Positions 1 to 64,000 of a stretch of 64,000 nucleotides of DNA are shown piece after piece (the first letter of the stretch is position 1; each line of letters starts with the position of its first letter). Source of the DNA: Deltaproteobacteria bacterium RIFOXYA12_FULL_58_15 (lineage in GTDB: Bacteria; Myxococcota; XYA12-FULL-58-9). The position numbers and the translations under genes are program-made. The stretch is taken from contig MGST01000120.1 in assembly GCA_001798605.1 (NCBI GenBank), positions 1 through 64,000 on the forward strand. Reading direction: 5' to 3'. The notes under the pieces are model-generated. The model worked only from the letters and a program-made list of their open reading frames with translations. It was not told the DNA's origin and did not search any database.

Positions 1-270
1 CACTTCACACATGATCGATTTGCCGTCAGAAAGCTCGATGGAGACCTGCTCCTCGCGCGCAACCAACTCTTCGACAACCGGGTCGGCGTGCATAACTCCA
101 TCCAACCAACCGCACTGCGCCGCGAAGAAGAAGCCACCGTTGCTGATGTCACGAACGACGCCGTTGAGAACACCAGCGCCGAGGCTGCAAACTGCGGCCC
201 ATTCGACCCCCTGGCGCGGCTCACAACGTGATGTATCAAACGGCTCAACGGTTTTGACTGACTGGTTCAT
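1..270 (-). CDS. PilZ-domain protein, partial (C-terminus beyond left edge)
   Basis: Ninety codons are visible, from an ATG at 268-270 to the window edge. The start has a strong ribosome site, AAGGAG, about six bases upstream. The stretch GVVRDISNGGFFFA at about residues 36-49 matches the DxSxxGxxx part of a PilZ domain, which binds cyclic di-GMP. The next part (a strand reading VSIELSDGKSIMCEV) fits the following PilZ beta strands. The basic RxxxR half of the c-di-GMP motif is not clear: only R20 and R24-like positions precede the domain, so ligand binding is uncertain. Proteins of this kind regulate motility, pili or polysaccharide output in Myxococcota. No partner gene can be judged because the left neighbour is missing. 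Confidence 0.65.
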   Translation of the reverse strand, partial: MNQSVKTVEPFDTSRCEPRQGVEWAAVCSLGAGVLNGVVRDISNGGFFFAAQCGWLDGVMHADPVVEELVAREEQVSIELSDGKSIMCEV

Positions 271-589
271 TCTGGGCTCCTTGTTGATAACTATTTATCG
301 GTCGACCAATCCATAAGTTGCTAAAAAAGAACCCAAATCGACAAACAATCGTGAGTGACCGGCGGCGGCTGGATTGCGGGTGCGGGTTCAAGCTAACTTG
401 TCGAAATTATTGGAATATATCCCAATGCGGTGTCGCCCTTAATCTTGTGGCGGGTGCACAATCGCGCCCAATGGATTTCGTTTGAAGCATTTTGCCGCAG
501 GAGCTTGTTTGACAGTGGTGGAGTAAGAGACGTACTACTTGGAAGTCACAGGTCAGCGTCTTCTCCTTACGGGCAGTGTGCACTCAGCG
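271..589. other. Intergenic region between divergent genes
   Basis: About 320 bases separate the PilZ gene (minus) from the MopE-motif lipoprotein gene (plus), so promoters of both should lie here. The part around 300-420 is AT-richer than its surroundings. I could not pick a -35/-10 pair with acceptable spacing. No convincing small gene, RNA or repeat was seen. Confidence 0.4.
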
Positions 590-595
590 ATGATC

Positions 596-2143
596 ATGCG
601 GGTTTGCATTTGTGTTTATGTTCTCAACCTGGCGATGGGTTGCCTGGGGCGTTCGAGTCATTGGGCAGGCGACGTTGAACGCAGCGACCAATCCATGGGT
701 GACGAGGATGGGGCGACCGTTGGAGACACGACCGGCTCGGGGGATGGTGAGTCCGGAAGCGACATCGACGGAAGCGACATCGACGGGGATTCGGACACAA
801 ACGGCGAGACCGACGACGCGAGCCCCGATTGTTCCGACCTCGATGATGATGGGTACTTGCCAGTCGAGTGCGCGAGCGGTCTGCCTGTGGATTGCGCCGA
901 CAATGACGGTAGTATCCACCCGGGGGCGATTGAAATCTGCGGCAATGGCATCGATGAGGATTGCAGCGGAACCGATGCGAGTTGCACCAATGCCTTGGGA
1001 GGATTGACGGTCACCGAGGACGCCTCGGGTGCCCAGGTTAACAACGACCGTTTTTCCGTGGTCTTCGACGCCGCACAAGGCTTTGCGATGACAGACATTC
1101 GCGTGACCCATGGCTCGAATGCGAACGTCGTCTACGTGGGGAACGAAAAGCCCGAACGCCTGTCTGGTATTTCAATGTATAATAAATGGTTCAGCTGGAG
1201 GACTGACGTTCCCGCGAATGCGCAAGTTGCTGTGGTTGGCCCCGCCGTCGTTCAGCTCAGTGTGAATTGGGGCGCTGGCGGTTCTCCCACGGCTGGTGGT
1301 CAAGGCACCACGCTGACAACCGTGCATGCCGACGGTCGCATTCACCGCGACGAGCGGGTCGATGTCATCGTGGATATTCCGGACGTGGCAACCTGGTTTC
1401 TGTCCTATCTCACCATCGCGTCAGCGGCCTTCACGGATGTACTTTGGGACAACGGGGTGACCTCAGGCCATTACCTCAAGGGCGTTCCGCCCATCTCTGC
1501 CAACGGACAAAACAGCATCACGCCGACGGGCACAGCGAGCGACACCGGTTACCTGTGCGCCTACAACTCGGCCAACGTCGATGTCATCGCGTGGAGCCAT
1601 CACGTGGCCGGAACGACATTTCCTGCGGGATTTCGCTGCAAGGAGACCAACCAGTTCAGCAGCGTGCCTGGTTCACATTCACTGCTACTTAGCAGTGAAT
1701 GGGTGAAGAACAACGCGGTTGCGGCCGGCACCTACGGGGGGCAGGTGCTCACGTTCCTCGACGACTCGGGGGGATGTGACAGGGCGATTGCCTATGCCCA
1801 CGACTTCGCCACTCCAGCGACCTTCGTGGCTTTGGTCGGAGCCGTGTTGACGACAGAGGTCGGGGATGCCGACCACGATGGCTTCAACGAAGGAACCGGT
1901 GCCTACGAATTCTCCGCCCAAGGAGGCGTGGAACTCGCGTTTTCGACGCTCACAACTTCGGCACCAAGCACAACCTTGCGCGTGCATGGGATGGCCTCTG
2001 ATCACGCGCCAACCGTGACGATCGACGGGCTGCCTTTGCAAACCACCGCTGATTATCTCTGGCAGACGGAGACAGATGGTTTTTGGATCCTTCTCAACAA
2101 AACTCTGACCGACCATGCAGTCGTCCGCATTCTCGTGCCGTGA
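596..2143 (+). CDS. Exported protein with MopE-type metal-binding motif
   Basis: A 515-residue protein, probably a surface lipoprotein. The N-terminus is a short hydrophobic signal with a possible lipobox AMGC at Cys16. An acidic Asp/Gly/Ser-rich linker follows (residues 26-78, with repeated SDIDG). Residues 79-130 hold one Cys/Asp motif (DLDDDGY, VDCADNDGSIHPGA, ICGNGIDEDCSG) of the putative metal-binding type named after the Methylococcus copper-binding protein MopE, common in Myxococcota. The remaining 380 residues are beta-rich without a family I recognise. ATG at 590 (two codons upstream) is an equal alternative start; neither has a strong ribosome site. Function is unknown: metal or calcium binding at the cell surface is inferred from the motif only. 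Confidence 0.75.
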   Translation: MRVCICVYVLNLAMGCLGRSSHWAGDVERSDQSMGDEDGATVGDTTGSGDGESGSDIDGSDIDGDSDTNGETDDASPDCSDLDDDGYLPVECASGLPVDCADNDGSIHPGAIEICGNGIDEDCSGTDASCTNALGGLTVTEDASGAQVNNDRFSVVFDAAQGFAMTDIRVTHGSNANVVYVGNEKPERLSGISMYNKWFSWRTDVPANAQVAVVGPAVVQLSVNWGAGGSPTAGGQGTTLTTVHADGRIHRDERVDVIVDIPDVATWFLSYLTIASAAFTDVLWDNGVTSGHYLKGVPPISANGQNSITPTGTASDTGYLCAYNSANVDVIAWSHHVAGTTFPAGFRCKETNQFSSVPGSHSLLLSSEWVKNNAVAAGTYGGQVLTFLDDSGGCDRAIAYAHDFATPATFVALVGAVLTTEVGDADHDGFNEGTGAYEFSAQGGVELAFSTLTTSAPSTTLRVHGMASDHAPTVTIDGLPLQTTADYLWQTETDGFWILLNKTLTDHAVVRILVP

Positions 2144-2150
2144 TTCACCG

Positions 2151-2519
2151 TCAAATGCGCACTACAATAGTACAATAGTTGGCGACGCAGAGCGGGACTC
2201 GAACCCCACCGGCGCAGTTGCTCGTTCGGGTTTTCGAGAGAGACGTGACGTCGAGCGCCTCGTCAGTGGCAAACGAATCATCGAAATCGACTCTATCACC
2301 AAAATCAGAATCACCGCCGTGGGCACCATCGAACCCGATCGGTGGATCGCCCCCAGGTTCTCCGTCCCCACCAATGTCGCCATGTGGGGCACCATCAAGA
2401 ATGGCTTGACCCGTGTCTGCTTGATTTTCCAACGTGATTGTCGGCCCGATCGTCCCGTGGCAACCCGTGGCAAGCGTTGTGGCCGTTCCAAGAAGCCATT
2501 GGGAACTCCAAATTCTCAT
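2151..2519 (-). CDS. Small putative Gly/Asp-rich lipoprotein
   Basis: A 122-residue reading frame starting with ATG at 2517-2519. It opens with a signal-like stretch ending in a lipobox-like LATGC at about residue 20. A Gly/Asp/Pro-rich segment follows (HGDIGGDGEPGGDPP and similar), of a type seen in other exported proteins of this window (6183-6587, 60982-62043). No ribosome site is clear, and the last 35 residues look less natural. It is convergent with the MopE-motif gene, seven bases away. No function can be given. It may be a remnant rather than a working gene. Confidence 0.4.
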   Translation of the reverse strand: MRIWSSQWLLGTATTLATGCHGTIGPTITLENQADTGQAILDGAPHGDIGGDGEPGGDPPIGFDGAHGGDSDFGDRVDFDDSFATDEALDVTSLSKTRTSNCAGGVRVPLCVANYCTIVVRI

Positions 2520-2884
2520 GACACGCGTCGCTTTTCGCAAGCATGACGGTGAAGACCCTTGCGCAACCGGCCAACGGAAAGAAGGCATACTTATGCGTAA
2601 CATGCTTCGGCTGGTATTGACGAGTGGTTGCGTGGTTGGTTGCGTGGTTGCGTGGTTGCGTGGTTGCGTGGTTGCGTGGTTGCGTTCTGGAGTTCTGGAG
2701 TCTCTTCGAGCAGGAAGTCGGAGAGGCAGCCCGACGGCTCTCATACGACATGAGGAACCGATGCTGCGACGGCAAGGTTGCATCTCGGCCGCCTCCACAC
2801 TCAGCGGGAGAACTTGGAAAGGTGCGGCACTCACTCTCGGGAATGGACCGACCCCTGCGGGGGTTATCGATCCAGAGGTCTACC
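2520..2884. other. Intergenic region upstream of HEAT-repeat gene
   Basis: About 365 bases with no supportable gene. It contains the octamer tandem repeat. Reading frames cross it on both strands, but their translations are low-complexity products of the repeat (for example alternating NHATTQPR) and are not credible proteins. Confidence 0.5.
2624..2683. repeat. Octamer tandem repeat GTGGTTGC
   Basis: The unit GTGGTTGC occurs at 2624-2631 and five times head to tail at 2644-2683. A 12-base variant (GTGGTTGGTTGC) lies between them at 2632-2643. It is in the non-coding region 200 bases upstream of the HEAT-repeat gene. Because eight is not a multiple of three, copy-number change would shift any frame running through it. 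It has no spacers and is not CRISPR. Confidence 0.9.
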
Positions 2885-3547
2885 ATGGAATTCACGTTCA
2901 AGAAGAAGCTGCTCGCATATTTGAGCGGCGCGGCGTTGAGCTTGACAGCGGGCACCGCGACCGCACGACTCGAGTTGGATGCGATCCCTGAGTCGGTCAT
3001 CGAAGATCTTCTAGACGATTTGGAAAAGGAGAGGTGGCGTGCTCCAGACATGTCATGCTTGATGAATCTGTTGGCGACCGACTCGCGCCGTCAGGTAAAA
3101 AGTCGGGTACTTGAGTTCTTCGCCGCACCCATTATCCAACGACCTCTCGACAATACGGAGCAGGTTTTTCGTTGTCTGGCGGAAGACAATGATCGAGTCG
3201 TACGTCGTGCAGCGGCGGAGGCCATCAGCAGGTGGTTGGCGACCGAGGGTGGGCTGAACCGCCTGCGCTTTACCAGCGAATGGTCACTCTCGGACGAGCC
3301 ACGGTTACGCGAAGCCATTGCCCGATCCCTGGCCGGACCCGTGACAATTGTCGGTGTCGATCTGCTGCTCGAACATCTCGCCAAAGATCCCGTCCATGCT
3401 GTGCGTTGTGCCACAGCACGTGCGGCCGAGAGTCGCTTCGAAGAGAACCCAGCAGCTTACGAAAATGTCCTCCGACGCTTGGCCTCGGACTCAGATCGTC
3501 GAGTTCGTAAGTCGGCCCGACGCGCCGTGACCCGGAGAATGTGCTGA
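2885..3547 (+). CDS. Exported HEAT-repeat protein
   Basis: A 220-residue protein. The ATG at 2885 has a GAGG ribosome site about seven bases upstream and begins a classical signal peptide (basic FKKK, hydrophobic core, TATA cleavage region). From about residue 45 the protein is built of alpha-helical repeats with the HEAT/PBS-lyase pattern, for example DNDRVVRRAAAEAISRW and SDRRVRKSARRAV, in which Asp and Arg recur at fixed positions. Such repeats form a right-handed solenoid for protein contacts. With a signal peptide it should act in the periplasm or outside. An upstream in-frame ATG at 2843 would bury the signal peptide, so it is not preferred. Partners are not evident. Confidence 0.7.
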   Translation: MEFTFKKKLLAYLSGAALSLTAGTATARLELDAIPESVIEDLLDDLEKERWRAPDMSCLMNLLATDSRRQVKSRVLEFFAAPIIQRPLDNTEQVFRCLAEDNDRVVRRAAAEAISRWLATEGGLNRLRFTSEWSLSDEPRLREAIARSLAGPVTIVGVDLLLEHLAKDPVHAVRCATARAAESRFEENPAAYENVLRRLASDSDRRVRKSARRAVTRRMC

Positions 3548-3690
3548 ACACCCACGCCCTGTGCCATGGGAGACAATTCCAAGCGCAGCGCCGTCTCATC
3601 TTGCGGCCAAGCAAACCATGCTCCTAGACCGGCTGGATGCAGCTACTGAGGTTCAGGACATGGCATTCTCTGGCTCGGGTCTTCATCTCC

Positions 3691-3987
3691 TCAAGGGCAA
3701 GCTCGCGGCATTTTGGGCCTTGAAGGTGGCGCGGTGGGTCGAGATGCAGCCAATGGGGGCCAAACCAACTGGCCTGCCAGGTAACCAAGCCGCAAACGAA
3801 ACGCCGGAGCTGGTGAGATCGACAGGTCATCAACGAGCGATATTCTCGTTCCCTCATCTCCAGGGATGGCCGTATCATTCAGGCTGGCAAAAACAACGGA
3901 TGCCTCGATGTCTGCTTCGACACCAGCCACAGCTTCACTCGCAGCGAGGACAAACAGCATCGGGAAATATCTTCCAAGAGTTTTCAC
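3691..3987 (-). pseudogene. Truncated outer-membrane-protein-like gene
   Basis: GTG at 3985-3987 has an excellent GGAGG ribosome site five bases upstream. It starts a good signal peptide (MKTLGRYFPMLFVLAASEAVAG). The next 50 residues (VEADIEASVVFASLNDTAIP, then GTRISLVDDLSISPAPAFRL, RLGY) read like the first beta strands of an outer-membrane barrel. After RLGY the frame turns into a Pro/Arg-rich tail and stops near residue 98, far short of a barrel. None of the other frames downstream restores a convincing barrel. I read this as a gene broken by frameshift or deletion. A short functional exported peptide cannot be excluded. Confidence 0.45.
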
Positions 3988-4245
3988 AATCACCTCCTAG
4001 TCAGATCGCCGGCCGAATGTTCAGCTCTGCGCGAAGCATCCTTCGTTCCACTCGACTTATTGAGCAAAGGTCTCTTCAATGCAATGAAGGTGAGCAAGAG
4101 AACTCCCAACCAGATAGGTGTGCGCTGTTGGTGGCAATTGCATCCGCTCACCAACGATGTCAACGCCGGTTCGGTATCGCTGGGGTGGAAGGAGATGGGA
4201 ATGTGGGAAACCCGGGATCTGAACCATGCGCCAACCAGCTCGCCT
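3988..4245. other. Non-coding stretch between gene remnants
   Basis: Between the truncated outer-membrane-like gene and the SGNH remnant no credible gene was found. Long plus- and minus-strand reading frames cross it, but their translations have no domain character or ribosome site. Confidence 0.35.
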
Positions 4246-4612
4246 CTATCCTGCATCAGGCGTGCCGAAGATCGTTTGTATCTCTGAGACTCCAGTTTCA
4301 ATCTCGTAGAGTTGATGAGGATCGCTGATGTTGCCGCAATCGACCTCATCGACGATGGCAAGCGCACCAAAGGGTGGTCCCGCATCGTCTGTTTGTGCCC
4401 AAGGATGTGAGGTAGGCGTTTGGAACGATGCTCTCGACGCCCACATTCGGCACATTTGAGATGACCACGGAGCAAGGGGTCGACGAAATACTCAGGGCGT
4501 CGAGGGCGCCAGTTATGGTCAACCGTTCGACTGAGGTGCTCGTACTGGTAATGTCACCAAAGACCTGCGGGCGACAATAACGTCCCAATCAACGCCACGC
4601 AGCCGATCCGCG
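4246..4612 (-). pseudogene. Frameshifted SGNH/GDSL hydrolase remnant
   Basis: Pieces of one protein occur in three frames read leftwards. Near 4610-4570 a piece reads ENADRLRGVDWDVIVA. Near 4540-4400 a second frame reads ALDALSISSTPCSVVISNVPNVGVESIVPN. Near 4385-4250 a third frame reads GPPFGALAIVDEVDCGN and ends in a stop. The order and wording (D-V-I-V before an expected GNND, then V-V-I-S-N-V-P-N-V) fit the middle and end of an SGNH/GDSL lipase. At least two frame changes are needed. The nucleophile GDS block and N-terminus are missing. A decayed gene is more likely than sequencing error, because neighbouring minus-strand genes are also broken. Confidence 0.4.
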
Positions 4613-4835
4613 TTTTCAACCCCAACCCTAACCATTTAACCCATGTTTTCAAAACAACTCCGTCGTCGGGCCGTAGCATTGCGGCAAGAGAACGTCCACA
4701 AGTTAATCATTCCTCGGCAAATTGGGAACCAAGTCGCAGCGAGTATTGTGTGGAGACGGCGTGTGCGCAATCATTGCTTGACGAAGCGCGCCGAGAAGGA
4801 TTTACGCAGGGTCGGCGAATCTTCGGGGGAGTACT

Positions 4836-5864
4836 GTGTTGGTGCTCAGCCATCCCATGCAAAATGCCGTGCTCCGCTGTTGTTGTATTGCAGCCATCCT
4901 CTTTGCTGCTGGTGATTCCGGTGCGTGGGTCTGCTCCCGCGCATTGTCCGCGAAGAAGCTCGAAGCTGGTGCATCCCTCTCTTGGTTCAAACGAGATCTG
5001 ACATTTGCTTTCCATACAACAGGCACGACGGACCTGTCCGGGCAAACTGAGGAGGACGTCCTCGCGTCAGCATTTGCCGTCTGGGCCGGAGTGTCGTCGT
5101 GTTCGGCACCTGCTGAAGTGTCCGACCTCACATTCACTGCAGAGCCGAACCGCGTAGACAAGGATCCTGTGGGTTTCAACTTCCTCAATCCTGGAGCCAA
5201 TCAGAATCTTCTCATCTTCAGAGACACGGGCTGGATCCATCCCGATGGCATCATTGCCCTGACAACGACCACCTATGTCACTCAAACCGGCGAGATCATT
5301 GATGCCGATATCGAGTTCAACTCCCAGGGTTTTCTGTTCGGAGATCTCGAAGACTGTTGTCCTAACTGCAATGGCAATATCGGCGATGACCCCGACGCCG
5401 AATGTCTGTTCATCGACCTTGCGAACACGGCCGTGCATGAGATCGGTCACATCGTTGGGCTCGGTCACCCCGATGAATGGCCAGAGATTGATCCGCTGTG
5501 CGAGACAGAATCCACAATGTGTTCAACCGCGCAACTCGGGGATGTCGACAAGCGCACCCTTTCCTGTGACGACCGCGACGCTATCGTGTTCAAGTATCCC
5601 GCGGGCGCGCCGAACGGCTATGCCTTGCAGCCGGTCTGCGCTGATGGGTTGGAGGCATGCGGATCTTGCACGGGGCCTATTTGCACCGCGTGGAGTGACC
5701 TAGGATTTTGCGCTCCGCCCACGCCCTTGGTCAACGACATGCGCATCAGGGATGTTACTCCTATCGTCGGATCAGGATGTGTCGAGGCACATCCTGCGTC
5801 TGGCGCTTTCCTTGCGGGGTTGGGAATCCTCATCGTGTTGAGCAGGTGTAGACGCCGAGCATGA
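4836..5864 (+). CDS. Matrixin-like zinc metalloprotease with MYXO-CTERM-like tail
   Basis: A 342-residue exported protein. The zinc site HEIGHIVGLGH (residues 201-211) is the HExxHxxGxxH motif of metzincins. TMCS at 227-230 supplies the Met-turn, and the fold before it (DADIEFN at about 156-162) is matrixin-like. After the catalytic domain comes a Cys-rich region and then a C-terminal sorting tail (312-342): GSGC, a hydrophobic span and RCRRRA. That is the MYXO-CTERM plan, in which a Cys-containing signal is processed to anchor the protein at the outer membrane. GTG at 4836 has a GGGGGAG ribosome site; ATG at 4857 also leaves a full signal peptide. A secreted or surface protease role is likely. 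The substrate is unknown. Confidence 0.85.
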   Translation: MLVLSHPMQNAVLRCCCIAAILFAAGDSGAWVCSRALSAKKLEAGASLSWFKRDLTFAFHTTGTTDLSGQTEEDVLASAFAVWAGVSSCSAPAEVSDLTFTAEPNRVDKDPVGFNFLNPGANQNLLIFRDTGWIHPDGIIALTTTTYVTQTGEIIDADIEFNSQGFLFGDLEDCCPNCNGNIGDDPDAECLFIDLANTAVHEIGHIVGLGHPDEWPEIDPLCETESTMCSTAQLGDVDKRTLSCDDRDAIVFKYPAGAPNGYALQPVCADGLEACGSCTGPICTAWSDLGFCAPPTPLVNDMRIRDVTPIVGSGCVEAHPASGAFLAGLGILIVLSRCRRRA

Positions 5865-5886
5865 ATGGAAAATCGATCTGTGCGCC

Positions 5887-6069
5887 TCAATTTGCCACCA
5901 TGGTCGGTACTTCCTGCCACGCCATGTCGTCTCCCAGCTGCCCCGACGCACTGTTTCCCCAGCACCAGAGTGTGCCGTCGGTAGCGCGACCACAGGTGAA
6001 ATTGTCACCGGCGGTGACCTGCGAGGGTTGCATTGTTGGGACCGCGAACGTTCCCTTGCTTTGCTCCAC
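5887..6069 (-). pseudogene. RCC1-repeat gene fragment
   Basis: Sixty codons encode one clear RCC1-type repeat: QVTAGDNFTCGRATDGTLWC, then WGNSASGQLGDD. This is the common pattern Q-V-S-A-G-x-x-H-T-C...D-G-x-W-C-W-G-x-N-x-x-G-Q-L-G of beta-propeller proteins that abound in Myxococcota. A real RCC1 protein has about seven such repeats and a signal peptide. Here a single repeat is left, with no start region or upstream continuation. It is taken as a remnant of a lost surface protein. Confidence 0.55.
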
Positions 6070-6182
6070 AAGGTCCGTCGAGAGATTTCTGCGGCGTTTT
6101 GCCTCGACAGAAGATACTATTGGAAACGTGCTGCAAGAACTTCGGGTGCGACGGCGCGTTCATTCAGAGAAGGAAGCTCCTG

Positions 6183-6587
6183 ATGGCTCTGTTTGACCCC
6201 CTTGAGGCACATCCCCCCGTTCCCTTTGCGCTCTTTGCGCTCTGTTCGCTAAGGTCTGAGTGGCTGCACGGGATGGCCGCTGCGCTCGAATGTGAGCCCC
6301 CAGTGGATCCGTTGGACGATGGGGGACCTTTTTCTGGCGATGGCGGGCCCCCTTCAGGCGATGGGGATTCACCGGTGACGAGAGACGATGGCGCGTCGCC
6401 GAATCACGTTAGCATCACCGGCGGCTGCCGCTGCAGCACTGTCGGCGCAGGACCTGACGGCCTCTTGGGTTGGCTCGTGCTCTTCGCCATTGCGAGAGCT
6501 CTAGGCCAGACAGTATCGAGGCATGGATTTCTTACTTGGAGAAGTCACGCAGACGGCAAGACTCCTCAGGGGGAGAGAATGCGATGA
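6183..6587 (+). CDS. Small exported protein with MYXO-CTERM-like tail
   Basis: A 134-residue protein. The ATG at 6183 has an AAGGAAG ribosome site about eight bases upstream. A hydrophobic region at 12-34 may be a signal. A Gly/Asp/Pro-rich linker follows (36-72, with GDGGPPSGDGDSP). At 80-105 there is GGCRCSTVGAGPDG followed by a hydrophobic span, which resembles a MYXO-CTERM tail, although 25 more residues follow it. Its last codons overlap the next gene by four bases (ATGA at 6584), so the two are translationally coupled. That supports it being real. Function unknown. Confidence 0.5.
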   Translation: MALFDPLEAHPPVPFALFALCSLRSEWLHGMAAALECEPPVDPLDDGGPFSGDGGPPSGDGDSPVTRDDGASPNHVSITGGCRCSTVGAGPDGLLGWLVLFAIARALGQTVSRHGFLTWRSHADGKTPQGERMR

Positions 6588-7351
6588 AATCATCTCGTGT
6601 GGCATGGGTCATGTTTGTTATCGCCGCGGCCACGATGGCCGGAAGTGCCTACGTCTTCTTCCACGATTTTCCGGCGGTCGTTGCAGTTACAGGCGGGCGG
6701 GGTGAGGTTGAAGCCACACAGTTGCTGCATCACGTTTTTCCCATAATCAGTGACGTCGGCATCATCTGCGCCATGCTCTGGGCAGTCGCGGGCTACGCCC
6801 TCAGACGCGATCGACCATGGGTCGCTGGAGTCGTCGGGGCCGCATTGATGACGGGTCTGATGGCAGGCTTCATGCCGATCCCTCCCACGGCCAGCCGCGG
6901 GGTGTTCCCCTCCTCGCTGTTTTCAGTGCTCTTGCCGTGTGTGCTCGGGTACGTGCTCGCCACCAGAGCTGGACTGCGATCGGGTTGGAAGCTGACGCTA
7001 CTCGGTTTGGCCACAGCCTGGGCGGGTCAGCTCTCTTTTATGATGGGGATCGCCAGCACCCACCGAATCATGACTGAGCGAGGCATCGTATTTCTCTACT
7101 CCCAAAGAGTGCAATGGCTGTTGCTCGTCGGTTGGTTCGTGGTTCTGGTGGGGTTGCATGCCAAAAGGCGTTGGGCGCTCTCTGGTGGCGTTGGCCTCGG
7201 CCTGGCGAGCGTCGTCCTCGGCACTCCGATGGGGATCATCGATGCCATCGCCCTCGGCCGTTTCTCACTGTTCGGCGTGGCACCGATTTGGGCGGCGGTG
7301 ATGGTGGTGGTTTTTTTTCGCGTTCGCAGTGCAGCAATCTGGGCGGCCTAG
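6584..7351 (+). CDS. Multipass integral membrane protein
   Basis: A 255-residue protein with about eight predicted membrane spans, starting from an N-terminal anchor at about residues 6-26 and ending in WAAVMVVVFF. The ATG at 6584 is preceded by GGGGGAG. It overlaps the stop of the upstream gene in an ATGA junction, so it is coupled to it. Loops are short, and I saw no conserved charged or catalytic motif. The arrangement resembles small DUF-type membrane proteins. I do not recognise the family, and a transport role would be a guess. It ends 31 bases from the convergent M19-peptidase gene. Confidence 0.7.
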   Translation: MKSSRVAWVMFVIAAATMAGSAYVFFHDFPAVVAVTGGRGEVEATQLLHHVFPIISDVGIICAMLWAVAGYALRRDRPWVAGVVGAALMTGLMAGFMPIPPTASRGVFPSSLFSVLLPCVLGYVLATRAGLRSGWKLTLLGLATAWAGQLSFMMGIASTHRIMTERGIVFLYSQRVQWLLLVGWFVVLVGLHAKRRWALSGGVGLGLASVVLGTPMGIIDAIALGRFSLFGVAPIWAAVMVVVFFRVRSAAIWAA

Positions 7352-7382
7352 GGTCGAGGTCCTGCGGATTGTTCGGGAATAA

Positions 7383-9047
7383 CTAACTTCTCGGCAGATG
7401 CTTTCTGGCGAAATCATAAGCGTTTCGCCAGCAGATCTTCTCAACCAATTCTTCGATGCCGATGGCGTCAATCCCCCGCGTGCTGCGGTTCTCCCGCAGA
7501 ACATCGCGCAAGTCGTCGGCGAGGAGGTCCCATTCGGTCACCGTGGCGTAAAGAGGAACCGGCGTCACCGCGCCGTCAAAGTCGGAACCGATGCAGATCC
7601 GATCCCAGATGCTGCGCTTCTGCTCGGAGGTCTGACTTGGGTCATTTGCGATGGCGTCGACAACACCTAGAACATTGACGCCAAACAGCGTCCGCCATCG
7701 CTCGGGCGTGGGGCTCAGCCCCTGTTCGACCCCGAGAACCCGGCGATCGAGAATGAGGCCGATGAGCCCCTCGGAATCATTGATGATGCGAATGTCTTCG
7801 TCGGCAAGGTTCAGGCCCCATCCGCTGTAGCCATTGATAATCCACTGGTCGTTCTCTCGCTTCTCGTTGGCGATCAGCTCATCGATGGTCTTTACGCCCG
7901 AGTAGGCCACGTGGCTCGCGACGATCGGCAGCTTCTTCCAAACTTGGGAGGAAGTCTTGGTCCGCTGGTTGTGCGGCAGAATCACCTCATCGTAGAACTG
8001 CCGGCGTGAGCGAGGACTCATGTGCTTGACGTCAATGAGGATCCGCCGTCCACCCCGATCGTTGAGCTCTTCGTCGAGATCGAGGAGCTCGCGCGCGACC
8101 CGCATGCCGAGCGCTTTGCGAGTCTCGAAGCCCTCATACATTCGTGGGCCTTGGTCCATCACGATTTGACCGATTCCGGGAACGCTGCGTGCATGGCCAC
8201 ACAGGCCGTTGTCGAAATGGTGGGCAAGAGTGATGAAGAAGAGCGGATGCGGCATCTCTCGAAAATATCGGATGCGGTCGACCATGGTCTCGAAGGAGAC
8301 CACGTGGTTATCTGGTCCGAGGGAGATGGTGTGGCCGCCCTCGATCGTCAGCACCATGGCGACGTCGGTCGTCTCCCCCTCGATGATCTTTTCGAGCTGA
8401 TTCGCCTCGCGAACGATTTGGTAGCGGCCCTCGACGTTCTCCTGGAAACATCGACCATTGCGGTAGGAATGGACAACTCCTCGTCCGAGCACATGGTCGT
8501 CGCGAACGACATAGTCATATTCCCGCCGAAACTCCTCCCAATAATCGTACTGCTCTGATGTCAAATACTCGAGGTGGGCGCGACCATAACCCAAGTAGAT
8601 CTGTTCCAACGCGACTCGCGCGCGTCCCGTGTTTCTCGTGATCCGCAGGAGCTCACCCAACGCGCCCATCGCGCCATCGCGCAGATACGCGGCGACAGCC
8701 CGCACGGCGGTGACGCCAGTGAGAGCCCGCACGGTCTCACGTGTAACCGAGGTGCGAAAGGCCTCGGGACAGCAGCCCAGAAACCCCTTCTCGATCGGTG
8801 TGAAGGAGGCAAACACCAGCCGAGACCTCCCCTGAACGAGCTGGGCCGGCGTGGATTGCGAGTAGCGTGTTGCCGCCACGCCTCGCTTCTGCAGAAACTG
8901 CAGGGTGGGTTGCGGTTGCCACGGATGAAAAACGTTCGGATCTGACTCAAGAGGCGTGTTGCGCATGCGGTTGAATCCGTACATGCTGGGATGACAGTGT
9001 AGGTCCGCAAACATTCTAGGCATTGTCACGTGCTCTTTCTCATCCAC
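7383..9047 (-). CDS. M19 membrane-dipeptidase-like metallohydrolase
   Basis: A protein of up to 554 residues in the amidohydrolase superfamily. The first beta strand carries FADLHCHP, the HxH-type metal site. TIEGGHTI supplies the bridging Glu, TLAHHFDNGLCGHA and VASHVAYSGV supply later His ligands, and GSDFDGAVTPV near the C-terminus supplies the Asp. These occur in the order of renal-type dipeptidases (peptidase M19). The protein is some 150-200 residues longer than typical M19 enzymes because of a long segment after the first strand. There is no signal peptide, so it should be cytoplasmic. GTG at 9047 is used here; ATG at 9023 or 9014 are alternatives. Likely acts on dipeptides or related amides. 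Confidence 0.8.
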   Translation of the reverse strand: MDEKEHVTMPRMFADLHCHPSMYGFNRMRNTPLESDPNVFHPWQPQPTLQFLQKRGVAATRYSQSTPAQLVQGRSRLVFASFTPIEKGFLGCCPEAFRTSVTRETVRALTGVTAVRAVAAYLRDGAMGALGELLRITRNTGRARVALEQIYLGYGRAHLEYLTSEQYDYWEEFRREYDYVVRDDHVLGRGVVHSYRNGRCFQENVEGRYQIVREANQLEKIIEGETTDVAMVLTIEGGHTISLGPDNHVVSFETMVDRIRYFREMPHPLFFITLAHHFDNGLCGHARSVPGIGQIVMDQGPRMYEGFETRKALGMRVARELLDLDEELNDRGGRRILIDVKHMSPRSRRQFYDEVILPHNQRTKTSSQVWKKLPIVASHVAYSGVKTIDELIANEKRENDQWIINGYSGWGLNLADEDIRIINDSEGLIGLILDRRVLGVEQGLSPTPERWRTLFGVNVLGVVDAIANDPSQTSEQKRSIWDRICIGSDFDGAVTPVPLYATVTEWDLLADDLRDVLRENRSTRGIDAIGIEELVEKICWRNAYDFARKHLPRS

Positions 9048-9077
9048 CCCGCGCAGGATGCCACCGACTCGCGCGGC

Positions 9078-10235
9078 CTAGGGCAATCGTTCGGTGGCCG
9101 GCACCGGCTTAGAGATTCCTTGTTCTGTTTCGAGCGGTTCGAGATCCCATGGATAGAGGGTCGCGTCCGGAACAGGGATGCCCTTCCATTCCTTCAGCGT
9201 TACCGTCGGAATGCCAGATCCACACTGCACCAAGGCGTAGCAAAGCTTTGTCCATGATCCCAAGCTGTTGAGGCTCAGGTTCACCAAGCGCGTCCAGCAC
9301 CCGGTGTTGATGTAGATTTTTTTGTTCCAAACTCGGTAGCGGTAGCTGTGCAGGTGTCCAAAAATCACGATCTTGGTCGCTTCGTTCTCGAGAAGATATC
9401 TGGCCGCCTGTGCCATCGCTCGCGGCAGGTTTTCGCCGAACGCATATTTAAACAGGGGCCAGCTGCAGTACCAGTTGTCCAACTCGTGTTTTCTGGGTTG
9501 CAGCCACATCTGCACAAAAAAGACCGCCAGTGAGAGGAGGTATTTGAGCAGAAACACCGGGTTGTAACGCCACAGGCGTCCCAACAAGGCCGACACCGGC
9601 GTGGTATTATAGAATGCGTAATACTCGCGGCGTTTCCCTGCCAAGAAGAAACCTGCGATCAAAATAGCTGCCCAATCGTGGTTGATAATGGTCGTGCCAT
9701 CCTCCAACGTCTTGAGCTCTCCGCCGGGCACAAAGGAGGTCCCGAGGGAGTAGCGGTCACCATGCTCGACGCGCACTCCATCAAACTCATACATCGTGTC
9801 ACTGAAGACGAGATCTGGGTGAATCTGTTCGCGAAGATGGTCCCTCACCTCATCAAACACCAAGGCCCGGTCATGGTTGCCCGGAAGAAATCGAATGCTC
9901 TTGTTGGTGCGCGATGCAAAGGCGCCGAGCTCGGCAAAAACAATCGGGTGACCCTTCTTGATCCGCTCGAGTTGCAGAACGGCCACAGAGGCCGTCATGT
10001 GCAGCGGGTGGCCTTCGGCGTAATCGTGGGGATTCAGCAGCTCAAACACGTCACCGTTGAGCACCAACTCCACCTCCGCCTGCGCATAGTCGCCGGTCGA
10101 GTAGAATCGCAGAAACTGCCCGAACAAACGATCGTAGACGAAGTCCTCCCGATAGTTCCACCGCCCGTCCTCAGCATAGATGCCGGTTCCCATATGCAGG
10201 TCACTGACGACGATCTTCAGCCGACCCTCGGCCAT
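9078..10235 (-). CDS. Calcineurin-like metallophosphoesterase
   Basis: A 385-residue cytoplasmic protein. The dinuclear metal motifs of the metallophosphoesterase superfamily are in order: VVSDLHMG near the N-terminus (DxH), NGDVFELL (GDxxE variant), LPGNHDRA (GNHD), VEHGDRY (H) and FGHLHSYR (GHxH). An insertion with two hydrophobic stretches (FLLKYLLSLAVFFVQMWLQP) lies between the fourth and fifth motifs and could bind membrane. This recalls UDP-2,3-diacylglucosamine hydrolases (LpxH/LpxI types), although the protein is longer. The ATG at 10235 follows GGAGGAG. It lies 31 bases downstream of nothing but the M19 gene start region and may be co-transcribed with that gene. Substrate unknown. 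Confidence 0.8.
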   Translation of the reverse strand: MAEGRLKIVVSDLHMGTGIYAEDGRWNYREDFVYDRLFGQFLRFYSTGDYAQAEVELVLNGDVFELLNPHDYAEGHPLHMTASVAVLQLERIKKGHPIVFAELGAFASRTNKSIRFLPGNHDRALVFDEVRDHLREQIHPDLVFSDTMYEFDGVRVEHGDRYSLGTSFVPGGELKTLEDGTTIINHDWAAILIAGFFLAGKRREYYAFYNTTPVSALLGRLWRYNPVFLLKYLLSLAVFFVQMWLQPRKHELDNWYCSWPLFKYAFGENLPRAMAQAARYLLENEATKIVIFGHLHSYRYRVWNKKIYINTGCWTRLVNLSLNSLGSWTKLCYALVQCGSGIPTVTLKEWKGIPVPDATLYPWDLEPLETEQGISKPVPATERLP

Positions 10236-10371
10236 TGCGACAATCTCCTCCAATTTGCGACATCGCGACGGGTGTCTCGCATCGACTCGTCGAGCTACCC
10301 TCGTGGCACGCACGCCGAAACTCGACCGTGAGCAGTCGATCTCCTATCATGAAGGGTCCGGAGCACAAAGC

Positions 10372-11571
10372 ATGGCCAGAAACGCTTACAACAAACTCAC
10401 CAAGATGCTCGACCGCTTGGTGGGAACGCTTGCTGGCCCGCTCGACCTCGACCCCGAACAACTCTTGCGCGAGGCCGAAGCGGAGGTTGGTGCCTGTTTC
10501 CACAAGCAGCCATCCGTACAGCCACAGCTCGGCTATTTTTTTGCTGACATGGAGGAGCAGAACCCATCCGATCTGGGTCGGGCTCTATTGATTCTGAGTT
10601 GCAAGAAGTTCCTAACCAACCGGTTGTTGCTAGAACGAGAACTGCGCGCCGAGCCGTCCTGCCAAACTCGAGCAATCAAGCAGCCGGTCTTCATCGTCGG
10701 TCTTCAACGTACTGGTTCCACTTACCTTCAGGCGCTGCTCGCAGACGACGATGACGCCCGTGCGTTTCGCCTGTGGGAGCTCGCTCATCCCACATCCAAC
10801 ATCTCCTCCCGGGCACGTCAGAGAAAGGCGAAGCTCACGTGCCTGGCCCGCTCGTTTTTGCAACCCAAGATGAGCGGCATCCATCCGTTGTCCTTTGACT
10901 CCTTCGAGGAGTGCATGTGGCTGTTTGCCAACTCTTGGGCGGTTGTCTGCTACGGCCTGCAAGCGTACCTGCCGCGTTGGGAGCAATGGCTCGCAGGTGC
11001 CGACATGGCCGAGCACTACCGCTTCTACCGCCGCCAGCTACAGTTGCTTCGTGGACATGACGATGGACGTCGCTTGGTGCTCAAATGTCCGGATCACCTC
11101 TGGCATCTAGATGCCCTGTTGAACACCTTCCCTGACGCTCGCATCATTTGGACGCACCGGGATCCGCTGGCGATCGTGCCCTCCTATTGCAGTTTGACCG
11201 CACAAAATCTAATCAGCCTCTTCGGTCGGTGCGATCCCGCTCGAATAGGTGATCACGTTCGGACACGTCTCTGCTCCGGCATCGACCGCGGTCTGGCTCA
11301 ACGGGCCCTGATCTCGCCGGAGCAGATCATCGACATCCAATACGACCAGCTCGTGAAGAATCCGTCTGAAACCATGGAACGGATCTACAGACATTTTGGG
11401 TGGCCCATGGGCGAGCGTTACCGTTGGCAAATCGGGCAGCGCAACCAACGCACCAAGAAGCGGATCAGTCACGCATACGCACTTTCCGACTATGACCTCA
11501 CCTCAGCTCAAATCCGCGTGTCCTTCGCGCCATACTACGACTTCATACAACAGTGGTTGCCCGAGGAGTGA
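10372..11571 (+). CDS. PAPS-dependent sulfotransferase family protein
   Basis: A 399-residue protein. FIVGLQRTGSTYLQ (107-120) is the 5'-phosphosulfate-binding P-loop of sulfotransferases. WTHRDPLAIVPSYCS is the 3'-phosphate motif (R..S), and IQYDQLVKNP matches the later conserved region. It fits the Sulfotransfer_3 type, which transfers sulfate from PAPS to carbohydrate or lipid acceptors. The ATG at 10372 has GGAG eight bases upstream. It diverges from the metallophosphoesterase gene across 136 bases, which should hold both promoters. It is the first gene of a plus-strand series (transporter, radical SAM enzyme, glycosyltransferase fusion). This suggests a sulfated product, but the acceptor is unknown. 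Confidence 0.85.
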   Translation: MARNAYNKLTKMLDRLVGTLAGPLDLDPEQLLREAEAEVGACFHKQPSVQPQLGYFFADMEEQNPSDLGRALLILSCKKFLTNRLLLERELRAEPSCQTRAIKQPVFIVGLQRTGSTYLQALLADDDDARAFRLWELAHPTSNISSRARQRKAKLTCLARSFLQPKMSGIHPLSFDSFEECMWLFANSWAVVCYGLQAYLPRWEQWLAGADMAEHYRFYRRQLQLLRGHDDGRRLVLKCPDHLWHLDALLNTFPDARIIWTHRDPLAIVPSYCSLTAQNLISLFGRCDPARIGDHVRTRLCSGIDRGLAQRALISPEQIIDIQYDQLVKNPSETMERIYRHFGWPMGERYRWQIGQRNQRTKKRISHAYALSDYDLTSAQIRVSFAPYYDFIQQWLPEE

Positions 11572-11580
11572 TCGAGTAAG

Positions 11581-12021
11581 TTGGCTGCAGAAAGGACTTT
11601 TGAACAAGATGAACGAGCGCGTCCACCCAAAGCAAGGATACGGCTGGTCCCAATGAGTTTTCTCCTTGTGGTCGTTTTGTGCAGCTTGGCGGCGATTCTG
11701 AACGTCGGTGGAATAGCGCTCTTCAAGTACGAGATCGGCCGCTACGCCCTCGAAGGGCTCCTTGCCCACATCCTGTTCGCGATTCGGCCGCTCGTCATCG
11801 TCGGGGGCGTAATGCTTCTGGGCTCCGCTGTGTCCATGCTCAGGGCGCTGGCTTTGGCCCCGATGACGACCGTTGTGCCCATCACCATCGGCTTCAATTT
11901 CATCTTCACACTCCTTCTGGGTGCCCTCTTCTTGCGCGAGCACGTGACTTTCGCCACCATCGGCGGCATGGTGCTCATCCTCGGCGGTCTTCTGCTGATC
12001 AATGTGGGCCGCTCCACCTAA
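11581..12021 (+). CDS. Small EamA/SMR-type membrane transporter
   Basis: Up to 146 residues with four membrane spans. The end region (PITIGFNFIFTLLLGALFLR, EHVTFATIGGMVLILGGLLL) is the typical second half of an EamA or small multidrug-resistance domain. Only one four-helix unit is present, so it would work as a dimer, as in SMR or ArnE/ArnF-like proteins. The TTG at 11581 is nine bases after the sulfotransferase gene; ATG at 11653 gives a more usual length of 122 residues. Its place between sulfotransferase and radical SAM genes suggests export or flipping of a lipid-linked product. That is inference. Confidence 0.75.
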   Translation: MAAERTFEQDERARPPKARIRLVPMSFLLVVVLCSLAAILNVGGIALFKYEIGRYALEGLLAHILFAIRPLVIVGGVMLLGSAVSMLRALALAPMTTVVPITIGFNFIFTLLLGALFLREHVTFATIGGMVLILGGLLLINVGRST

Positions 12022-12049
12022 GCACACGGAACGCGGATTAGGAGGTTGT

Positions 12050-13255
12050 GTGTCCAATCCCAATGTTGAGCTATTCCGACAACTGCAAAAGGAAGGCCGC
12101 GATCCAGCGCGACTGCCCTGGGCGGGGCGCGAAGTTCCCCACGTCGTCATCGACATCAATCAGAACTGCAACATAAGCTGCGATGCCTGCTACAAGAATA
12201 AACACACGCAAGAAAAACCGTTGGTCCAAGTCCAAGAGGAAATCGACCTCGCCTTGACCCAGCGCAACTTCATCGACATCACCATCTCGGGTGGCGAGCC
12301 CACTCTTCATAGCCAGCTTCCAGAGATTCTCGCGTACGCAGCCAAAAAGGGCTTGCGCAGCATGATCCTCACCAACGGTTTTCGTTTCGATCTCGACGTC
12401 CTCAAACGGCTCAAGGCGGCCGGCCTAACCGAGATTTTGCTCCATATCGACACCCATCAACATCGATCGGATCTCCCGAACGTCAACCTGGAGAGCGACC
12501 TCAATCCGGATCGCCACCACTACGTCGAGATGTGTCGGCAGGCGGGGCTGAGTGTGTCGTTTGTGCTGACACTCTATCGTGACACTCTCGACGACCTCGC
12601 TTCCGTCCTTGCGTTCAGTCAGAGCGAGCCAAGCCCTGCACGCGGCATGCTCGTCACCTGTTATGCGGAATCAGTCAACTACGATCGATCCCTATTGGAA
12701 CGCGACTCCGGCCTTCAACTCCTCACAAGCGATGTCGTGCGTTACCTGCGAGAGAGAGAGAACGCCTATCCCGTCTTCTATGTGGCCTCCAGTCACAACG
12801 TCGAAGACATGCGGTGGTTGGTTTACATCGCCGCGGTCTCCACCGACCGCGACCAACAACTCACCAAGCTCTATGTGGATCCGCGGCACAAGCTCATGTT
12901 CGCATTGTTCTTCCGCGCTCAACGCTGGCTCCTGGGCCGCTACTACTTTGCAGAAACCTCCATGAAGACCAGGCAGGTGGTAACCTACCTGCTCACCTAT
13001 GCTGTACTGTCTCTTTCTCCACGCACATCGTTTCGCGTCTTGCGGCTGCTTGCCAAGGCGCTCCGAAACGGAAACCTGCGTCTGTCCCCGGCCGTGTTCC
13101 AACAGGCCCCCAATCGACTCTCGAGCGGCGAATACGAGACTTGTCAGGATTGTCCGGATTCCACCGTGCGCGACGGCCGGCTCGTTCCTGTATGCTTGGC
13201 GGACATCGCAGCTCCAGAGGAGCTGGGCGGAACTTACGGACATGTCACCAGGTGA
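12050..13255 (+). CDS. Radical SAM enzyme
   Basis: A 401-residue protein. CNISCDAC (Cys40, Cys44, Cys47) is the CxxxCxxC site for the SAM-binding 4Fe-4S cluster. SGGEPTLH is the GGEP motif of the radical SAM barrel. Near the C-terminus CQDC and a further Cys about 15 residues on (VPVCLAD) may bind an auxiliary cluster, as in SPASM-like enzymes. GTG at 12050 has a perfect TAGGAGG ribosome site. The frame upstream to 12002 overlaps the transporter gene, so GTG is preferred. The gene overlaps the next by 14 bases, so they form one unit. The reaction is unknown. Context points to modification of a lipid or isoprenoid-type substrate, as HpnH-like radical SAM enzymes do in hopanoid pathways. Confidence 0.85.
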   Translation: MSNPNVELFRQLQKEGRDPARLPWAGREVPHVVIDINQNCNISCDACYKNKHTQEKPLVQVQEEIDLALTQRNFIDITISGGEPTLHSQLPEILAYAAKKGLRSMILTNGFRFDLDVLKRLKAAGLTEILLHIDTHQHRSDLPNVNLESDLNPDRHHYVEMCRQAGLSVSFVLTLYRDTLDDLASVLAFSQSEPSPARGMLVTCYAESVNYDRSLLERDSGLQLLTSDVVRYLRERENAYPVFYVASSHNVEDMRWLVYIAAVSTDRDQQLTKLYVDPRHKLMFALFFRAQRWLLGRYYFAETSMKTRQVVTYLLTYAVLSLSPRTSFRVLRLLAKALRNGNLRLSPAVFQQAPNRLSSGEYETCQDCPDSTVRDGRLVPVCLADIAAPEELGGTYGHVTR

Positions 13256-15500
13256 GACAATTTTTGCGAGTCTGGCGACCCTGGCCGCCCTTGGATGGAT
13301 CGCCTACTTTGTTCCGCACACGCTCAAGCTGCTCACACTGCAGACTCTAGAGTCGCAATCCCTTTCGCTAAACCGGGAGCATCCGCGTCTGAGCGTTATC
13401 GTCGCTGCTCGCAATCAGGAATCTACACTTCGCCAATCTGTGGATTCACTCGTGGCGCAGGATTATCCCAACCTCGAGGTCATCCTCGTTAACGATCGTT
13501 CGACTGACGCCACCGGCAAGATCATTGATGAGCTCGCTCGACAGCATTCACGAGTTCGCGCTCTCCACATCGAGAGCGTGCCCGAAGGCTGGTTAGGGAA
13601 GGTACACGCTCTAAACAAAGGCTGCGCGCTTGCCACCGGCGAGCTGTTTCTCTTTGCGGACGCCGATGTTCTGTTTCGCGGACAGGCTCTGCGTCGCGCA
13701 GTGGGATTGTGTCTCTCGCGGGGATGGGATCACCTGGTGGTCTGTCCCAAGATCCCCCGTTCCTTCTCGTTGCTCAGTGTCCTCAAGACCACCTTGACGG
13801 CATCGGTTGTGAACAAGTGGGTGATTCTCGGCGAAGATAATATGCAGGTTCAGGAGCCCGTGGGGATTGGTGCCTTCAACCTGGTGCGTCGCGAGGCCAT
13901 CGAGCAGGCCGAAGGCCTGGAATGGCTGAGGATGGAGCTCCTCGACGATGTGGGCCTCGGCGTGCTCCTACACCGCCATTTGTTCAAGAGCGGCTTCGTG
14001 CTCAGTCACGATGAGGTCTGCTTGGACTGGTACAACACCACCGGTGAGGCCCTTGAGGGCCTCCATAAGAACGTCTATGCGGCGCTTGGTCACTATCGCA
14101 TCTTTGGGGCCCTTTCCTTTGCATTGCAGGCCATGGCCTTTTGCGGCTTACCCTTGGCGTTGGTCGACCCGCAGATCCGCACAGTCGTTTGGCCAATCAT
14201 CGCGGCGGCAGTTGTCGCCCTGCTTGGGTTTGCCGTAACAGGCAGGAGGCGCGCTCAATGGTCCTTCTGGGCACTTCTTTTGTTCCCTCTTGGCGTGGGA
14301 CTCATCCTCATCGCTCTCGTGCGCGCGGTTCTATCCTTCCACATCCGCGGCGAGCTCACCTGGAGAGGGACCACCTATCCGGCAGCGGCGCTACTGAGCG
14401 GCCACCGCGTCCAGCCCGCGGTCATTCGCCAGCGCGATTGGATCGCCCGCTATTTCAGAGTCCTGGATGATTATGGGGAGGACTTCGATTGTTACTACGG
14501 TCGCCTGGAGGCCGGTGCCTCGCAACCCTCCTGGCACAGGATTTCCCACATACGCGCCGACGGCCTCTATGGACTGGTGCAGGCCATGCGGCACTCAGGC
14601 ATCCGAATCACGCGTCTGTCCGAAAACAGACGCGTTCGCTCACAGCCTGCCGCATTGATGCGCCTTTGGCTGACCGTTCGTGCCCTCGTTGAGCGCCGCA
14701 ATCGGATCTCAATCCAGTTTCCGCTCTGGCGAGATCGGATCAAACCACTCGTAGGCAAGTGCGGCCCGCCGCTCGTCAGATTCATCCTCTTCTCCCGCGA
14801 GGAAACCAGGCAGGTGAGTGAAGTGGCCACCTCTTGCAAAGTGAGCAAGAACAGTCTGCTCCTGTGGGCGCTAAATCGAGCGGTGGAGTCTCTCAAGTTG
14901 ACACCGCGGACCTCCACTCTCTGGCACGTTCCAGTGAGCCTGCGCGGAATGCTGCACGATCTGCCCGCCCACTTCAATATGATCTCCAACCTATTGGTGG
15001 TGGCTCGATCCGAGGACACACCCGCGAGTCTCCATGAAGCGATCAAGGCTCGTCTGCAGAGACAGGACCACTGGGCCCTGTGGTACAAAGCACAACTTGC
15101 GCGCTTTCTGAGCTACCGTCAGTTTCGCAAGACCGTCCTCAAGGGCCACGAAAAGCTATTGGCCAAAGAGGAGACGGTGCTCACTTTTTCCAACCTTGGG
15201 GCCTTGCCCGACGCGGTGGATCTCAAGGAGGCAACCGTGGCCGGGAGCCATGACCATTGGCTCATCAGGGCACCGACCTTGTACTACAATCCGATCTCCA
15301 TCACTGCGGTGACATGGAATGGTCGTCTTTCCCTTACTCTCACCGCTCACCCATCGCTGGCTATCGATTCCCAAACGGCCGACGCGGTCCTGGAAAAATG
15401 CAAGACTCTTGCCCTGACACCCGTCTCCAACCCTGACATCGGGAACTCTTTTGTCAAAGAGCTTGCGGTCGAGCCGACGACATCACCGCGACCAAGCTGA
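13242..15500 (+). CDS. Family 2 glycosyltransferase fused to HxxxDG acyltransferase-like domain
   Basis: A 752-residue two-domain protein. Residues 1-30 form a membrane anchor. Residues 48-270 are a GT-A fold: LSVIVAARNQ, LVNDRSTDAT and the DxD-type FADADV (139-143), with GWLGKVHALNKG as in hopene- and carotenoid-linked glycosyltransferases (HpnB/CruC-like). Two to three membrane spans lie at about 285-370. From about 380 the protein resembles the CoA-dependent acyltransferase/condensation fold: HIRADG at 436-441 fits the catalytic HxxxDG. Later FSREETRQVSEVATSCKVSK, HVPVSLRG and NMISNLLVV fit the second half of wax-ester-synthase or PapA-like enzymes. The ATG at 13242 overlaps the radical SAM gene. 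It may both glycosylate and acylate one lipid. The fusion is unfamiliar to me. Confidence 0.8.
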   Translation: MSPGETIFASLATLAALGWIAYFVPHTLKLLTLQTLESQSLSLNREHPRLSVIVAARNQESTLRQSVDSLVAQDYPNLEVILVNDRSTDATGKIIDELARQHSRVRALHIESVPEGWLGKVHALNKGCALATGELFLFADADVLFRGQALRRAVGLCLSRGWDHLVVCPKIPRSFSLLSVLKTTLTASVVNKWVILGEDNMQVQEPVGIGAFNLVRREAIEQAEGLEWLRMELLDDVGLGVLLHRHLFKSGFVLSHDEVCLDWYNTTGEALEGLHKNVYAALGHYRIFGALSFALQAMAFCGLPLALVDPQIRTVVWPIIAAAVVALLGFAVTGRRRAQWSFWALLLFPLGVGLILIALVRAVLSFHIRGELTWRGTTYPAAALLSGHRVQPAVIRQRDWIARYFRVLDDYGEDFDCYYGRLEAGASQPSWHRISHIRADGLYGLVQAMRHSGIRITRLSENRRVRSQPAALMRLWLTVRALVERRNRISIQFPLWRDRIKPLVGKCGPPLVRFILFSREETRQVSEVATSCKVSKNSLLLWALNRAVESLKLTPRTSTLWHVPVSLRGMLHDLPAHFNMISNLLVVARSEDTPASLHEAIKARLQRQDHWALWYKAQLARFLSYRQFRKTVLKGHEKLLAKEETVLTFSNLGALPDAVDLKEATVAGSHDHWLIRAPTLYYNPISITAVTWNGRLSLTLTAHPSLAIDSQTADAVLEKCKTLALTPVSNPDIGNSFVKELAVEPTTSPRPS

Positions 15501-16404
15501 CACATGTAAGCAAGAGACAGACCGCCATGGTCCATCCCACTTTGCGTATGTGACGCAGGTGAGGAGGGCGTAAGGTTATCCAGAAGGAGAACAACAACAC
15601 AGGGACCGGTGTGGCAGCCGTGCCGACGGGAAAGACGCCTGCTCGAGTGAAAGCATCGAGCAGGGCGATAGCTGAAACGCCCGTGATGATCGGTGCGATG
15701 AACTTCACGAAGGTCATCGCCGATTTTGCCCGAGCCGTCACTCGACGCACGGCCATTGTCGCGACGCACAGGACGATCACCCAAACCGAGGCTATCGCTG
15801 CTGCGTGGGACGCGGCTGCACCTCCCGCATAGGCCACGGGAAAACCGAATGCACCGATTGTTATGGCGACCAACAGCTCACCTTCGAAAGTCTTCTCCAG
15901 ACGACCAAACACGAGCAACATCAATACGGCTGCAGGAATCCCGGGGATCAAATACGTCAGAACGGTATTCGCCGGACCCATCAACGCAGCCACAACACCC
16001 ATTGTAATGGCAAACAACGGAGCGATGACGAGTTGTCGCCATGCTTCGGCCGCGTTCTCGTGACGGGCCCGGGCGCCCCTGAGGTTCGTGACAATCATAA
16101 ATGGCTCATGCGCAAAAAACAGTGCCAATGCCGCCAGTGCGGTGAGCCCCGCGGGCGGCGGATTGGGAACCATGGACACGGTCGCCACCAAGGTGGTGAG
16201 AATCTGAGCAATGGCACCGGTCTCTTTCGGCAGCAGCACCCCGGCGCGGCGGCGCATCTTGTCGGGAAAGCCCGTCGTGAACGAAGCGCGATATCGCCTC
16301 TGTTCGGTAGGGGCAATTTTACGGCTTCGACCTTTTCTTGGGGCCGACGGATAATGTTCTCGACCCAGTGCGCCCGGGTCGTCTTCAACTGACTTATCTG
16401 TCAT
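15454..16404 (-). CDS. YwiC-like membrane protein
   Basis: About 316 residues with a basic cytoplasmic N-terminus and some eight membrane spans. LLPKETGAIAQILTTLVATV resembles the PKEHGAW start of the YwiC-like family (Bacillus YwiC, function unknown), and FFAHEPFMIVTNLRGAR fits its second conserved segment. ATG at 16404 overlaps the end of the upstream B12-radical SAM gene by 11 bases, so the two are probably an operon. The 3' end overlaps the convergent glycosyltransferase fusion gene by 47 bases. Role unknown. Confidence 0.7.
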   Translation of the reverse strand: MTDKSVEDDPGALGREHYPSAPRKGRSRKIAPTEQRRYRASFTTGFPDKMRRRAGVLLPKETGAIAQILTTLVATVSMVPNPPPAGLTALAALALFFAHEPFMIVTNLRGARARHENAAEAWRQLVIAPLFAITMGVVAALMGPANTVLTYLIPGIPAAVLMLLVFGRLEKTFEGELLVAITIGAFGFPVAYAGGAAASHAAAIASVWVIVLCVATMAVRRVTARAKSAMTFVKFIAPIITGVSAIALLDAFTRAGVFPVGTAATPVPVLLFSFWITLRPPHLRHIRKVGWTMAVCLLLTCVSLVAVMSSARPQAL

Positions 16405-18007
16405 GTCGGCCAAGCTGAGCGACACGTCCGCGTGGATACAGGAGCACACGCCAGAAGAAAGAACGGACCGTGGCCATGAAGTGCGTCGGTCGCATGACGA
16501 GCCGTTTGGCCAGACCGAAGATCTGCCCGCTTAAGAACAACGGGTGTGGCAGAAACACGCGCAAGGCGCGGAAGATGACGCCCGCGGCAAATCGAATCAT
16601 ATAGCGCTGGTAGCGATCGACGATGTACCAGATGTCGAGATCGGGGGTCTCCACCATGGTCGGCATAAACAGCATGTAGGGGATCTTCCCCATGCGTTCG
16701 TAGGGCCGAGCATCAATGAGCCAACCTTCGCGCTCACACTTCTCGTACAGAGGCGTTCCTGGGTAGGGACGGTAGATCGAATAGAAGGGAACCGTGCCAT
16801 GCTGTTTCATGATGCGAAAGGCATACTCATAGGTCCTCATCACGGTGTCTTTAGTCTCACCGGGGAAGCCCATGATGAACAGGGCCATCGTGTCGATGCC
16901 GCTCTTTTTGCACAAGGCCAGCGTCTTCTCGACCTCCTCGAGGCGCAAATCCTTGTTGGCGATACCGTCCAAAACCTCTTGGCAGCCGGACTCGATGCCA
17001 AAGTTGAGGTAGATACAACCGGTGCGCTTGCACAGATCGACGAGCTCTTCGTCGAAGCGGTCGGCCCGGATGCCGTTGGGCGTATCCCACGTGATGCCGA
17101 GGTCAGCCTCGGCCAGACCCGCTAGGATAGCGTGAAACCGAGCGCGGTCGAGTGAGAGGTTGTCGTCCTCGAAATGAAAGTGGCGAATGCCATGCTCCAC
17201 GGCCAGCATCTTCATCTGACTCACAACAAATTCGGGGCTGTGGGTGCGATAACGATAACCCATGGTCGGGTGAATCGAGCAGAAACTACAACGAAAGGGA
17301 CAGCCGCGGCTGGTAATGACAAAGACCGCGCGGTCGGAGCCAGGGTAATCGATGTACGGTCGGGAGGGATAGCCCTCGCGGTTGAGTCGGAAGTACTGCT
17401 CAAAATCGAGCCCTGCCCACACCGGCGCGTAGTCGTCGAGATTTTCGATGACCGTGGCGGGGTTGATGCAAATGCTGCCGTCCTCTTTGATGTGACCCAG
17501 ACCCGGCACCGCCTTCCAGTCGGTTCCTTCTTGGAGCGCATGTAAAAGGCCAGCCAGCGCGATCTCACCCTCACCCACGACGACTGCATCGAGTCCAGGG
17601 GCATCGCGCAAGTAACGTTCCGGCTCCAGAGACACATCGGTGCCACCAACGATGACGAAGGACTCCGGAAGGAGCTTGCGGCACAGCTCGATCGTGCGCA
17701 GCGCATCATCATAAAAAGTTTCGGCGGCAGATGTAATGCCGACGACGTCTGCCTTGTAATCCCGCGCCCGCTTCGCAATCTCTTCGGGCGACAAACCAAA
17801 CAGCACGGGCGGCGATGCTTGCTCAAGCATCGCGAAGTCGGGGTACGCGAGGGCGTCGAGAATCTCGACTTCGACCCCTGGCACCTTCTTGGCGGCGGCT
17901 GCCAGATACAGAAGGTTCAAGGGCACGCCCACCCAGGGTCCATCGGGATAGATGAGACTCGAAAAATGGGCGGGTGAACGAATCAACATCAGGCGCATGC
18001 GCAACAA
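16394..18007 (-). CDS. B12-binding-domain radical SAM enzyme
   Basis: A 537-residue protein. The N-terminal 180 residues form a Rossmann-like cobalamin-binding domain (GVPLNLLYLAAAAKK; KADVVGITSAAETFYDDALR; FVIVGGTDVSLEPE; VVVGEGE), without the DxHxxG lower-ligand motif. CPFRCSFC (Cys236, 240, 243) is the radical SAM cluster site, and YLNFGIESG and GFPGETKDT are standard barrel motifs. The C-terminal 100 residues contain amphipathic or membrane-attached helices, as in BchE/HpnJ/HpnP-type lipid-modifying enzymes. TTG at 18007 has GGAGG six bases upstream, so it is preferred to ATG at 17998, which has none at the right distance. Likely methylates or rearranges a lipid or polyketide-like substrate. 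Confidence 0.85.
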   Translation of the reverse strand: MLRMRLMLIRSPAHFSSLIYPDGPWVGVPLNLLYLAAAAKKVPGVEVEILDALAYPDFAMLEQASPPVLFGLSPEEIAKRARDYKADVVGITSAAETFYDDALRTIELCRKLLPESFVIVGGTDVSLEPERYLRDAPGLDAVVVGEGEIALAGLLHALQEGTDWKAVPGLGHIKEDGSICINPATVIENLDDYAPVWAGLDFEQYFRLNREGYPSRPYIDYPGSDRAVFVITSRGCPFRCSFCSIHPTMGYRYRTHSPEFVVSQMKMLAVEHGIRHFHFEDDNLSLDRARFHAILAGLAEADLGITWDTPNGIRADRFDEELVDLCKRTGCIYLNFGIESGCQEVLDGIANKDLRLEEVEKTLALCKKSGIDTMALFIMGFPGETKDTVMRTYEYAFRIMKQHGTVPFYSIYRPYPGTPLYEKCEREGWLIDARPYERMGKIPYMLFMPTMVETPDLDIWYIVDRYQRYMIRFAAGVIFRALRVFLPHPLFLSGQIFGLAKRLVMRPTHFMATVRSFFWRVLLYPRGRVAQLGRHDR

Positions 18008-18089
18008 CCTCGGCCTCCAGATTCAAACATAAGACGGGAGCGTGGCCGTAGGGCCGTACGACTCACGCGTCCGTCCTAAAGACGGTTTA

Positions 18090-18638
18090 TCAGGATTCGT
18101 GCGGTTGTGTGACTCGGCCGGCGCACACGATTTCATCGGTGACCCCACCACCAACACTTGGCGCGTAGCAGTCGAACTCTTTGCCAAACACCAAAGCTAC
18201 GTCGTACCAATATCCACACCGCGCGATTTCGCCACCACTGCTCACAATATCAAAAGAGAGGGTTGGGTCGTCCTGGGTTTGCGCATTGCAGTTCATTCCG
18301 GCCTCAAAGTACGAGGTGAAATGGCTTTCATCGCCTTCCACGAGGTCAACGGTGGACTGCATGATAGCAACGCCGGGATCGTCGGTTTCAACACCACTGT
18401 CATCAAAGTCGATCACTCCCGCGCCGGAGCCCGCTTCAGAGGTGCGTACCGGTCCATACTCGAACACAGCCCACAGTCCGCCAAAGCAGTCGGTCTCGAT
18501 TTTGAATTGGTTCCCCTCAACAAAGGCAGGATTGGCATTGGCTGCACACTCTTCTGCTCGCTCACGCCAAGACTCACCGCATCCTGCCATCAAAAGAACT
18601 GCAACCAGCCCGACCTTCAAAAACACTTTTTTCGACAT
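18090..18638 (-). CDS. Putative lipoprotein
   Basis: A 182-residue protein with a clear lipoprotein signal: basic KK, a hydrophobic core and the lipobox LMAGC at Cys20. The mature part has six to eight Cys (for example ECAAN, TDCFGG, MNCNAQ, ARCGYW, FDCYAP, IVCAG), likely paired in disulfides. No domain is recognised. It is probably an outer-membrane lipoprotein facing the periplasm or surface. It lies alone between the B12-radical SAM gene and another small lipoprotein gene on the same strand. A weak hairpin (CCGTC/GACGG) follows its stop at about 18074-18088. Confidence 0.8.
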   Translation of the reverse strand: MSKKVFLKVGLVAVLLMAGCGESWRERAEECAANANPAFVEGNQFKIETDCFGGLWAVFEYGPVRTSEAGSGAGVIDFDDSGVETDDPGVAIMQSTVDLVEGDESHFTSYFEAGMNCNAQTQDDPTLSFDIVSSGGEIARCGYWYDVALVFGKEFDCYAPSVGGGVTDEIVCAGRVTQPHES

Positions 18639-18783
18639 AGCCGGGTTCTATTCAATTTCAGTGCCAAACGGAAATGTCTGATACCTGAATACGCTGGCGA
18701 TTTTTGGCCTGTTTGCGCATGGAACCCTTGCTGGTGTGAATTCTACTTCCCATTGGTGCGGCCGCGGCTACGCACAGACGTCG

Positions 18784-18972
18784 TCACTGCAGCTCATAAA
18801 CCACGTCCTGCAATTTTAACGTATCCCACTTCACCGTGACCGTTGGTTGGTAATTGCAGGTCTTCAAGTTGCGAGCAAATTCTCTAGTGAGGCTCTGCTC
18901 CTGCTCGAAATGCGGTGAACAACCCACGGCTCCCGCAGTAACTGCAAACAGTAGAGTCGAAACAATCTTCAT
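18784..18972 (-). CDS. Very small putative lipoprotein
   Basis: A 62-residue protein from ATG at 18970-18972, with an AGAGGAG ribosome site seven bases upstream. Residues 1-18 are a signal with the lipobox AVGC, and the mature part has 45 residues. The good ribosome site and signal favour a real gene. The 3' part of a beta-helix remnant in another frame overlaps its first 90 bases, so the gene may be built on decayed sequence. Function unknown. Confidence 0.6.
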   Translation of the reverse strand: MKIVSTLLFAVTAGAVGCSPHFEQEQSLTREFARNLKTCNYQPTVTVKWDTLKLQDVVYELQ

Positions 18973-19453
18973 TGCGGCTCCTCTTGTGGATACGAAAGGA
19001 TGCATTGTTAGGTCCGCGGATGGACCGACTTCCCAATGTCCGCTGGTGGTCGGCACCCCCGAGCAGCGTACAGTTGTAGCCGGCGTCGCGAATGACGTTG
19101 TGGGCAAGCCTGGTTTGTTGGCCCAAAAGGTATGCCCCGCTGCCGATTCCCACCTGCGGCGCGGCGCGGTTCACAGCCGGAAACTCCAACATCGTGTCGA
19201 GGATTTGGTTCCCCTCCATGACGACGCGGGTAACCAACTCAGAGTCAACAGAAACACGAATGCCATTGATGGCACTGCCGCGCACGATGTTGTCGAACAA
19301 ATCCACACGGGCATCCACGGGGGCCAGTCCACAAGAATGTCGTCCAAGATAACCCTGGGCTTTCCCCACGAATTCCTCAACCAACCCCACATCAAAGATA
19401 TTGTCCTCGGCGACCTGTGGCCCAAGTACGACTTCGCCTGAGACTTCAGCCAA
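18884..19453 (-). pseudogene. Right-handed beta-helix (pectate-lyase-like) remnant
   Basis: The first 140 codons of this frame read as coils of a parallel beta-helix: LFDNIVRGSAINGIRVS, VTRVVMEGNQIL, TRLAHNVIRDAGYNCTLLGG, each with a buried small residue and an N in the turn. It starts with TTG overlapping the stop of the APH-like gene, with no signal peptide, and it is short for such proteins (usually over 300 residues). Its last 50 residues lose the repeat pattern and run into the start of the small lipoprotein gene in another frame. I read it as a decayed surface protein; a short working beta-helix is less likely. Confidence 0.4.
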
Positions 19454-20507
19454 CAGGCCAATATCTCAGCCGGTTCGCGACACCACGTACCGCGTCTGCG
19501 ATCTCGACCCGCTGTGACCCTACAGACCGCGCCAATCCGAGCTGGATTTTGGCGCGATGTAGATTGTGCGCCGATGCTGAGGAAAAGACCTCCTTGTTCC
19601 AACCGAAGTAACTTTCTTCGAGAGCGTCGGTGCAAAAACGGGCGGCGAGCTCAAGGGTGATCGTCTCCACCATGAATGATGTGCCCGCCCATTCTTGCGC
19701 GGTCAACAATCCCTTGGCACCCTGAGCGTATCCCTCGAGACCTGCTACGAAACGTTCGAGGTCAAACCACGGATCGCTACCGTCCTCACCCACGGGATTG
19801 CACCAGGAGCGAAAAGCGTCACCGAGCTCGACTGGAATGGACATCTTCGCCAGAGTGTCCAAGTCGATGAGGCAGATCGCCGCGCCGGTTGGCGAAAACA
19901 CAACATTGTTGATCTTGGGATCGCCATGAACAATTCGCTGCGGCAACTCACCGAGCGCTGGAAGCTGACCGATGCGAGCTAAGATCTCTTCACCAACCGC
20001 AGCAACCTGGTAGAACGCTGTATGTTGTTTGTGAGACTGCATCACCTCCTGGAGATGGCGGCGATGACGCTTGGTGTCGTGGACCCCGGTTCGAACATTG
20101 CAAAATGAGTACTCGAGGTCGGAGACGGCAACATGAAATTGTCCCAACAACTCACCAGCCCTTCGGCAGTGGCCCGAGGTCGTGCCCGAGGATAACACGG
20201 TGCCGTCCACATGAGTGAGCAGGCGCCAGACCTGGCCCTTCCCGTCTGTGGTCCAAAGCATTCCCTTCGTGGTCCTCACCAACCTCGGGGTGACCATTCC
20301 GCGCGCGGCCAAATGAGCCGTAACGGCCTCGATGTCCTCATTCACCTTCGGAGAAAAGATCGGGTTGAGCACTTGAAGGGTAAAGACACCGGCTCCAGAG
20401 GTCACCCTGAACGTCCGATTGATGTTGCCCATCAAGATGGGCTCTACCGTCACCGGTTCAAGGTTGAATTCGCCGAGCGCGGCGAGAACGTCTGCGTCAT
20501 GGGGCAT
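19446..20507 (-). CDS. APH-family kinase (homoserine-kinase-II/choline-kinase-like)
   Basis: A 353-residue cytoplasmic protein. IVHGDPKINNVVF (192-204) is the HGDxxxxN catalytic loop of the aminoglycoside phosphotransferase fold, and CLIDLDTLAKM (212-222) carries the metal-binding Asp pair. MGNINRTFRV at about 26-35 fits the N-lobe of homoserine-kinase/fructosamine-kinase-like members such as NahK. Such kinases phosphorylate small hydroxyl compounds with ATP, including sugars. The start at 20507 lies eight bases after the stop of the Ser/Thr kinase gene, so the two should be co-transcribed. Substrate unknown; N-acetylhexosamine kinase-like activity is one possibility. Confidence 0.75.
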   Translation of the reverse strand: MPHDADVLAALGEFNLEPVTVEPILMGNINRTFRVTSGAGVFTLQVLNPIFSPKVNEDIEAVTAHLAARGMVTPRLVRTTKGMLWTTDGKGQVWRLLTHVDGTVLSSGTTSGHCRRAGELLGQFHVAVSDLEYSFCNVRTGVHDTKRHRRHLQEVMQSHKQHTAFYQVAAVGEEILARIGQLPALGELPQRIVHGDPKINNVVFSPTGAAICLIDLDTLAKMSIPVELGDAFRSWCNPVGEDGSDPWFDLERFVAGLEGYAQGAKGLLTAQEWAGTSFMVETITLELAARFCTDALEESYFGWNKEVFSSASAHNLHRAKIQLGLARSVGSQRVEIADAVRGVANRLRYWPVG

Positions 20508-20515
20508 AGATTGAC

Positions 20516-21901
20516 TCAAGGCGAGTGCTTTCTTTTCTGCACGGTTCCCTGTCGGAGATTGACGAGGAACGTTTGTGAACAATCCCCATCCACGTCAATA
20601 CTCAACTCGCGGCTGAGCTTCTGCGGTGGATGCTCGAGAATGACGCGGTGACGGCCGGCTGGTAACAGCATGGCTTTGACGGGAGTGTTACCAACATCCC
20701 GACCGTCAATCTTGACGTGTGCCCACGGAATGGCATTGAGGCTCACCATTCCCGTCGCAATGGGCTTCTGTCGTTTCATCAACTGGGACACGGTACTCGA
20801 AGATGGTGTTCCGGCACTGGTCGAAGGCGGAAGGCTCGGTGCCGCCACCAAAGGGGTGGGCGCTTCCATCGCGGCATTTGTCGGCACCACCTCTGTCGCG
20901 GTTTGCAGAACCCCGATGCCGTTCCCTATCCCGAGGTAAATGGCCGCCGGCGTAGCCAGCGCCAATACGGCAAGAGTGAAGGGAACGAATCGAATTCGTT
21001 TTCCGCGCCGAGGATTCACGAACGGCTCGGCGCGAACGGGAAGTGCGATGGCCCCACCAAGGATAGACTGCACCGCTCGGTCAATCTCGGGCGCGCGGCA
21101 TCGCCTTTCTTTCTTCATTGCCGCGAGCGCGACCAGCTCGCGGGTTGCTGCCACGGCATCGAGAGATATGCCGCACTCGCCCAACGCGTCTGCGAACTGT
21201 GTGGCGTTCTCGTAGCGCTCGTCGGGTTCATCGGCACACGCCTTCGCCAGAGCCGCGCGCAGCCCTTTGGAGGAATCTCCTTCGATCTTCCTCAACGTCG
21301 CCCCAAGGCCAAAGATGTCGGCACGGCCGTCAATCACACCGCGGCGAAGCTGCTCAGGAGCTGCAAACTCCGGAGTCCCCGCCGCTGCCTCGACCCACGC
21401 ACCATCCCTTTCGCACCACGCAACACCAAAATCAGAGAGCTTGACCTCGCCGGACTGGGTGATGAAGACATTGGCCGGTGTCACATCGCGGTGCACCAGC
21501 CCGAGCGGCGCACCGTCGTCCCCTTTGAGTCCATGCAAGTACGAGAGGGCGTGAGCCACGCAAACGCCTATGTGGATAACCGTTCCGGGCTGCAGCCCTA
21601 CACCGTTTTCCACGAGCTCTGCCAACGGCATGCAGTCGAGCCACTCACATACCAAAGCGTATCCATCTGCGTCACGGCACAGCTCCAAAGCATGCACGAC
21701 GTTCGGGTGATCGAGTCTGACGGCGATGCGCGCCTCGTTGACGAATAGCTCCACCGCAGCGGGGTCTTTGGCGATCTCGGAACGCAGTCGTTTGATCGCC
21801 ACCTTCCGGCTGGTGCCACGCTCCCCCAAAAGGGCACCGCGATACACCTCTGCCATCGCACCACAACCGACCCGTTCGAACTGTTTGAGCCGCTCAGACA
21901 T
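20516..21901 (-). CDS. Membrane Ser/Thr protein kinase with C-terminal PEGA domain
   Basis: A 461-residue protein. The Hanks-type kinase domain covers about 1-245: VAIK (Lys37), a Glu near 57, HRDVTPAN (137-144) and DFG (157-159), followed by GTPEFAAPEQ. All catalytic residues are present, although the glycine loop is reduced to VGCGAMAEVY. One membrane span lies at about 303-325. A Ser/Thr/Pro-rich linker and a PEGA domain (about 390-450: MVSLNAIPWAHVKIDGRDVG, then GRHRVILEHP) follow in the periplasm. PEGA domains are thought to bind cell-surface components, so this may be a sensor kinase of the wall. It is the first gene of an operon with the APH-like kinase. TTG at 21907 is a weaker start. 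Confidence 0.9.
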   Translation of the reverse strand: MSERLKQFERVGCGAMAEVYRGALLGERGTSRKVAIKRLRSEIAKDPAAVELFVNEARIAVRLDHPNVVHALELCRDADGYALVCEWLDCMPLAELVENGVGLQPGTVIHIGVCVAHALSYLHGLKGDDGAPLGLVHRDVTPANVFITQSGEVKLSDFGVAWCERDGAWVEAAAGTPEFAAPEQLRRGVIDGRADIFGLGATLRKIEGDSSKGLRAALAKACADEPDERYENATQFADALGECGISLDAVAATRELVALAAMKKERRCRAPEIDRAVQSILGGAIALPVRAEPFVNPRRGKRIRFVPFTLAVLALATPAAIYLGIGNGIGVLQTATEVVPTNAAMEAPTPLVAAPSLPPSTSAGTPSSSTVSQLMKRQKPIATGMVSLNAIPWAHVKIDGRDVGNTPVKAMLLPAGRHRVILEHPPQKLSRELSIDVDGDCSQTFLVNLRQGTVQKRKHSP

Positions 21902-21961
21902 CGGCAACAGTCTATCCTGCTTGGCTTGCGCTGACCAACAAAGGCAGGCTAAATCCGTCGG

Positions 21962-23095
21962 GTGCTAGGTGCCATTTTCACCATAACCCTGATTGCCGAC
22001 CCCTTGGCCATCCAGGTGATCGCGACGAACCATGGCTTGCCGGTGGTAAGCGCTGCCCAAAAGCTTCGTGCGCAACTGGCCACTGATTTTGGCCTGCAGG
22101 TGAATTCTCAGGTGTTGGTACCCGGGCCTTCCACCGCTGGAAGCTCAGCTTGGCTTGATAAAGCTGCCGAGTCGTTGGAGCAAGCGCAGCAGAGTTATGC
22201 TCGCCTGGAGTCGGGCCCAACTCTGGCTCTTTTGCTCGAGGTCGAGGAGGCCACGAAGAGTCATATTGATGACACTGAGGCGGCATTGCTCTTGGCCAAG
22301 GCGTTGCGCCTGCGGGGCTTGACCTACCTGTTCATGGAGAAGTCCCAGGACGCTACAGCGGCCTTCACCACCGCCCACTTCATCGACGGCGAATTCTCCC
22401 CGGATGCGGACCAATGGCCACCCGAAGCACGGCTCGCGTACGCAGATGCGGGTGCCCAATCTCGTCAGCAGGCAGCGGGATCCCTGTCCATCCACGTCCA
22501 ACCTGGTGCCGCCGCCGTCTGGGTCGACGGCAAACCGGTGAGCATAGGCTCCACCACGGTGACGGACCTGGGAGCGGGAGCCCACTACCTGTTGATCACC
22601 AGCGCTGGTTATGAGCCAATGGGTGCGGTCGTCTCAGTTCGTGGCAATGCCATGCTCGATCAGGCGTCGATCTTTCTCGAAACTGCCGACGACAAAATGG
22701 GCCTGTTGGCTTCCGCTCTTGCTGAAGCCGTCGATGGACCTCGAGAACAACTCATTGCCGCACAGGTTGCGGCGGTCCTCGAAGGCACGCACCTCCTCGT
22801 CGTCCAGTCTCAAAGCGTCACCTCCCCAGCAAGCGTTATTGTCCTCGATTTGCACGGAAGACGGGTGGGCGGGGCGGTACCCTTGGTCGAAGCGACCGTC
22901 GCGGCCCAACACATAGCCGGACTGTTGCTCGGTCAACCTCTGCCGCCACCAGTCGCTCCAGCAAAGCCGTGGTATGGTCGGTGGTACACCTGGGTGGCCG
23001 TCGGGACGGTTGTGGCCGGCGGCGTTGTCCTCGGTGTCCTCCTCGGTCAAGACAACCCAGACCGCATCTCCTTTCACTTGGGAGGTGTCCAGTGA
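21962..23095 (+). CDS. PEGA-domain membrane protein with TPR-like region
   Basis: A 377-residue protein from GTG at 21962. It has a short signal or anchor and a helical region (about 60-165) with TPR-like pairs (TEAALLLAKALRLRGLTYLF, QDATAAFTTAHFID). A PEGA domain covers about 172-235 (GSLSIHVQPGAAAVWVDGKP, GAHYLLITSAGYEP). A mixed domain follows, and one membrane span lies at about 343-366 near the end. This plan is common in Myxococcota next to kinase genes. It diverges from the kinase operon over 60 bases, which suggests shared control. Its stop overlaps the next start (GTGA at 23092), so it is coupled to the Cys-rich lipoprotein. Confidence 0.75.
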   Translation: MLGAIFTITLIADPLAIQVIATNHGLPVVSAAQKLRAQLATDFGLQVNSQVLVPGPSTAGSSAWLDKAAESLEQAQQSYARLESGPTLALLLEVEEATKSHIDDTEAALLLAKALRLRGLTYLFMEKSQDATAAFTTAHFIDGEFSPDADQWPPEARLAYADAGAQSRQQAAGSLSIHVQPGAAAVWVDGKPVSIGSTTVTDLGAGAHYLLITSAGYEPMGAVVSVRGNAMLDQASIFLETADDKMGLLASALAEAVDGPREQLIAAQVAAVLEGTHLLVVQSQSVTSPASVIVLDLHGRRVGGAVPLVEATVAAQHIAGLLLGQPLPPPVAPAKPWYGRWYTWVAVGTVVAGGVVLGVLLGQDNPDRISFHLGGVQ

Positions 23096-23940
23096 AAACC
23101 GCAACACTCGTTTTGCTTGCCAGTGCAATTTCTTGCAGCGCCGACGAGTCTCGCGCAATTCGTCTTCACCACGTCACCCGCGGCAGCTGCCGCCCCACCA
23201 ACTACGATGTGAGCTGCGTCGCCTCCATCAAAGTGCAAATGTTCGGTCCCGACCAACCCTTTCGCAGCTCCTGCACCAGCCTCAGCAGGGACGAGAGCGT
23301 TGATACGCTGCGGGAACTCTTCCAAGACGGCGAGCGACTCTTCGTCCTCAATGATGTGCGCGCCAGAGAGTCCGTGCAGATACAGATGTGGGCCTACCAC
23401 AGCCTCGACAGCACCGACCCCTGCGACTCCCTCGATCGCAGCAAGCTCATCTTTTGGGGAAGCACCGACTTTTTCGATACGACCAGTCCTGAGACAGCCG
23501 ATGTCGATATAGCCATCGATTGTCGTCCGAAGTGTGATTGCCGCAGCATCGACGAGGAGCTTTGCGGTCTCGATCTCGTCGATGGCATATGCGGTCCGCC
23601 GGACGCTCTCCCCTGCGAGAAGAGCTGCAACACCGACAACGGTGATAACGACTGCTATGATGGCCGACTGACATGCACGCCCGAGAGCTGTACCAGTGGT
23701 ACACACGGGGACACGTGCTGTGAGGCTGCCGCTGGAGATCTCTGTTCCAGTTGCAACTCGGCGAGCGCTTGCAACACCGGCTTGTGTGTACAGCACCGCT
23801 ATACCGCGGAAGAGGCGAACGACTCTTTCGAGGAGTCCTTCTGTGCAGAGACGTGTCCCCCCCTAGACGGGAGCGCCACCCCGTGTCCATCGGGCATGGG
23901 CTGTCGACGACTCGGCGGTGTTTTTGACCTGGTCGAATAG
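23092..23940 (+). CDS. Cysteine-rich putative lipoprotein
   Basis: A 282-residue protein from GTG at 23092, with GGAGG six bases upstream and a four-base overlap with the preceding stop. The signal VKTATLVLLASAISC ends in a lipobox at Cys15. The second half is extremely Cys-rich: CRPKCDCRS, CEKSCNTDNGDNDCYD, CTPESCTSGTHGDTCC, CSSCNSASACNTGLC, CPSGMGC. The last blocks look like the ACNTG-type repeats found in Myxococcota surface proteins with many disulfides. It may sit at the surface as partner of the PEGA protein. Function unknown. Confidence 0.75.
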   Translation: MKTATLVLLASAISCSADESRAIRLHHVTRGSCRPTNYDVSCVASIKVQMFGPDQPFRSSCTSLSRDESVDTLRELFQDGERLFVLNDVRARESVQIQMWAYHSLDSTDPCDSLDRSKLIFWGSTDFFDTTSPETADVDIAIDCRPKCDCRSIDEELCGLDLVDGICGPPDALPCEKSCNTDNGDNDCYDGRLTCTPESCTSGTHGDTCCEAAAGDLCSSCNSASACNTGLCVQHRYTAEEANDSFEESFCAETCPPLDGSATPCPSGMGCRRLGGVFDLVE

Positions 23941-23944
23941 GAGC

Positions 23945-25264
23945 TCAACCCTGACGGGCGGAACCTATCTGATAACGATCGAGAAGCTTGTACAGGTACA
24001 TGCGGTCGATGTGAGCCTTGCGTGCGGCCGCGGCGATATTTCCCCCGGTCGCTTGAATCAGTTTTTCCACGTAGGCGCGCTCAAAATCGTTAATGAGTTG
24101 GTTCTTCAGGTCTTTGAACGGTTGCTCGATGTCAATGGTGTTGTTTGTGTTCCGAGCCTGGACCGGTGCGTCGCTGGTCTTGGGCGTCTCAGCAAGCAAA
24201 GCGGCCCGTTCGATGACGTTGCGAAGTTCCCGAACATTGCCGGGCCAAGCATAAGAGCGCAGCTGCTCCAGAGTCTGTTCGGACATCACCGGCCGCTCAC
24301 CGGGTAACTGCTTGAGGATGTTCTCTACCAACAGCGGGATGTCCTCGGGGTGCTCACGCAAAGGTGGCAGCCGGACTTCAACCACTGCCAGGCGATAGTA
24401 GAGATCCGCGCGAAAGGCACCGCGGGCGACCTCAGCTGCGAGATCGCGGTTGGTTGCAGTGATCACACGGACATCAACAGCAATGGGCTTTTGCCCGCCC
24501 ACCCGGCGCGACTCTCGACGCTCCAGAATGCCGAGCAGGGCCGGTTGCAGAGGCAACGGCAGCTCTCCGATCTCGTCGAGAAAAATGGTGCCGCCATGGG
24601 CACGCTCGAAGGCACCAGCCCGAGATCGTTCAGCACCCGTGAAGGCACCACGTTCGTGTCCAAACAGCTCGCTCTCGATAAGATTCGCGGGCAACGCTCC
24701 GCAGTCAATCACAACAAATGGCCCATCCCGACGGGAGCTGTTGTCACGTATCCCAGCAGCCGCGAGCTCCTTGCCCGTGCCTGTCTCCCCAGTGACCAAC
24801 GCCGTGCTATCACTTGCGGCAATGCGTTCCAACTTCGCAAAAGTCGCGCGCATGGCAACGGAGGCACCAACGAGATCGCCAAATCTGTCATCGGCTGCGA
24901 GCTCTAGGGGGCTCTCCTTGTGCAGGGGCGTGATCCGAAGCTCGGTGTTGCCACACCGCACAAGAGTAACACCGTCAGCATAAAAACCCTGAACTCGGTT
25001 GTTTCCGAGATACGTGCCGTTGGTCGAACCAAGGTCACGAATGAGAATGCCGCGCTTTGTTCGTTGAAGCTCGACGTGCACACCACTCACCGTGACATCG
25101 CCGAGAGTCAGCTCACAACCGTCTGACGTGCCAATTCGAATCGGCTCCTGGTCGAGCTCGACTGACAACCCTTTGTCAGGACCACGGCGCACCTCGATGC
25201 GCAGTCGCTGCACCTTGGCGCGCTTGTTGTCATCTATGAGAACACGGGTACCGGAGCTCGCCAT
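23945..25264 (-). CDS. FHA-domain sigma-54-dependent transcriptional activator
   Basis: A 439-residue regulator. The N-terminal FHA domain (20-115) has the IRIG, SGVH (60-63) and DLGSTNGTYLG (77-87) motifs that bind phosphothreonine. The AAA+ domain has Walker A GETGTGKE (159-166), the sigma-54 contact GAFTGA (206-211) and Walker B GGTIFLDEIGEL. The C-terminal Fis-type helix-turn-helix is at about 400-432 (GGNIAAAARKAHIDRMYLYK). Such proteins read Ser/Thr kinase signals and open sigma-54 promoters, a combination typical of Myxococcota. The ATG at 25264 follows GAGG. The kinase at 20516-21901 is a plausible upstream signal, but that is inference. Confidence 0.93.
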   Translation of the reverse strand: MASSGTRVLIDDNKRAKVQRLRIEVRRGPDKGLSVELDQEPIRIGTSDGCELTLGDVTVSGVHVELQRTKRGILIRDLGSTNGTYLGNNRVQGFYADGVTLVRCGNTELRITPLHKESPLELAADDRFGDLVGASVAMRATFAKLERIAASDSTALVTGETGTGKELAAAGIRDNSSRRDGPFVVIDCGALPANLIESELFGHERGAFTGAERSRAGAFERAHGGTIFLDEIGELPLPLQPALLGILERRESRRVGGQKPIAVDVRVITATNRDLAAEVARGAFRADLYYRLAVVEVRLPPLREHPEDIPLLVENILKQLPGERPVMSEQTLEQLRSYAWPGNVRELRNVIERAALLAETPKTSDAPVQARNTNNTIDIEQPFKDLKNQLINDFERAYVEKLIQATGGNIAAAARKAHIDRMYLYKLLDRYQIGSARQG

Positions 25265-25301
25265 GATTGCCTCACACCAAAATCATCCAACCTAGGGTTG
25301 A

Positions 25302-26855
25302 CTAGAGGCTAACTTCAACGACATCGTTGTGAGTGGTGCGGTGGGGGCGGGACGAAACGATGCCGCCAGCGACATCGTAGTCATGCGCTTGGTCGATGAG
25401 GACCCGAACCACCTCGCCCGGAGACGCTGCGCCATCCGTGATGTAGGTTACGCCGTCGATGTCCGGAGCCTGGCCCTGATGACGTCCCTGCAAGAGCAGG
25501 TCAGTCTCTTCAGAGACGCCCTCAACCAAGACCTCGATCGTGCGGCCAATGAGCGCTTGCTGTTGCTCGCGGGAGATCTTCTGTTGAATTTCCATGAGCT
25601 TGTCACGCCGTGCTCTGGCGAGCTCGGGGTCTATCTGCCCAGGCATGGTGGAGGCGGGAGTGTCTGACTCGGGTGAGAAGGTGAACACCCCAAGACGCTC
25701 GAAGCGCGTCTGTTCGATGAAGCCGCACAGCTCCGCAAAGTCGTCCTCAGTCTCACCCGGGAAACCGGTAATGAAGGTTGTCCGCAGAGTCAGCCCGGGA
25801 ATCGATTGCCGTAGCTGCTCGATCAAACGTCGCGTCGCTACCCCACCTTTGCCACGGCGCATGCGCCGCAATACCTTGTCGGAGATATGCTGCAATGGAA
25901 TGTCGAGGTATGGAAGGACATGGAGTGAAGAACTCATCACCTCGATGACGTCGCGCTTGAGACCTTTTGGGTAGGCATAAAGGCACCTGAGCCAGAATGG
26001 TCGGTCGAGCTGTTCACCCACCCGATTGAGCGCTTCCAGAAGGCGCGAGAGCGTTTGTCCTGAACCGAGATCCCTACCGTAGGCGCACAAGTCCTGAGCG
26101 ATGAGGTTTATCTCGACCACACCCTCGACCGCGAGTTTCTCCACCTCAGAGACAATGTCGCCAATCGAACGTGAGCGTTGTGGGCCTCGAATCTCGGGAA
26201 TAACACAGAACGCACAGGTGTTCGAACACCCCTCGGAAACCTTCACGTAGGCGGAGTGCGGCGGCATGGTACGCACGCGCGGCGAGTTTGCCGTCATAGT
26301 GAAATCGGGATCGGGAACCGAGATCCGATGTCCATTTTCACCACTGGAACGCGGCGACGTCTCGTGACGATAGGGTATGAGCTCTTCCCGACTGACACTG
26401 GACGGTCGGTAGTCGCCTCGCTCCCTTTGATGCCCCACACCGTTGGTCGCGAGATCCCGGGTGAGAGGCACACGCCGGCCCTTGCCAGAATGGCCGTTGC
26501 CGAGCACGTCCGCGATGGTCTCATAGTTGCCGGTGCCAAGGAAATGATCAACCTCGGGAATCTCGCGGGCAAGGTCGACGGAATATCGCTGGCTCAAGCA
26601 GCCAGTCACCACCAACTTTTTGCAGCGACCCTCGCTTTTGAGCTGAGCCATGTCCAGAATTGTGTCGACCGACTCCTCCTTGGCTGCATCAATGAAACCA
26701 CACGTATTGATCACGATGACTTCTGCATCGTCGGCATGGTCGACTACCTGGTAGCCGCCCTGGACCAAATGGCCGAGCATGACCTCCGAATCTACGCGGT
26801 TCTTGGGACAGCCAAGCGAAACGAAATGCACGGTGGGATGTTTGGTTGATGCCAC
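25302..26855 (-). CDS. rimO: Ribosomal protein S12 methylthiotransferase RimO
   Basis: A 517-residue enzyme that adds a methylthio group to the conserved Asp of ribosomal protein S12. The N-terminal UPF0004 domain has Cys16 (SLGCPKNRVDSE), Cys52 (NTCGFI) and Cys86 (TGCLSQRY) for one 4Fe-4S cluster. CSNTCAFC (210-217) holds the SAM cluster, followed by IPEIRGPQRSR. FPGETEDDF and the C-terminal TRAM region are present. SLGCPKNRVDSE identifies RimO rather than MiaB. It is about 75 residues longer than the usual 440, because of a low-complexity insert at about 120-195 between the two cluster domains. GTG at 26855 has GGAG seven bases upstream and lies one base after the stop of the preceding small gene. 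Confidence 0.95.
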   Translation of the reverse strand: MASTKHPTVHFVSLGCPKNRVDSEVMLGHLVQGGYQVVDHADDAEVIVINTCGFIDAAKEESVDTILDMAQLKSEGRCKKLVVTGCLSQRYSVDLAREIPEVDHFLGTGNYETIADVLGNGHSGKGRRVPLTRDLATNGVGHQRERGDYRPSSVSREELIPYRHETSPRSSGENGHRISVPDPDFTMTANSPRVRTMPPHSAYVKVSEGCSNTCAFCVIPEIRGPQRSRSIGDIVSEVEKLAVEGVVEINLIAQDLCAYGRDLGSGQTLSRLLEALNRVGEQLDRPFWLRCLYAYPKGLKRDVIEVMSSSLHVLPYLDIPLQHISDKVLRRMRRGKGGVATRRLIEQLRQSIPGLTLRTTFITGFPGETEDDFAELCGFIEQTRFERLGVFTFSPESDTPASTMPGQIDPELARARRDKLMEIQQKISREQQQALIGRTIEVLVEGVSEETDLLLQGRHQGQAPDIDGVTYITDGAASPGEVVRVLIDQAHDYDVAGGIVSSRPHRTTHNDVVEVSL

Positions 26856-26856
26856 C

Positions 26857-27111
26857 TCATGTCTCCTTCACCTTGTTGCTACTGCGTGGTGCGTCCTTAC
26901 TGTTGTCGTCTCCCGGATTTCGCGCTAGCCATCGCCATGCTTCGCACTCAGGCCCGAGCTCGGCGATCCAATAGTTGATTGCCAAATCGCTGCCGTCGTC
27001 ACGTTTGATACGCTCCAATTCCCTTTCACTGTCTGACTTGGAGTCGCACACCACACGTGTGACCGGTTTGTTCTCCCGCTCTGAGCACACCGCGTACCGA
27101 ACTACAATCAC
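26857..27111 (-). CDS. Small hypothetical protein
   Basis: An 84-residue soluble protein from GTG at 27111. It overlaps the stop of the upstream gene by four bases (GTGA) and ends one base before rimO, so it is embedded in a tight three-gene operon. The sequence alternates charged residues (SKSDSERELERIKRDD) and has ELGPECEAWRWLA in the middle. It has no signal or membrane span. No family is recognised. The position argues for a real gene. Confidence 0.7.
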   Translation of the reverse strand: MIVVRYAVCSERENKPVTRVVCDSKSDSERELERIKRDDGSDLAINYWIAELGPECEAWRWLARNPGDDNSKDAPRSSNKVKET

Positions 27112-28169
27112 GGCGCGTCCTCTTCGGGAAGGTCGACCTCAGCGGGTCGAACAGTCACGTCTTGTTGACCTTCTATCTCCACCAACCTGCGGTCATGTCC
27201 CCAGTTAGCGTCGAAAAACGCCACCCGCAAATCGGTCATTGGTTCCGCCCACGCAGGATCGCAGACGAACCGCTTGAGTGAAGGTCGCAAAGTAATGACA
27301 ACAAAACCATGCGGCACGCCGAGACGCAGGGTGCTCCCAACAGCCATTTGCGTCTCGAACGCGAGCACACGGGAAAACGCAGAAAGAAATGCCCCAGCGA
27401 CTGCTCGCTGTACGAAACAGACACCCTGACCACCACGCAACAACGAGCCCGATCGGGCACCAGCGTAACCCTCGGAACGACCCGCATAGCTCATGTTGAC
27501 ACGCGAGGCGAGCTTATGAACCAGCACTTGCTGATATTCGAGGATATCCTCGGGCTGGGCGGCAAAATCGAGCTCAGCCAGCTCATCTCCCAACTCGAGA
27601 TAGGCGGCGCATATGTGCGCCTTCATGAGGGGACTCGAATAGTCGACTTGCACTCCGCTGATGGCGCCACCCGACGATGGTAACCCCGAGGGCTCATTCC
27701 AGGCAAAAACATCAGCCCGTGTGAACATCAGCGGTGACGGCGCACCTTCAACATCCACCACAAATTCGTCGCCACACTGAGCTCTGAGAACTGCGCGGTG
27801 GGTGAAACCCGGCTCGCCATTGCTGTCGAAAAAGCCCACTCCGCGACGACCGCGCGACTCCCAGCTCAGCTTGGTGCGCACGAACAGCTCACGCCCCGGC
27901 CGGTATTTCGGCTGATGGTAAGCGCGATGCAGATCCCGCGGTGCTCGCTTGATCATTCGATGTTCGAGAAGCTCATCTACGGTGGTAGCCGGCGATATCG
28001 TCGGTAGGGCGGAAAATAAAGCTCGTGCCTCTGAGTCGACGATCTCACCGGTGTGCTTGTCTACAACAGCAGCGCGCAAGAAGCCGCCAGTGAGCACGAG
28101 CTCGCGCAGCCCGTCGACGGAATGACGACCGACGTCGGCAATGCGCCCTGATGCGGTTGTTGTAGTCAC
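27108..28169 (-). CDS. Unknown protein with possible Cys-His-Asp (transglutaminase/papain-like) triad
   Basis: A 353-residue soluble protein, first gene of the operon with rimO. The C-terminal third reads GQGVCFVQRAVAGAFLSAF (Cys251), then GVPHGFVVITLRP (His287), then RFVCDPAWAEP (Asp304). Cys at the start of a helix, His at the start of a strand followed by V-V-I, and Asp at the end of the next strand is the order and spacing of transglutaminase-like and papain-like cysteine enzymes. The N-terminal 230 residues are not recognised. There is no signal, so it would act in the cytoplasm. A peptidase or transglutaminase-type reaction is inference from the triad only. Confidence 0.6.
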   Translation of the reverse strand: MTTTTASGRIADVGRHSVDGLRELVLTGGFLRAAVVDKHTGEIVDSEARALFSALPTISPATTVDELLEHRMIKRAPRDLHRAYHQPKYRPGRELFVRTKLSWESRGRRGVGFFDSNGEPGFTHRAVLRAQCGDEFVVDVEGAPSPLMFTRADVFAWNEPSGLPSSGGAISGVQVDYSSPLMKAHICAAYLELGDELAELDFAAQPEDILEYQQVLVHKLASRVNMSYAGRSEGYAGARSGSLLRGGQGVCFVQRAVAGAFLSAFSRVLAFETQMAVGSTLRLGVPHGFVVITLRPSLKRFVCDPAWAEPMTDLRVAFFDANWGHDRRLVEIEGQQDVTVRPAEVDLPEEDAP

Positions 28170-28243
28170 GGCGGGCTGGATAGCCTACTGGTGCACACTT
28201 TGGCAATGGTTGTCGGCGACCTTTCGTTGCCTCCACACGGTCA

Positions 28244-28271
28244 TTGACAACGAGGGGTTTGCAGCGATAAG
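28244..28271 (+). promoter_or_regulatory. Housekeeping promoter of tRNA-Leu
   Basis: TTGACA (perfect -35, 28244-28249) and GATAAG (-10, four of six matches, 28266-28271) are separated by 16 bases. Transcription would begin around 28278-28281, just before the mature 5' end of the tRNA at 28284. Confidence 0.75.
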
Positions 28272-28283
28272 TGCCGACCCTAG

Positions 28284-28369
<86 letters not shown>

Positions 28370-28459
28370 ACCTGCATCATGATGCCCCTCGATGTTGTCA
28401 GAATTACATGACTGTGCCGACTCTTGACTTACCCTCGATTGCGACGTTGTTTAACACCC

Positions 28460-28612
28460 ATGACTCGGCTCGCTGTGCCCCGCGCCTTTCTGCTCGGCGT
28501 GTCTGTGTTGGTTGCCTCCTCCAATTGCTGGTGCGGCGCCGACGGTCCACCACGCCCACCAAAGGCCGCAGCGAAAACCGAAGCGGCTCAGCCAACGGAG
28601 CCGACACCATGA
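28460..28612 (+). CDS. Very small putative lipoprotein
   Basis: Fifty residues. The ATG at 28460 opens a signal peptide (RAFLLGVSVLVASSN) with Cys at 22 and 24, where processing could occur. The rest is a Pro/Ala/Lys-rich tail. Its TGA overlaps the ATG of the rhomboid-like gene in an ATGA junction, so translation is coupled. No ribosome site is obvious. It may be a real micro-lipoprotein or only a leader for coupling. Confidence 0.45.
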   Translation: MTRLAVPRAFLLGVSVLVASSNCWCGADGPPRPPKAAAKTEAAQPTEPTP

Positions 28613-29319
28613 CTGGGCGATCGCCATTTGGTCTCAAGCCCCTGCGATCAATCCCGGGCACCGCCACAATCGGCGGCATCATCCTCGCGGGGTCTCTGAT
28701 TGGCATGATCACTGAGCAGGCTGGTTTTGGCCTGTCATCCTTGTTCCTTGACCGTCAGTCGATCTTCGAATTGCAGCTTTGGCGCTTGGTCACCTATGCC
28801 TTTGTCGAGGCATCGGCGATCAACTTGCTCTTCGGCCTGTTCATCCTGTGGATGTTCGCTGGCTGGTTTGAGTCACGTTATGGCCGTCGTGATTTCATCC
28901 GCTTCTTTCTGCTCTCAGTCACGGGAGGAGCGATCATCTCCATGCCCCTGGGCTGGTTCTTTGGTTTGGTGTTGCCGTTTCGGGACCTCCCGGGCATGGG
29001 CCCCGACGCAGCCATAGACGCCATGCTGGTGGCCTTCGCCTTTGCCAATCCAAAATCGAACATCCTGTTTGGCTTTGTCATACCCATGCGCACTCGCACG
29101 GCCATCTACGCCATCCTCGGTCTCGAGGTGGTCTTTGGCATCATGGGTGGTGCGTCAACCTTGGGCATCACCATGGGCGGCATGCTCATGGGGTACCTAC
29201 TCGTTACCGGCAATTGGCGACCGAGCCGTCTACTCAGCAAAATTCGCCGCAAGCGTCGTACCAAAGTGAGTCGCAAGGGGTTCTACGTTGTGCCCCCACA
29301 CGACGATACCTTGCATTGA
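28609..29319 (+). CDS. Rhomboid-fold membrane protein lacking catalytic residues
   Basis: A 236-residue protein with six membrane spans. LQLWRLVTYAFVEAS (56-69), WMFAGWFESRYG (81-92) and the final TMGGMLMGYLL (189-198) follow the rhomboid (S54) plan. Two differences matter. Where active rhomboids have GxSG/A in helix 4, this one has GPDAA (131-135), and the helix-6 His is replaced (ITMGG instead of HxGG). The serine-histidine dyad is therefore missing, as in iRhom or derlin-type pseudoproteases. A binding or chaperone role for membrane proteins would fit. It is coupled to the small lipoprotein upstream. Confidence 0.75.
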   Translation: MTGRSPFGLKPLRSIPGTATIGGIILAGSLIGMITEQAGFGLSSLFLDRQSIFELQLWRLVTYAFVEASAINLLFGLFILWMFAGWFESRYGRRDFIRFFLLSVTGGAIISMPLGWFFGLVLPFRDLPGMGPDAAIDAMLVAFAFANPKSNILFGFVIPMRTRTAIYAILGLEVVFGIMGGASTLGITMGGMLMGYLLVTGNWRPSRLLSKIRRKRRTKVSRKGFYVVPPHDDTLH

Positions 29320-29380
29320 GCCATTTTTGTCGCAATCATCCGGTATATTGGTTGAATTATCTTGAACGCAGGGAGAGGCG

Positions 29381-29653
29381 ATGCCTGAAAAGAAATTTGA
29401 TAGGCTCTCTGAGGCCTACGACACTCTCAAAGAATATGGCTTCGATGCTCGCAGCATTGACAACCACAAAGAATTTGTTGAAAAGTTCCAAGCCCTTCGT
29501 GCCGAATACAAAGGTCAGCCGGGAGAGAAGGGCACCATTTACAATGAGCGCATTCGCCCAGCTTTTGTTGCTGTGGCCAACGGGTTGAAAAACGTTCACC
29601 CCAAGCTTCATGGTGACGAAAGCACCAAACTTGTCCGCAACCCGATTGACTAG
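29381..29653 (+). CDS. Small conserved-looking hypothetical protein
   Basis: A 90-residue soluble, charged protein from ATG at 29381, preceded by AGGGAGAGG, a good ribosome site. It is mostly helical (KFDRLSEAYDTLKEYGF, KEFVEKFQALRAEYKG). No signal, membrane span, metal site or known family is seen. It is 61 bases from the preceding gene and convergent with the giant TPR gene. The strong start supports a real gene. Function unknown. Confidence 0.7.
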   Translation: MPEKKFDRLSEAYDTLKEYGFDARSIDNHKEFVEKFQALRAEYKGQPGEKGTIYNERIRPAFVAVANGLKNVHPKLHGDESTKLVRNPID

Positions 29654-29737
29654 CCCGCCATATTTTCTTTTGGCGTATCATGATAGCGGTTGGCACCAGA
29701 TCACATCACGCGATTGGCGCGCATTCGTGCCTGCTGA

Positions 29738-32700
29738 TCAACTCTTCGCTTGCCGCAGAGCCAATCCGAGGGCCTGTCGCAGTTTGAAAAAATCCTCGGA
29801 GCAAGCAAAACGCATGAGGTCCATCGCCTCGGGTGATTCTTGAATCACCGCCGCACGCTGGTCATCGGCAAGATCGTCCATGCCACGCAACCGGAGAATA
29901 GCCCCAACCGCCTCTTCCACGTCGCAGGAAACCAGCATGGCAATTCTTCCCGCAGTCAGAATACTCCCCCAACGCCACCGGCTGAAATCAACTTCCCCAT
30001 AGGAGCTTAGGTAGCTCTGCACCTTGGGTTTGGACCTTCCGCGAATCGCCTCCGTCATCGGTGCCGCAATGGTGTTGGCCCACACGGGTGTTTCGACAGA
30101 TCCACCTGCGGGAGAGCTCTCCGGCTCCACCGCCAAGCACAAGCCGGCCACCACCCCACCGAGCTCGGGCGCGCTGAGCTTTTCGGCCAACGTGTGGCCG
30201 GTGCGATAAAGCTCCGCTGCCCGGGCAATGAGGAATGCTCGTTGGCGATCTGTTGCGTCGGTGGCAAGCGTCGATCCCATGAGGATGGCTGGCGACCCGA
30301 GCAGCTCGGTTCGATAGCCGAAGCCACCGCCCCGCCAAAGATAGATGGATACCTTCGGCATACCCAACGGTTCCAACACTTTGGTGAGATACTGCAAGCG
30401 GGAGTCTGTGGGCGCAAGCTTGTCGCGCTCCGTCACCCCGAGGGTGTCCAGCACACCAGGTTGGGTCAACTCTGCGAAACGGGCCAGCGGCGCAAAGAGG
30501 TCTTCGAGCGGGCCTCCCTGATCAGGATGAAGCAGTCCTTGCATCCGATCGGCATCGGTGAGCGGCCGCTGGGGTCCAGCGGGAACGGCTGGTCGACATG
30601 CCTCGACGAAGCGCCGAGCCTCATCGTCACCAGGTAATAACACCAACAAAGCTGCGTAGTGCCCATACGCCTTGTCGTTGTCTCCCACCTGCCCGGAGAG
30701 CCGCGCCAAAATCCGCAAAGTCTGCACATCGAGCGGCGCCACATCGAGAAGCTCGCGGTACAGCTCCGTTGCCTGTCCGTAGAACTTTGGATCCAGTGCA
30801 TATGTGTTAGCGAGGTTGCGCAGCAACTCCATATCGTCGGGCCTGAGCTCCCGCGCCTTGAACAATGAAGCAGCAGCCCGCTGCAGATCACCGGTCCGTT
30901 GTAGGCAAACCTCGGCGAGTTCTTGGTAGCGCCCCACTCGTTCGTCGACATCGTCAACGAACTCGATGGTTCGCTCTTCAACACGCACATATGTCGCGTA
31001 GTCGCCAACGTTCTTGGCGAATTCAGCATACCCTGCCCTCAAATCCACATTCTCCGGTTCGGTCACGAGAGCCTTTTCGAAAAACTCCTTCGCCCGATCG
31101 GTATCACCGGCAACATCGTGGTACGCGCGGGCCAACTTGGCAAAGAACGCACCGTCAACCTTCGAGTCGTCGAGAGCGAGCAATCGTTCACCGACAACCA
31201 GGAATTGACGCCAATCATCTCTCTCTTCATAGAGAGCGAGCAGCTGCTTGAGAAGCGCGGAATCGCCGGGTGTCGCTTCGACAGCTCGCTCGAGCATCGT
31301 CGCAGCACGCGCGCTGGAATTGAGGCGAGTCAGGAAGATCGCTGCGAGCGTACGGTAATGCTCGGCAGAAGTCTCGACATCGGGTGCCGCCGTCGCCTCA
31401 CGAATTCGGAGATCGGCAGCCTCCTCCCAACGGCCAGTCTTCTCATAGAGCTCGCGCAAGATGACGAGGGTCTCCATTGAGTCCGGCACGGCTCGAACTG
31501 CGCCTTCCAGTTGCTGAATCGCAGTGGTGACATCACTGCGTCCCAACGCCAGTTCCGCCAGCTTGCGCCGGACCTGCAATACTTCATTTGCGCTCACGCT
31601 CGACTCTGCGGCGCTGAGGTAGCGCGTCCATTCCTGCTCAGCCTCATCGTTGCGATCGGCGGCGCTGAACATCTCCGCCCTGGTGGCAATCAAGTCGCTG
31701 CGACCGGGATCACGCTCGAGGATTCGACCGGCAACCATCAACGCCTCATCAAAAGCCTTGGTCTGCCGGTAGCACTCACTCAACGCCAAGAGATACCCCA
31801 GTGGCGTCGCTGCATCGTCGACGTCAACCTGAGACGCCAAGTGCGCCAAAGCGCCTTCGAACTGATTGCGCTCAAATTGCAGCAAGCCCTGCGCCAAACG
31901 TGCGGGGCCATGATCTGACTGAGCGCTCAAGCTCGAGGCAAAACAATCCCCGGCCCGTTCTTCATCGATGAGGTTGTCCCTCCAGATGACGCCCATTCGA
32001 TAATATGTGTCGGCTCGCTCGTCTTCTGTCTCGACGCGGGTGACACGTTTCTCGAGAAGCTCAACGAGCTTCTTCCAATCGCCCTTGCGCTCGTAAGCGA
32101 AGCTCAGGGCCTTCACCACTTTCCCCGGGGGATCGTCCGCGGCGGCAGCTACGCCCTCATATGCAATAATTGCTTGTTCGGCGTCTCCAGCCGCTTCATG
32201 TGCGCGCCCGAGGAGCATCAACCAAACAACGCGTTCATCACCGTCAAGCTGTTCAGCTCGCTGACGTGCATTTTGCCGCAACGGCACCGCGCACATGACA
32301 GCCTTGTCGTAGATAACATCGACAGACAACTTGGTGGCCAGTTGCGCCACCAAGAAGAGCACATCGAGATCTTGTGCCTCTATGGCGAGCGCCAAGTCGA
32401 AGCACTCGAGCGCCTTCTGGTCTTGCTCGATCGCCAGAGCAGCCTGCCCCGCCTCAACAAGAAGGTCAAATCGCTCTCTGTCTTTGAGATCATCAGGCTC
32501 CGAGAGCTTGCTGAGCAGTGCGCCCAAGACTGTTTCGTTGTCACCGGCACGGCGTGCTCTTTGCAACAAGAGTTCCCTGGCAACTGCAGAGTTCGGATGT
32601 CGATCAGCCAGAAACTCCATCACTTGCTGAGCGTCACTGTCGCGCCGTGCATCTCTGAGAATCGAGAGGAGTCTATTCCCCAGCCCGAGCTCGTGCTCAA

Positions 32701-35700
32701 CCGTTGTATTCCCCCCCAGCAGAAGTCCCAGCGCCCCGTCGGTGTTGCCGCTGTCAATGAGCAAGCAGAGCAGCCGCGTAACAGCTGGCGACTCATCGGG
32801 CGAAGCATCGACTGCGGCTTTGAGCAGGCCGAGTTCCCGAACAGTATCCCCGAGATGATCGCGCGCGGCGTCCGCCGCGCGGATCATGCATACATGGGCA
32901 GCTTGTGCATCAGATTGGCCAGCAGCGACGACTTCCAACAGTTCGATCAGTTCGTGCCACTTCTCGTGACTCTCGGCGTAGGCAAGGCAAAATTCGCGAG
33001 GCTCGTCGATGGAGGTGTCGAGCTCGACCACCTTGCGAAGCACGTCAAAAGCGGTTTCTGCGTCACCTGCTGGGCTCTGCGCAATGGTGCCGGCATGCCG
33101 CAGCAATGCAATCTGCTGTTGCACGTCGCTTTGGTTAGCCTGATCGAGAAGGACCTTGATCGCCTGTTTGGCCTGCGCATTCGCAGTCAACGCTTCGGCA
33201 AGCGCTTCAGCCAACGACGCAGAGGGGACCTCTGCGTGGCTGCTTCTCAGAATACCAACGGCCGCCTGCGGGTCGTCGAACCGCTCCTGCAACACGGGAG
33301 CGTACCGTAGAGCCAAACGTGCCCGCTGATCCGGCATATCAGCAGCAGCTAGCTCGTTGTTCACAAAGGATATGAATTGGTCCTTGTCGCCCAATTGAGC
33401 CGAGATCTCGACAAAGCGGTCTTGCACATCGAGATCGTCGGGCGCGCGCCGCGTAAGAATCTGCAAGCATCGCAGCTCGCCCACAACGTTGTTGCTCGCC
33501 TGAAAAGTTTCCCTCGCCTCCCGCAGACGCTGAATCTGCCCCTGCTCATCCCACACGCCGCTGTCGATCTCTTGCAGCCAGAATGCGGAGATCTCCTCAC
33601 GGTCACCAAGTGCCTCAAGAACCCGCTCGGTCTTCTTCACCCAGCCTTCGGGCCTCTCGAGCTCGGCCGCGCCCTTGAGCAGCTCATAGGCAGCCGCAGC
33701 GTTGTCCTGGTTCAAGCGAAAATCTGCGAGATCCATTCGCAAACGCACTCTCTCGCCTATTTCAATGTCGGTGTCGCCACCAAGCTCGATGACCCGTGCC
33801 ACAGAGGTGAGACGGTCATTGCCCTCAAATAGTTCCATCGCCAACTGATGGGCCTCTACGGTGTCGAGTCCAATTCCGAGCGCCTCCAAGAGTACTCCCC
33901 TGGCGGTGTCCGTCTTCTCGGCGCGCAACCAAGCTCGAGTGGCCGCAAACAGCCCGATGGGCAAGTCGTTCCCGCCTGCGGCTCGAACGGCTTCGTCTAC
34001 GAGGGTGGCAGCCAGGACCGGATCGTCATCGGCAGCGAGCTCCGCCAGCATCTGCTTTTCGGCTGGCGTTGCCGCATCGCGGTTGTACAGCTCATCGAGG
34101 GCCTCGCGGCCATCACACACCAATCCAAGATGCTCCAGGGCAATGACAAAAGAATGAAGGTATCGCTCACGTTCCGAGTCTTGTTCGTCCAACCGCTTGA
34201 ACAATGCTGGCCCAAGTGCCGCCAAGATCGTCGGTCGATCGAGCTCTTCAGCGAGTCGGTAAGTTGTCCTCATGTTTTCGAGGGTGGGCGCCTGACGAGT
34301 GGCACCATCCATGAGCTTCAGGGCCCGCTCTTTGTCGTCCAATCTATCAACGGCGATCCGGGCCGCCCTCGCAAGTCGCGCACCTGCCTCGGCACCTGAC
34401 AGATCGTCGGACCGGGCTTCCAAGACGTCCACCAGCTCGCCGTAGCGATTTGCAAGTTCCAACGCGCGAATATAGGCTGGCTCATTTGCGGCGTCGAGTT
34501 CATAGGCCCGCTGCAAAGCCTGCAGCGCCAATTCGCTCTCCTCCATGGCCTCTGCGAGATCGCCCGCTTCACGCCAGGCCACCGCATCGTCGCCAAGAAG
34601 CCCGGTTGCACGAACCAATGAGTCAATTGTTTGTGGGTAGTTCTTGTCTTGCCATTTCAGCTGTGCACGAAGCAACCATAGCGGTGCCGTCTCGGATCCC
34701 TCTAGGACCGCCAAACTCTCGGCAAGAATCCGAATCGCGCCCTTGTTATCGCCGGCTCCGACGGAGGTCTTTGCTGCAGCGAGAACAGCGTTTGCCTGCT
34801 CAGGCTCGAGCAGATGTGCTTCAGCGAACAGATTTCGTGCCTGTGCCTCCTCGCCGAGCTCCCACCAGAGGATATGACCACGACGGCGCAGCCATTGGGC
34901 GCGACTGTGATCGTCTTCAGCGCATTCGATCGCCACTTCCGCGCCCGCAGCACGAATACTGGGATCTTCGAGCTCGACGCCACAACCAAAGTAGAGTTCA
35001 GCCCAGTGGCTTGTGCGCTCGTCCTCGGCGACATTGACCAATGCCGCAGCCGCTTCCACCCACGACTCTTTGTTGACAAGTAGGGTCGCAACCCGCAACC
35101 ATACGGTTGCAGCGTCGGATGGCTTTCTTTCCGCGCGAACCCGTAGCGCCTCGATGAGCTCATCGGTCCGCCCGGCGGCTTCAAGGCCCTTCTCCAACCA
35201 TATCTCAGCGGCGGTGTCGCCCAACTCGATGAGGCGCCGCGAGAGGGCTATGGCTGCATCGGCATCACCAGAGGCGAACTCGCTTTGAGTGCGGTGCCGA
35301 AGGACGCCGAGAATTCGCGGGTCCTCTTCGGATAGCATGGTCTCGAGTGAAACCGCAGCGCGGTCCAGCCACTCTGTGCTCTGGATGCTTTGGGCCACGC
35401 AAAAAACTGCCCATGCGGAGGACGCCTGACTGAGATTCGCACTGGCAAGCTGTTCCTCGAGATCGCCTTCGCTATCCGGGACGTCCTCACCCGCCTCGAT
35501 GAGCTCGGCGCGGGCCAACAGCTGCAACCAGGCTCGGTCTTCCTCGCGAGCTGTGGCCGACCGTTCGAGACGCCAGCGGCCAAGCTCGCCAAGACGACCA
35601 TCCTGACGCCACGCGCGGGTGGCGATATCCCACGCCTCCACGTTTGCCCCCAGGTCCATCGCCCTTTCGAGAAATGGTTTGGCCGAAACGCGTCGGTCGG

Positions 35701-38700
35701 CATCCACCAGTGCCCGACCGGCGGCAAGTGTTGCCTCTCGGTCAAAAGCATCGACCGCTCCGATCAGCTCCTCGATGCACTCGACGTCACCACTGTTGGC
35801 GCAGAGCTGCGCGAGTTGCCGAGTCTCCGCCTCATTGCGGGAGTGCATTGCGCGCAGCGCCTTGGCTGCAATTGTCGGATCATCCGAGTGCTCAGTGGCC
35901 ATCTCTGCGAAAAGCCGCAATCGCTCCTCGCGCGTCTTGACCGCCTCTGTAGCGAACGCCAGGCGCTCAAGCCAAACCAAGGCCGATGGCCAATCGGCAC
36001 GTGCACTGTGGCGCTCAACCAGCTGCTTCTGAAGTCGATCGGCGCTCGTGTCTGCGTCGGCCGCCTCTCCCAACACTGCGAGGGAGCCTTCTTCGTCCCC
36101 GTCAGTGCGCAAGTACTCAGCCAATTCTTCAAATACCGCCGCGCGCCTGGCACCTTCTCGGGCCTCGGCCCAATCGCGAAACGCGACAACGGGATCACCC
36201 ACGTCTGGGTGCGAGAGCAGAAGATCGATCTGCATGCGACGAGGCGTATCCGATTCAGGTCTCGCTTCGTTCATGCGCGCACACCACTTGATCGCGGCCT
36301 CAGGATCGTTCATCTCGTCAGCAATGACTTGAGTCAGTTCGGCAAATCGGGGGTCGTCGGGATTCAGGTCTGACTCGATAGTCTGCTCGAGGTGGCGCAC
36401 CAGATCCGGCCACAACTCATATCGGCGCAGGGCCTCACCAAACCTCGCATTGGCCTCGGGTGAGCCCGCCACCACTTGATTGAGCGCACGCAGAATGGCC
36501 TTGGCCGACGCGTCGTCACCCACCTTCTCAGCGTAGACCTCAACGCTGCGAAGTCCGTAATCGAGCGCGATTGCCGCATCGGCAGTCAATTGACTCAGAG
36601 CAGACAGAGAAACCGCGAGATCAACCCAGCGTCCTAAGGACTCGTACACCTCGAGCAACGCTTTGCGGGTGTCCGTGTCGTCGGGTCTGCTGTTAACAAT
36701 GCCTTGATAATACGGGATGGCCTCTTCACTGCGCCCAAGATGATGATGCAGGATGTCACCAATTTCGCGACCTAAGTCGGCGGCGGCCTCGGGCGTAGCC
36801 ATTTTTGACTGATCACGCCGAAGCTCCAACAGCGCTTCCCACTTGCCTTCCGCCGCGAGCATGTCACCAAGCGATCGTTTGAGGGCGTCCTCAGATGTTT
36901 CAGGAAACTCTTCAACAAAGGCCCGCTGCAAACCAACCAAACCACTCGACTGGAACTCCCGCGCCAACGCAGCAGCGCGTTCAAATGCTGCACGGCGCTC
37001 ATATCTCTCCTGTCCCGCCTGGGGCGATTCAAAAAGCAGGGTGTAGTAGTGGATGAGTGCATCTTGCCAATCTGAGCGCTTCTCGGACAGATTGGCCATG
37101 ACCCGATGGGCTGGGGCTGCAAATGGATCCACCTCGAGCAACCTGACGCAGGTCTTCTCTGCGGCTTGATCGTCCTGCGCGTCGATTTGTGCGCGTAGAG
37201 CGCGGGCCAAAAGACCCGGCAGCTCATCCTTGCTGGCAACCTCAATTTGAAATCGCAGGGCCTCAGCAGCACTTGCGAGGTCCCCTCGCTCCTTGGCGAC
37301 GCCTTCCATCGCTTCGGCAGCACCTTTGGCCTGGTCTCCGTGTGCCTCGACGATCTTGCGATAAATGGTGACCGCCCGATCGAGCTCGCCCAAAGAACGT
37401 CGTACTTCGGCGGCACGAACCCACAGCAAGTCAGCACGGTCGGCTGCAGCCCATTTCTCCAGGAGATCGCTAGCAGCGGCGCGACGGCCCGCTTTGGAGA
37501 AGACCGCAACCAATCGTTCACACAACGCTTCGGTGCGCAGACCCGCTTCCCCTGCCTCGACCAGATGCTCCGCCTCTCCCTGTTCATCCTCCACGGCCCG
37601 GGAAAGCTCTGCAAGGCGAAGGTGCAATGATGCCATGTTCTCGCCGTGACGCTTCGCTTGAACAACCGCCGACTGCAAAGCTCTGCGACTGCCTTCAATG
37701 TCGCCTCTGCTCTCCATCAATTTCGAGAGCGTGGTCCACGCAGGCACATTGGCAGGAAACACCTGCACGGACTCCCGCAACGCCTTCTCTGCGTCCTGCT
37801 CACGATCGAGTAACTGCCACAAGATCTCCGCACGTCTGGCCAACACGCGACCACGACGTTCGGAGGATTCCGCTGCCACCGTGAGTCGATCCAGCGCACG
37901 GGCTTCACCGTGCGGGTCCCTCTGCTCCTCGGCGAGTGCCAGCAACGCTTCAGCGGCTTCGAGCAGGTAAGGGTTGGCGTCGAGAGCATGTTCGAGATCA
38001 CGACGCCGAGCGTCGGCGTCCGTTCCCATCGACTCGCGAGTCTTAGACAGAAGCAATAGGTATGCGGCACGGCGCGTCGGCTCAGTGGTTGCCCCAGCAG
38101 CAGCCTCTAACCGCGCCATGATCTCGACGATGTCTCTTTCATGCTCGAGAATCGGTACAAGGAGCTGTAACGCTTCGGCATCGTCTGGCTGTGCATCGAG
38201 AATCAATTCGAGGTTGCGCTGCGCAGCTGCTGTGTCATTTCGCTGCTCTAGCTCGAGGCGAGCGGCAGCGATCCGCGAGCGACGGACCTCTTCGGGCCTG
38301 GCGCTCACGCGAGCGGTCTCTTCGAGCAACCGGATGAGGCGGCTCCACTCACCGCGATCCCGCAAAACCTTGCCGAGTTCGTCACGAGCTGAGCGGTTGG
38401 ACGGATCGAGCTCCACGGCTCGCTCCAGACAGGCAATGGCTTCAGCGGTGGGTCCTTCAGCGACAAGGGTGACGCGAGCAAGGCGCGTGTAGGCAGCCAC
38501 AAGATCAGGAATAGCTTCGGGATCCCCGCGTTCTTCCTCGACAGCGAGGACGTCCTCGTACAGCGCCCGCGCTCGTGCCACTTCTCCGCGGTCTTCGGCG
38601 AGTTTCGCCAAGCGTAGACGCGCTGTGCGATTGCGGGGGTCAACGTCGAGCACCTTATAATAACGACTGGTTGCGCTCTCGACGTCGCCCAGCCAGCGCT

Positions 38701-40276
38701 CCCAAATTTCACCGAGACGCAAGTTCAATGACACGGTGCGAGCGGAGTCGTCCGACGCCTCCGCCTGCTCGGCGAGGCGGGCTAGGTATGATGCTGCGCG
38801 CGCGGGCTCACCGCGGGCTGCGTATGTCTCCGCGAGACCCTCGAGTGCACCAGGATCGTCGGGAGCGATGCGTAGAGCTCGCTCAAAGTGCATGCGGGCA
38901 TTCTTGAGATCGCCAACCTGCGACCGATAGAGGTGGCCGAGATCACGATGCACCGCACCTCGCCGTGCCGGATCGGTTTCGAGCTTGATTAAGCGTTCGC
39001 CGGCTTGGGCCGCACCGGCCCAATGGCCGGACGCATTGCGAAGCTCAAACAGCGCACGATGCGCAATCACCGAGTCCCGGGCTCGCGCCGCGGCGCGCTC
39101 GTAGGCGGCCAATGCACCACCGGGATCAATCGGGGTCGCTGCAGCAGCTGCCGCGAGCTCCGCAGCTACGGCGTCGAAACGATCCTTGCGGCTGCGGGCG
39201 ATCTCTGCGAGCGCCTCGTATCGACTCGTCGCTTCTCCCCAGGACCGCTCGCGCATGGCGATGGCGGCTAGGGTCAACAGTGCTTGAATGTCCTGTGGGT
39301 CGTGGTTGAGCACTTCTTCAGCCAGTTGCCGTGTTTCGAGGGCGAGCTCAGGATCGGCGGCACCAATCTGTAACAGGCGTTCACGGGCCCAGGGCCCACC
39401 GCGCTCGTCATCAATTGCTTCGCGAAACCTATCGTAGGCGTCTTGGATCCTGCCCGCACCCAGAGCCTCTTCGGCTTTGCTGTAGGCCGCCACGCCTTCA
39501 GCCGCGCGTACCGCCGCCGCGGGTGCCGCGCGTTCAGCGATTTGCCGGAGGCTCGGTTCACCTTCGGGCCCCGCCACGATCACCAACTGTCCGCGTGCAA
39601 TTTCTGCGGCTACGAGTTTCGCATAACTGGTATTAGGGACTTTCCAGCCATTGCGCGGCAAGATCTCGCGCAAGAACTGCTCTGCGGGACGAACGATCCA
39701 ACCGCCAGCGCGCTGACCGTCAAAATACGGCAGCCCCAATCCACGGCGCAAGTACTCGGGCAGCAACCCTGATGGAATCGGTAGCCAGCCGTAGACTCGG
39801 GCGTCGTAGAAGACGATGTGGAGCTCTTCCTGCGAACGAATCAAAAGGGAGGCGCGGAAGGTGAAATCTGCCTGATGCTCGCCGACAGAGAAACGACCAG
39901 CGAATTCGATGCTGCCATCGCGCATGGCGGCCTTCAAATCGACAAACCCATGCTGGGTGAGATCAGTGCGCTTGAGAACGTCAGCGATGCCTTCGGAATC
40001 GAGGCCGAAGACAAGGTGGCGCAGGGCACAGCGATGGGTCTTAAAACGCTCGGACCCGCCAGTGACGTCAAACGGAAACGCAATATCAGGGATCTCGAGC
40101 TCGAGGACCTTGAGGTCAAGCGGGCCGAACTTGCGATCGCGAGTGCTGAGAAGTCCACGGCCACTGACAAAATTCAGGGCGAATCCCAGGGGGATCTCGA
40201 ACTCCGACGCCTTACGTTTGGGCTCTGCCTGCCCGGTCGGTGAATCGACTATCGCCGTGGTGGAATCAGAATCCAC
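29738..40276 (-). CDS. Giant TPR-repeat protein (3512 residues)
   Basis: The longest gene here. Residues 1-240 form a beta-rich globular part (EIPLGFALNFVSGRGLL; CALRHLVFGL) without a known family. From about 270 to 3250 it is an unbroken series of tetratricopeptide-type helix pairs with W-x-x-L-x-x-L, A-A-x-x-F/Y and P-x-D marks (for example RNRTARLRLAKLAEDRGEVA, HGPARLAQGLLQFERNQFEG). The last 260 residues are a separate domain (VSIYLWRGGGFGYRTELLG, LIARAAELYRTGHTLAEKLS). No signal or membrane span is seen, so it is a cytoplasmic scaffold. GTG at 40276 has GGAGGAG five bases upstream. It ends the minus-strand Tad-like array and may organise that machine or its control. Confidence 0.9.
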   Translation of the reverse strand: MDSDSTTAIVDSPTGQAEPKRKASEFEIPLGFALNFVSGRGLLSTRDRKFGPLDLKVLELEIPDIAFPFDVTGGSERFKTHRCALRHLVFGLDSEGIADVLKRTDLTQHGFVDLKAAMRDGSIEFAGRFSVGEHQADFTFRASLLIRSQEELHIVFYDARVYGWLPIPSGLLPEYLRRGLGLPYFDGQRAGGWIVRPAEQFLREILPRNGWKVPNTSYAKLVAAEIARGQLVIVAGPEGEPSLRQIAERAAPAAAVRAAEGVAAYSKAEEALGAGRIQDAYDRFREAIDDERGGPWARERLLQIGAADPELALETRQLAEEVLNHDPQDIQALLTLAAIAMRERSWGEATSRYEALAEIARSRKDRFDAVAAELAAAAAATPIDPGGALAAYERAAARARDSVIAHRALFELRNASGHWAGAAQAGERLIKLETDPARRGAVHRDLGHLYRSQVGDLKNARMHFERALRIAPDDPGALEGLAETYAARGEPARAASYLARLAEQAEASDDSARTVSLNLRLGEIWERWLGDVESATSRYYKVLDVDPRNRTARLRLAKLAEDRGEVARARALYEDVLAVEEERGDPEAIPDLVAAYTRLARVTLVAEGPTAEAIACLERAVELDPSNRSARDELGKVLRDRGEWSRLIRLLEETARVSARPEEVRRSRIAAARLELEQRNDTAAAQRNLELILDAQPDDAEALQLLVPILEHERDIVEIMARLEAAAGATTEPTRRAAYLLLLSKTRESMGTDADARRRDLEHALDANPYLLEAAEALLALAEEQRDPHGEARALDRLTVAAESSERRGRVLARRAEILWQLLDREQDAEKALRESVQVFPANVPAWTTLSKLMESRGDIEGSRRALQSAVVQAKRHGENMASLHLRLAELSRAVEDEQGEAEHLVEAGEAGLRTEALCERLVAVFSKAGRRAAASDLLEKWAAADRADLLWVRAAEVRRSLGELDRAVTIYRKIVEAHGDQAKGAAEAMEGVAKERGDLASAAEALRFQIEVASKDELPGLLARALRAQIDAQDDQAAEKTCVRLLEVDPFAAPAHRVMANLSEKRSDWQDALIHYYTLLFESPQAGQERYERRAAFERAAALAREFQSSGLVGLQRAFVEEFPETSEDALKRSLGDMLAAEGKWEALLELRRDQSKMATPEAAADLGREIGDILHHHLGRSEEAIPYYQGIVNSRPDDTDTRKALLEVYESLGRWVDLAVSLSALSQLTADAAIALDYGLRSVEVYAEKVGDDASAKAILRALNQVVAGSPEANARFGEALRRYELWPDLVRHLEQTIESDLNPDDPRFAELTQVIADEMNDPEAAIKWCARMNEARPESDTPRRMQIDLLLSHPDVGDPVVAFRDWAEAREGARRAAVFEELAEYLRTDGDEEGSLAVLGEAADADTSADRLQKQLVERHSARADWPSALVWLERLAFATEAVKTREERLRLFAEMATEHSDDPTIAAKALRAMHSRNEAETRQLAQLCANSGDVECIEELIGAVDAFDREATLAAGRALVDADRRVSAKPFLERAMDLGANVEAWDIATRAWRQDGRLGELGRWRLERSATAREEDRAWLQLLARAELIEAGEDVPDSEGDLEEQLASANLSQASSAWAVFCVAQSIQSTEWLDRAAVSLETMLSEEDPRILGVLRHRTQSEFASGDADAAIALSRRLIELGDTAAEIWLEKGLEAAGRTDELIEALRVRAERKPSDAATVWLRVATLLVNKESWVEAAAALVNVAEDERTSHWAELYFGCGVELEDPSIRAAGAEVAIECAEDDHSRAQWLRRRGHILWWELGEEAQARNLFAEAHLLEPEQANAVLAAAKTSVGAGDNKGAIRILAESLAVLEGSETAPLWLLRAQLKWQDKNYPQTIDSLVRATGLLGDDAVAWREAGDLAEAMEESELALQALQRAYELDAANEPAYIRALELANRYGELVDVLEARSDDLSGAEAGARLARAARIAVDRLDDKERALKLMDGATRQAPTLENMRTTYRLAEELDRPTILAALGPALFKRLDEQDSERERYLHSFVIALEHLGLVCDGREALDELYNRDAATPAEKQMLAELAADDDPVLAATLVDEAVRAAGGNDLPIGLFAATRAWLRAEKTDTARGVLLEALGIGLDTVEAHQLAMELFEGNDRLTSVARVIELGGDTDIEIGERVRLRMDLADFRLNQDNAAAAYELLKGAAELERPEGWVKKTERVLEALGDREEISAFWLQEIDSGVWDEQGQIQRLREARETFQASNNVVGELRCLQILTRRAPDDLDVQDRFVEISAQLGDKDQFISFVNNELAAADMPDQRARLALRYAPVLQERFDDPQAAVGILRSSHAEVPSASLAEALAEALTANAQAKQAIKVLLDQANQSDVQQQIALLRHAGTIAQSPAGDAETAFDVLRKVVELDTSIDEPREFCLAYAESHEKWHELIELLEVVAAGQSDAQAAHVCMIRAADAARDHLGDTVRELGLLKAAVDASPDESPAVTRLLCLLIDSGNTDGALGLLLGGNTTVEHELGLGNRLLSILRDARRDSDAQQVMEFLADRHPNSAVARELLLQRARRAGDNETVLGALLSKLSEPDDLKDRERFDLLVEAGQAALAIEQDQKALECFDLALAIEAQDLDVLFLVAQLATKLSVDVIYDKAVMCAVPLRQNARQRAEQLDGDERVVWLMLLGRAHEAAGDAEQAIIAYEGVAAAADDPPGKVVKALSFAYERKGDWKKLVELLEKRVTRVETEDERADTYYRMGVIWRDNLIDEERAGDCFASSLSAQSDHGPARLAQGLLQFERNQFEGALAHLASQVDVDDAATPLGYLLALSECYRQTKAFDEALMVAGRILERDPGRSDLIATRAEMFSAADRNDEAEQEWTRYLSAAESSVSANEVLQVRRKLAELALGRSDVTTAIQQLEGAVRAVPDSMETLVILRELYEKTGRWEEAADLRIREATAAPDVETSAEHYRTLAAIFLTRLNSSARAATMLERAVEATPGDSALLKQLLALYEERDDWRQFLVVGERLLALDDSKVDGAFFAKLARAYHDVAGDTDRAKEFFEKALVTEPENVDLRAGYAEFAKNVGDYATYVRVEERTIEFVDDVDERVGRYQELAEVCLQRTGDLQRAAASLFKARELRPDDMELLRNLANTYALDPKFYGQATELYRELLDVAPLDVQTLRILARLSGQVGDNDKAYGHYAALLVLLPGDDEARRFVEACRPAVPAGPQRPLTDADRMQGLLHPDQGGPLEDLFAPLARFAELTQPGVLDTLGVTERDKLAPTDSRLQYLTKVLEPLGMPKVSIYLWRGGGFGYRTELLGSPAILMGSTLATDATDRQRAFLIARAAELYRTGHTLAEKLSAPELGGVVAGLCLAVEPESSPAGGSVETPVWANTIAAPMTEAIRGRSKPKVQSYLSSYGEVDFSRWRWGSILTAGRIAMLVSCDVEEAVGAILRLRGMDDLADDQRAAVIQESPEAMDLMRFACSEDFFKLRQALGLALRQAKS

Positions 40277-40397
40277 GACTGCTCCTCCGATTGGACCGCT
40301 CTTGATGAGCTGCGCATTGGGCGTGCACTACCCACACCCTGGAGTCCGCCTGGGAGTGTAGCACCGTCGCCCACAACCCGACAGTTTATGGCAGAAC

Positions 40398-40655
40398 CTA
40401 TTGCCCTAAATTCTGGTCTGTTTCAATGACAACGGGTCGCCCGGGTCGCCCGAGTCGCCCGACAAAGGGGCCCTCGACCTCGATCGTGTTGTCGATATGA
40501 GCGAGAGCAACCTTCCCAGCATACATCCCTAGTGCCTCGTTCTGGTGGCGCGGACGTACCGCGAGAACAATGGCAGCTGCTACCGCCATCACGGAAGCCA
40601 AGGAGGAACTCAGGGAGTACCGGCTCTTCGCCGCTGCCCGACATTGATCTGTCAA
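40398..40655 (-). CDS. Small putative membrane protein
   Basis: About 85 residues from TTG at 40655, sixteen bases after the GH57-like gene and 121 bases before the giant TPR gene, on the same strand. One membrane span (SSLASVMAVAAAIVLAV) is followed by a plausible soluble tail (GMYAGKVALAHIDNTIEVEG) with a GRLGRPGRPVV repeat. The start is uncertain and no ribosome site is seen. It is reported because it fills the operon gap and has protein-like composition. Confidence 0.4.
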   Translation of the reverse strand: MTDQCRAAAKSRYSLSSSLASVMAVAAAIVLAVRPRHQNEALGMYAGKVALAHIDNTIEVEGPFVGRLGRPGRPVVIETDQNLGQ

Positions 40656-40671
40656 GTCACGGGCAGCAGGC

Positions 40672-42864
40672 TCAGGTCCTTGCCGGCGGTTCCTGATCAT
40701 CGCCTTCCGCAGCATCAACCGTGGTGCTGTCAAAATCGCTGCCGACTGGCGGTTCATCGCTACGGACGCTTGGCTCTTCTGACTGTGCCACTTCGACAAC
40801 CCCGTCGACAATCTCATCGCCCGTCTCAGACTCTTCGTCAGTCGTGCCAGCATGCCCGACACTGAGAGTCATCGCCACCCTGGCGTTTTGCTCGACACGG
40901 GTCACCGACACGATCACCACCCCCTGCTCGACCTCTCTGTAGCCGTCGAGATCGCGTATCGTGGTGCGCACGGGCAATATCCAAATGTCTGTGGGCTGCT
41001 CGAAGTCGAGCGCCACCACTGCACCGTCATCACTCTCGAGCAGCACCTGTGTGACATCGGCAAGCTCCGTCTCCGTCATCGCCACAGCCTCACCATTGGC
41101 GAACAATGTCGGCGCTTCCACTCCGATTCGCAGGGGTACCTCAATAGCAAAGAGGCTGCCACCCTCCCCTTCGACGCTGACGTCATATTCGAAGCGCAGC
41201 AGCGCGGCGTCGATAGGCAAAGAAAGCATCTTGTTAACGCTCCCCTTGCGCGGCCGCAGGCCATCGATGGTGAGCTCTTCGATGAGCCGCAGGGTGTAGG
41301 CTCCATCTCCCTCTTCGTCGATAGCGTTGGCCGATATCTCGAATTTGGGCCGAACTTGCTTCTTGGTATCGAGAGAGCCTGAGAAGTACTCGGTTGCCGT
41401 GGCATCTGCCTCGAGCAACCACTCACGAATCATCGTTCGGGGAGTATCGTCTGCGTCGGTCGGCAACTCCCGTGACACATTACAAAGGTTCGCACCACGT
41501 CGCGGCGGTTCCGAGTCGTCGCGGCTGGTGGGGGCTGTACGGAGCTCGCCAAAAAACGACTCGGTGCGGCGCTCACCCACGTCGAGGAGATTCCGTCGGC
41601 CCACGCGGTCTTCTAACAATCGCACCGCACCACCAAGCACTGGAACGATCCAGGTGCTCAATAGTCGGTTGGCGACAAACACTTCGTCGATGAGATCACC
41701 ATCGCGCTCCTCCTCCTCCATCGCGATCCAGTCATCATCGCCTTGGGCGAGGGCATCCATCATGGATTCTGCATCAGCGAGTCTCTGCATGGTGGCGTCA
41801 CGCAAGGCAGGGTCCGAAAAACCTGGCGTCGCGCCACGCCAATAGGCGTCTGGTGTTTCTGCGGCGAAGACCAAGCGTTGAACCGTAGCCAGAGTATCGC
41901 TCCACTCTTCTTCGTAACCGTCCTCCTCCATGGTGGCGATGAATAGGCGAAGCTTGTCGCTTACCCGCCACAACCGACGATAGAGGGAATCCACCTCGGA
42001 GAATCCTGCGATGAAGTCGGACCAGTCCGACGGCCCCGGGTTTCGCCCGAGTGGCATCAAGTCGGTGGAGATACCGGGTCGAAGACGCAAGGAAGCGACC
42101 TCGAGTGAGGCCGCAAAGGTGTCCTTTGGCAGAACCATTTCCACTTGGTCGCTGCCGCTCACGGTATCGAGCCACCGCTGCAACCAACCCTGTTCGAAGC
42201 ACCATCGGTGGGTGCCGGGCTCCAGGCCCAGGGACTCGGCTCGAACCCATGCGCTTACAATCGGTTCGCCGAGGGCTGCATCCACCGCAGCGCCCAGCCA
42301 ACGATCAGGCTCAACGCTCGGCAGTGCACTCGACAAACCAGCGTTGAGAACATAGGCGGCAATGCTGAGGCCGCCGCGCTCCAACACACCAAGAGCTGGC
42401 GGCGCTGCTCCGACAACCTGAGAACTCGAGACAAAACCGTAGGCAAGACCGGTCTCATCTACCAACCGTGGCATTTCCGGTGCCCACGCCAGTTCAGGCA
42501 ACCAAAAACCATTGGGGACGAAGCCCGCGAAGGACTCCCAATACTCTGCGGCCATTTGGATTTGACCACGAATGTCGAGCTCATGGATCGACGTTGCGGC
42601 ACCCCCGTAAAAAGGTCCACCAAGAATCTCGACCTGACCGGCTTCATTCATCGCTTTGAGACGTAACAAAAACTCGGGACGCGCGCGGGACAGATAGTCA
42701 AGAAGGTGCCCACCGAGGTGAACTGCCACACGAACGGCCGGCCGGCTCTCGATGGCTTCGAGAAGTGGCTCATAACAGGAATCGCAAGCCTTCGCGATGA
42801 TGTCTGCGTCGGCGCAAAGTGGCTGATGAAATGGAATGACTACCTGGAGGCGGATCGAGACCAT
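40672..42864 (-). CDS. GH57-like protein (4-alpha-glucanotransferase type) with altered active site
   Basis: About 730 residues. The N-terminal half is a GH57 alpha-glucan barrel: HQP at 13-15, WLPELAW (121-127) with the nucleophile Glu124, and GLEPGTHRWCFEQGWLQRW. The C-terminal half resembles the beta domains of 4-alpha-glucanotransferases (DUF1925/DUF1926). In active enzymes the catalytic Asp lies in DDGEKFGxWPGT. Here the same place reads WVRAESLGLEPGT (206-218), so both Asp and the DGEK signature are gone. An acidic low-complexity tail ends the protein. ATG at 42864 has AAGGTGA upstream and fits the family start; ATG at 42891 is possible. It probably binds glucan or has another role. It lies between FHA and TPR genes of the Tad-like array. 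Confidence 0.8.
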   Translation of the reverse strand: MVSIRLQVVIPFHQPLCADADIIAKACDSCYEPLLEAIESRPAVRVAVHLGGHLLDYLSRARPEFLLRLKAMNEAGQVEILGGPFYGGAATSIHELDIRGQIQMAAEYWESFAGFVPNGFWLPELAWAPEMPRLVDETGLAYGFVSSSQVVGAAPPALGVLERGGLSIAAYVLNAGLSSALPSVEPDRWLGAAVDAALGEPIVSAWVRAESLGLEPGTHRWCFEQGWLQRWLDTVSGSDQVEMVLPKDTFAASLEVASLRLRPGISTDLMPLGRNPGPSDWSDFIAGFSEVDSLYRRLWRVSDKLRLFIATMEEDGYEEEWSDTLATVQRLVFAAETPDAYWRGATPGFSDPALRDATMQRLADAESMMDALAQGDDDWIAMEEEERDGDLIDEVFVANRLLSTWIVPVLGGAVRLLEDRVGRRNLLDVGERRTESFFGELRTAPTSRDDSEPPRRGANLCNVSRELPTDADDTPRTMIREWLLEADATATEYFSGSLDTKKQVRPKFEISANAIDEEGDGAYTLRLIEELTIDGLRPRKGSVNKMLSLPIDAALLRFEYDVSVEGEGGSLFAIEVPLRIGVEAPTLFANGEAVAMTETELADVTQVLLESDDGAVVALDFEQPTDIWILPVRTTIRDLDGYREVEQGVVIVSVTRVEQNARVAMTLSVGHAGTTDEESETGDEIVDGVVEVAQSEEPSVRSDEPPVGSDFDSTTVDAAEGDDQEPPART

Positions 42865-42892
42865 GGGCTCACCTTCGTTGATCGCAAACATC

Positions 42893-44293
42893 TCACGGAA
42901 CGCCTTGCCCTACGAGGTCGGTCAGTTTGTTCTTGGCCTTTTCGCGCCGGGGATCGTCGACATCTGGTAGATATCGCAAGAGGTCCCGCAGCGACTGCAC
43001 GGCTTCTGCACGATCTCCAAAACGCAACGCCTTCTCAGAGGCAAACATATAGGTGTCACAAATCTTCTGTAGCTCTTCCTCTGCGCGCGATTGGGCAGTC
43101 ACAATTTCATCCAACAAAGGCGGTGGCAGTTCGAGCTCCTCGAGGTACAGGGCGGCCTCTTTGAAATACTCGATCGATCGGTGAAGATTCTCTGGCAGCA
43201 CCGACCGCGCGTCGAAGGAGACCACACCAAGGCCATAGAGATCCTGTGCCTTGTCTTCGTCGGCCCGCGGCAAGTCTTGCTGGACCACCTTGACCTGCCA
43301 CACCCCCCAGCGCTCGGGAAGATTGGGTGTGAGTGTGTTGTCGAAGGTGACAATGTTGATGCCAGGCTTTAGGAGCTTGCGCGGCAAAGATTGACTGAGT
43401 CCTTGGGTCCAACCTCCCAATGCCAGCTCGGAGTAACCCACGTGCTCGTTGTTGACCAGAATCTCGAGCTCCTTGCCGGACTCCACACCACCGGCGGCGA
43501 AAAACAACGTCGCTTTCCCCCCCTGATACTCGAAGGAGAAGTTGACGCGGTCAGGCGTGAAGAAGTCGACCTTACCGCTACCAAAACGCATGCCGGAGTT
43601 GACCGTGTTGGCTGCGAAGATCTCTCCCGAGCGGTCCTGTTGCGGTCTGTGCGTGCCTACATAGATAGCGCCAACCACGCCGGCCACGACCACCAACACA
43701 GCTGCTGCCACAGCAATTCGCGTCGAGCCCGGTTGCGCCTTGAGCCATACCGCCCAGCGCCGTTTCGAGAACTGGACAAAACTTCCGGTGTGCGTGCGGG
43801 CCCGCTCTGTCCGCTGCCGCGGAAGTTGGGATTTTCGTGGCAACTGCGGCAACTGCGGCTTCTGTCCGAGTTGGAGATTGGGGGGCTGATAGGCGGATGT
43901 CTTTTCCTCCTCAAGCACCCTGCGAACGACCGTGTTTTCCGGTCGAAACATCTCGCCGTGGCGCACCGAGCTGATACCCGAGGGCTCGTTTGCTGACTTT
44001 GCTATTTCGAATTGAAACGTGACCGGGCCGAGCGCAATGGTATCGCCAATACTCACAACTGCTTCCGTGGCGGGGCTGCCATTGAGGAGAACACCGTTGG
44101 CACTACCCAGATCTCTTAGAGTGTAGGCATTTCCCTTTTTGTTGCCGACCAGCTCAAGATGATAACGCGACACCCCCACATCGTAGAGGACGAGGTCGTT
44201 GTCTGGGGCTCGTCCGACTTTGACACTGTTTTGGGAGAAGTAGAAATCCCTACCAACTCCCTTCCCTTCAACAATCACCAGGCGAAATCCCAT
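42893..44293 (-). CDS. FHA-domain single-span membrane protein
   Basis: A 466-residue protein. The N-terminal FHA domain (about 1-98) has VKVGRAPDNDLVL, VSRYHLELV and DLGSANGVLLNG, the phosphothreonine-binding face. A basic linker follows, rich in Pro/Gln/Arg (QLPQLPRKSQLPRQR). One membrane span lies at about 192-212 (IAVAAAVLVVVAGVVGAIYV). The outer region of 250 residues holds a beta domain (EYQGGKATLFFAAGGVESGK, HVGYSELALGGWTQ) and C-terminal helices. This places a phospho-sensor inside and a binding domain outside. It follows tadC by 61 bases. Related FHA proteins sit beside Tad and type VI genes in other bacteria. It probably couples the machine to Ser/Thr kinase signals. Confidence 0.85.
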   Translation of the reverse strand: MGFRLVIVEGKGVGRDFYFSQNSVKVGRAPDNDLVLYDVGVSRYHLELVGNKKGNAYTLRDLGSANGVLLNGSPATEAVVSIGDTIALGPVTFQFEIAKSANEPSGISSVRHGEMFRPENTVVRRVLEEEKTSAYQPPNLQLGQKPQLPQLPRKSQLPRQRTERARTHTGSFVQFSKRRWAVWLKAQPGSTRIAVAAAVLVVVAGVVGAIYVGTHRPQQDRSGEIFAANTVNSGMRFGSGKVDFFTPDRVNFSFEYQGGKATLFFAAGGVESGKELEILVNNEHVGYSELALGGWTQGLSQSLPRKLLKPGINIVTFDNTLTPNLPERWGVWQVKVVQQDLPRADEDKAQDLYGLGVVSFDARSVLPENLHRSIEYFKEAALYLEELELPPPLLDEIVTAQSRAEEELQKICDTYMFASEKALRFGDRAEAVQSLRDLLRYLPDVDDPRREKAKNKLTDLVGQGVP

Positions 44294-44353
44294 GGCGTTC
44301 CGACACCTTCAGCAAATTAGTCTGGATACTGTTTGAAAACCACGAGTCCGGGC

Positions 44354-45226
44354 TCAAGGGTTTCCCTTAAACACCCACTCGAACACGAGCGGTGCCGCCA
44401 AAATGACCCAGGTCGTTGCGAAAATAAAGATCAAGGGTCCCAACATCTTGACCGGTGCCTCACCGGCTGCCTTTTCTGCACGCTGAAACCTCTGGTTGCG
44501 CAGCTGCTCTGATTGCAGTCGCAGGGTTTTCCCGAGTCCGCTGCCAAGCCTATCCGCTTGAATGAGTGCCCCAAGGAAAGTGGACAACGCAGGAAGTCCC
44601 ACCCGCTCGCTCATGGCCGATAAAGCCTCTGCGCGCGTCTTGCCCATGCGGAGCTCACCGAGAAAGCTCTGGAACTCTTCCCGCATTGGCCCTGGCTTGC
44701 CCTTGTCGACCATGCGCGCCACCGCCGCACCAAAATCGAGGCCCGCTTCAACGCTCAGGGTCAACAGATCCAGATGAAAGGGCAGATCGGTCAGGATCTC
44801 TAGGTGCCGTTTTTTCACTTGGTCCCGCAGCCATACGAACGGAAACAACGTGCCACCGACGGCAAACAGCATGACCCACCAAAATGACCAACCCGTCAAG
44901 GTCACGATCAAGATGCTGGAAGCCAGGGCGAGGGACAAACTCACGAACGCCAGCAACATCACCTCGGCTGGAGTCATTCCCTCTATGCCGCCGGCCATGA
45001 CAATTTGCCGCCGCAGATCTTTTCCCATCCCCTCGGGCACGACTCCCTCGAACCGGCCGACCAGCACCTGCCAAAAATACGGACGGTTCACTTCTTCGTG
45101 CTCCCGCACGAGCTGTTCCTCGGGGGCAATCAGGGATTGGCCGACGCGATCGCTGATGCCATAGACAGCGAGAAACACCGCCGTGATGCCCAACAGGATG
45201 GCGAGTACTGTAAGAATTGTGATCAT
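44354..45226 (-). CDS. tadC: Tad pilus inner-membrane platform protein TadC
   Basis: A 290-residue protein with an N-terminal span and three more. FHLDLLTLSVEAGLDFGAAV to RMGKTRAEALSAMSERVG is the type II secretion F (T2SF) domain, and QADRLGSGLGKTLRLQSEQL is its TadC-specific end. With TadB it forms the platform on which the TadA ATPase assembles Flp pili. Its ATG overlaps the stop of tadB in an ATGA junction, so they are coupled. Confidence 0.9.
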   Translation of the reverse strand: MITILTVLAILLGITAVFLAVYGISDRVGQSLIAPEEQLVREHEEVNRPYFWQVLVGRFEGVVPEGMGKDLRRQIVMAGGIEGMTPAEVMLLAFVSLSLALASSILIVTLTGWSFWWVMLFAVGGTLFPFVWLRDQVKKRHLEILTDLPFHLDLLTLSVEAGLDFGAAVARMVDKGKPGPMREEFQSFLGELRMGKTRAEALSAMSERVGLPALSTFLGALIQADRLGSGLGKTLRLQSEQLRNQRFQRAEKAAGEAPVKMLGPLIFIFATTWVILAAPLVFEWVFKGNP

Positions 45227-46071
45227 ACGCGTATCGCGATCACCCTGCGTATCAGCAGAATACCCAGCGCCTCCAAAACCAAAACAACTCCGACGACAGC
45301 GTAGCCAAACCAGTGCTCCATCATCGGCCGAGTGAGATCGGGGCGTACCATGTCAAAACCAAACCAAACCAAGACAGGCATGGCACCAATGATGTACCCC
45401 TGCAACTTTCCCTGTGCGGTCAACGAACGAATGCGGCCCTCCACTCGAAATCGCTCACGAATCGTGATCGAAATCGTGTCGAGCATCTCCGCCATGTTGC
45501 CACCGAGCGATCGTGCCGTGTTGATCGCCGTCACCACCAACCGCAGGTCATCAGAATTGACCCGGTGGGTCAGGTTTACCAGTGCCTCTTCAGTGCTCTT
45601 GCCCAGTCTCGTTTCGCGAACCGTGAGCGCAAATTCCTGCGACAAAGGCGGATTGGATGTGCGCGCCACCTCTTCCATCGCCTGGTAGAGTGTCATGCCG
45701 GCACGGAACGCCGACGCAATGCCCACCAAAGCGTCAACGAGTTGCTGCTCGAAAAGTTTGACACGGCGCTGGCGGTAAAAACGAACGAGCAGAGTCGGTG
45801 ACGCCAAACCGAAAAGGATAAGAAGGACCGTAAACACTGGCCCCAACAACAACAGCCCAACTGTCGCGCCAATGGCGGTGACCGCCAGGGTCAACACGAT
45901 GAGCTGCTGCGGTCCCACAAAGAAGAACATCTCTGAGAGGTCGGTGATTTGTTGCGCCAAGTAGCGCTCTTCATAGCGTTCGTACGCACTGCGCAACACT
46001 GCAATAATCAACACCGTGAGAAAAAACACGGCACCAGCAGAAAAGAACAATAGCAGAACGTCGAGGGTCAT
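45223..46071 (-). CDS. tadB: Tad pilus inner-membrane platform protein TadB
   Basis: A 282-residue protein with an N-terminal span, a central pair and a C-terminal span. The T2SF domain at about 115-250 has FEQQLVDALVGIASAFRAGM, RETRLGKSTEEALVNLTHRV and TARSLGGNMAEMLDTIS, the typical TadB wording. It pairs with TadC. It lies 18 bases downstream of the CpaB gene and overlaps tadC, so it belongs to the same operon. Confidence 0.92.
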   Translation of the reverse strand: MTLDVLLLFFSAGAVFFLTVLIIAVLRSAYERYEERYLAQQITDLSEMFFFVGPQQLIVLTLAVTAIGATVGLLLLGPVFTVLLILFGLASPTLLVRFYRQRRVKLFEQQLVDALVGIASAFRAGMTLYQAMEEVARTSNPPLSQEFALTVRETRLGKSTEEALVNLTHRVNSDDLRLVVTAINTARSLGGNMAEMLDTISITIRERFRVEGRIRSLTAQGKLQGYIIGAMPVLVWFGFDMVRPDLTRPMMEHWFGYAVVGVVLVLEALGILLIRRVIAIRV

Positions 46072-46089
46072 AGTTTCATCTCACCACCA

Positions 46090-46920
46090 TCACGGAACCG
46101 TTTCCATCTCAACCCGGTGACTACCGCGAATGACCTCCACCCGAAAGATCTTCGACTGCGTGCGTGAGATCGCCTTCGACCGCTCACCGGTGAGCAGGGT
46201 CTTCAAAGACGTGCGCGTGTCTTCGAAGTCACGAATGTCGTTGTCTTCGGGGTTGCGCAAGGACAAGTAGAGGGTGCCGAGATCTTGCGACAACACCAAC
46301 ATCTCCGCCGCCTCCGGCAACACATGAACTGTCACGGTGTTGTACGCTCGCTCCGTCTCCGAAAGCAGCCGCATGTTCGTCTGGCCGCCGATGCGACCGG
46401 TGGCAAGGATGACGACGTTCTGCAACATCGTCACCGACACCATCTCCTTGAGCTGTGGATCACGAAACACACCGATGATGTCGACATGATCACCCGGCTC
46501 CACCCAGTGATGCACCGAGCTCTCTGGACTCACCCGAATGGACACGGCGCGTCCCTTCTTCTGAACAGCGTCCGCCAGATGTTGATCCCCGGTCTTGGTG
46601 TGAATGTGCGAGTACAGCAGCGGATCGCCGGCCATGATGTCCATGGACAGTTTCTGACCACGAACAGGCAAACCCTGGTTGACCGCATCCACGGTGATCA
46701 CCGACCCGGTGACATTCACCTTCGGCAACTTGATCACCGCGAGGTTGCTGCTCGTTAGCGTATCTCCCGACTTCATGTCTCGCTTGACCGACATCACCGA
46801 CACCGGCTGCCACCGCGCCGAAATGCTATCGCGATTGGCTTTGTCGGTAAGAAAAAACACCACCGCAGCGAGAACGGCGAACACAGCCGCCAATATCAGT
46901 GGAACGCGTCCTTTGAGCAT
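46090..46920 (-). CDS. cpaB: Flp pilus assembly protein CpaB/RcpC
   Basis: A 276-residue protein with one N-terminal span (5-25) and a periplasmic SAF domain: VSVMSVKRDMKSGDTLTSSN, GLPVRGQKLSMDIMAGDPLL and VSIRVSPESSVHHWVEPGDH, followed by DIIGVFRDP. This is the CpaB/RcpC plan, in which the SAF domain is thought to bind peptidoglycan and stabilise the Tad secretin channel. The ATG has GAGG eight bases upstream. It lies 36 bases after the Flp-like prepilin gene. Confidence 0.92.
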   Translation of the reverse strand: MLKGRVPLILAAVFAVLAAVVFFLTDKANRDSISARWQPVSVMSVKRDMKSGDTLTSSNLAVIKLPKVNVTGSVITVDAVNQGLPVRGQKLSMDIMAGDPLLYSHIHTKTGDQHLADAVQKKGRAVSIRVSPESSVHHWVEPGDHVDIIGVFRDPQLKEMVSVTMLQNVVILATGRIGGQTNMRLLSETERAYNTVTVHVLPEAAEMLVLSQDLGTLYLSLRNPEDNDIRDFEDTRTSLKTLLTGERSKAISRTQSKIFRVEVIRGSHRVEMETVP

Positions 46921-46956
46921 CTTACTTGCCTCTCAGCCTGCGTGCGAAACCAGCCC

Positions 46957-47271
46957 CTACGGAACCGGCAATGAAATCACCGCGTGAAACGAATTGATAT
47001 AGATGTCAAATACCTTGATGAACAAGAGAAAGATAGAAATATGCCCACTGCCATCTGGATCCATGGGCGCTCCCGCAGCATCGAGAAATGGGTTGGGCAT
47101 CCACGGCGCAAAGAAGATGACAGCAAACAACAGGGTGATGATCGCATACTCGGTCATCGCCTGCCCACGCTCCCCCCGCGGCGTCTTCACTGCCACGCCC
47201 CCCCGCGGCGTCTTCACAGTAACGCCCCGCCGCCGACGACGAAGTCCATGTCGATGTTGACGGGGACACAT
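46957..47271 (-). CDS. Flp-type prepilin-like protein
   Basis: A 104-residue protein. A 36-residue, very basic leader ends in ERG, followed by QAMTEYAIITLLFAVIFFAP. Gly36 then Glu41-Tyr42 is the G-x4-E-Y prepilin peptidase site of Flp (type IVb) pilins. The mature part of 68 residues has a second hydrophobic stretch (ISIFLLFIKVFDIYINSF), which is longer than usual Flp pilins. The leader contains a nine-residue tandem duplication (GVTVKTPRG, GVAVKTPRG), visible as a 27-base repeat at about 47170-47220. The start overlaps the preceding stop (TGATG). Likely the pilin or a minor pilin. Confidence 0.75.
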   Translation of the reverse strand: MCPRQHRHGLRRRRRGVTVKTPRGGVAVKTPRGERGQAMTEYAIITLLFAVIFFAPWMPNPFLDAAGAPMDPDGSGHISIFLLFIKVFDIYINSFHAVISLPVP

Positions 47272-48131
47272 CACGGCTTCTCCTCCCCTGCCAGGCCCGA
47301 CTCTTCGAGCCCCGACTCTTGGTGCCGCTCGCGCTCTTGCCAAGTGAGTGACACCACAACCCGTGGCGGCTCCACACTGGTTTGCTGCAGCGACAAGATC
47401 ACCTCGAGCCCGTCACTGGAATAGACGAGGCGTCCGGAAGCATTCGTCGCACTCTGGTGAATCTCGCCGCGCCGCACAGCGCCGTAGAGCACCTCATCGT
47501 AGAAGTCGACAACCTCACCGACGTATCCATTGCAGCTCAAATACATCATCTCCGTAGCCACACCCATGTCCTTCGCACCGTTGTGGCTGATTACCGCACA
47601 ATCGTTCGCCACCGGCAACTTCGGTTTCGCCGCGGGCGTATCGAGTGGCCGCACACTGGCAAGAATCGTGGTCTGTCCGCCGCCGCCACCGCCACCACCA
47701 TGATCGTCACCATCACTGTTCCCGGGAACAGCCGCGATGGTGCGCATCCATGGATCGTGAGCATCCATCGCCATAATCCACTCTTCCCCGCCGACGGTGT
47801 TGCGCTGGACTTGAAACCCCTGACTGGTCCACAGCCCCTCGTACCAATCAGCAACTTTCCACACGGGATCAGAAGTAACAGCGTAGGCCATCTCCCGGCT
47901 CACCCCATCCACATGAAGCCCTTTGCCCATGGGATAAAAAGACGAGTCGCGATAGAGCGGAATGACTTTGGACAACCGTTCAAAGCGTTGCAGCGACTCA
48001 CCATAGGCCTGCGCCAACTCCCCACGGGCCACCAGCACACCCGCCACTGCAGCTCCAGCGATGCTGATGGCAAATGCCGTCGCGAAGGCGCGTCGTCTCC
48101 GAGACGAAATGGATGTCAGTGCGTCCAGCAC
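47271..48131 (-). CDS. Signal-anchored periplasmic protein of Tad-like locus
   Basis: A 286-residue protein. GTG at 48131 has AGAGGAG five bases upstream. RRRRAFATAFAISIAGAAVA is a signal anchor. The outer part has two similar halves with tryptophan-rich strands (DPVWKVADWYEGLWTSQGFQ; VGEVVDFYDEVLYGAV), each about 60 residues, which resemble one another and may be a duplicated domain. They are separated by a run of eight glycines at about residue 150. No family is recognised. It starts inside the end of the TadE-like gene and overlaps the prepilin start, so it is an integral operon member. TTG at 48155 is a weaker start. Confidence 0.75.
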   Translation of the reverse strand: MLDALTSISSRRRRAFATAFAISIAGAAVAGVLVARGELAQAYGESLQRFERLSKVIPLYRDSSFYPMGKGLHVDGVSREMAYAVTSDPVWKVADWYEGLWTSQGFQVQRNTVGGEEWIMAMDAHDPWMRTIAAVPGNSDGDDHGGGGGGGGQTTILASVRPLDTPAAKPKLPVANDCAVISHNGAKDMGVATEMMYLSCNGYVGEVVDFYDEVLYGAVRRGEIHQSATNASGRLVYSSDGLEVILSLQQTSVEPPRVVVSLTWQERERHQESGLEESGLAGEEKP

Positions 48132-49390
48132 ATCCGCTCCTCTTCCTCCGGGCAACCCATGAAGTAGTCACCGCGTTCTATGAGGGCATCGAGGTATTTA
48201 CTGTCATCGGGTCGTTCAGCATCGTGATACATCGGCATCGTCTCAAAACGACGAACGGTTTCATTGGTGTCCTCAGGAGTACCACCGGTCTCCTCGAATA
48301 TGTCGACTTGTCCCGCCGCCAGTTGTCCAGTCCCTTTTACATTGCGACTGTCTCGGAGCTCGCTGTTGGTATAGGGCCGCGAAAAAACATGAAGCTCCGG
48401 CCGTTGGGTGGGGATGCCTATGAATTCGTTCAGTCCAGCGGGTACATAGTCAAGCATACGAGCCACGTTGCCCAATGAGCTGAGGATTCCACCACCGGGA
48501 ATTGCCTGAATCGGTTTGCCATTCGAGCTGATATTCTTGACCATGTTGGAGAAATGCATTTTCTCCCGTCGCGTTCGCCAATCATTCTCTGTTCTGATCC
48601 ACCCAGGATTGGTCGACCACCCTTGATTGACCCGCCAAGAATCGGCGAGCAGGGTGTTGGACATGGTGCGGCCGGAGTCTTCGATCTGTTGTCCTACGGG
48701 CGTCCACTCACTCAAGCCGGCACCACGAATACCGCCGTGTTTTGCCATCTCCACACCGGCGCTCGCATCAACGGGGCGAACGGGGGGCAAGACCTGCACA
48801 TTGGCGCGACCGGTCACTTGGCTCCTAAGGTTAAATCCAAACGTTCTGGCGGGGCCGGTTACCAATGAGTTGATATCGGCGCCAATGCCAAGTGCTGCCA
48901 TGATGGACCCAATACTCGAGAAGGGGTCGGCAAGGGATGGATTCGCCCAGTCTGGAACAACCTGGGTGTTATCAGCGCGTAAATCCTGCATCGGCCGAGA
49001 GGTGTACTGTGCCGAAAGCGTTTTGCCCCAAGTGCGGGATGACCTGCGGTCGTTTGCACCGTCGAGATCGAAGTACACTTCCTCGAGCTCTTCGCCGATG
49101 GACTCGCGGGCGTCTTCAAACAAATCACGATGAGCGCTGGCGGTGATCCTCTCGGCACCGTAATTGGACAGAGGTCGGGTGGTAAATGCCCAGGTGGAAT
49201 ACCGGGCAACTTCTTGGGTTTTCAATCGCGCCACTCCCAGCTCGGTCAAATACAGCGAGCCGTAGAGCAAAGCGACAAACAATGGCGCAGTAATGGCAAA
49301 CTCGGTGAGTGCCGCACCCCGTTGGCGGCACGCAGCGCCACGATGTCTTTGTTTCTTCATAGCCTCGCCCATCAACATCGTCTCGCCCAT
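48116..49390 (-). CDS. TadE-like pseudopilin (second copy)
   Basis: About 424 residues. RQRGAALTEFAITAPLFVAL near residues 23-42 is the TadE-type prepilin signal (Gly, then Glu at +5) and membrane helix. TadE proteins are normally near 150-200 residues. This one carries a 380-residue external part with no known domain, ending in a Cys-containing acidic tail (MGCPEEEERMCWTH). The start overlaps the preceding stop (TGATG at 49388-49392). ATG at 49360 gives a more normal leader. Likely a minor pilin or adhesin of the Tad-like machine. Confidence 0.75.
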   Translation of the reverse strand: MGETMLMGEAMKKQRHRGAACRQRGAALTEFAITAPLFVALLYGSLYLTELGVARLKTQEVARYSTWAFTTRPLSNYGAERITASAHRDLFEDARESIGEELEEVYFDLDGANDRRSSRTWGKTLSAQYTSRPMQDLRADNTQVVPDWANPSLADPFSSIGSIMAALGIGADINSLVTGPARTFGFNLRSQVTGRANVQVLPPVRPVDASAGVEMAKHGGIRGAGLSEWTPVGQQIEDSGRTMSNTLLADSWRVNQGWSTNPGWIRTENDWRTRREKMHFSNMVKNISSNGKPIQAIPGGGILSSLGNVARMLDYVPAGLNEFIGIPTQRPELHVFSRPYTNSELRDSRNVKGTGQLAAGQVDIFEETGGTPEDTNETVRRFETMPMYHDAERPDDSKYLDALIERGDYFMGCPEEEERMCWTH

Positions 49391-51126
49391 CAATGCATAA
49401 ACACGTTGTCAGCCACCATTTGAGACAACCACTCCGGCAACACAGAGCCGAGACGATCAATAACCACTCCCTTGGGTGCGAGCCGTGCCCCCCAAAAAGG
49501 ATTGAAAAGATTAGGCGGCTCCCGCCAGGCTCCCGGTCGATGGTAATACACCTGAGCTCGCGAAATGACGTTGAGGCCGTCGCCAAAACCACTGCCCATC
49601 ATTCCGCTCTCGCCAATGTTGGCATCAAGCTTTGCTGTTTGGTTCTTGTGACGCATCTCAAAGCTCAGATCGTTAACCCCAGATCCAGATCCGCCAAGAG
49701 CCATGGCGCTCGGCGGCTTGTTCAAAGAAATCCAAACGTCCGGTTGCCTGAAGTTCTTTTTCTCAGCTTGGATGGTCCGATGCCCCGGCTTGAACTTGAT
49801 GTAGGGGGTGATGCCCCCTTTGAGGCCTAAGAAGCTCAAGAATGATTTCCAGGTGTGGTCGTCGTCTTCAGCCTCACAGGTGAAGCCTGCATGTTTTCCT
49901 GCACTCCTCGCACCGAGGAATGAAACTGTGGCGAACATCCTAAACGCGGCTTTGGGGGTGGTTTCACCGTAGTCTGTTGGTTTTTCGTAACGGCAATGCA
50001 TGCTCTCCGCTTTGGTGGGCCCGGAAACGACGCTGGCAAAACCAAATCGACGAATTCCGATCAGCAACTCCGGAATGTCTTTGGCCACGAGGTGGTCACC
50101 TGACGTCAAATCTGAAGTCTCCGGCCCACCATCGCCGGTGTACTCGAGAATGGCCTGTAGCTCCTCTTCATTGGGGTTGCTGATAAGCTTGGTCGTCCCA
50201 ATGTGCACATTGAGCTGGGTGGCAAACTCATTGAGCCCGTCCATGAATTTTTTGGTGAGTCCCCGGGAATTTCGCGAGGCAACAGCTTCGCCGAGCTTTG
50301 CCAGCTGGTTGGTGAAAGCCTCTGCTGGCAGTCGTGAAACAATGAAACGATCGTTACCGGTAGAAGAGAACCGCGAGGCGTTGGCCAACTCTGCCACGAT
50401 TCTCTTGTCTTCCGCAGGGGGGCCGGTGAGCCTGGCCGCGGATAAATCAAAAGAGTCAATGTAGGAGGCGGTGTTCACCAGATTGAGAATGGTCGATGCG
50501 GGCGTCACTTGCGCATCGGGGTCGTTGGCCTCGACAATCGTACGCCCACCGTCAAGGAGTTGCATCGAGGTGGCGGCCATCAACATAAAGGATTCAAGAA
50601 AAAGAAAGTAGTTCTCTGTAGTCTTCAGTTTGATGAAATTCTTGACTGTGGTCTCCATGCCAATGCCCTCGGTGTCGAGCAGGTAACCGATCACATCGCA
50701 CATTGCCTCCAGGCCTCTGCCAATGCCCTCGATGATACCGCCCAGCGTCGCTGTCCAGGGGAGGATCTTCAGGAGCTTCGCTGTCTGAATCGCCAACTCT
50801 CCATTTACGCCCGCCATGCCATGCAGATGGGTGGCGTTCGAGAGCAACGATTGTGCCTCCATCATCTGCACGTAATTGGCGATCTGCGCGCGATTGGCAA
50901 AAGCAATGAAGTTGAAGGTGCGGGCCTCGAGGGTAGCGAGGGAATAGGCCGTGGCGTCCGCTGCATTCTGCAGCTGGATTTTTTCGTAGACGGCGCGGGA
51001 GAGATTGTACGAAGTGTACATGCCGATCGATAGGATGAACACACCGACAAGGGCAAGGAGCATGGCTTGTCCCCTCGAGCGGCGCGGCTTCACCGACGGC
51101 CTCACTGCTGTGAACAAGCCCAACAT
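49390..51126 (-). CDS. Large TadE/TadG-like pilus protein
   Basis: A 578-residue protein. RRSRGQAMLLALVGVFILSI (15-34) is a TadG-type N-terminal signal and helix, and YNLSRAVYEKIQLQNAADAT (40-59) is the conserved segment of Flp-pilus TadG proteins (QNAADAAALAGA in others). A long helical region and then a mixed region follow, with no von Willebrand A motif (DxSxS) seen. It is probably a surface or tip protein of the pilus. ATG at 51126 is five bases after the upstream stop, and GAGG is 12 bases before it. Confidence 0.8.
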   Translation of the reverse strand: MLGLFTAVRPSVKPRRSRGQAMLLALVGVFILSIGMYTSYNLSRAVYEKIQLQNAADATAYSLATLEARTFNFIAFANRAQIANYVQMMEAQSLLSNATHLHGMAGVNGELAIQTAKLLKILPWTATLGGIIEGIGRGLEAMCDVIGYLLDTEGIGMETTVKNFIKLKTTENYFLFLESFMLMAATSMQLLDGGRTIVEANDPDAQVTPASTILNLVNTASYIDSFDLSAARLTGPPAEDKRIVAELANASRFSSTGNDRFIVSRLPAEAFTNQLAKLGEAVASRNSRGLTKKFMDGLNEFATQLNVHIGTTKLISNPNEEELQAILEYTGDGGPETSDLTSGDHLVAKDIPELLIGIRRFGFASVVSGPTKAESMHCRYEKPTDYGETTPKAAFRMFATVSFLGARSAGKHAGFTCEAEDDDHTWKSFLSFLGLKGGITPYIKFKPGHRTIQAEKKNFRQPDVWISLNKPPSAMALGGSGSGVNDLSFEMRHKNQTAKLDANIGESGMMGSGFGDGLNVISRAQVYYHRPGAWREPPNLFNPFWGARLAPKGVVIDRLGSVLPEWLSQMVADNVFMH

Positions 51127-51130
51127 TGGG

Positions 51131-52117
51131 TCAAAAATCCTCGATCGTGAACCAAACCGGCTCGCGGCGATTGCCCTCAAACATGTTTGACTGCATCTGC
51201 ATTGCATACTGCGCATACAACGGGACGAAATAGAGACCGGTCTTTTCCCCTATCCACCTAAGAGTACGAATCTCCTTTTTCCATTGGGTGGTCGTGAAAA
51301 AGTCGTCGAGGGGCCCCTGACTCGACCCTTGCTGTACCGCTTCATCCACATATTGCCCAGTGCCACCGCCGCGGGTGATGCGTCCGCGCCACTCTGCCCA
51401 TTCGGTGACGTCAGATTCAATGCGGCGAGTGCCCAGAGACTGTTGCACAAACCACAAATCGAAGATCAGCTTATTGATGATGGGCACCTTGAGTGGACAC
51501 AAAACCCGCACCTCAACGGCAAGCCGACCCTCCCCGGGATTGTTTGAATGAAGCTCTTCAAAAAAGTCGACATCGTCGAAATCCATTCCTGCTCCATCGG
51601 GGTAAACGAGCACGGCCTTGTCATCGATGGTTTGGGATTGGGAACGTTGCTCTTGCTGCCAATCCCGAAGCTCCCGAAAAGCCTCACGAGTTGGACTGGT
51701 GACGTGCACCTCCACCAGGGAGATATCCTGAGCGATGCCACTGATCTCGACTCCCAAGAGATCACCCGGCAAGCGCTCTAGGGTTCCGGCCAGTTGATCT
51801 ATGGCGCTGGTGGCTGCCTCTATCGGTTTGACCTTGAGCCAGGCCTTGGCAAACTCCCGGGGTGTGTCCGTGCGAGCATATAAAGGTAGGGAGCCAATGA
51901 CCGCGGCGTTTTGCATGACGCCCCAATCGCCATTGTTGACGATGCCGGCGCGGACAGCGTTGTAGGCTGCGTACTCTGTCATGATCCTGCCGTGTTGCAG
52001 CATCATGATTTGCAGGCCGCCGAGGACGAGGAAAATCATCACCGGCATGGTGATGGCGGTCTCGACCATGACTTGGCCAGTCTCGGATCGCCGCAGCCTA
52101 ATGCGCTTGGTCGTCAT
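51131..52117 (-). CDS. TadE-like pseudopilin (first copy)
   Basis: A 328-residue protein. RRSETGQVMVETAITMPVMI (9-28) contains Gly14 and Glu19, the TadE prepilin site, followed by the membrane helix. MTEYAAYNAVRAGIVNNGD (about 47-65) is the usual TadE continuation. The external part is longer than in classical TadE. It appears to be the first gene of the minus-strand Tad-like array, with the promoter expected between 52118 and 52269. No strong ribosome site; GTG at 52147 is an alternative. Confidence 0.8.
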   Translation of the reverse strand: MTTKRIRLRRSETGQVMVETAITMPVMIFLVLGGLQIMMLQHGRIMTEYAAYNAVRAGIVNNGDWGVMQNAAVIGSLPLYARTDTPREFAKAWLKVKPIEAATSAIDQLAGTLERLPGDLLGVEISGIAQDISLVEVHVTSPTREAFRELRDWQQEQRSQSQTIDDKAVLVYPDGAGMDFDDVDFFEELHSNNPGEGRLAVEVRVLCPLKVPIINKLIFDLWFVQQSLGTRRIESDVTEWAEWRGRITRGGGTGQYVDEAVQQGSSQGPLDDFFTTTQWKKEIRTLRWIGEKTGLYFVPLYAQYAMQMQSNMFEGNRREPVWFTIEDF

Positions 52118-52269
52118 TGGGCGAAGTCTACTACCACAAGCCCCCACACGTCGATGTCGACACGCCCAAATTGCAGGTGGGACAACATCTTACATGAAAG
52201 ATTCACGAAAGTTGGTTGCTCCAAATTGATTCCAGATCTGCAATCTGATTCCGGATCTGCGATCAGCGA

Positions 52270-52440
52270 TCAGCGGCCTTTGTACTCCATCATGTTTTGC
52301 ATGGCCCCTTTGGCTTCGTCGTCTACCTCGGCCTCTCCCCGCCTTTCGTCAGCACATTCCTCACACAATCGCATGGTCTTGCCACCGACCTTCACCTTCT
52401 CCAGTTCATCCACTTCTTCACCGCAGTCTTGGCACTTCAT
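52270..52440 (-). CDS. Small zinc-ribbon protein
   Basis: Fifty-six residues from ATG at 52438-52440, with GGAGGAAG just upstream. CQDC (3-6) and CEEC (26-29) form a four-Cys zinc knuckle with a 19-residue loop. An acidic and basic helical tail follows. It resembles small zinc-ribbon proteins often found beside translation or redox genes. It is 152 bases upstream of the TadE-like gene start on the same strand, so it could be co-transcribed with it. No specific role is known. Confidence 0.8.
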   Translation of the reverse strand: MKCQDCGEEVDELEKVKVGGKTMRLCEECADERRGEAEVDDEAKGAMQNMMEYKGR

Positions 52441-52688
52441 TGCTTCCTCCGTGTTCACTGCTCGGTTGCGATGACGATTTGAGCAGAAAAACCGAGATTC
52501 GGCCAGACTCTTTTTGCAACTGCCCGAGCATCCGAGCATGGCGGGCGACCGGCGTTGGGCCGGGCCGCTACTTGTAGGACGAAACCAGGAAGCGCTCTCC
52601 CCCGTCGAACTTGATCGTAGCCAGGGTGTTGCTCGTGATTGCGACGGCGCTTGCACCATCATTCCCGGGAGAATAGGCTGCGAGCTGC

Positions 52689-54482
52689 ATGGTAAGAAAT
52701 GTCATCGTTTGCTTGGCCTTCATCGCACTGACAAACGGGTGTAAGCGCGGCGGCCAACACGAGAAGCCCGAAGAACCGCCACGGCCAAAGGTTTTCGCCG
52801 GTGACGAGCTGCCGCCACTCGCAAATCAAGGGCTCGCGCAACCAGGCGGCACCTTGGTGATAGCCATGGGGGCAGAGCCGCCAACCCTCAATTACCAACT
52901 CGATCCGCTCGACGCCTGGGGCAAAAGAATCGACGAGCTCGTCATGGATAGCTTGGCGCGCCCCAACATCATCACCTGGAAACACGAACCCCATCTCGCA
53001 GAGTCGTGGGAGATCTCAGAGGACAACCTCACCCTCACCTTTCATCTGAGAAAAGGAGTTGAATGGCACGACGGCAAGCCGTTCACCGCCGACGACGTAA
53101 TCTTCACCTTCGACAAGATCCTCAGCCCGACCTCCAAAACCATGGCTATTCGTTCGTACCTCGACGCATTGGCACGTTACGAAAAACAAGACAGCCACAC
53201 CGTCGTCTTCCATCTCGCCGAGCCCTATTGGTACGCCTTCGACGCCATTGCGGAGATCTTCATCTATCCCGAGCACATCTACAAGAAGGGTGATTTCAAC
53301 ACCCATCCGGCAAACCGCGCCCCGATTGGCACAGGGCCATTTCGTTTTCATCACTGGAAGACTGGCGAAGAGATCGAGCTGCGGCGCAACGACAACTTTT
53401 ACGGCAACGCACCTCACCTCGAACGCTTGGTGTTCAAGTACGTGCCAGACCCAATTGTGCGCACACAACTGCTACGCAAAGGTGAGGTCGACGTCGTCGA
53501 GAAAGTGTCCCCCGAGGAGTGGCGCGCCATCACCTCCGAACCCGACAGCGGGCTGCGTTTTTGGCGACTCCGACACGTGCCGGGCAGTCTGCAATGGATT
53601 GGTTGGAATCAAGAGCGGCCGATGTTTCGTGACAAAAGAGTTCGCCGTGCCATGACCATGCTCCTTGATCGACACGACGTGGCCAATAACCTACGCCTTG
53701 GCCTCGACACCGTGGCCGAGTCTTGGTTCTACCCAGGCTCACCCGAGCACGACGCCACCATTAAACCTTGGCCCTACGATCCTGAGGCCGCGGCCGATCT
53801 CCTTGACCAGGCCGGTTGGGTCGATCACGACGCGGACGGCATTCGCGATAAAGAGGGTCGGCCGTTTGAGTTCACATTTCTCTATCCCGCAGGTCCGCCC
53901 TTTTACGAACAGCTCGCGAGCTTGATGAAATCGGACTTTGCCAAAGCCGGCATCGAGGTGAAAACCGCGCGAATAGAGTGGGCGGTGTATACCGAGCGGT
54001 TACGTCGGCACGAGTTCGACGCCTGTTCGCTCTTGTGGCAAATGACGCCCCGCAATGACCCCTATCAAGTTTGGCACAGCTCGGAGATCAACGGCGGCTC
54101 CAACTATGTGTCTTTTCGCAATAGCGAGGCCGACAATCTCATTGAGTCTTCGCGACACGAGTTCGATGATGAGAAGCGCTTGAAACTCTATCGGCGTTTC
54201 AACGCCATTCTTCACGAGGAGCAGCCCTACACGATGCTGTTCAATCGCTACAATCTCTCGTTGGTGTCGAAGAAGTTCGGCGGCATCGTCTCTACGCCAT
54301 ATGGCGTGCTCAATTATTCCGAGTTTTACCTCCGGGCGTCAGAACCAGAGCCAGAGCCAGAGCCAGAGCCAGCGCAAGAGCGTGAGCCTGAGCCAGCACC
54401 AGCGCCTGAGCCAGCACCAGCGCCAGAGCCAGAGCAGAAGCTGAAGCCCGCGACCGCGTCGCCTGACAACCCCACACCGTAA
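52689..54482 (+). CDS. Oligopeptide ABC transporter substrate-binding lipoprotein (SBP family 5)
   Basis: A 597-residue protein. The lipobox is LTNGC (Cys18). GGTLVIAMGAEPPTLNYQLD, SWEISEDNLTLTFHLRKGVE and WHDGKPFTADDVIFTFDKI are the family-5 signature, and NRAPIGTGPFRF and VRRAMTMLLDR follow in order. It captures peptides (or nickel or other small ligands) for the permeases encoded next. The final 50 residues are a Pro/Glu-rich tail encoded by an imperfect GAGCCA repeat at 54346-54440, which is unusual for this family. TAATG joins its stop to the first permease start, so the genes are coupled. Confidence 0.93.
   Translation: MVRNVIVCLAFIALTNGCKRGGQHEKPEEPPRPKVFAGDELPPLANQGLAQPGGTLVIAMGAEPPTLNYQLDPLDAWGKRIDELVMDSLARPNIITWKHEPHLAESWEISEDNLTLTFHLRKGVEWHDGKPFTADDVIFTFDKILSPTSKTMAIRSYLDALARYEKQDSHTVVFHLAEPYWYAFDAIAEIFIYPEHIYKKGDFNTHPANRAPIGTGPFRFHHWKTGEEIELRRNDNFYGNAPHLERLVFKYVPDPIVRTQLLRKGEVDVVEKVSPEEWRAITSEPDSGLRFWRLRHVPGSLQWIGWNQERPMFRDKRVRRAMTMLLDRHDVANNLRLGLDTVAESWFYPGSPEHDATIKPWPYDPEAAADLLDQAGWVDHDADGIRDKEGRPFEFTFLYPAGPPFYEQLASLMKSDFAKAGIEVKTARIEWAVYTERLRRHEFDACSLLWQMTPRNDPYQVWHSSEINGGSNYVSFRNSEADNLIESSRHEFDDEKRLKLYRRFNAILHEEQPYTMLFNRYNLSLVSKKFGGIVSTPYGVLNYSEFYLRASEPEPEPEPEPAQEREPEPAPAPEPAPAPEPEQKLKPATASPDNPTP
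54346..54440 (+). repeat. Imperfect GAGCCA hexamer repeat inside the binding-protein gene
   Basis: A run of GAGCCA, GAGCCAGC and GCACCAGC units encodes the alternating Glu-Pro and Ala-Pro tail of the binding protein. Repeat length in this place is prone to vary between strains, always in frame because the unit is six bases. Confidence 0.85.
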
Positions 54483-55474
54483 TGCGATTTCTGGTTGGCC
54501 GACGCCTGCTGCAACTGGTGCCGACTTTCTTGGGCGTCACGTTGCTGACGTTTTTTCTTTTGCGCCTGGCGCCCGGTGCGCCATCGCTCGTTGGGGACGA
54601 CGGGATCGTGACCCCCGCGGTACAAGCCAGCCTCGAGGCCTGGAGAGAGCTCAAGGGACTCAACCAGCCGCTGTGGGCCCAATACATCAATTGGCTATCG
54701 CGCTTCGTCCGCTTCGACTTCGGCAGCTCGCTCATCGATGAGCGTCCTGTGCGTACCCTGATCGTCGAAGCGTTACCGCGGACGTTGGTCCTTACCGTTC
54801 TCGCCCTGATCTTCACCTATACCCTGTCGATTCCCCTTGGCATCCACTCAGCCATTCACCGCGGCCAAAGGAGCGATCGGATCATCTCGGGCGTACTGTT
54901 CATCCTCTACTCCATGCCGTCATTCTGGGTGGCACTGCTCTTGGTGGTTGTACTCGGTGGCGGTGCCTGGTTCGATCTTTTTCCCATCGTTGGCTTGCGC
55001 TCGAGCAACATGGAAGGTGCCGGGTTCTTCGTCCGGAGCATCGATCTCATCTGGCACCTCGTCTTGCCGGTGTTTTGCCTGACATATCCATCGTTGGCGC
55101 GCACCTCTCGTTTTCAACGAAGTGCCATGCTCGACGTCATCCGCCAAGACTACATCCGCACAGCAAGAGCCAAGGGCCTCACCGAGCGGACGGTGATCTT
55201 GCGTCACGCCTTGAAGAATTCGCTCCTACCCATACTGACGCTCCTTTCCACAGACCTGCCATGGATCCTCGGTGGCTCCGTCATCGTCGAGCGCATCTTC
55301 GCCATTCGCGGCATGGGAATGTTGACCTTCGAAGCGATCTTGCGCCGTGACTACCCAGTCATCATGGGCGTCACTTCCTTGGTGGCAATCCTCACCATGG
55401 TCGGCGTCCTCCTCGGTGACCTCGCCTACGCATGGATCGATCCCCGCATCCGTTTCGAGAGGACCCAGGGATGA
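54482..55474 (+). CDS. Oligopeptide ABC transporter permease (DppB/OppB type)
   Basis: A 330-residue protein with six membrane spans. MRFLVGRRLLQLVPTFLGVT is the typical start. The long periplasmic loop holds GLNQPLWAQYINWLSRFV. RTARAKGLTERTVILRHALK (about 224-243) is the EAA loop that contacts the ATPase. GSVIVERIFAIRGMGMLTFE follows. It forms the channel with the next gene product. It starts on the last base of the binding-protein stop and overlaps the second permease by four bases. Confidence 0.95.
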   Translation: MRFLVGRRLLQLVPTFLGVTLLTFFLLRLAPGAPSLVGDDGIVTPAVQASLEAWRELKGLNQPLWAQYINWLSRFVRFDFGSSLIDERPVRTLIVEALPRTLVLTVLALIFTYTLSIPLGIHSAIHRGQRSDRIISGVLFILYSMPSFWVALLLVVVLGGGAWFDLFPIVGLRSSNMEGAGFFVRSIDLIWHLVLPVFCLTYPSLARTSRFQRSAMLDVIRQDYIRTARAKGLTERTVILRHALKNSLLPILTLLSTDLPWILGGSVIVERIFAIRGMGMLTFEAILRRDYPVIMGVTSLVAILTMVGVLLGDLAYAWIDPRIRFERTQG

Positions 55475-56466
55475 AAGGCAAACGGGATACCTGGAGCGCC
55501 ATGAAGTCCCGCCGCGGCGCACGGTGGGGGGTGGCGGTTTTGGCAACGGTGTGTGGCGTCGCCCTGTTAAGTGACTTCATCGCATCGGACAAACCGATCC
55601 TCGCGCGCATCGATGGCAAGCTGTACGTTCTCCCCAACCTCTTCACGCCCGTTGGCTTGCGCCCGTACACCATCAACACGCTGATTGAGCGTATGGGCAA
55701 AACTGACTGGCTCATTGCCCCCCTGGTGAGTTGGGGTGCCAACGAACAGGACAAAGGAACCGCACCGCTGGCACCACCTAGCAGCCGCCACTGGCTGGGC
55801 ACGGACACAGCGCGGCGGGATGTGCTCGCGCGCATGGTACACGGAAGTCGTGTCTCGCTCTTGGTGGGACTCGCTTCGGTGTCGATTTTCATCACCATTG
55901 GCACCCTTCTCGGCCTGCTGGCGGGTTTCTTCGGAGGGTGGGTCGACGTCATCGTGTCACGAACGGTCGAAACCGTGATGACCATTCCCGTGTTCTTCCT
56001 CATTCTCGCGGTCATGGGGATCATCGAGTCGGCTGGCATCGGCACCATGATGGTGGTCATTGGCCTAGTCTATTGGACTCGAGTCGCCCGACTGGTGCGG
56101 GTAGAGACGCTCAAACTGCGACAACTCGGTTTCATCGAAGCTGCGACCGCACTCGGATATTCTAATCGGCGGATTCTCTTGGTTCACATTCTGCCGAACG
56201 CTCTCGGGCCCATTCTTGTGGCAGCAACCTTTGGCGTGGCTGCTTCAATCATGATGGAGGCGTCTTTGTCGTTTTTGGGGTTTGGAACCCCCGACGCCAC
56301 CGCTAGCTGGGGCGGACTGTTGCGCGGTGCCATGGGAAACTTTCATGCCTGGTGGTTAATCCTTTTCCCAGGTCTTGCGGTGTTTGCCACCGTAACCTCC
56401 TGCAATGTTCTCGGGGAAGCTATGCGGGACAGCTTCGACCCCCACCTGCGTCATGAGGTTGAGTGA
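55471..56466 (+). CDS. Oligopeptide ABC transporter permease (DppC/OppC type)
   Basis: A 331-residue protein with six spans. HWLGTDTARRDVLARMVHGS, then RVSLLVGL, is the hallmark of DppC/OppC. EAATALGYSNRRILLVHILP is the EAA loop, and EASLSFLGFGTPDATASWGG is the conserved C-terminal segment. A periplasmic insert at about 40-100 (GKLYVLPNLFTPVGLRPYTI) is longer than in E. coli DppC and recalls microcin C transporter YejE. ATG at 55471 overlaps the previous stop (ATGA). Confidence 0.95.
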   Translation: MKGKRDTWSAMKSRRGARWGVAVLATVCGVALLSDFIASDKPILARIDGKLYVLPNLFTPVGLRPYTINTLIERMGKTDWLIAPLVSWGANEQDKGTAPLAPPSSRHWLGTDTARRDVLARMVHGSRVSLLVGLASVSIFITIGTLLGLLAGFFGGWVDVIVSRTVETVMTIPVFFLILAVMGIIESAGIGTMMVVIGLVYWTRVARLVRVETLKLRQLGFIEAATALGYSNRRILLVHILPNALGPILVAATFGVAASIMMEASLSFLGFGTPDATASWGGLLRGAMGNFHAWWLILFPGLAVFATVTSCNVLGEAMRDSFDPHLRHEVE

Positions 56467-56533
56467 CAAAGTCCAGAGAAGCCCAGTGCAAGAAAGTTGT
56501 TTGTGGAAACACTGACTGATAGCCTGAAGCATC

Positions 56534-57379
56534 GTGACAGATCCCCTTGATGAATTACCCGAGATCCAAATTGAGGCTGTCTTGGACGAACCCAGCGACC
56601 CCACTGACGCTGGCGAGGCGGGATTGCCCGAAATAGACATCGACCTCGATTTCGATGGTCCGCCGCCAGTCATTGATTCGCCTGCACCAACACCGCCTGC
56701 GGCGTCGAGACAGCCCTTGCCCCCCACTCGTGACGCCAACGCTCCAACGGACGCCAAGAAGAGATCAGCGACTGCGTCCCTTGATCTTGACGCTCTGTTG
56801 TCAGACATCGACTTCGCATCGGCGACGCGACCACGCAAAAAGATCCCGACCACCGGCTCGTCTTTGGGACCGGCGGTGCCACCCCTCAACGCCATGGATA
56901 AGATCGCGGTCGATATTGACCTGGACCATACCTCTGTCGACAACAACTCGAGTCCTCGGGGACAAATGGTGCCCGAGCTCACCTTTGAACTTGAGGTCAA
57001 CGCACCAAAGGCACCTCAACCACCTGAGCAGACAACCAATCCCGAAGAATCGGCAGTCGACGATTTCGATCTAGACTTTGGCGGTCCGCCAGTTCTCCCT
57101 CTCTCGGCAGACGAGCCATCACCGTTGTCGACAATCCCGTTGGAAACCATGGCCGCAAGTCCTGAGACCATTGATGCGCTCAGGAAACTGGCCGGCCCGG
57201 GGAGCGATCCAGTGGCAGCCCGAGCCGCTCTGTTTGCGGCACTCAAGGGTGAGCCTCACAACGAGGCCGCCCTTCCTGACACCCGCGCCATAGCCCTTGG
57301 TCTCGCCCGGGTCTTAGTTGCTACAGGATTTTCCATCAACGAGATCGCGGACGCAATCATTGAAGCCCTGACGGAATGA
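56534..57379 (+). CDS. Acidic low-complexity protein within the peptide-transporter operon
   Basis: A 281-residue protein from GTG at 56534. About 200 residues are disordered and acidic, with repeated short motifs of alternating Ile/Leu/Phe and Asp followed by Gly-Pro-Pro (EIDIDLDFDGPPP at 33-45, LDLDALLSDIDF, DDFDLDFGGPP at about 172-182). The last 75 residues (RKLAGPGSDPVAARAALFAA, TRAIALGLARVLVATGFSIN) form a small helical domain. It lies 67 bases after the permease and overlaps the ATPase start by four bases, so it is part of the operon. The D-L-D-F-G-G-P-P pieces look like linear docking motifs. No known family or function. Confidence 0.7.
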   Translation: MTDPLDELPEIQIEAVLDEPSDPTDAGEAGLPEIDIDLDFDGPPPVIDSPAPTPPAASRQPLPPTRDANAPTDAKKRSATASLDLDALLSDIDFASATRPRKKIPTTGSSLGPAVPPLNAMDKIAVDIDLDHTSVDNNSSPRGQMVPELTFELEVNAPKAPQPPEQTTNPEESAVDDFDLDFGGPPVLPLSADEPSPLSTIPLETMAASPETIDALRKLAGPGSDPVAARAALFAALKGEPHNEAALPDTRAIALGLARVLVATGFSINEIADAIIEALTE

Positions 57380-58332
57380 GCGGTGAGGCGCTCCTTCGTG
57401 TTCGCAATCTGGTGATTTCCTTCGCCATCGATGGCAAAGACTGCCCCGCTGTCGATGGCATTACATTCGATCTCGAACGTGGGCGCACCCTTGCACTGGT
57501 GGGAGAGAGCGGTAGCGGCAAGACCCTGACCGCAGTGTCCATACTCGGGCTGGTGCAGCCTCCTGGCGTAATCACCGGGGGCTCTATCGACTTTGATGGG
57601 ACTGAGCTCGTAGGTGCGACGACAAACGCGTTCTGCGCTATTCGCGGCCGACGCGTGGCCATGGTTTTCCAGGAGCCTATGGCCGCGCTCAACCCGGTGA
57701 TGCGAATCGGCGATCAAATCGCAGAGCCCTTACGCGCACACCTTGGTCTCTCCCGAGTCGCCGCACGCGACAGGGCAATCGATCTACTTGGTAAGGTGGG
57801 CATTGGCGCTCCCGCGCAACGGGTCGACAACTACCCCCATCAGTTAAGCGGCGGCATGCGTCAACGAGTGATGATTGCCATGGCCTTGTCCTGTGACCCT
57901 GAAATCCTCATCGCTGACGAGCCGACAACTGCGCTCGATGTAACCGTGCAACGACAAATCCTCGCCCTGTTACGAAAGATGCAACGGGAGCGACACATGG
58001 CGATGCTGTTTGTCACCCACGATCTCTCATTGGTCGAAAACATAGCCGACGAAGTCGCCGTCATGTATGCAGGACGCATCGTCGAGCGGGCATCGGTCCA
58101 GCAGATCCTCACAACCCCCAAGCATCCGTACTCACGCGCCCTGTGGCACGCAAGTCCCGCACGACACCGCGCAGGGGAACGGCTGCAAGCTGTACCTGGA
58201 AACACGCCCGGACTGACCCAACGACCCCGGGGCTGCCCATTTCATCCGCGTTGTCCCCGAGCCTTAGAGCGCTGCCACCAAGACGTGCCGGCCTTTGACG
58301 CGAGTGTTGCCTGTTTTGTCCCACATTCGTAA
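57376..58332 (+). CDS. Oligopeptide ABC transporter ATP-binding protein (DppD/OppD type)
   Basis: A 318-residue ATPase. Walker A is GESGSGKT (43-50), the Q-loop is MVFQEPMAALNPVM, the signature is LSGGMRQRVMIAMAL, Walker B is ILIADEPTTALD and the switch His lies in FVTHDLSLV. The C-terminal CPFHPRCPRALERC holds the Cys pattern of the oligopeptide-ATPase extension, which can bind an iron-sulfur cluster. It overlaps the acidic gene (ATGA). It works as a heterodimer with the next product. Confidence 0.96.
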   Translation: MSGEALLRVRNLVISFAIDGKDCPAVDGITFDLERGRTLALVGESGSGKTLTAVSILGLVQPPGVITGGSIDFDGTELVGATTNAFCAIRGRRVAMVFQEPMAALNPVMRIGDQIAEPLRAHLGLSRVAARDRAIDLLGKVGIGAPAQRVDNYPHQLSGGMRQRVMIAMALSCDPEILIADEPTTALDVTVQRQILALLRKMQRERHMAMLFVTHDLSLVENIADEVAVMYAGRIVERASVQQILTTPKHPYSRALWHASPARHRAGERLQAVPGNTPGLTQRPRGCPFHPRCPRALERCHQDVPAFDASVACFVPHS

Positions 58333-58340
58333 GAAGATGT

Positions 58341-59285
58341 ATGACTGAACCATTGGTGCAGACAGAAAACCTGTCACAACAGTTTCACATGCGCACCCCA
58401 GGTCGCACCGATGTCCTGCACGCGCTTGACAATGTCAGTCTGTCCATTGCCTGCGGACAAACCCTCGGTTTGGTGGGCGAGTCCGGTTGTGGCAAGAGCA
58501 CACTTGGCCGCTGCATTCTGCGGCTGCTTCGCCCATCTTCGGGCCGAATCGTCTTTGCGGGGACTGATATCACCCACATGTCGCGACGGGCGTTGCGCCC
58601 AATGCGGCGACGCATGCAATTCATACCCCAAGATCCTCTTGCCTCGCTCAACCCGCGGCAGACCGTGACGGACGCACTCGGAGAAGCTCTGACAGTGCAT
58701 CGGATATGCGAGAAGTCCACTGTCCCAGAGCGCATCGCGGCTTTGTGTCAGAGCGTCGGACTCGGCACCGATATCGTCAACCGATACCCGCACGAGCTCT
58801 CGAGCGGACAACGTCAACGACTCCTCGTCGCTCGCGCCCTGAGTGTCGAGCCCGATTTCATCATTGCGGATGAGCCCACCAGCTCCCTCGATGTCTCGGT
58901 TCAAGCGCAGGTCATCAATCTCCTGCTCGACCTCAAAGAAAGCCTGCGACTCACCTACCTGTTCATCAGTCACGATCTCCATGTGGTGCGAATCGTCAGC
59001 GACGTGGTCGCCGTCATGTACCTCGGCCGGATCGTCGAGGTAGGTTCGGCCACCGATCTCTATCGGAGCCCCAACCATCCGTACACCCGAGTACTGCTCG
59101 AGCCCTCTCAGGCCAGCGACGACGTCGCAGCCGATGAGCCCCCAAACCCGCTGCAGCAACCAAGCGGCTGCTCATTCCACCCACGTTGTCCGATTGCCAA
59201 GGACATATGTAAAAACGAAACCCCTGCTTTGAGAGCTCTCGGGGGCGACAACGTCGATCGCCAAGTGGCGTGTCACCTGGCCTAG
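58341..59285 (+). CDS. Oligopeptide ABC transporter ATP-binding protein (DppF/OppF type)
   Basis: A 314-residue ATPase. Walker A is GESGCGKST, the Q-loop is FIPQDPLASLNPRQT, the signature LSSGQRQRLLVARAL has Ser instead of the first Gly, Walker B is FIIADEPTSSLD and the switch His lies in FISHDLHVV. CSFHPRCPIAKDIC near the end is the usual C-terminal Cys extension. It follows the DppD gene by eight bases. Its stop overlaps the stop of the convergent ThyX-like gene (CTAG at 59282-59285). Confidence 0.95.
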   Translation: MTEPLVQTENLSQQFHMRTPGRTDVLHALDNVSLSIACGQTLGLVGESGCGKSTLGRCILRLLRPSSGRIVFAGTDITHMSRRALRPMRRRMQFIPQDPLASLNPRQTVTDALGEALTVHRICEKSTVPERIAALCQSVGLGTDIVNRYPHELSSGQRQRLLVARALSVEPDFIIADEPTSSLDVSVQAQVINLLLDLKESLRLTYLFISHDLHVVRIVSDVVAVMYLGRIVEVGSATDLYRSPNHPYTRVLLEPSQASDDVAADEPPNPLQQPSGCSFHPRCPIAKDICKNETPALRALGGDNVDRQVACHLA

Positions 59286-60907
59286 CTCTCTTGCTCCGCC
59301 CGTTTGGCGGCCGACCGCTTCTCTCCATCGAGCCGGCCCAGTTGGTAATCCTCATGGTCGACGAACTTCATGGCCCCGGCGATGAGCCCATGGCCGGCCT
59401 TCTCGCCTATGAGCCGGTGCATCTGTTGGCAAATCCGCCGGTACGACGAATGTCCCGCGGCCGCGGTTCGTAGCTCGAGGAGGTGGAACGCCTCACGAGC
59501 GTTGAGCTGCATCATGTAACGAACGTTCGCGGCAAAGGGCACGACGTACTGTGCGACTTCTTTGCCGAGGTCGGATGCAAGATCTCCGTAGAGCTCCCGA
59601 ACAGCAGCGATGGCACGATCGTACTTCCCATCGAGATTAAGCTCGATGAGCGTGTCGGGGGTGATGTGGCCAAGGTCAAATGAGAGCGTCTGCCATTCGA
59701 TGGTCAACATGCGGTGACGCTGCAAGTCGCGAAACGCACCATAGTCGGAGATGATGTCAAAACGATAGGAAGCCCTCTCGAACGCGCGCCCTGGCTTGTG
59801 ACGCCGGTTCTTGCGATCGCCCACATAGGCCTCGACAATCTTGCGCCTTTCATCGACACCCATTGCACGAACGATTTCAAGTAACTGATCGTCAGGCAGC
59901 AGCGAATAGGCGTACAGTGCGGCTGCCGCAATCTTGAGTTCCGCATCCACATCCCAATCCACCAAGGTCACTGCGGGACGTGCATTTGCTTGTGCTTGGT
60001 GCTCGTGTGCGACGGCGCGCATTCGCTCGTCAATGTCGGCGAAGTACCGAGTCCAGGCGATACCCCGATTCTCCAAATCCACGCGACGCATGAATGCAGG
60101 AATAACCTTGCGCAGCTCATCCAACATGAGTTGCGAATAGTCGCGCACCTCCTGGAGGGGATGGGCCCGCATACGCAAGATCATGCTCTCGTACGCCTGG
60201 CCATTGGCATAGATACCGACATTGGATGTAGTCGCGGCGGGCAACAACCCCCGTAGATCATCACAAACTTTGGCGCGAATCGTTCCATTGTAGGCAACCG
60301 CTGGCGTTCCTTCGACACGCGGGAATTTGGCTTCGTAATGCTCCCGTAGGCTGGGGGCGAGATCCTTGTAGGTGTTGAATAGATTGTCGATGACCTCGAC
60401 ATAACGCTCGTTCCACTTCGAATCACGGATCTCCGCGGGCACGAAGTATCGATAACGCCCGCCGAGCGGTTTGTCGTAGTAGATGTAGCGGGTGCTCTGC
60501 TCCAGATAGGCAGCCATTCGCCCCCACTCGATCATCTTGGTGAGAATGTTCGACGATTGCTCGCAGGCGAGGTGAACCCCACCCAGTTGGGCCACCGAGT
60601 CATCACCAAAGTCAGTAAACACCTTTTCATACAGAGCAACGGCGCGATCCACATCGACGCCATCACCAACACCAGGCTGCTCTGCAATTGTTTCAATGCC
60701 GAGATCGGGGTTGCTAACAAACTCGTCAAGAAACAGACGCCGCAATGATTTCGGCGAGCGGCTGTAACGGGCAAACAGGGCACCCTTGACCACCTCCGGC
60801 AAGTTGACCAACGCAAAGACCGGACCGTCGACGTTGGTGAAGAACCCGGAGAGCGTCTTCCTCTCGTCCGCGGTGAACTCTTCGACGAAATACTCAAACC
60901 TGGACAT
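59282..60907 (-). CDS. Tandem ThyX-like (flavin-dependent thymidylate synthase family) protein
   Basis: A 541-residue protein with two ThyX-like halves. In the first, VHLACEQSSNILTKMIEWGR and YLEQSTRYIYYD (135-145) correspond to the ThyX region RHRxxSxNExSxRY, but the RHR is replaced by EWGR. In the second, FRDLQRHRMLTIEWQTLSF (392-410) keeps RHR but lacks the regular SxNExS. Related double-domain proteins of about 540 residues occur in several phyla and are often annotated as FAD-dependent thymidylate synthase. Whether this one makes dTMP is unsure. ATG at 60907 has GGAGG three bases upstream. No folate or nucleotide gene adjoins it. Confidence 0.75.
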   Translation of the reverse strand: MSRFEYFVEEFTADERKTLSGFFTNVDGPVFALVNLPEVVKGALFARYSRSPKSLRRLFLDEFVSNPDLGIETIAEQPGVGDGVDVDRAVALYEKVFTDFGDDSVAQLGGVHLACEQSSNILTKMIEWGRMAAYLEQSTRYIYYDKPLGGRYRYFVPAEIRDSKWNERYVEVIDNLFNTYKDLAPSLREHYEAKFPRVEGTPAVAYNGTIRAKVCDDLRGLLPAATTSNVGIYANGQAYESMILRMRAHPLQEVRDYSQLMLDELRKVIPAFMRRVDLENRGIAWTRYFADIDERMRAVAHEHQAQANARPAVTLVDWDVDAELKIAAAALYAYSLLPDDQLLEIVRAMGVDERRKIVEAYVGDRKNRRHKPGRAFERASYRFDIISDYGAFRDLQRHRMLTIEWQTLSFDLGHITPDTLIELNLDGKYDRAIAAVRELYGDLASDLGKEVAQYVVPFAANVRYMMQLNAREAFHLLELRTAAAGHSSYRRICQQMHRLIGEKAGHGLIAGAMKFVDHEDYQLGRLDGEKRSAAKRAEQES

Positions 60908-60981
60908 GGGCCTCCGCGTTTCCACAGCTCGAGCCAACCAGATGACCCAGCGGTGGGCCGATGGGTTGAGCGAAGATCTGT

Positions 60982-62043
60982 CTACAGCCGCAATGTTTCT
61001 TCAATCGCTTGCCAGAATGCCGCACGAATTGCGTGATAGCCACGGTCGTTGGGATCTTCGAGGTTCTGGCAATACCAATAGGTGGGATCGCCTGCGTCAT
61101 AATATGGATTGCTCCTGTCGTCGAAGTGGATTCCATGGCCGAGCATCGCGGCGCGCATATCGACGAGTACCGCACCCGTTGCCAGTGCAATCTGCTCAAT
61201 CTGTTGGTTGTACAGCGCCAACACGTCGAATCCATCCGGCCACGGCGGCAGTCCAACACCGGCATTTTCAATGTCACCTACGCCATCGGTGGGATCATAG
61301 ATATTGGCGAGGAGAATATACGTGGGGCCGGTGATGCTTGCTTTGGCTGCCTGAATGAATCCGATCATCCTCTGTCGATAGTTGTCTGCCCAACTGGTGG
61401 CAGCGGCCAGGCTCGAACAGAATGCATGGCATTCACCGGGGCTCGAGCAGTTGTAGTTGTGGATGAGATCATTGCCCCCCAATGTAATCACCACAACGGT
61501 CGGCTTCCACGTGTGAGGGTCCTGTTGCAGGACGTAGGTGATGTCGCTGGTCGAATAGTCACAGGAGGCACTGCCGCTGATTGCTTGGTTGTTGCTGGTG
61601 ACAGATGCAAAATGTGATCGCAAATCGCGCCCTCTCCACTGTGGATAGATCCCGTTGTTGTTCTGGATGAGCAGCTCAAAGAAACTTAAGCCAGAAGTGG
61701 CACAGAACCCGTCGGTTACACTGTCGCCGAAACCTATGATGTGAATGGCATCGCCAATTCGAGGATCGCCACCCTGAGCAAAATCCCCCGTCGAGTGATC
61801 GCCCGAATTGTTGTCTCCAGCATGCGCCATGTCCCCCGTCGAGTGATCGCCAGAAACGTTATCTCCAGCATGCACCCTGTCCCCATTCGAGTGATCTCCA
61901 GAAACGCCATCACCGCTCAACGAGTCTCCGATGGGCCTGTGGTAGGTTGTGTATTCCCTTGGTGGTTCAGCGCTGCATTGTGGGAGCAAGCCCAACAGGA
62001 CAAACAGCGCAATATTCGTAAGCTGCGTATATCTCTTGGCCAT
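60982..62043 (-). CDS. Exported SGNH/GDSL-type hydrolase with Gly-Asp repeat linker
   Basis: A 353-residue protein. The N-terminus is a signal peptide (ALFVLLGLLPQCSA, with an imperfect lipobox). Residues 39-98 are a linker of about three 16-residue repeats of the form GDxxSGDHSxGDxxHA. The hydrolase domain begins at about 99. Block I is IIGFGDSVTDGF (catalytic Ser), block III is LGGNDL, and block V is DRGYHAI (catalytic Asp and His). All triad parts are present, so it is probably an active esterase or lipase. The linker repeats recall calcium-binding Gly/Asp runs. ATG at 62043 has AAGG ten bases upstream; ATG at 62064 is possible. Confidence 0.85.
   Translation of the reverse strand: MAKRYTQLTNIALFVLLGLLPQCSAEPPREYTTYHRPIGDSLSGDGVSGDHSNGDRVHAGDNVSGDHSTGDMAHAGDNNSGDHSTGDFAQGGDPRIGDAIHIIGFGDSVTDGFCATSGLSFFELLIQNNNGIYPQWRGRDLRSHFASVTSNNQAISGSASCDYSTSDITYVLQQDPHTWKPTVVVITLGGNDLIHNYNCSSPGECHAFCSSLAAATSWADNYRQRMIGFIQAAKASITGPTYILLANIYDPTDGVGDIENAGVGLPPWPDGFDVLALYNQQIEQIALATGAVLVDMRAAMLGHGIHFDDRSNPYYDAGDPTYWYCQNLEDPNDRGYHAIRAAFWQAIEETLRL
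61767..61930 (-). repeat. 48-base tandem repeat encoding Gly-Asp linker
   Basis: Three imperfect in-frame copies of a 48-base unit (plus partial flanking copies) encode GDxxSGDHSxGDxxHA in the SGNH hydrolase. Sequences such as TCGAGTGATC recur with 48-base spacing on the plus strand. Confidence 0.75.
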
Positions 62044-62152
62044 CGCGGTGATACCTTTTTGCATCCTGCCACGTGAAGCGTTGGACAAACACCATAGCAA
62101 AACAGGGTGCCAGGTGCCCATAGTTCATTCGCAACTTGAAGAATCCGCGGAG

Positions 62153-63094
62153 CTAAGTTTTTTCGGGAACGTGGGAGGCAGCGTGGTAGGAGCTACGCAC
62201 CAGCGGGCCCGCCTCGACGTGGGCAAACCCGCGGGCTTTGGCAGCCTTCTCGATCTCGGCGAACTCCTCTGGAGCGTAATACCGATCGATGGGCGCGTGC
62301 TTGACGGTTGGGTTGAGATATTGGCCGATGGTCAAGACATCACAATTGACGGCACGTAGGGCGTCCATCACCGCGAGCACCTCATCGATGGTCTCTCCGA
62401 GACCTACCATCATGCCGCTCTTGGTGATCATCGAGGATTTGTGCTCCCGCCGGTACGCGTCAACACGGCCGAGGAGTTCCATGCTACGCTGGAAATTGCC
62501 TTTGGCGCGCATACGTGGAAACAGTCGGGGCACAGTCTCAGTGTTGTGGTTGTATACGTCCGGTCCCGAGCGCAGAACTCGCTCCAGCGCCGCTGTGTCT
62601 CCCATGAAATCGGGGGTGAGGACCTCAATGCGAATTTTGGCATTCTGCGCGCGGATGGCAGCGACAGTTTGGGCAAAATGGCTGGAGCCATAATCGGGGA
62701 GATCATCCCGTTCGACACTCGTCACCACCGCATGGGCAAGGCCCAGATGCGCGACCGCCCTCGCCACCTTCTCGGGCTCCTCGGGATCAGGCGGTTTCGG
62801 CCGACCCTTGGTGATCGCGCAGTAGCGGCAGTTGCGGGTGCAAATGTCACCGAGGATGAGGAAAGTCGCGGTGCGATGTTTGCCCCAGCACTCCCAGATG
62901 TTAGGGCAGCGGGCTTCTTCGCACACCGTATGCAGCTCCAATCCGTCGAGGAGCTTATCGACGTCTTTGTAGGTCTTGCTATCCTGGATCTTCACCCGCA
63001 TCCACTCGGGACGGCGAGCACGCAGTCCCGATTTCTGCTCAGGTGTCTTCAGAGGTTTCTGCTGCGAGCTGCCCAATTGAACCAAGTCTCTCAT
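62153..63094 (-). CDS. lipA: Lipoyl synthase
   Basis: A 313-residue radical SAM enzyme that inserts two sulfurs into octanoyl groups on carrier proteins. Cys58, 63 and 69 (CEEARCPNIWEC) bind the auxiliary cluster, and Cys85, 89 and 92 (CTRNCRYC) bind the SAM cluster. RSSYHA near the C-terminus (about 299-304) supplies the conserved Ser that ligates the auxiliary cluster. All residues needed for catalysis are present. Its ATG overlaps the stop of lipB in an ATGA junction. Confidence 0.98.
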   Translation of the reverse strand: MRDLVQLGSSQQKPLKTPEQKSGLRARRPEWMRVKIQDSKTYKDVDKLLDGLELHTVCEEARCPNIWECWGKHRTATFLILGDICTRNCRYCAITKGRPKPPDPEEPEKVARAVAHLGLAHAVVTSVERDDLPDYGSSHFAQTVAAIRAQNAKIRIEVLTPDFMGDTAALERVLRSGPDVYNHNTETVPRLFPRMRAKGNFQRSMELLGRVDAYRREHKSSMITKSGMMVGLGETIDEVLAVMDALRAVNCDVLTIGQYLNPTVKHAPIDRYYAPEEFAEIEKAAKARGFAHVEAGPLVRSSYHAASHVPEKT

Positions 63095-63822
63095 GACGCA
63101 ATCTCCTGAGCTGTGGCGGCAGGCAGGGACGTTGCGGCTGCCATTTCGACCCTTCGCGCTAACACGTTGGCCGCGTGATGGGTGAGGCGCTCCTCGACTG
63201 CACCGACCTCAATTCTCTGGCCTGTTAGCTCGCTAAGGGAAGTCACTCGTTTGCCATGCAGGCCGCACGGGACAATCAGAGAAAAGCCATCGATCCCGGT
63301 AGCGACGTTCAGGGCAAACCCGTGCATCGTCGTCCAACGGGAGATGCGCACCCCCACGGCGCCTACCTTGGCGTCGCCTGCCCAAACCCCACGCAAACCG
63401 TCGACGCGCTGGGCCTCGACGCCGAAGTCTTGGGCGGTGCGGATCATAATCTCTTCGAGCTTGCTGACAAAACCGCGAACGTCTTGCTCGCCTTCGCCGA
63501 GACGCACGATCGGATAACCGACGATCTGCCCGGGGCCGTGATAGGTGACGTCGCCGCCACGGCCGGTGCTGAACACCTCGATCCCCGAAGCCAGCAATCG
63601 CTCCCGCGAAGCGACAATATCGTCTTCACCACTGTTACGCCCAAGCGTGATTACCGGCGCGTGTTCAAGCAGGAACAACGTGTCGTCCGACTCACCCGCG
63701 AGCACTTCCCGATGCCGCAGCATTTGCAACGCCAACATCGGTCCGTAGCCGACTCGGCCCATCCTCTCGACCCGCATTGTCCGAGCGCCAGGTGGGGCGC
63801 TCGTCGATTTGGTTGTGCCCAT
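63091..63822 (-). CDS. lipB: Octanoyl-[acyl-carrier-protein]-protein N-octanoyltransferase
   Basis: A 243-residue enzyme that moves octanoate from acyl carrier protein to lipoyl domains. RGGDVTYHGPGQ (88-99) is the LipB signature. Lys152 (AGDAKVGAVGVRIS) and Cys186 (IVPCGL) are the catalytic pair. The ATG at 63822 has AGGAAG close upstream. It lies 13 bases after the E2 gene and overlaps lipA, so lipoyl attachment and its user are one operon. Confidence 0.97.
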   Translation of the reverse strand: MGTTKSTSAPPGARTMRVERMGRVGYGPMLALQMLRHREVLAGESDDTLFLLEHAPVITLGRNSGEDDIVASRERLLASGIEVFSTGRGGDVTYHGPGQIVGYPIVRLGEGEQDVRGFVSKLEEIMIRTAQDFGVEAQRVDGLRGVWAGDAKVGAVGVRISRWTTMHGFALNVATGIDGFSLIVPCGLHGKRVTSLSELTGQRIEVGAVEERLTHHAANVLARRVEMAAATSLPAATAQEIAS

Positions 63823-63835
63823 TTCTTCCTGCACT

Positions 63836-64000
63836 CTACAGCTCTGTTTCGTCAAAGCTCTCAATGCCTTCTTTGATGCGAGCCATGAATTGGTCCGCGA
63901 TGGCACCATCGACCAGGCGATGGTCGAAAGAGAGGGACAGGTAAGCGCGGGTGCGAATGGCGATCATGTCATCAATGACCACCGGGCGCTTCTGTACCCC
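63836..64000 (-). CDS. 2-oxoacid dehydrogenase E2 component, partial (C-terminal end)
   Basis: The last 54 residues of an acyltransferase. SFDHRLVDGAIADQF holds the catalytic DHRxxDG motif of dihydrolipoamide acyltransferases, and the surrounding VIDDMIAIRTRAYLSLS is the typical strand before it. The N-terminal lipoyl and binding domains lie beyond the right edge, so pyruvate, 2-oxoglutarate and branched-chain types cannot be told apart. The gene is upstream of lipB and lipA in the same operon. Confidence 0.92.
   Translation of the reverse strand, partial: GVQKRPVVIDDMIAIRTRAYLSLSFDHRLVDGAIADQFMARIKEGIESFDETEL

Follow-up and report, generated by a model that had tools for sequence, protein, structure and literature searches.

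Closest described systems

In green sulfur bacteria CrtC, CruC and CruD act in sequence, giving carotenoid glucoside laurate (PMC6166724). The protein analysed here follows the same proposed two-step logic as CruC and CruD, glycosylation and then acylation. However, CruC and CruD are separate proteins, whereas here both parts lie on one chain, and a carotenoid substrate is unsupported. Glycosyl and acyl transfer also meet on one chain in PglB of Neisseria, a fusion of a phosphoglycosyltransferase with an acetyltransferase, but both of its domains come from families unrelated to those of our fusion.

On the glycosyltransferase (GT) side, the HpnB-, HpnI- and CruG-type membrane GT2 enzymes (TIGR03469, TIGR03472 and NF045692) share with the fusion the GT2 core, the N-terminal helix and the C-terminal helices. 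HpnB is the nearest NCBIfam profile and spans residues 11-380 of the fusion protein, but the scores (108 bits for HpnB, 39 for HpnI and 59 for CruG) stay below the respective cut-offs (379, 310 and 600), so the GT half is a member of none of these families. On the acyltransferase side, WS/DGAT (PF03007 and PF06974), PapA (PF16911) and NRPS condensation domains (PF00668) share with the C-terminal domain the HxxxDG, VPVSLR, N, SNLG and final-strand motifs in this order. The domain differs from all of them in giving no significant profile match, in its shorter start, in reading SHxxxDG and in being fused behind a GT.

The enzyme classes at this locus are known and their order is new; with them comes a compact acyltransferase-like family unlisted in Pfam and NCBIfam. 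The statement of the preliminary description that no enzyme with such an order of domains has been described stays uncontradicted by the open-access literature, in which no GT2-HxxxDG fusion was found; absence there is weak evidence, most subscription papers lying outside that search.

Architecture of the fusion gene

The window is a stretch of 64,000 nucleotides (contig MGST01000120.1, positions 1 to 64,000) of Deltaproteobacteria bacterium RIFOXYA12_FULL_58_15, a member of the phylum Myxococcota. The features discussed below are the following.

10372-11571, + strand: sulfotransferase opening the probable operon (Pfam Sulfotransfer_3, E 1.3e-45), start approximate
11581-12021, + strand: EamA/TMEM234/SMR-like small membrane protein of 146 aa, below the Pfam cut-off, start approximate
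12050-13255, + strand: radical SAM protein with a GTG start preceded by AGGAGG, profiles below cut-off
13242-14411, + strand: membrane GT2 (GT-A) part of the fusion, residues 1 to about 390, delimited by Pfam, NCBIfam and the shared tail of its relatives
14412-14435, + strand: junction QPAVIRQR, about 8 residues linking the natural GT end to DW, where conservation of the acyltransferase-like domain sets in
14436-15497, + strand: compact CAT/condensation/WS-DGAT-like domain, residues about 398/399 to 752 (about 350 aa), delimited by motifs and the homologue
14547-14564, + strand: HxxxDG motif HIRADG, residues 436-441, with the putative catalytic His436

The fusion gene runs on the + strand from the ATG at 13242 to the stop codon ending at 15500. 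As first described, it is one uninterrupted frame of 752 aa that holds both a GT and an acyltransferase-like domain, and its coordinates, 13242-15500, are right.

The GT half is recognised by Pfam through PF00535 (E 2.3e-25, 89.9 bits against a cut-off of 23.3) and PF13641 (E 1.4e-18, 68.2 bits against 27). The two motifs from which a membrane GT-A domain had been proposed, FADADV and GWLGKVHALNKG, both fall inside this GT2 domain; FADADV is the DxD-type metal motif, conserved among the GT relatives, all eight of which read D(A/G)DV in the alignment. The half begins with a hydrophobic helix (6-24), followed by the catalytic domain, an LLDD motif, three hydrophobic helices (about 287-308, 314-332 and 342-360 by hydropathy) and a WRGTTYP tail. 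Its best relatives are 33-39% identical and about 380-420 aa long, and 51 of 58 related genomes contain some GT match, mainly to generic GT2.

The tail WRGTxYPxxxL and a few further residues close the chain in all eight aligned relatives, exactly where the fusion reads WRGTTYPAAALLSGHRV and continues. The one homologue found for the C-terminal domain, on a contig of Myxococcaceae bacterium isolate SSF41, is a free-standing protein, and its conserved part starts with DWIGEWFRV, which aligns with DWIARYFRV about 8 residues past the GT tail in the fusion. Since the GT relatives end and the stand-alone homologue starts at the junction, the gene is an end-to-end join of two complete proteins with a precise junction.

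Such a fusion was seen once in our search of 195 Myxococcota genomes and contig scans, and the assembly is fragmented (381 contigs); both points would fit an artefact in which two unrelated genes were joined in a metagenome contig. Nevertheless, the in-frame join falls exactly between complete proteins and the gene belongs to a tight operon. GC and third-position GC are uniform along the fusion gene and its neighbours, so that composition gives no sign of a chimeric contig. We find an artefact hardly credible.

The operon

The four genes share one strand and are separated by short gaps at most, and the radical SAM gene overlaps the fusion gene by 14 bases; they thus probably form an operon that ends with the fusion gene. 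The named profiles nearest to the radical SAM protein, TrsS with 79 bits and the tetraether synthase Tes with 62 bits, score far below their cut-offs. Its relatives occur in 27 other Myxococcota genomes, and six of their neighbourhoods gave no matches to the fusion domains. Close to the operon, on the opposite strand, 16394-18007 encodes a B12-binding radical SAM protein, and a similar-looking frame precedes the radical SAM relative in another contig (L107, 5306-6946).

The C-terminal domain carries the motifs of an acyltransferase superfamily

No Pfam or NCBIfam family is significant for the C-terminal domain. HIRADG lies, as had been noted, at residues 436-441 (position 53 of the translation of 14391-15497), and the expected conservation of His436 was borne out by the homologue, which reads HVRVDG in register; the two family members agree at His436, Asp440 and Gly441. 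HxxxDG arises in 2.1% of shuffled copies of the domain, so the motif on its own is modest evidence. In the fusion it is followed by VPVSLR (from 563), SNLG (from 650), NGRL (judged by eye) and HPSLA, and HxxxDG, VPxxLR and SNLG are present in both members. The spacing from VPxxLR to [ST]N[LV][GP] is 87 in the fusion and 84 in the homologue, and the fusion shares its value with two Myxococcota WS/DGATs (87 in each), which are confirmed as such by PF03007 (E 9.4e-44 and 7.2e-34). An unforced MAFFT E-INS-i alignment of ten sequences places HxxxDG of all of them in one column.

PapA_C is the best sensible Pfam match, and a weak one (E 0.023-0.034). Aligned by hhalign with a 530-aa HHxxVDG family of Myxococcaceae, the two-member profile gives a probability of 56% and, as a single comparison, E 1.1e-4 over 144 columns; that family in turn matches the PapA_C and Condensation profiles, and the WS/DGAT set at 95%. 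The smaller L-INS-i alignment did not align HxxxDG with the motif of this family, and hhalign of the domain against a PapA-like set and directly against the WS/DGATs gave no support. PDB chains gave no match in sequence searches, whether the query was the domain or the two-row profile. Direct scores of the domain to recognised CAT families are 10-18 bits, which is the noise level of a whole-phylum search. Among the hits of this strength in other Myxococcota, one family proved to be an HHxxVDG acyltransferase family, and another (L157) is a spurious frame, by eye antisense to an apparent aromatic amino acid lyase gene. Such scores alone therefore prove nothing, and here they carry weight only in combination with the order of the motifs and their spacing. 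Given the two differing alignments, the region before VPxxLR is not firmly alignable. Taken with these limits, the motif order and the shared spacing support placing the domain in the CAT/condensation/WS-DGAT superfamily. This likeness had been proposed earlier, and the motif set and its order agree with it, whereas the shorter stretch before HxxxDG and the Ser in place of the first His do not.

We note that the 530-aa family (L139:1142-2734, L140:512-2116, L142:852-2456 and L143:404-1996) has N-terminal hydrophobic stretches before its HHxxVDG acyltransferase-like domain, with weak Pfam matches to Condensation and PapA_C. A match of the C-terminal domain to DUF1259 (E 0.02-0.09) was rejected as noise.

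Could the shortened domain be inactive?

HxxxDG stands at about residue 40-50 of the domain, versus 130-148 in the compared WS/DGATs and PapA-like proteins, and about 85-95 first-lobe residues before it are missing in both family members relative to WS/DGATs. PF03007 and PF06974 give no match in the domain, and its motif reads SHIRADG, so it does not have both His of the WS/DGATs. Many other superfamily members need the second His only, and this His is catalytic in PapA, CAT and BAHD. In WS/DGATs both His are needed, the first being essential, according to a passage of PMC9113324 that cites Stoveken 2009. With the missing first-lobe residues and with Ser for the first His, the C-terminal domain could be inactive. 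It might then be a degenerate, non-catalytic module that binds and positions a lipid or acyl chain, with the GT as the sole active enzyme. The shortened lobe and the single His fit this; however, the homologue, although only 33% identical, retains H, D and G alike, and the second His is the catalytic one in the families named above. We regard a non-catalytic domain as possible but unlikely. The domain may, but need not, fold and work like its larger relatives.

The preliminary description had asked for a structure prediction of the domain; AF2 models built from the two-row alignment have mean pLDDT of 33 and 44 and are too poor for fold comparison. Two Foldseek runs with them found nothing significant, a result that is meaningless at this model quality. 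Secondary structure in both low-confidence models runs helix-strand-strand-HxxxDG-helix, which is the expected order.

Distribution of the C-terminal domain

Among 195 Myxococcota genomes, the domain has a homologue in only one other (E 2.8e-35, 33% identity), and it is absent from relatives in the source organism's own family and order. A plasmid search with the domain gave no match, and of two scans of genome contigs with short peptide patterns the first found none and the second only the SSF41 locus; such scans miss distant relatives and do not establish rarity outside the phylum. A family of two members with one fusion counts against a bifunctional enzyme.

The SSF41 homologue lies divergently beside an LPG_synthase_TM/Glyco_trans_1_3 glycosyltransferase gene, and the same stretch holds KAS III-like, AMP-binding, short-chain dehydrogenase, P450-like and fatty acid hydroxylase genes. 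This setting, where a GT and lipid genes are again next to the domain, agrees with a role in glycolipid synthesis. No copy of the domain was found in the retrieved neighbourhoods of the ten best stand-alone GT relatives. As no recognisable copy turned up in the neighbourhoods read around GT and radical SAM relatives, the pairing of GT and domain rests on the fusion itself and the SSF41 locus.

The two halves might instead act on different substrates, the C-terminal domain forming an ester or amide on another acceptor in the manner of a condensation domain, with the fusion serving only for placement at the membrane. Condensation domains and PapA belong to the superfamily, and the operon combines a radical SAM protein and a sulfotransferase as tailoring pathways do. 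Yet both known members of the domain accompany glycosyltransferases, and the fusion and the operon genes scanned are without a carrier domain, which makes separate substrates rather improbable.

At L079:6940-9081, an LPG_synthase_TM region stands in one frame with a Glyco_trans_1_3 glycosyltransferase, and the frame after it resembles membrane acyltransferase-3.

Candidate acceptors

The preliminary description had compared the protein with CruC and CruD, and a fused counterpart of the two would make carotenoid glycoside esters. The CrtC-CruC-CruD precedent (PMC6166724) speaks for this, as does the one SQS/PSY protein of the source genome, whose SQS/PSY domain, the only one there, follows a polyprenyl diphosphate synthase within a single fused 701-aa frame (L159:6970-9075, G000:C106). 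Against it, no CrtI-family protein scores above cut-off in this genome (best 35.9 against 238 bits) and no pigment gene is present among the operon genes scanned. Carotenoid glycoside ester synthesis is therefore very improbable here, and the comparison with CruC and CruD stays an analogy. Squalene-hopene cyclase was likewise not found in the source genome. These two absences, not final in a genome that is 92.6% complete, make both carotenoid and hopanoid unlikely acceptors.

Membrane topology

By hydropathy, a single helix precedes the GT domain and three follow it. With the GT in the cytosol and all of these helices spanning the membrane, the C-terminal domain would lie outside, where there is no acyl-CoA; if helix 287-308 lies at the membrane interface, the C-terminal domain would lie inside. 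In several GT2 membrane enzymes the first post-catalytic helix is at the interface. The tail before the junction has 5-8 K/R in all nine aligned sequences, and its positive charge would favour a cytosolic C-terminal domain. However, the loop 333-341 is likewise positive, and this ambiguous topology counts against a bifunctional enzyme.

Proposed mechanism

We suggest that the protein is probably a bifunctional membrane enzyme, in which a lipid-acting GT2 is fused end to end with a compact HxxxDG acyltransferase. At the membrane face, the GT part would use a nucleotide sugar to glycosylate a lipid or a lipid-like alcohol. In the C-terminal part His436 would act as the general base, and an acyl group from acyl-CoA or acyl-ACP would esterify a hydroxyl of the product. 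The sulfotransferase, the small EamA/SMR-like protein and the radical SAM enzyme may modify this glycolipid further and help to move it. What the sequence shows is one chain of two complete domains with a precise junction, the conserved motifs and the operon layout; the two activities and the order in which they act are what we infer, as are acyl donor and lipid acceptor.

A more detailed version is speculative, and we hold it to be unlikely as a whole: a glycolipid synthase in which the GT2 product passes directly to an acyltransferase without much of its first lobe, representing a new minimal CAT family, and which together with the radical SAM protein and the sulfotransferase makes an undescribed acylated, perhaps sulfated, glycolipid.

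A GT and an acyltransferase on one chain would be direct genetic evidence that both steps belong to one pathway, and would give a lead to what the stand-alone proteins of the two families do. A structure of the domain, which appears to do without part of the usual fold, would show how small a CAT-like fold can be. An unknown bacterial glycolipid may be the product of this operon, a candidate that can be tested.

Two other frames of the window were observed in passing: 7383-9047 encodes a 554-aa protein that matches peptidase family M19 only in part and below cut-off, and 29738-40276 on the - strand is a very long frame of 3512 aa.
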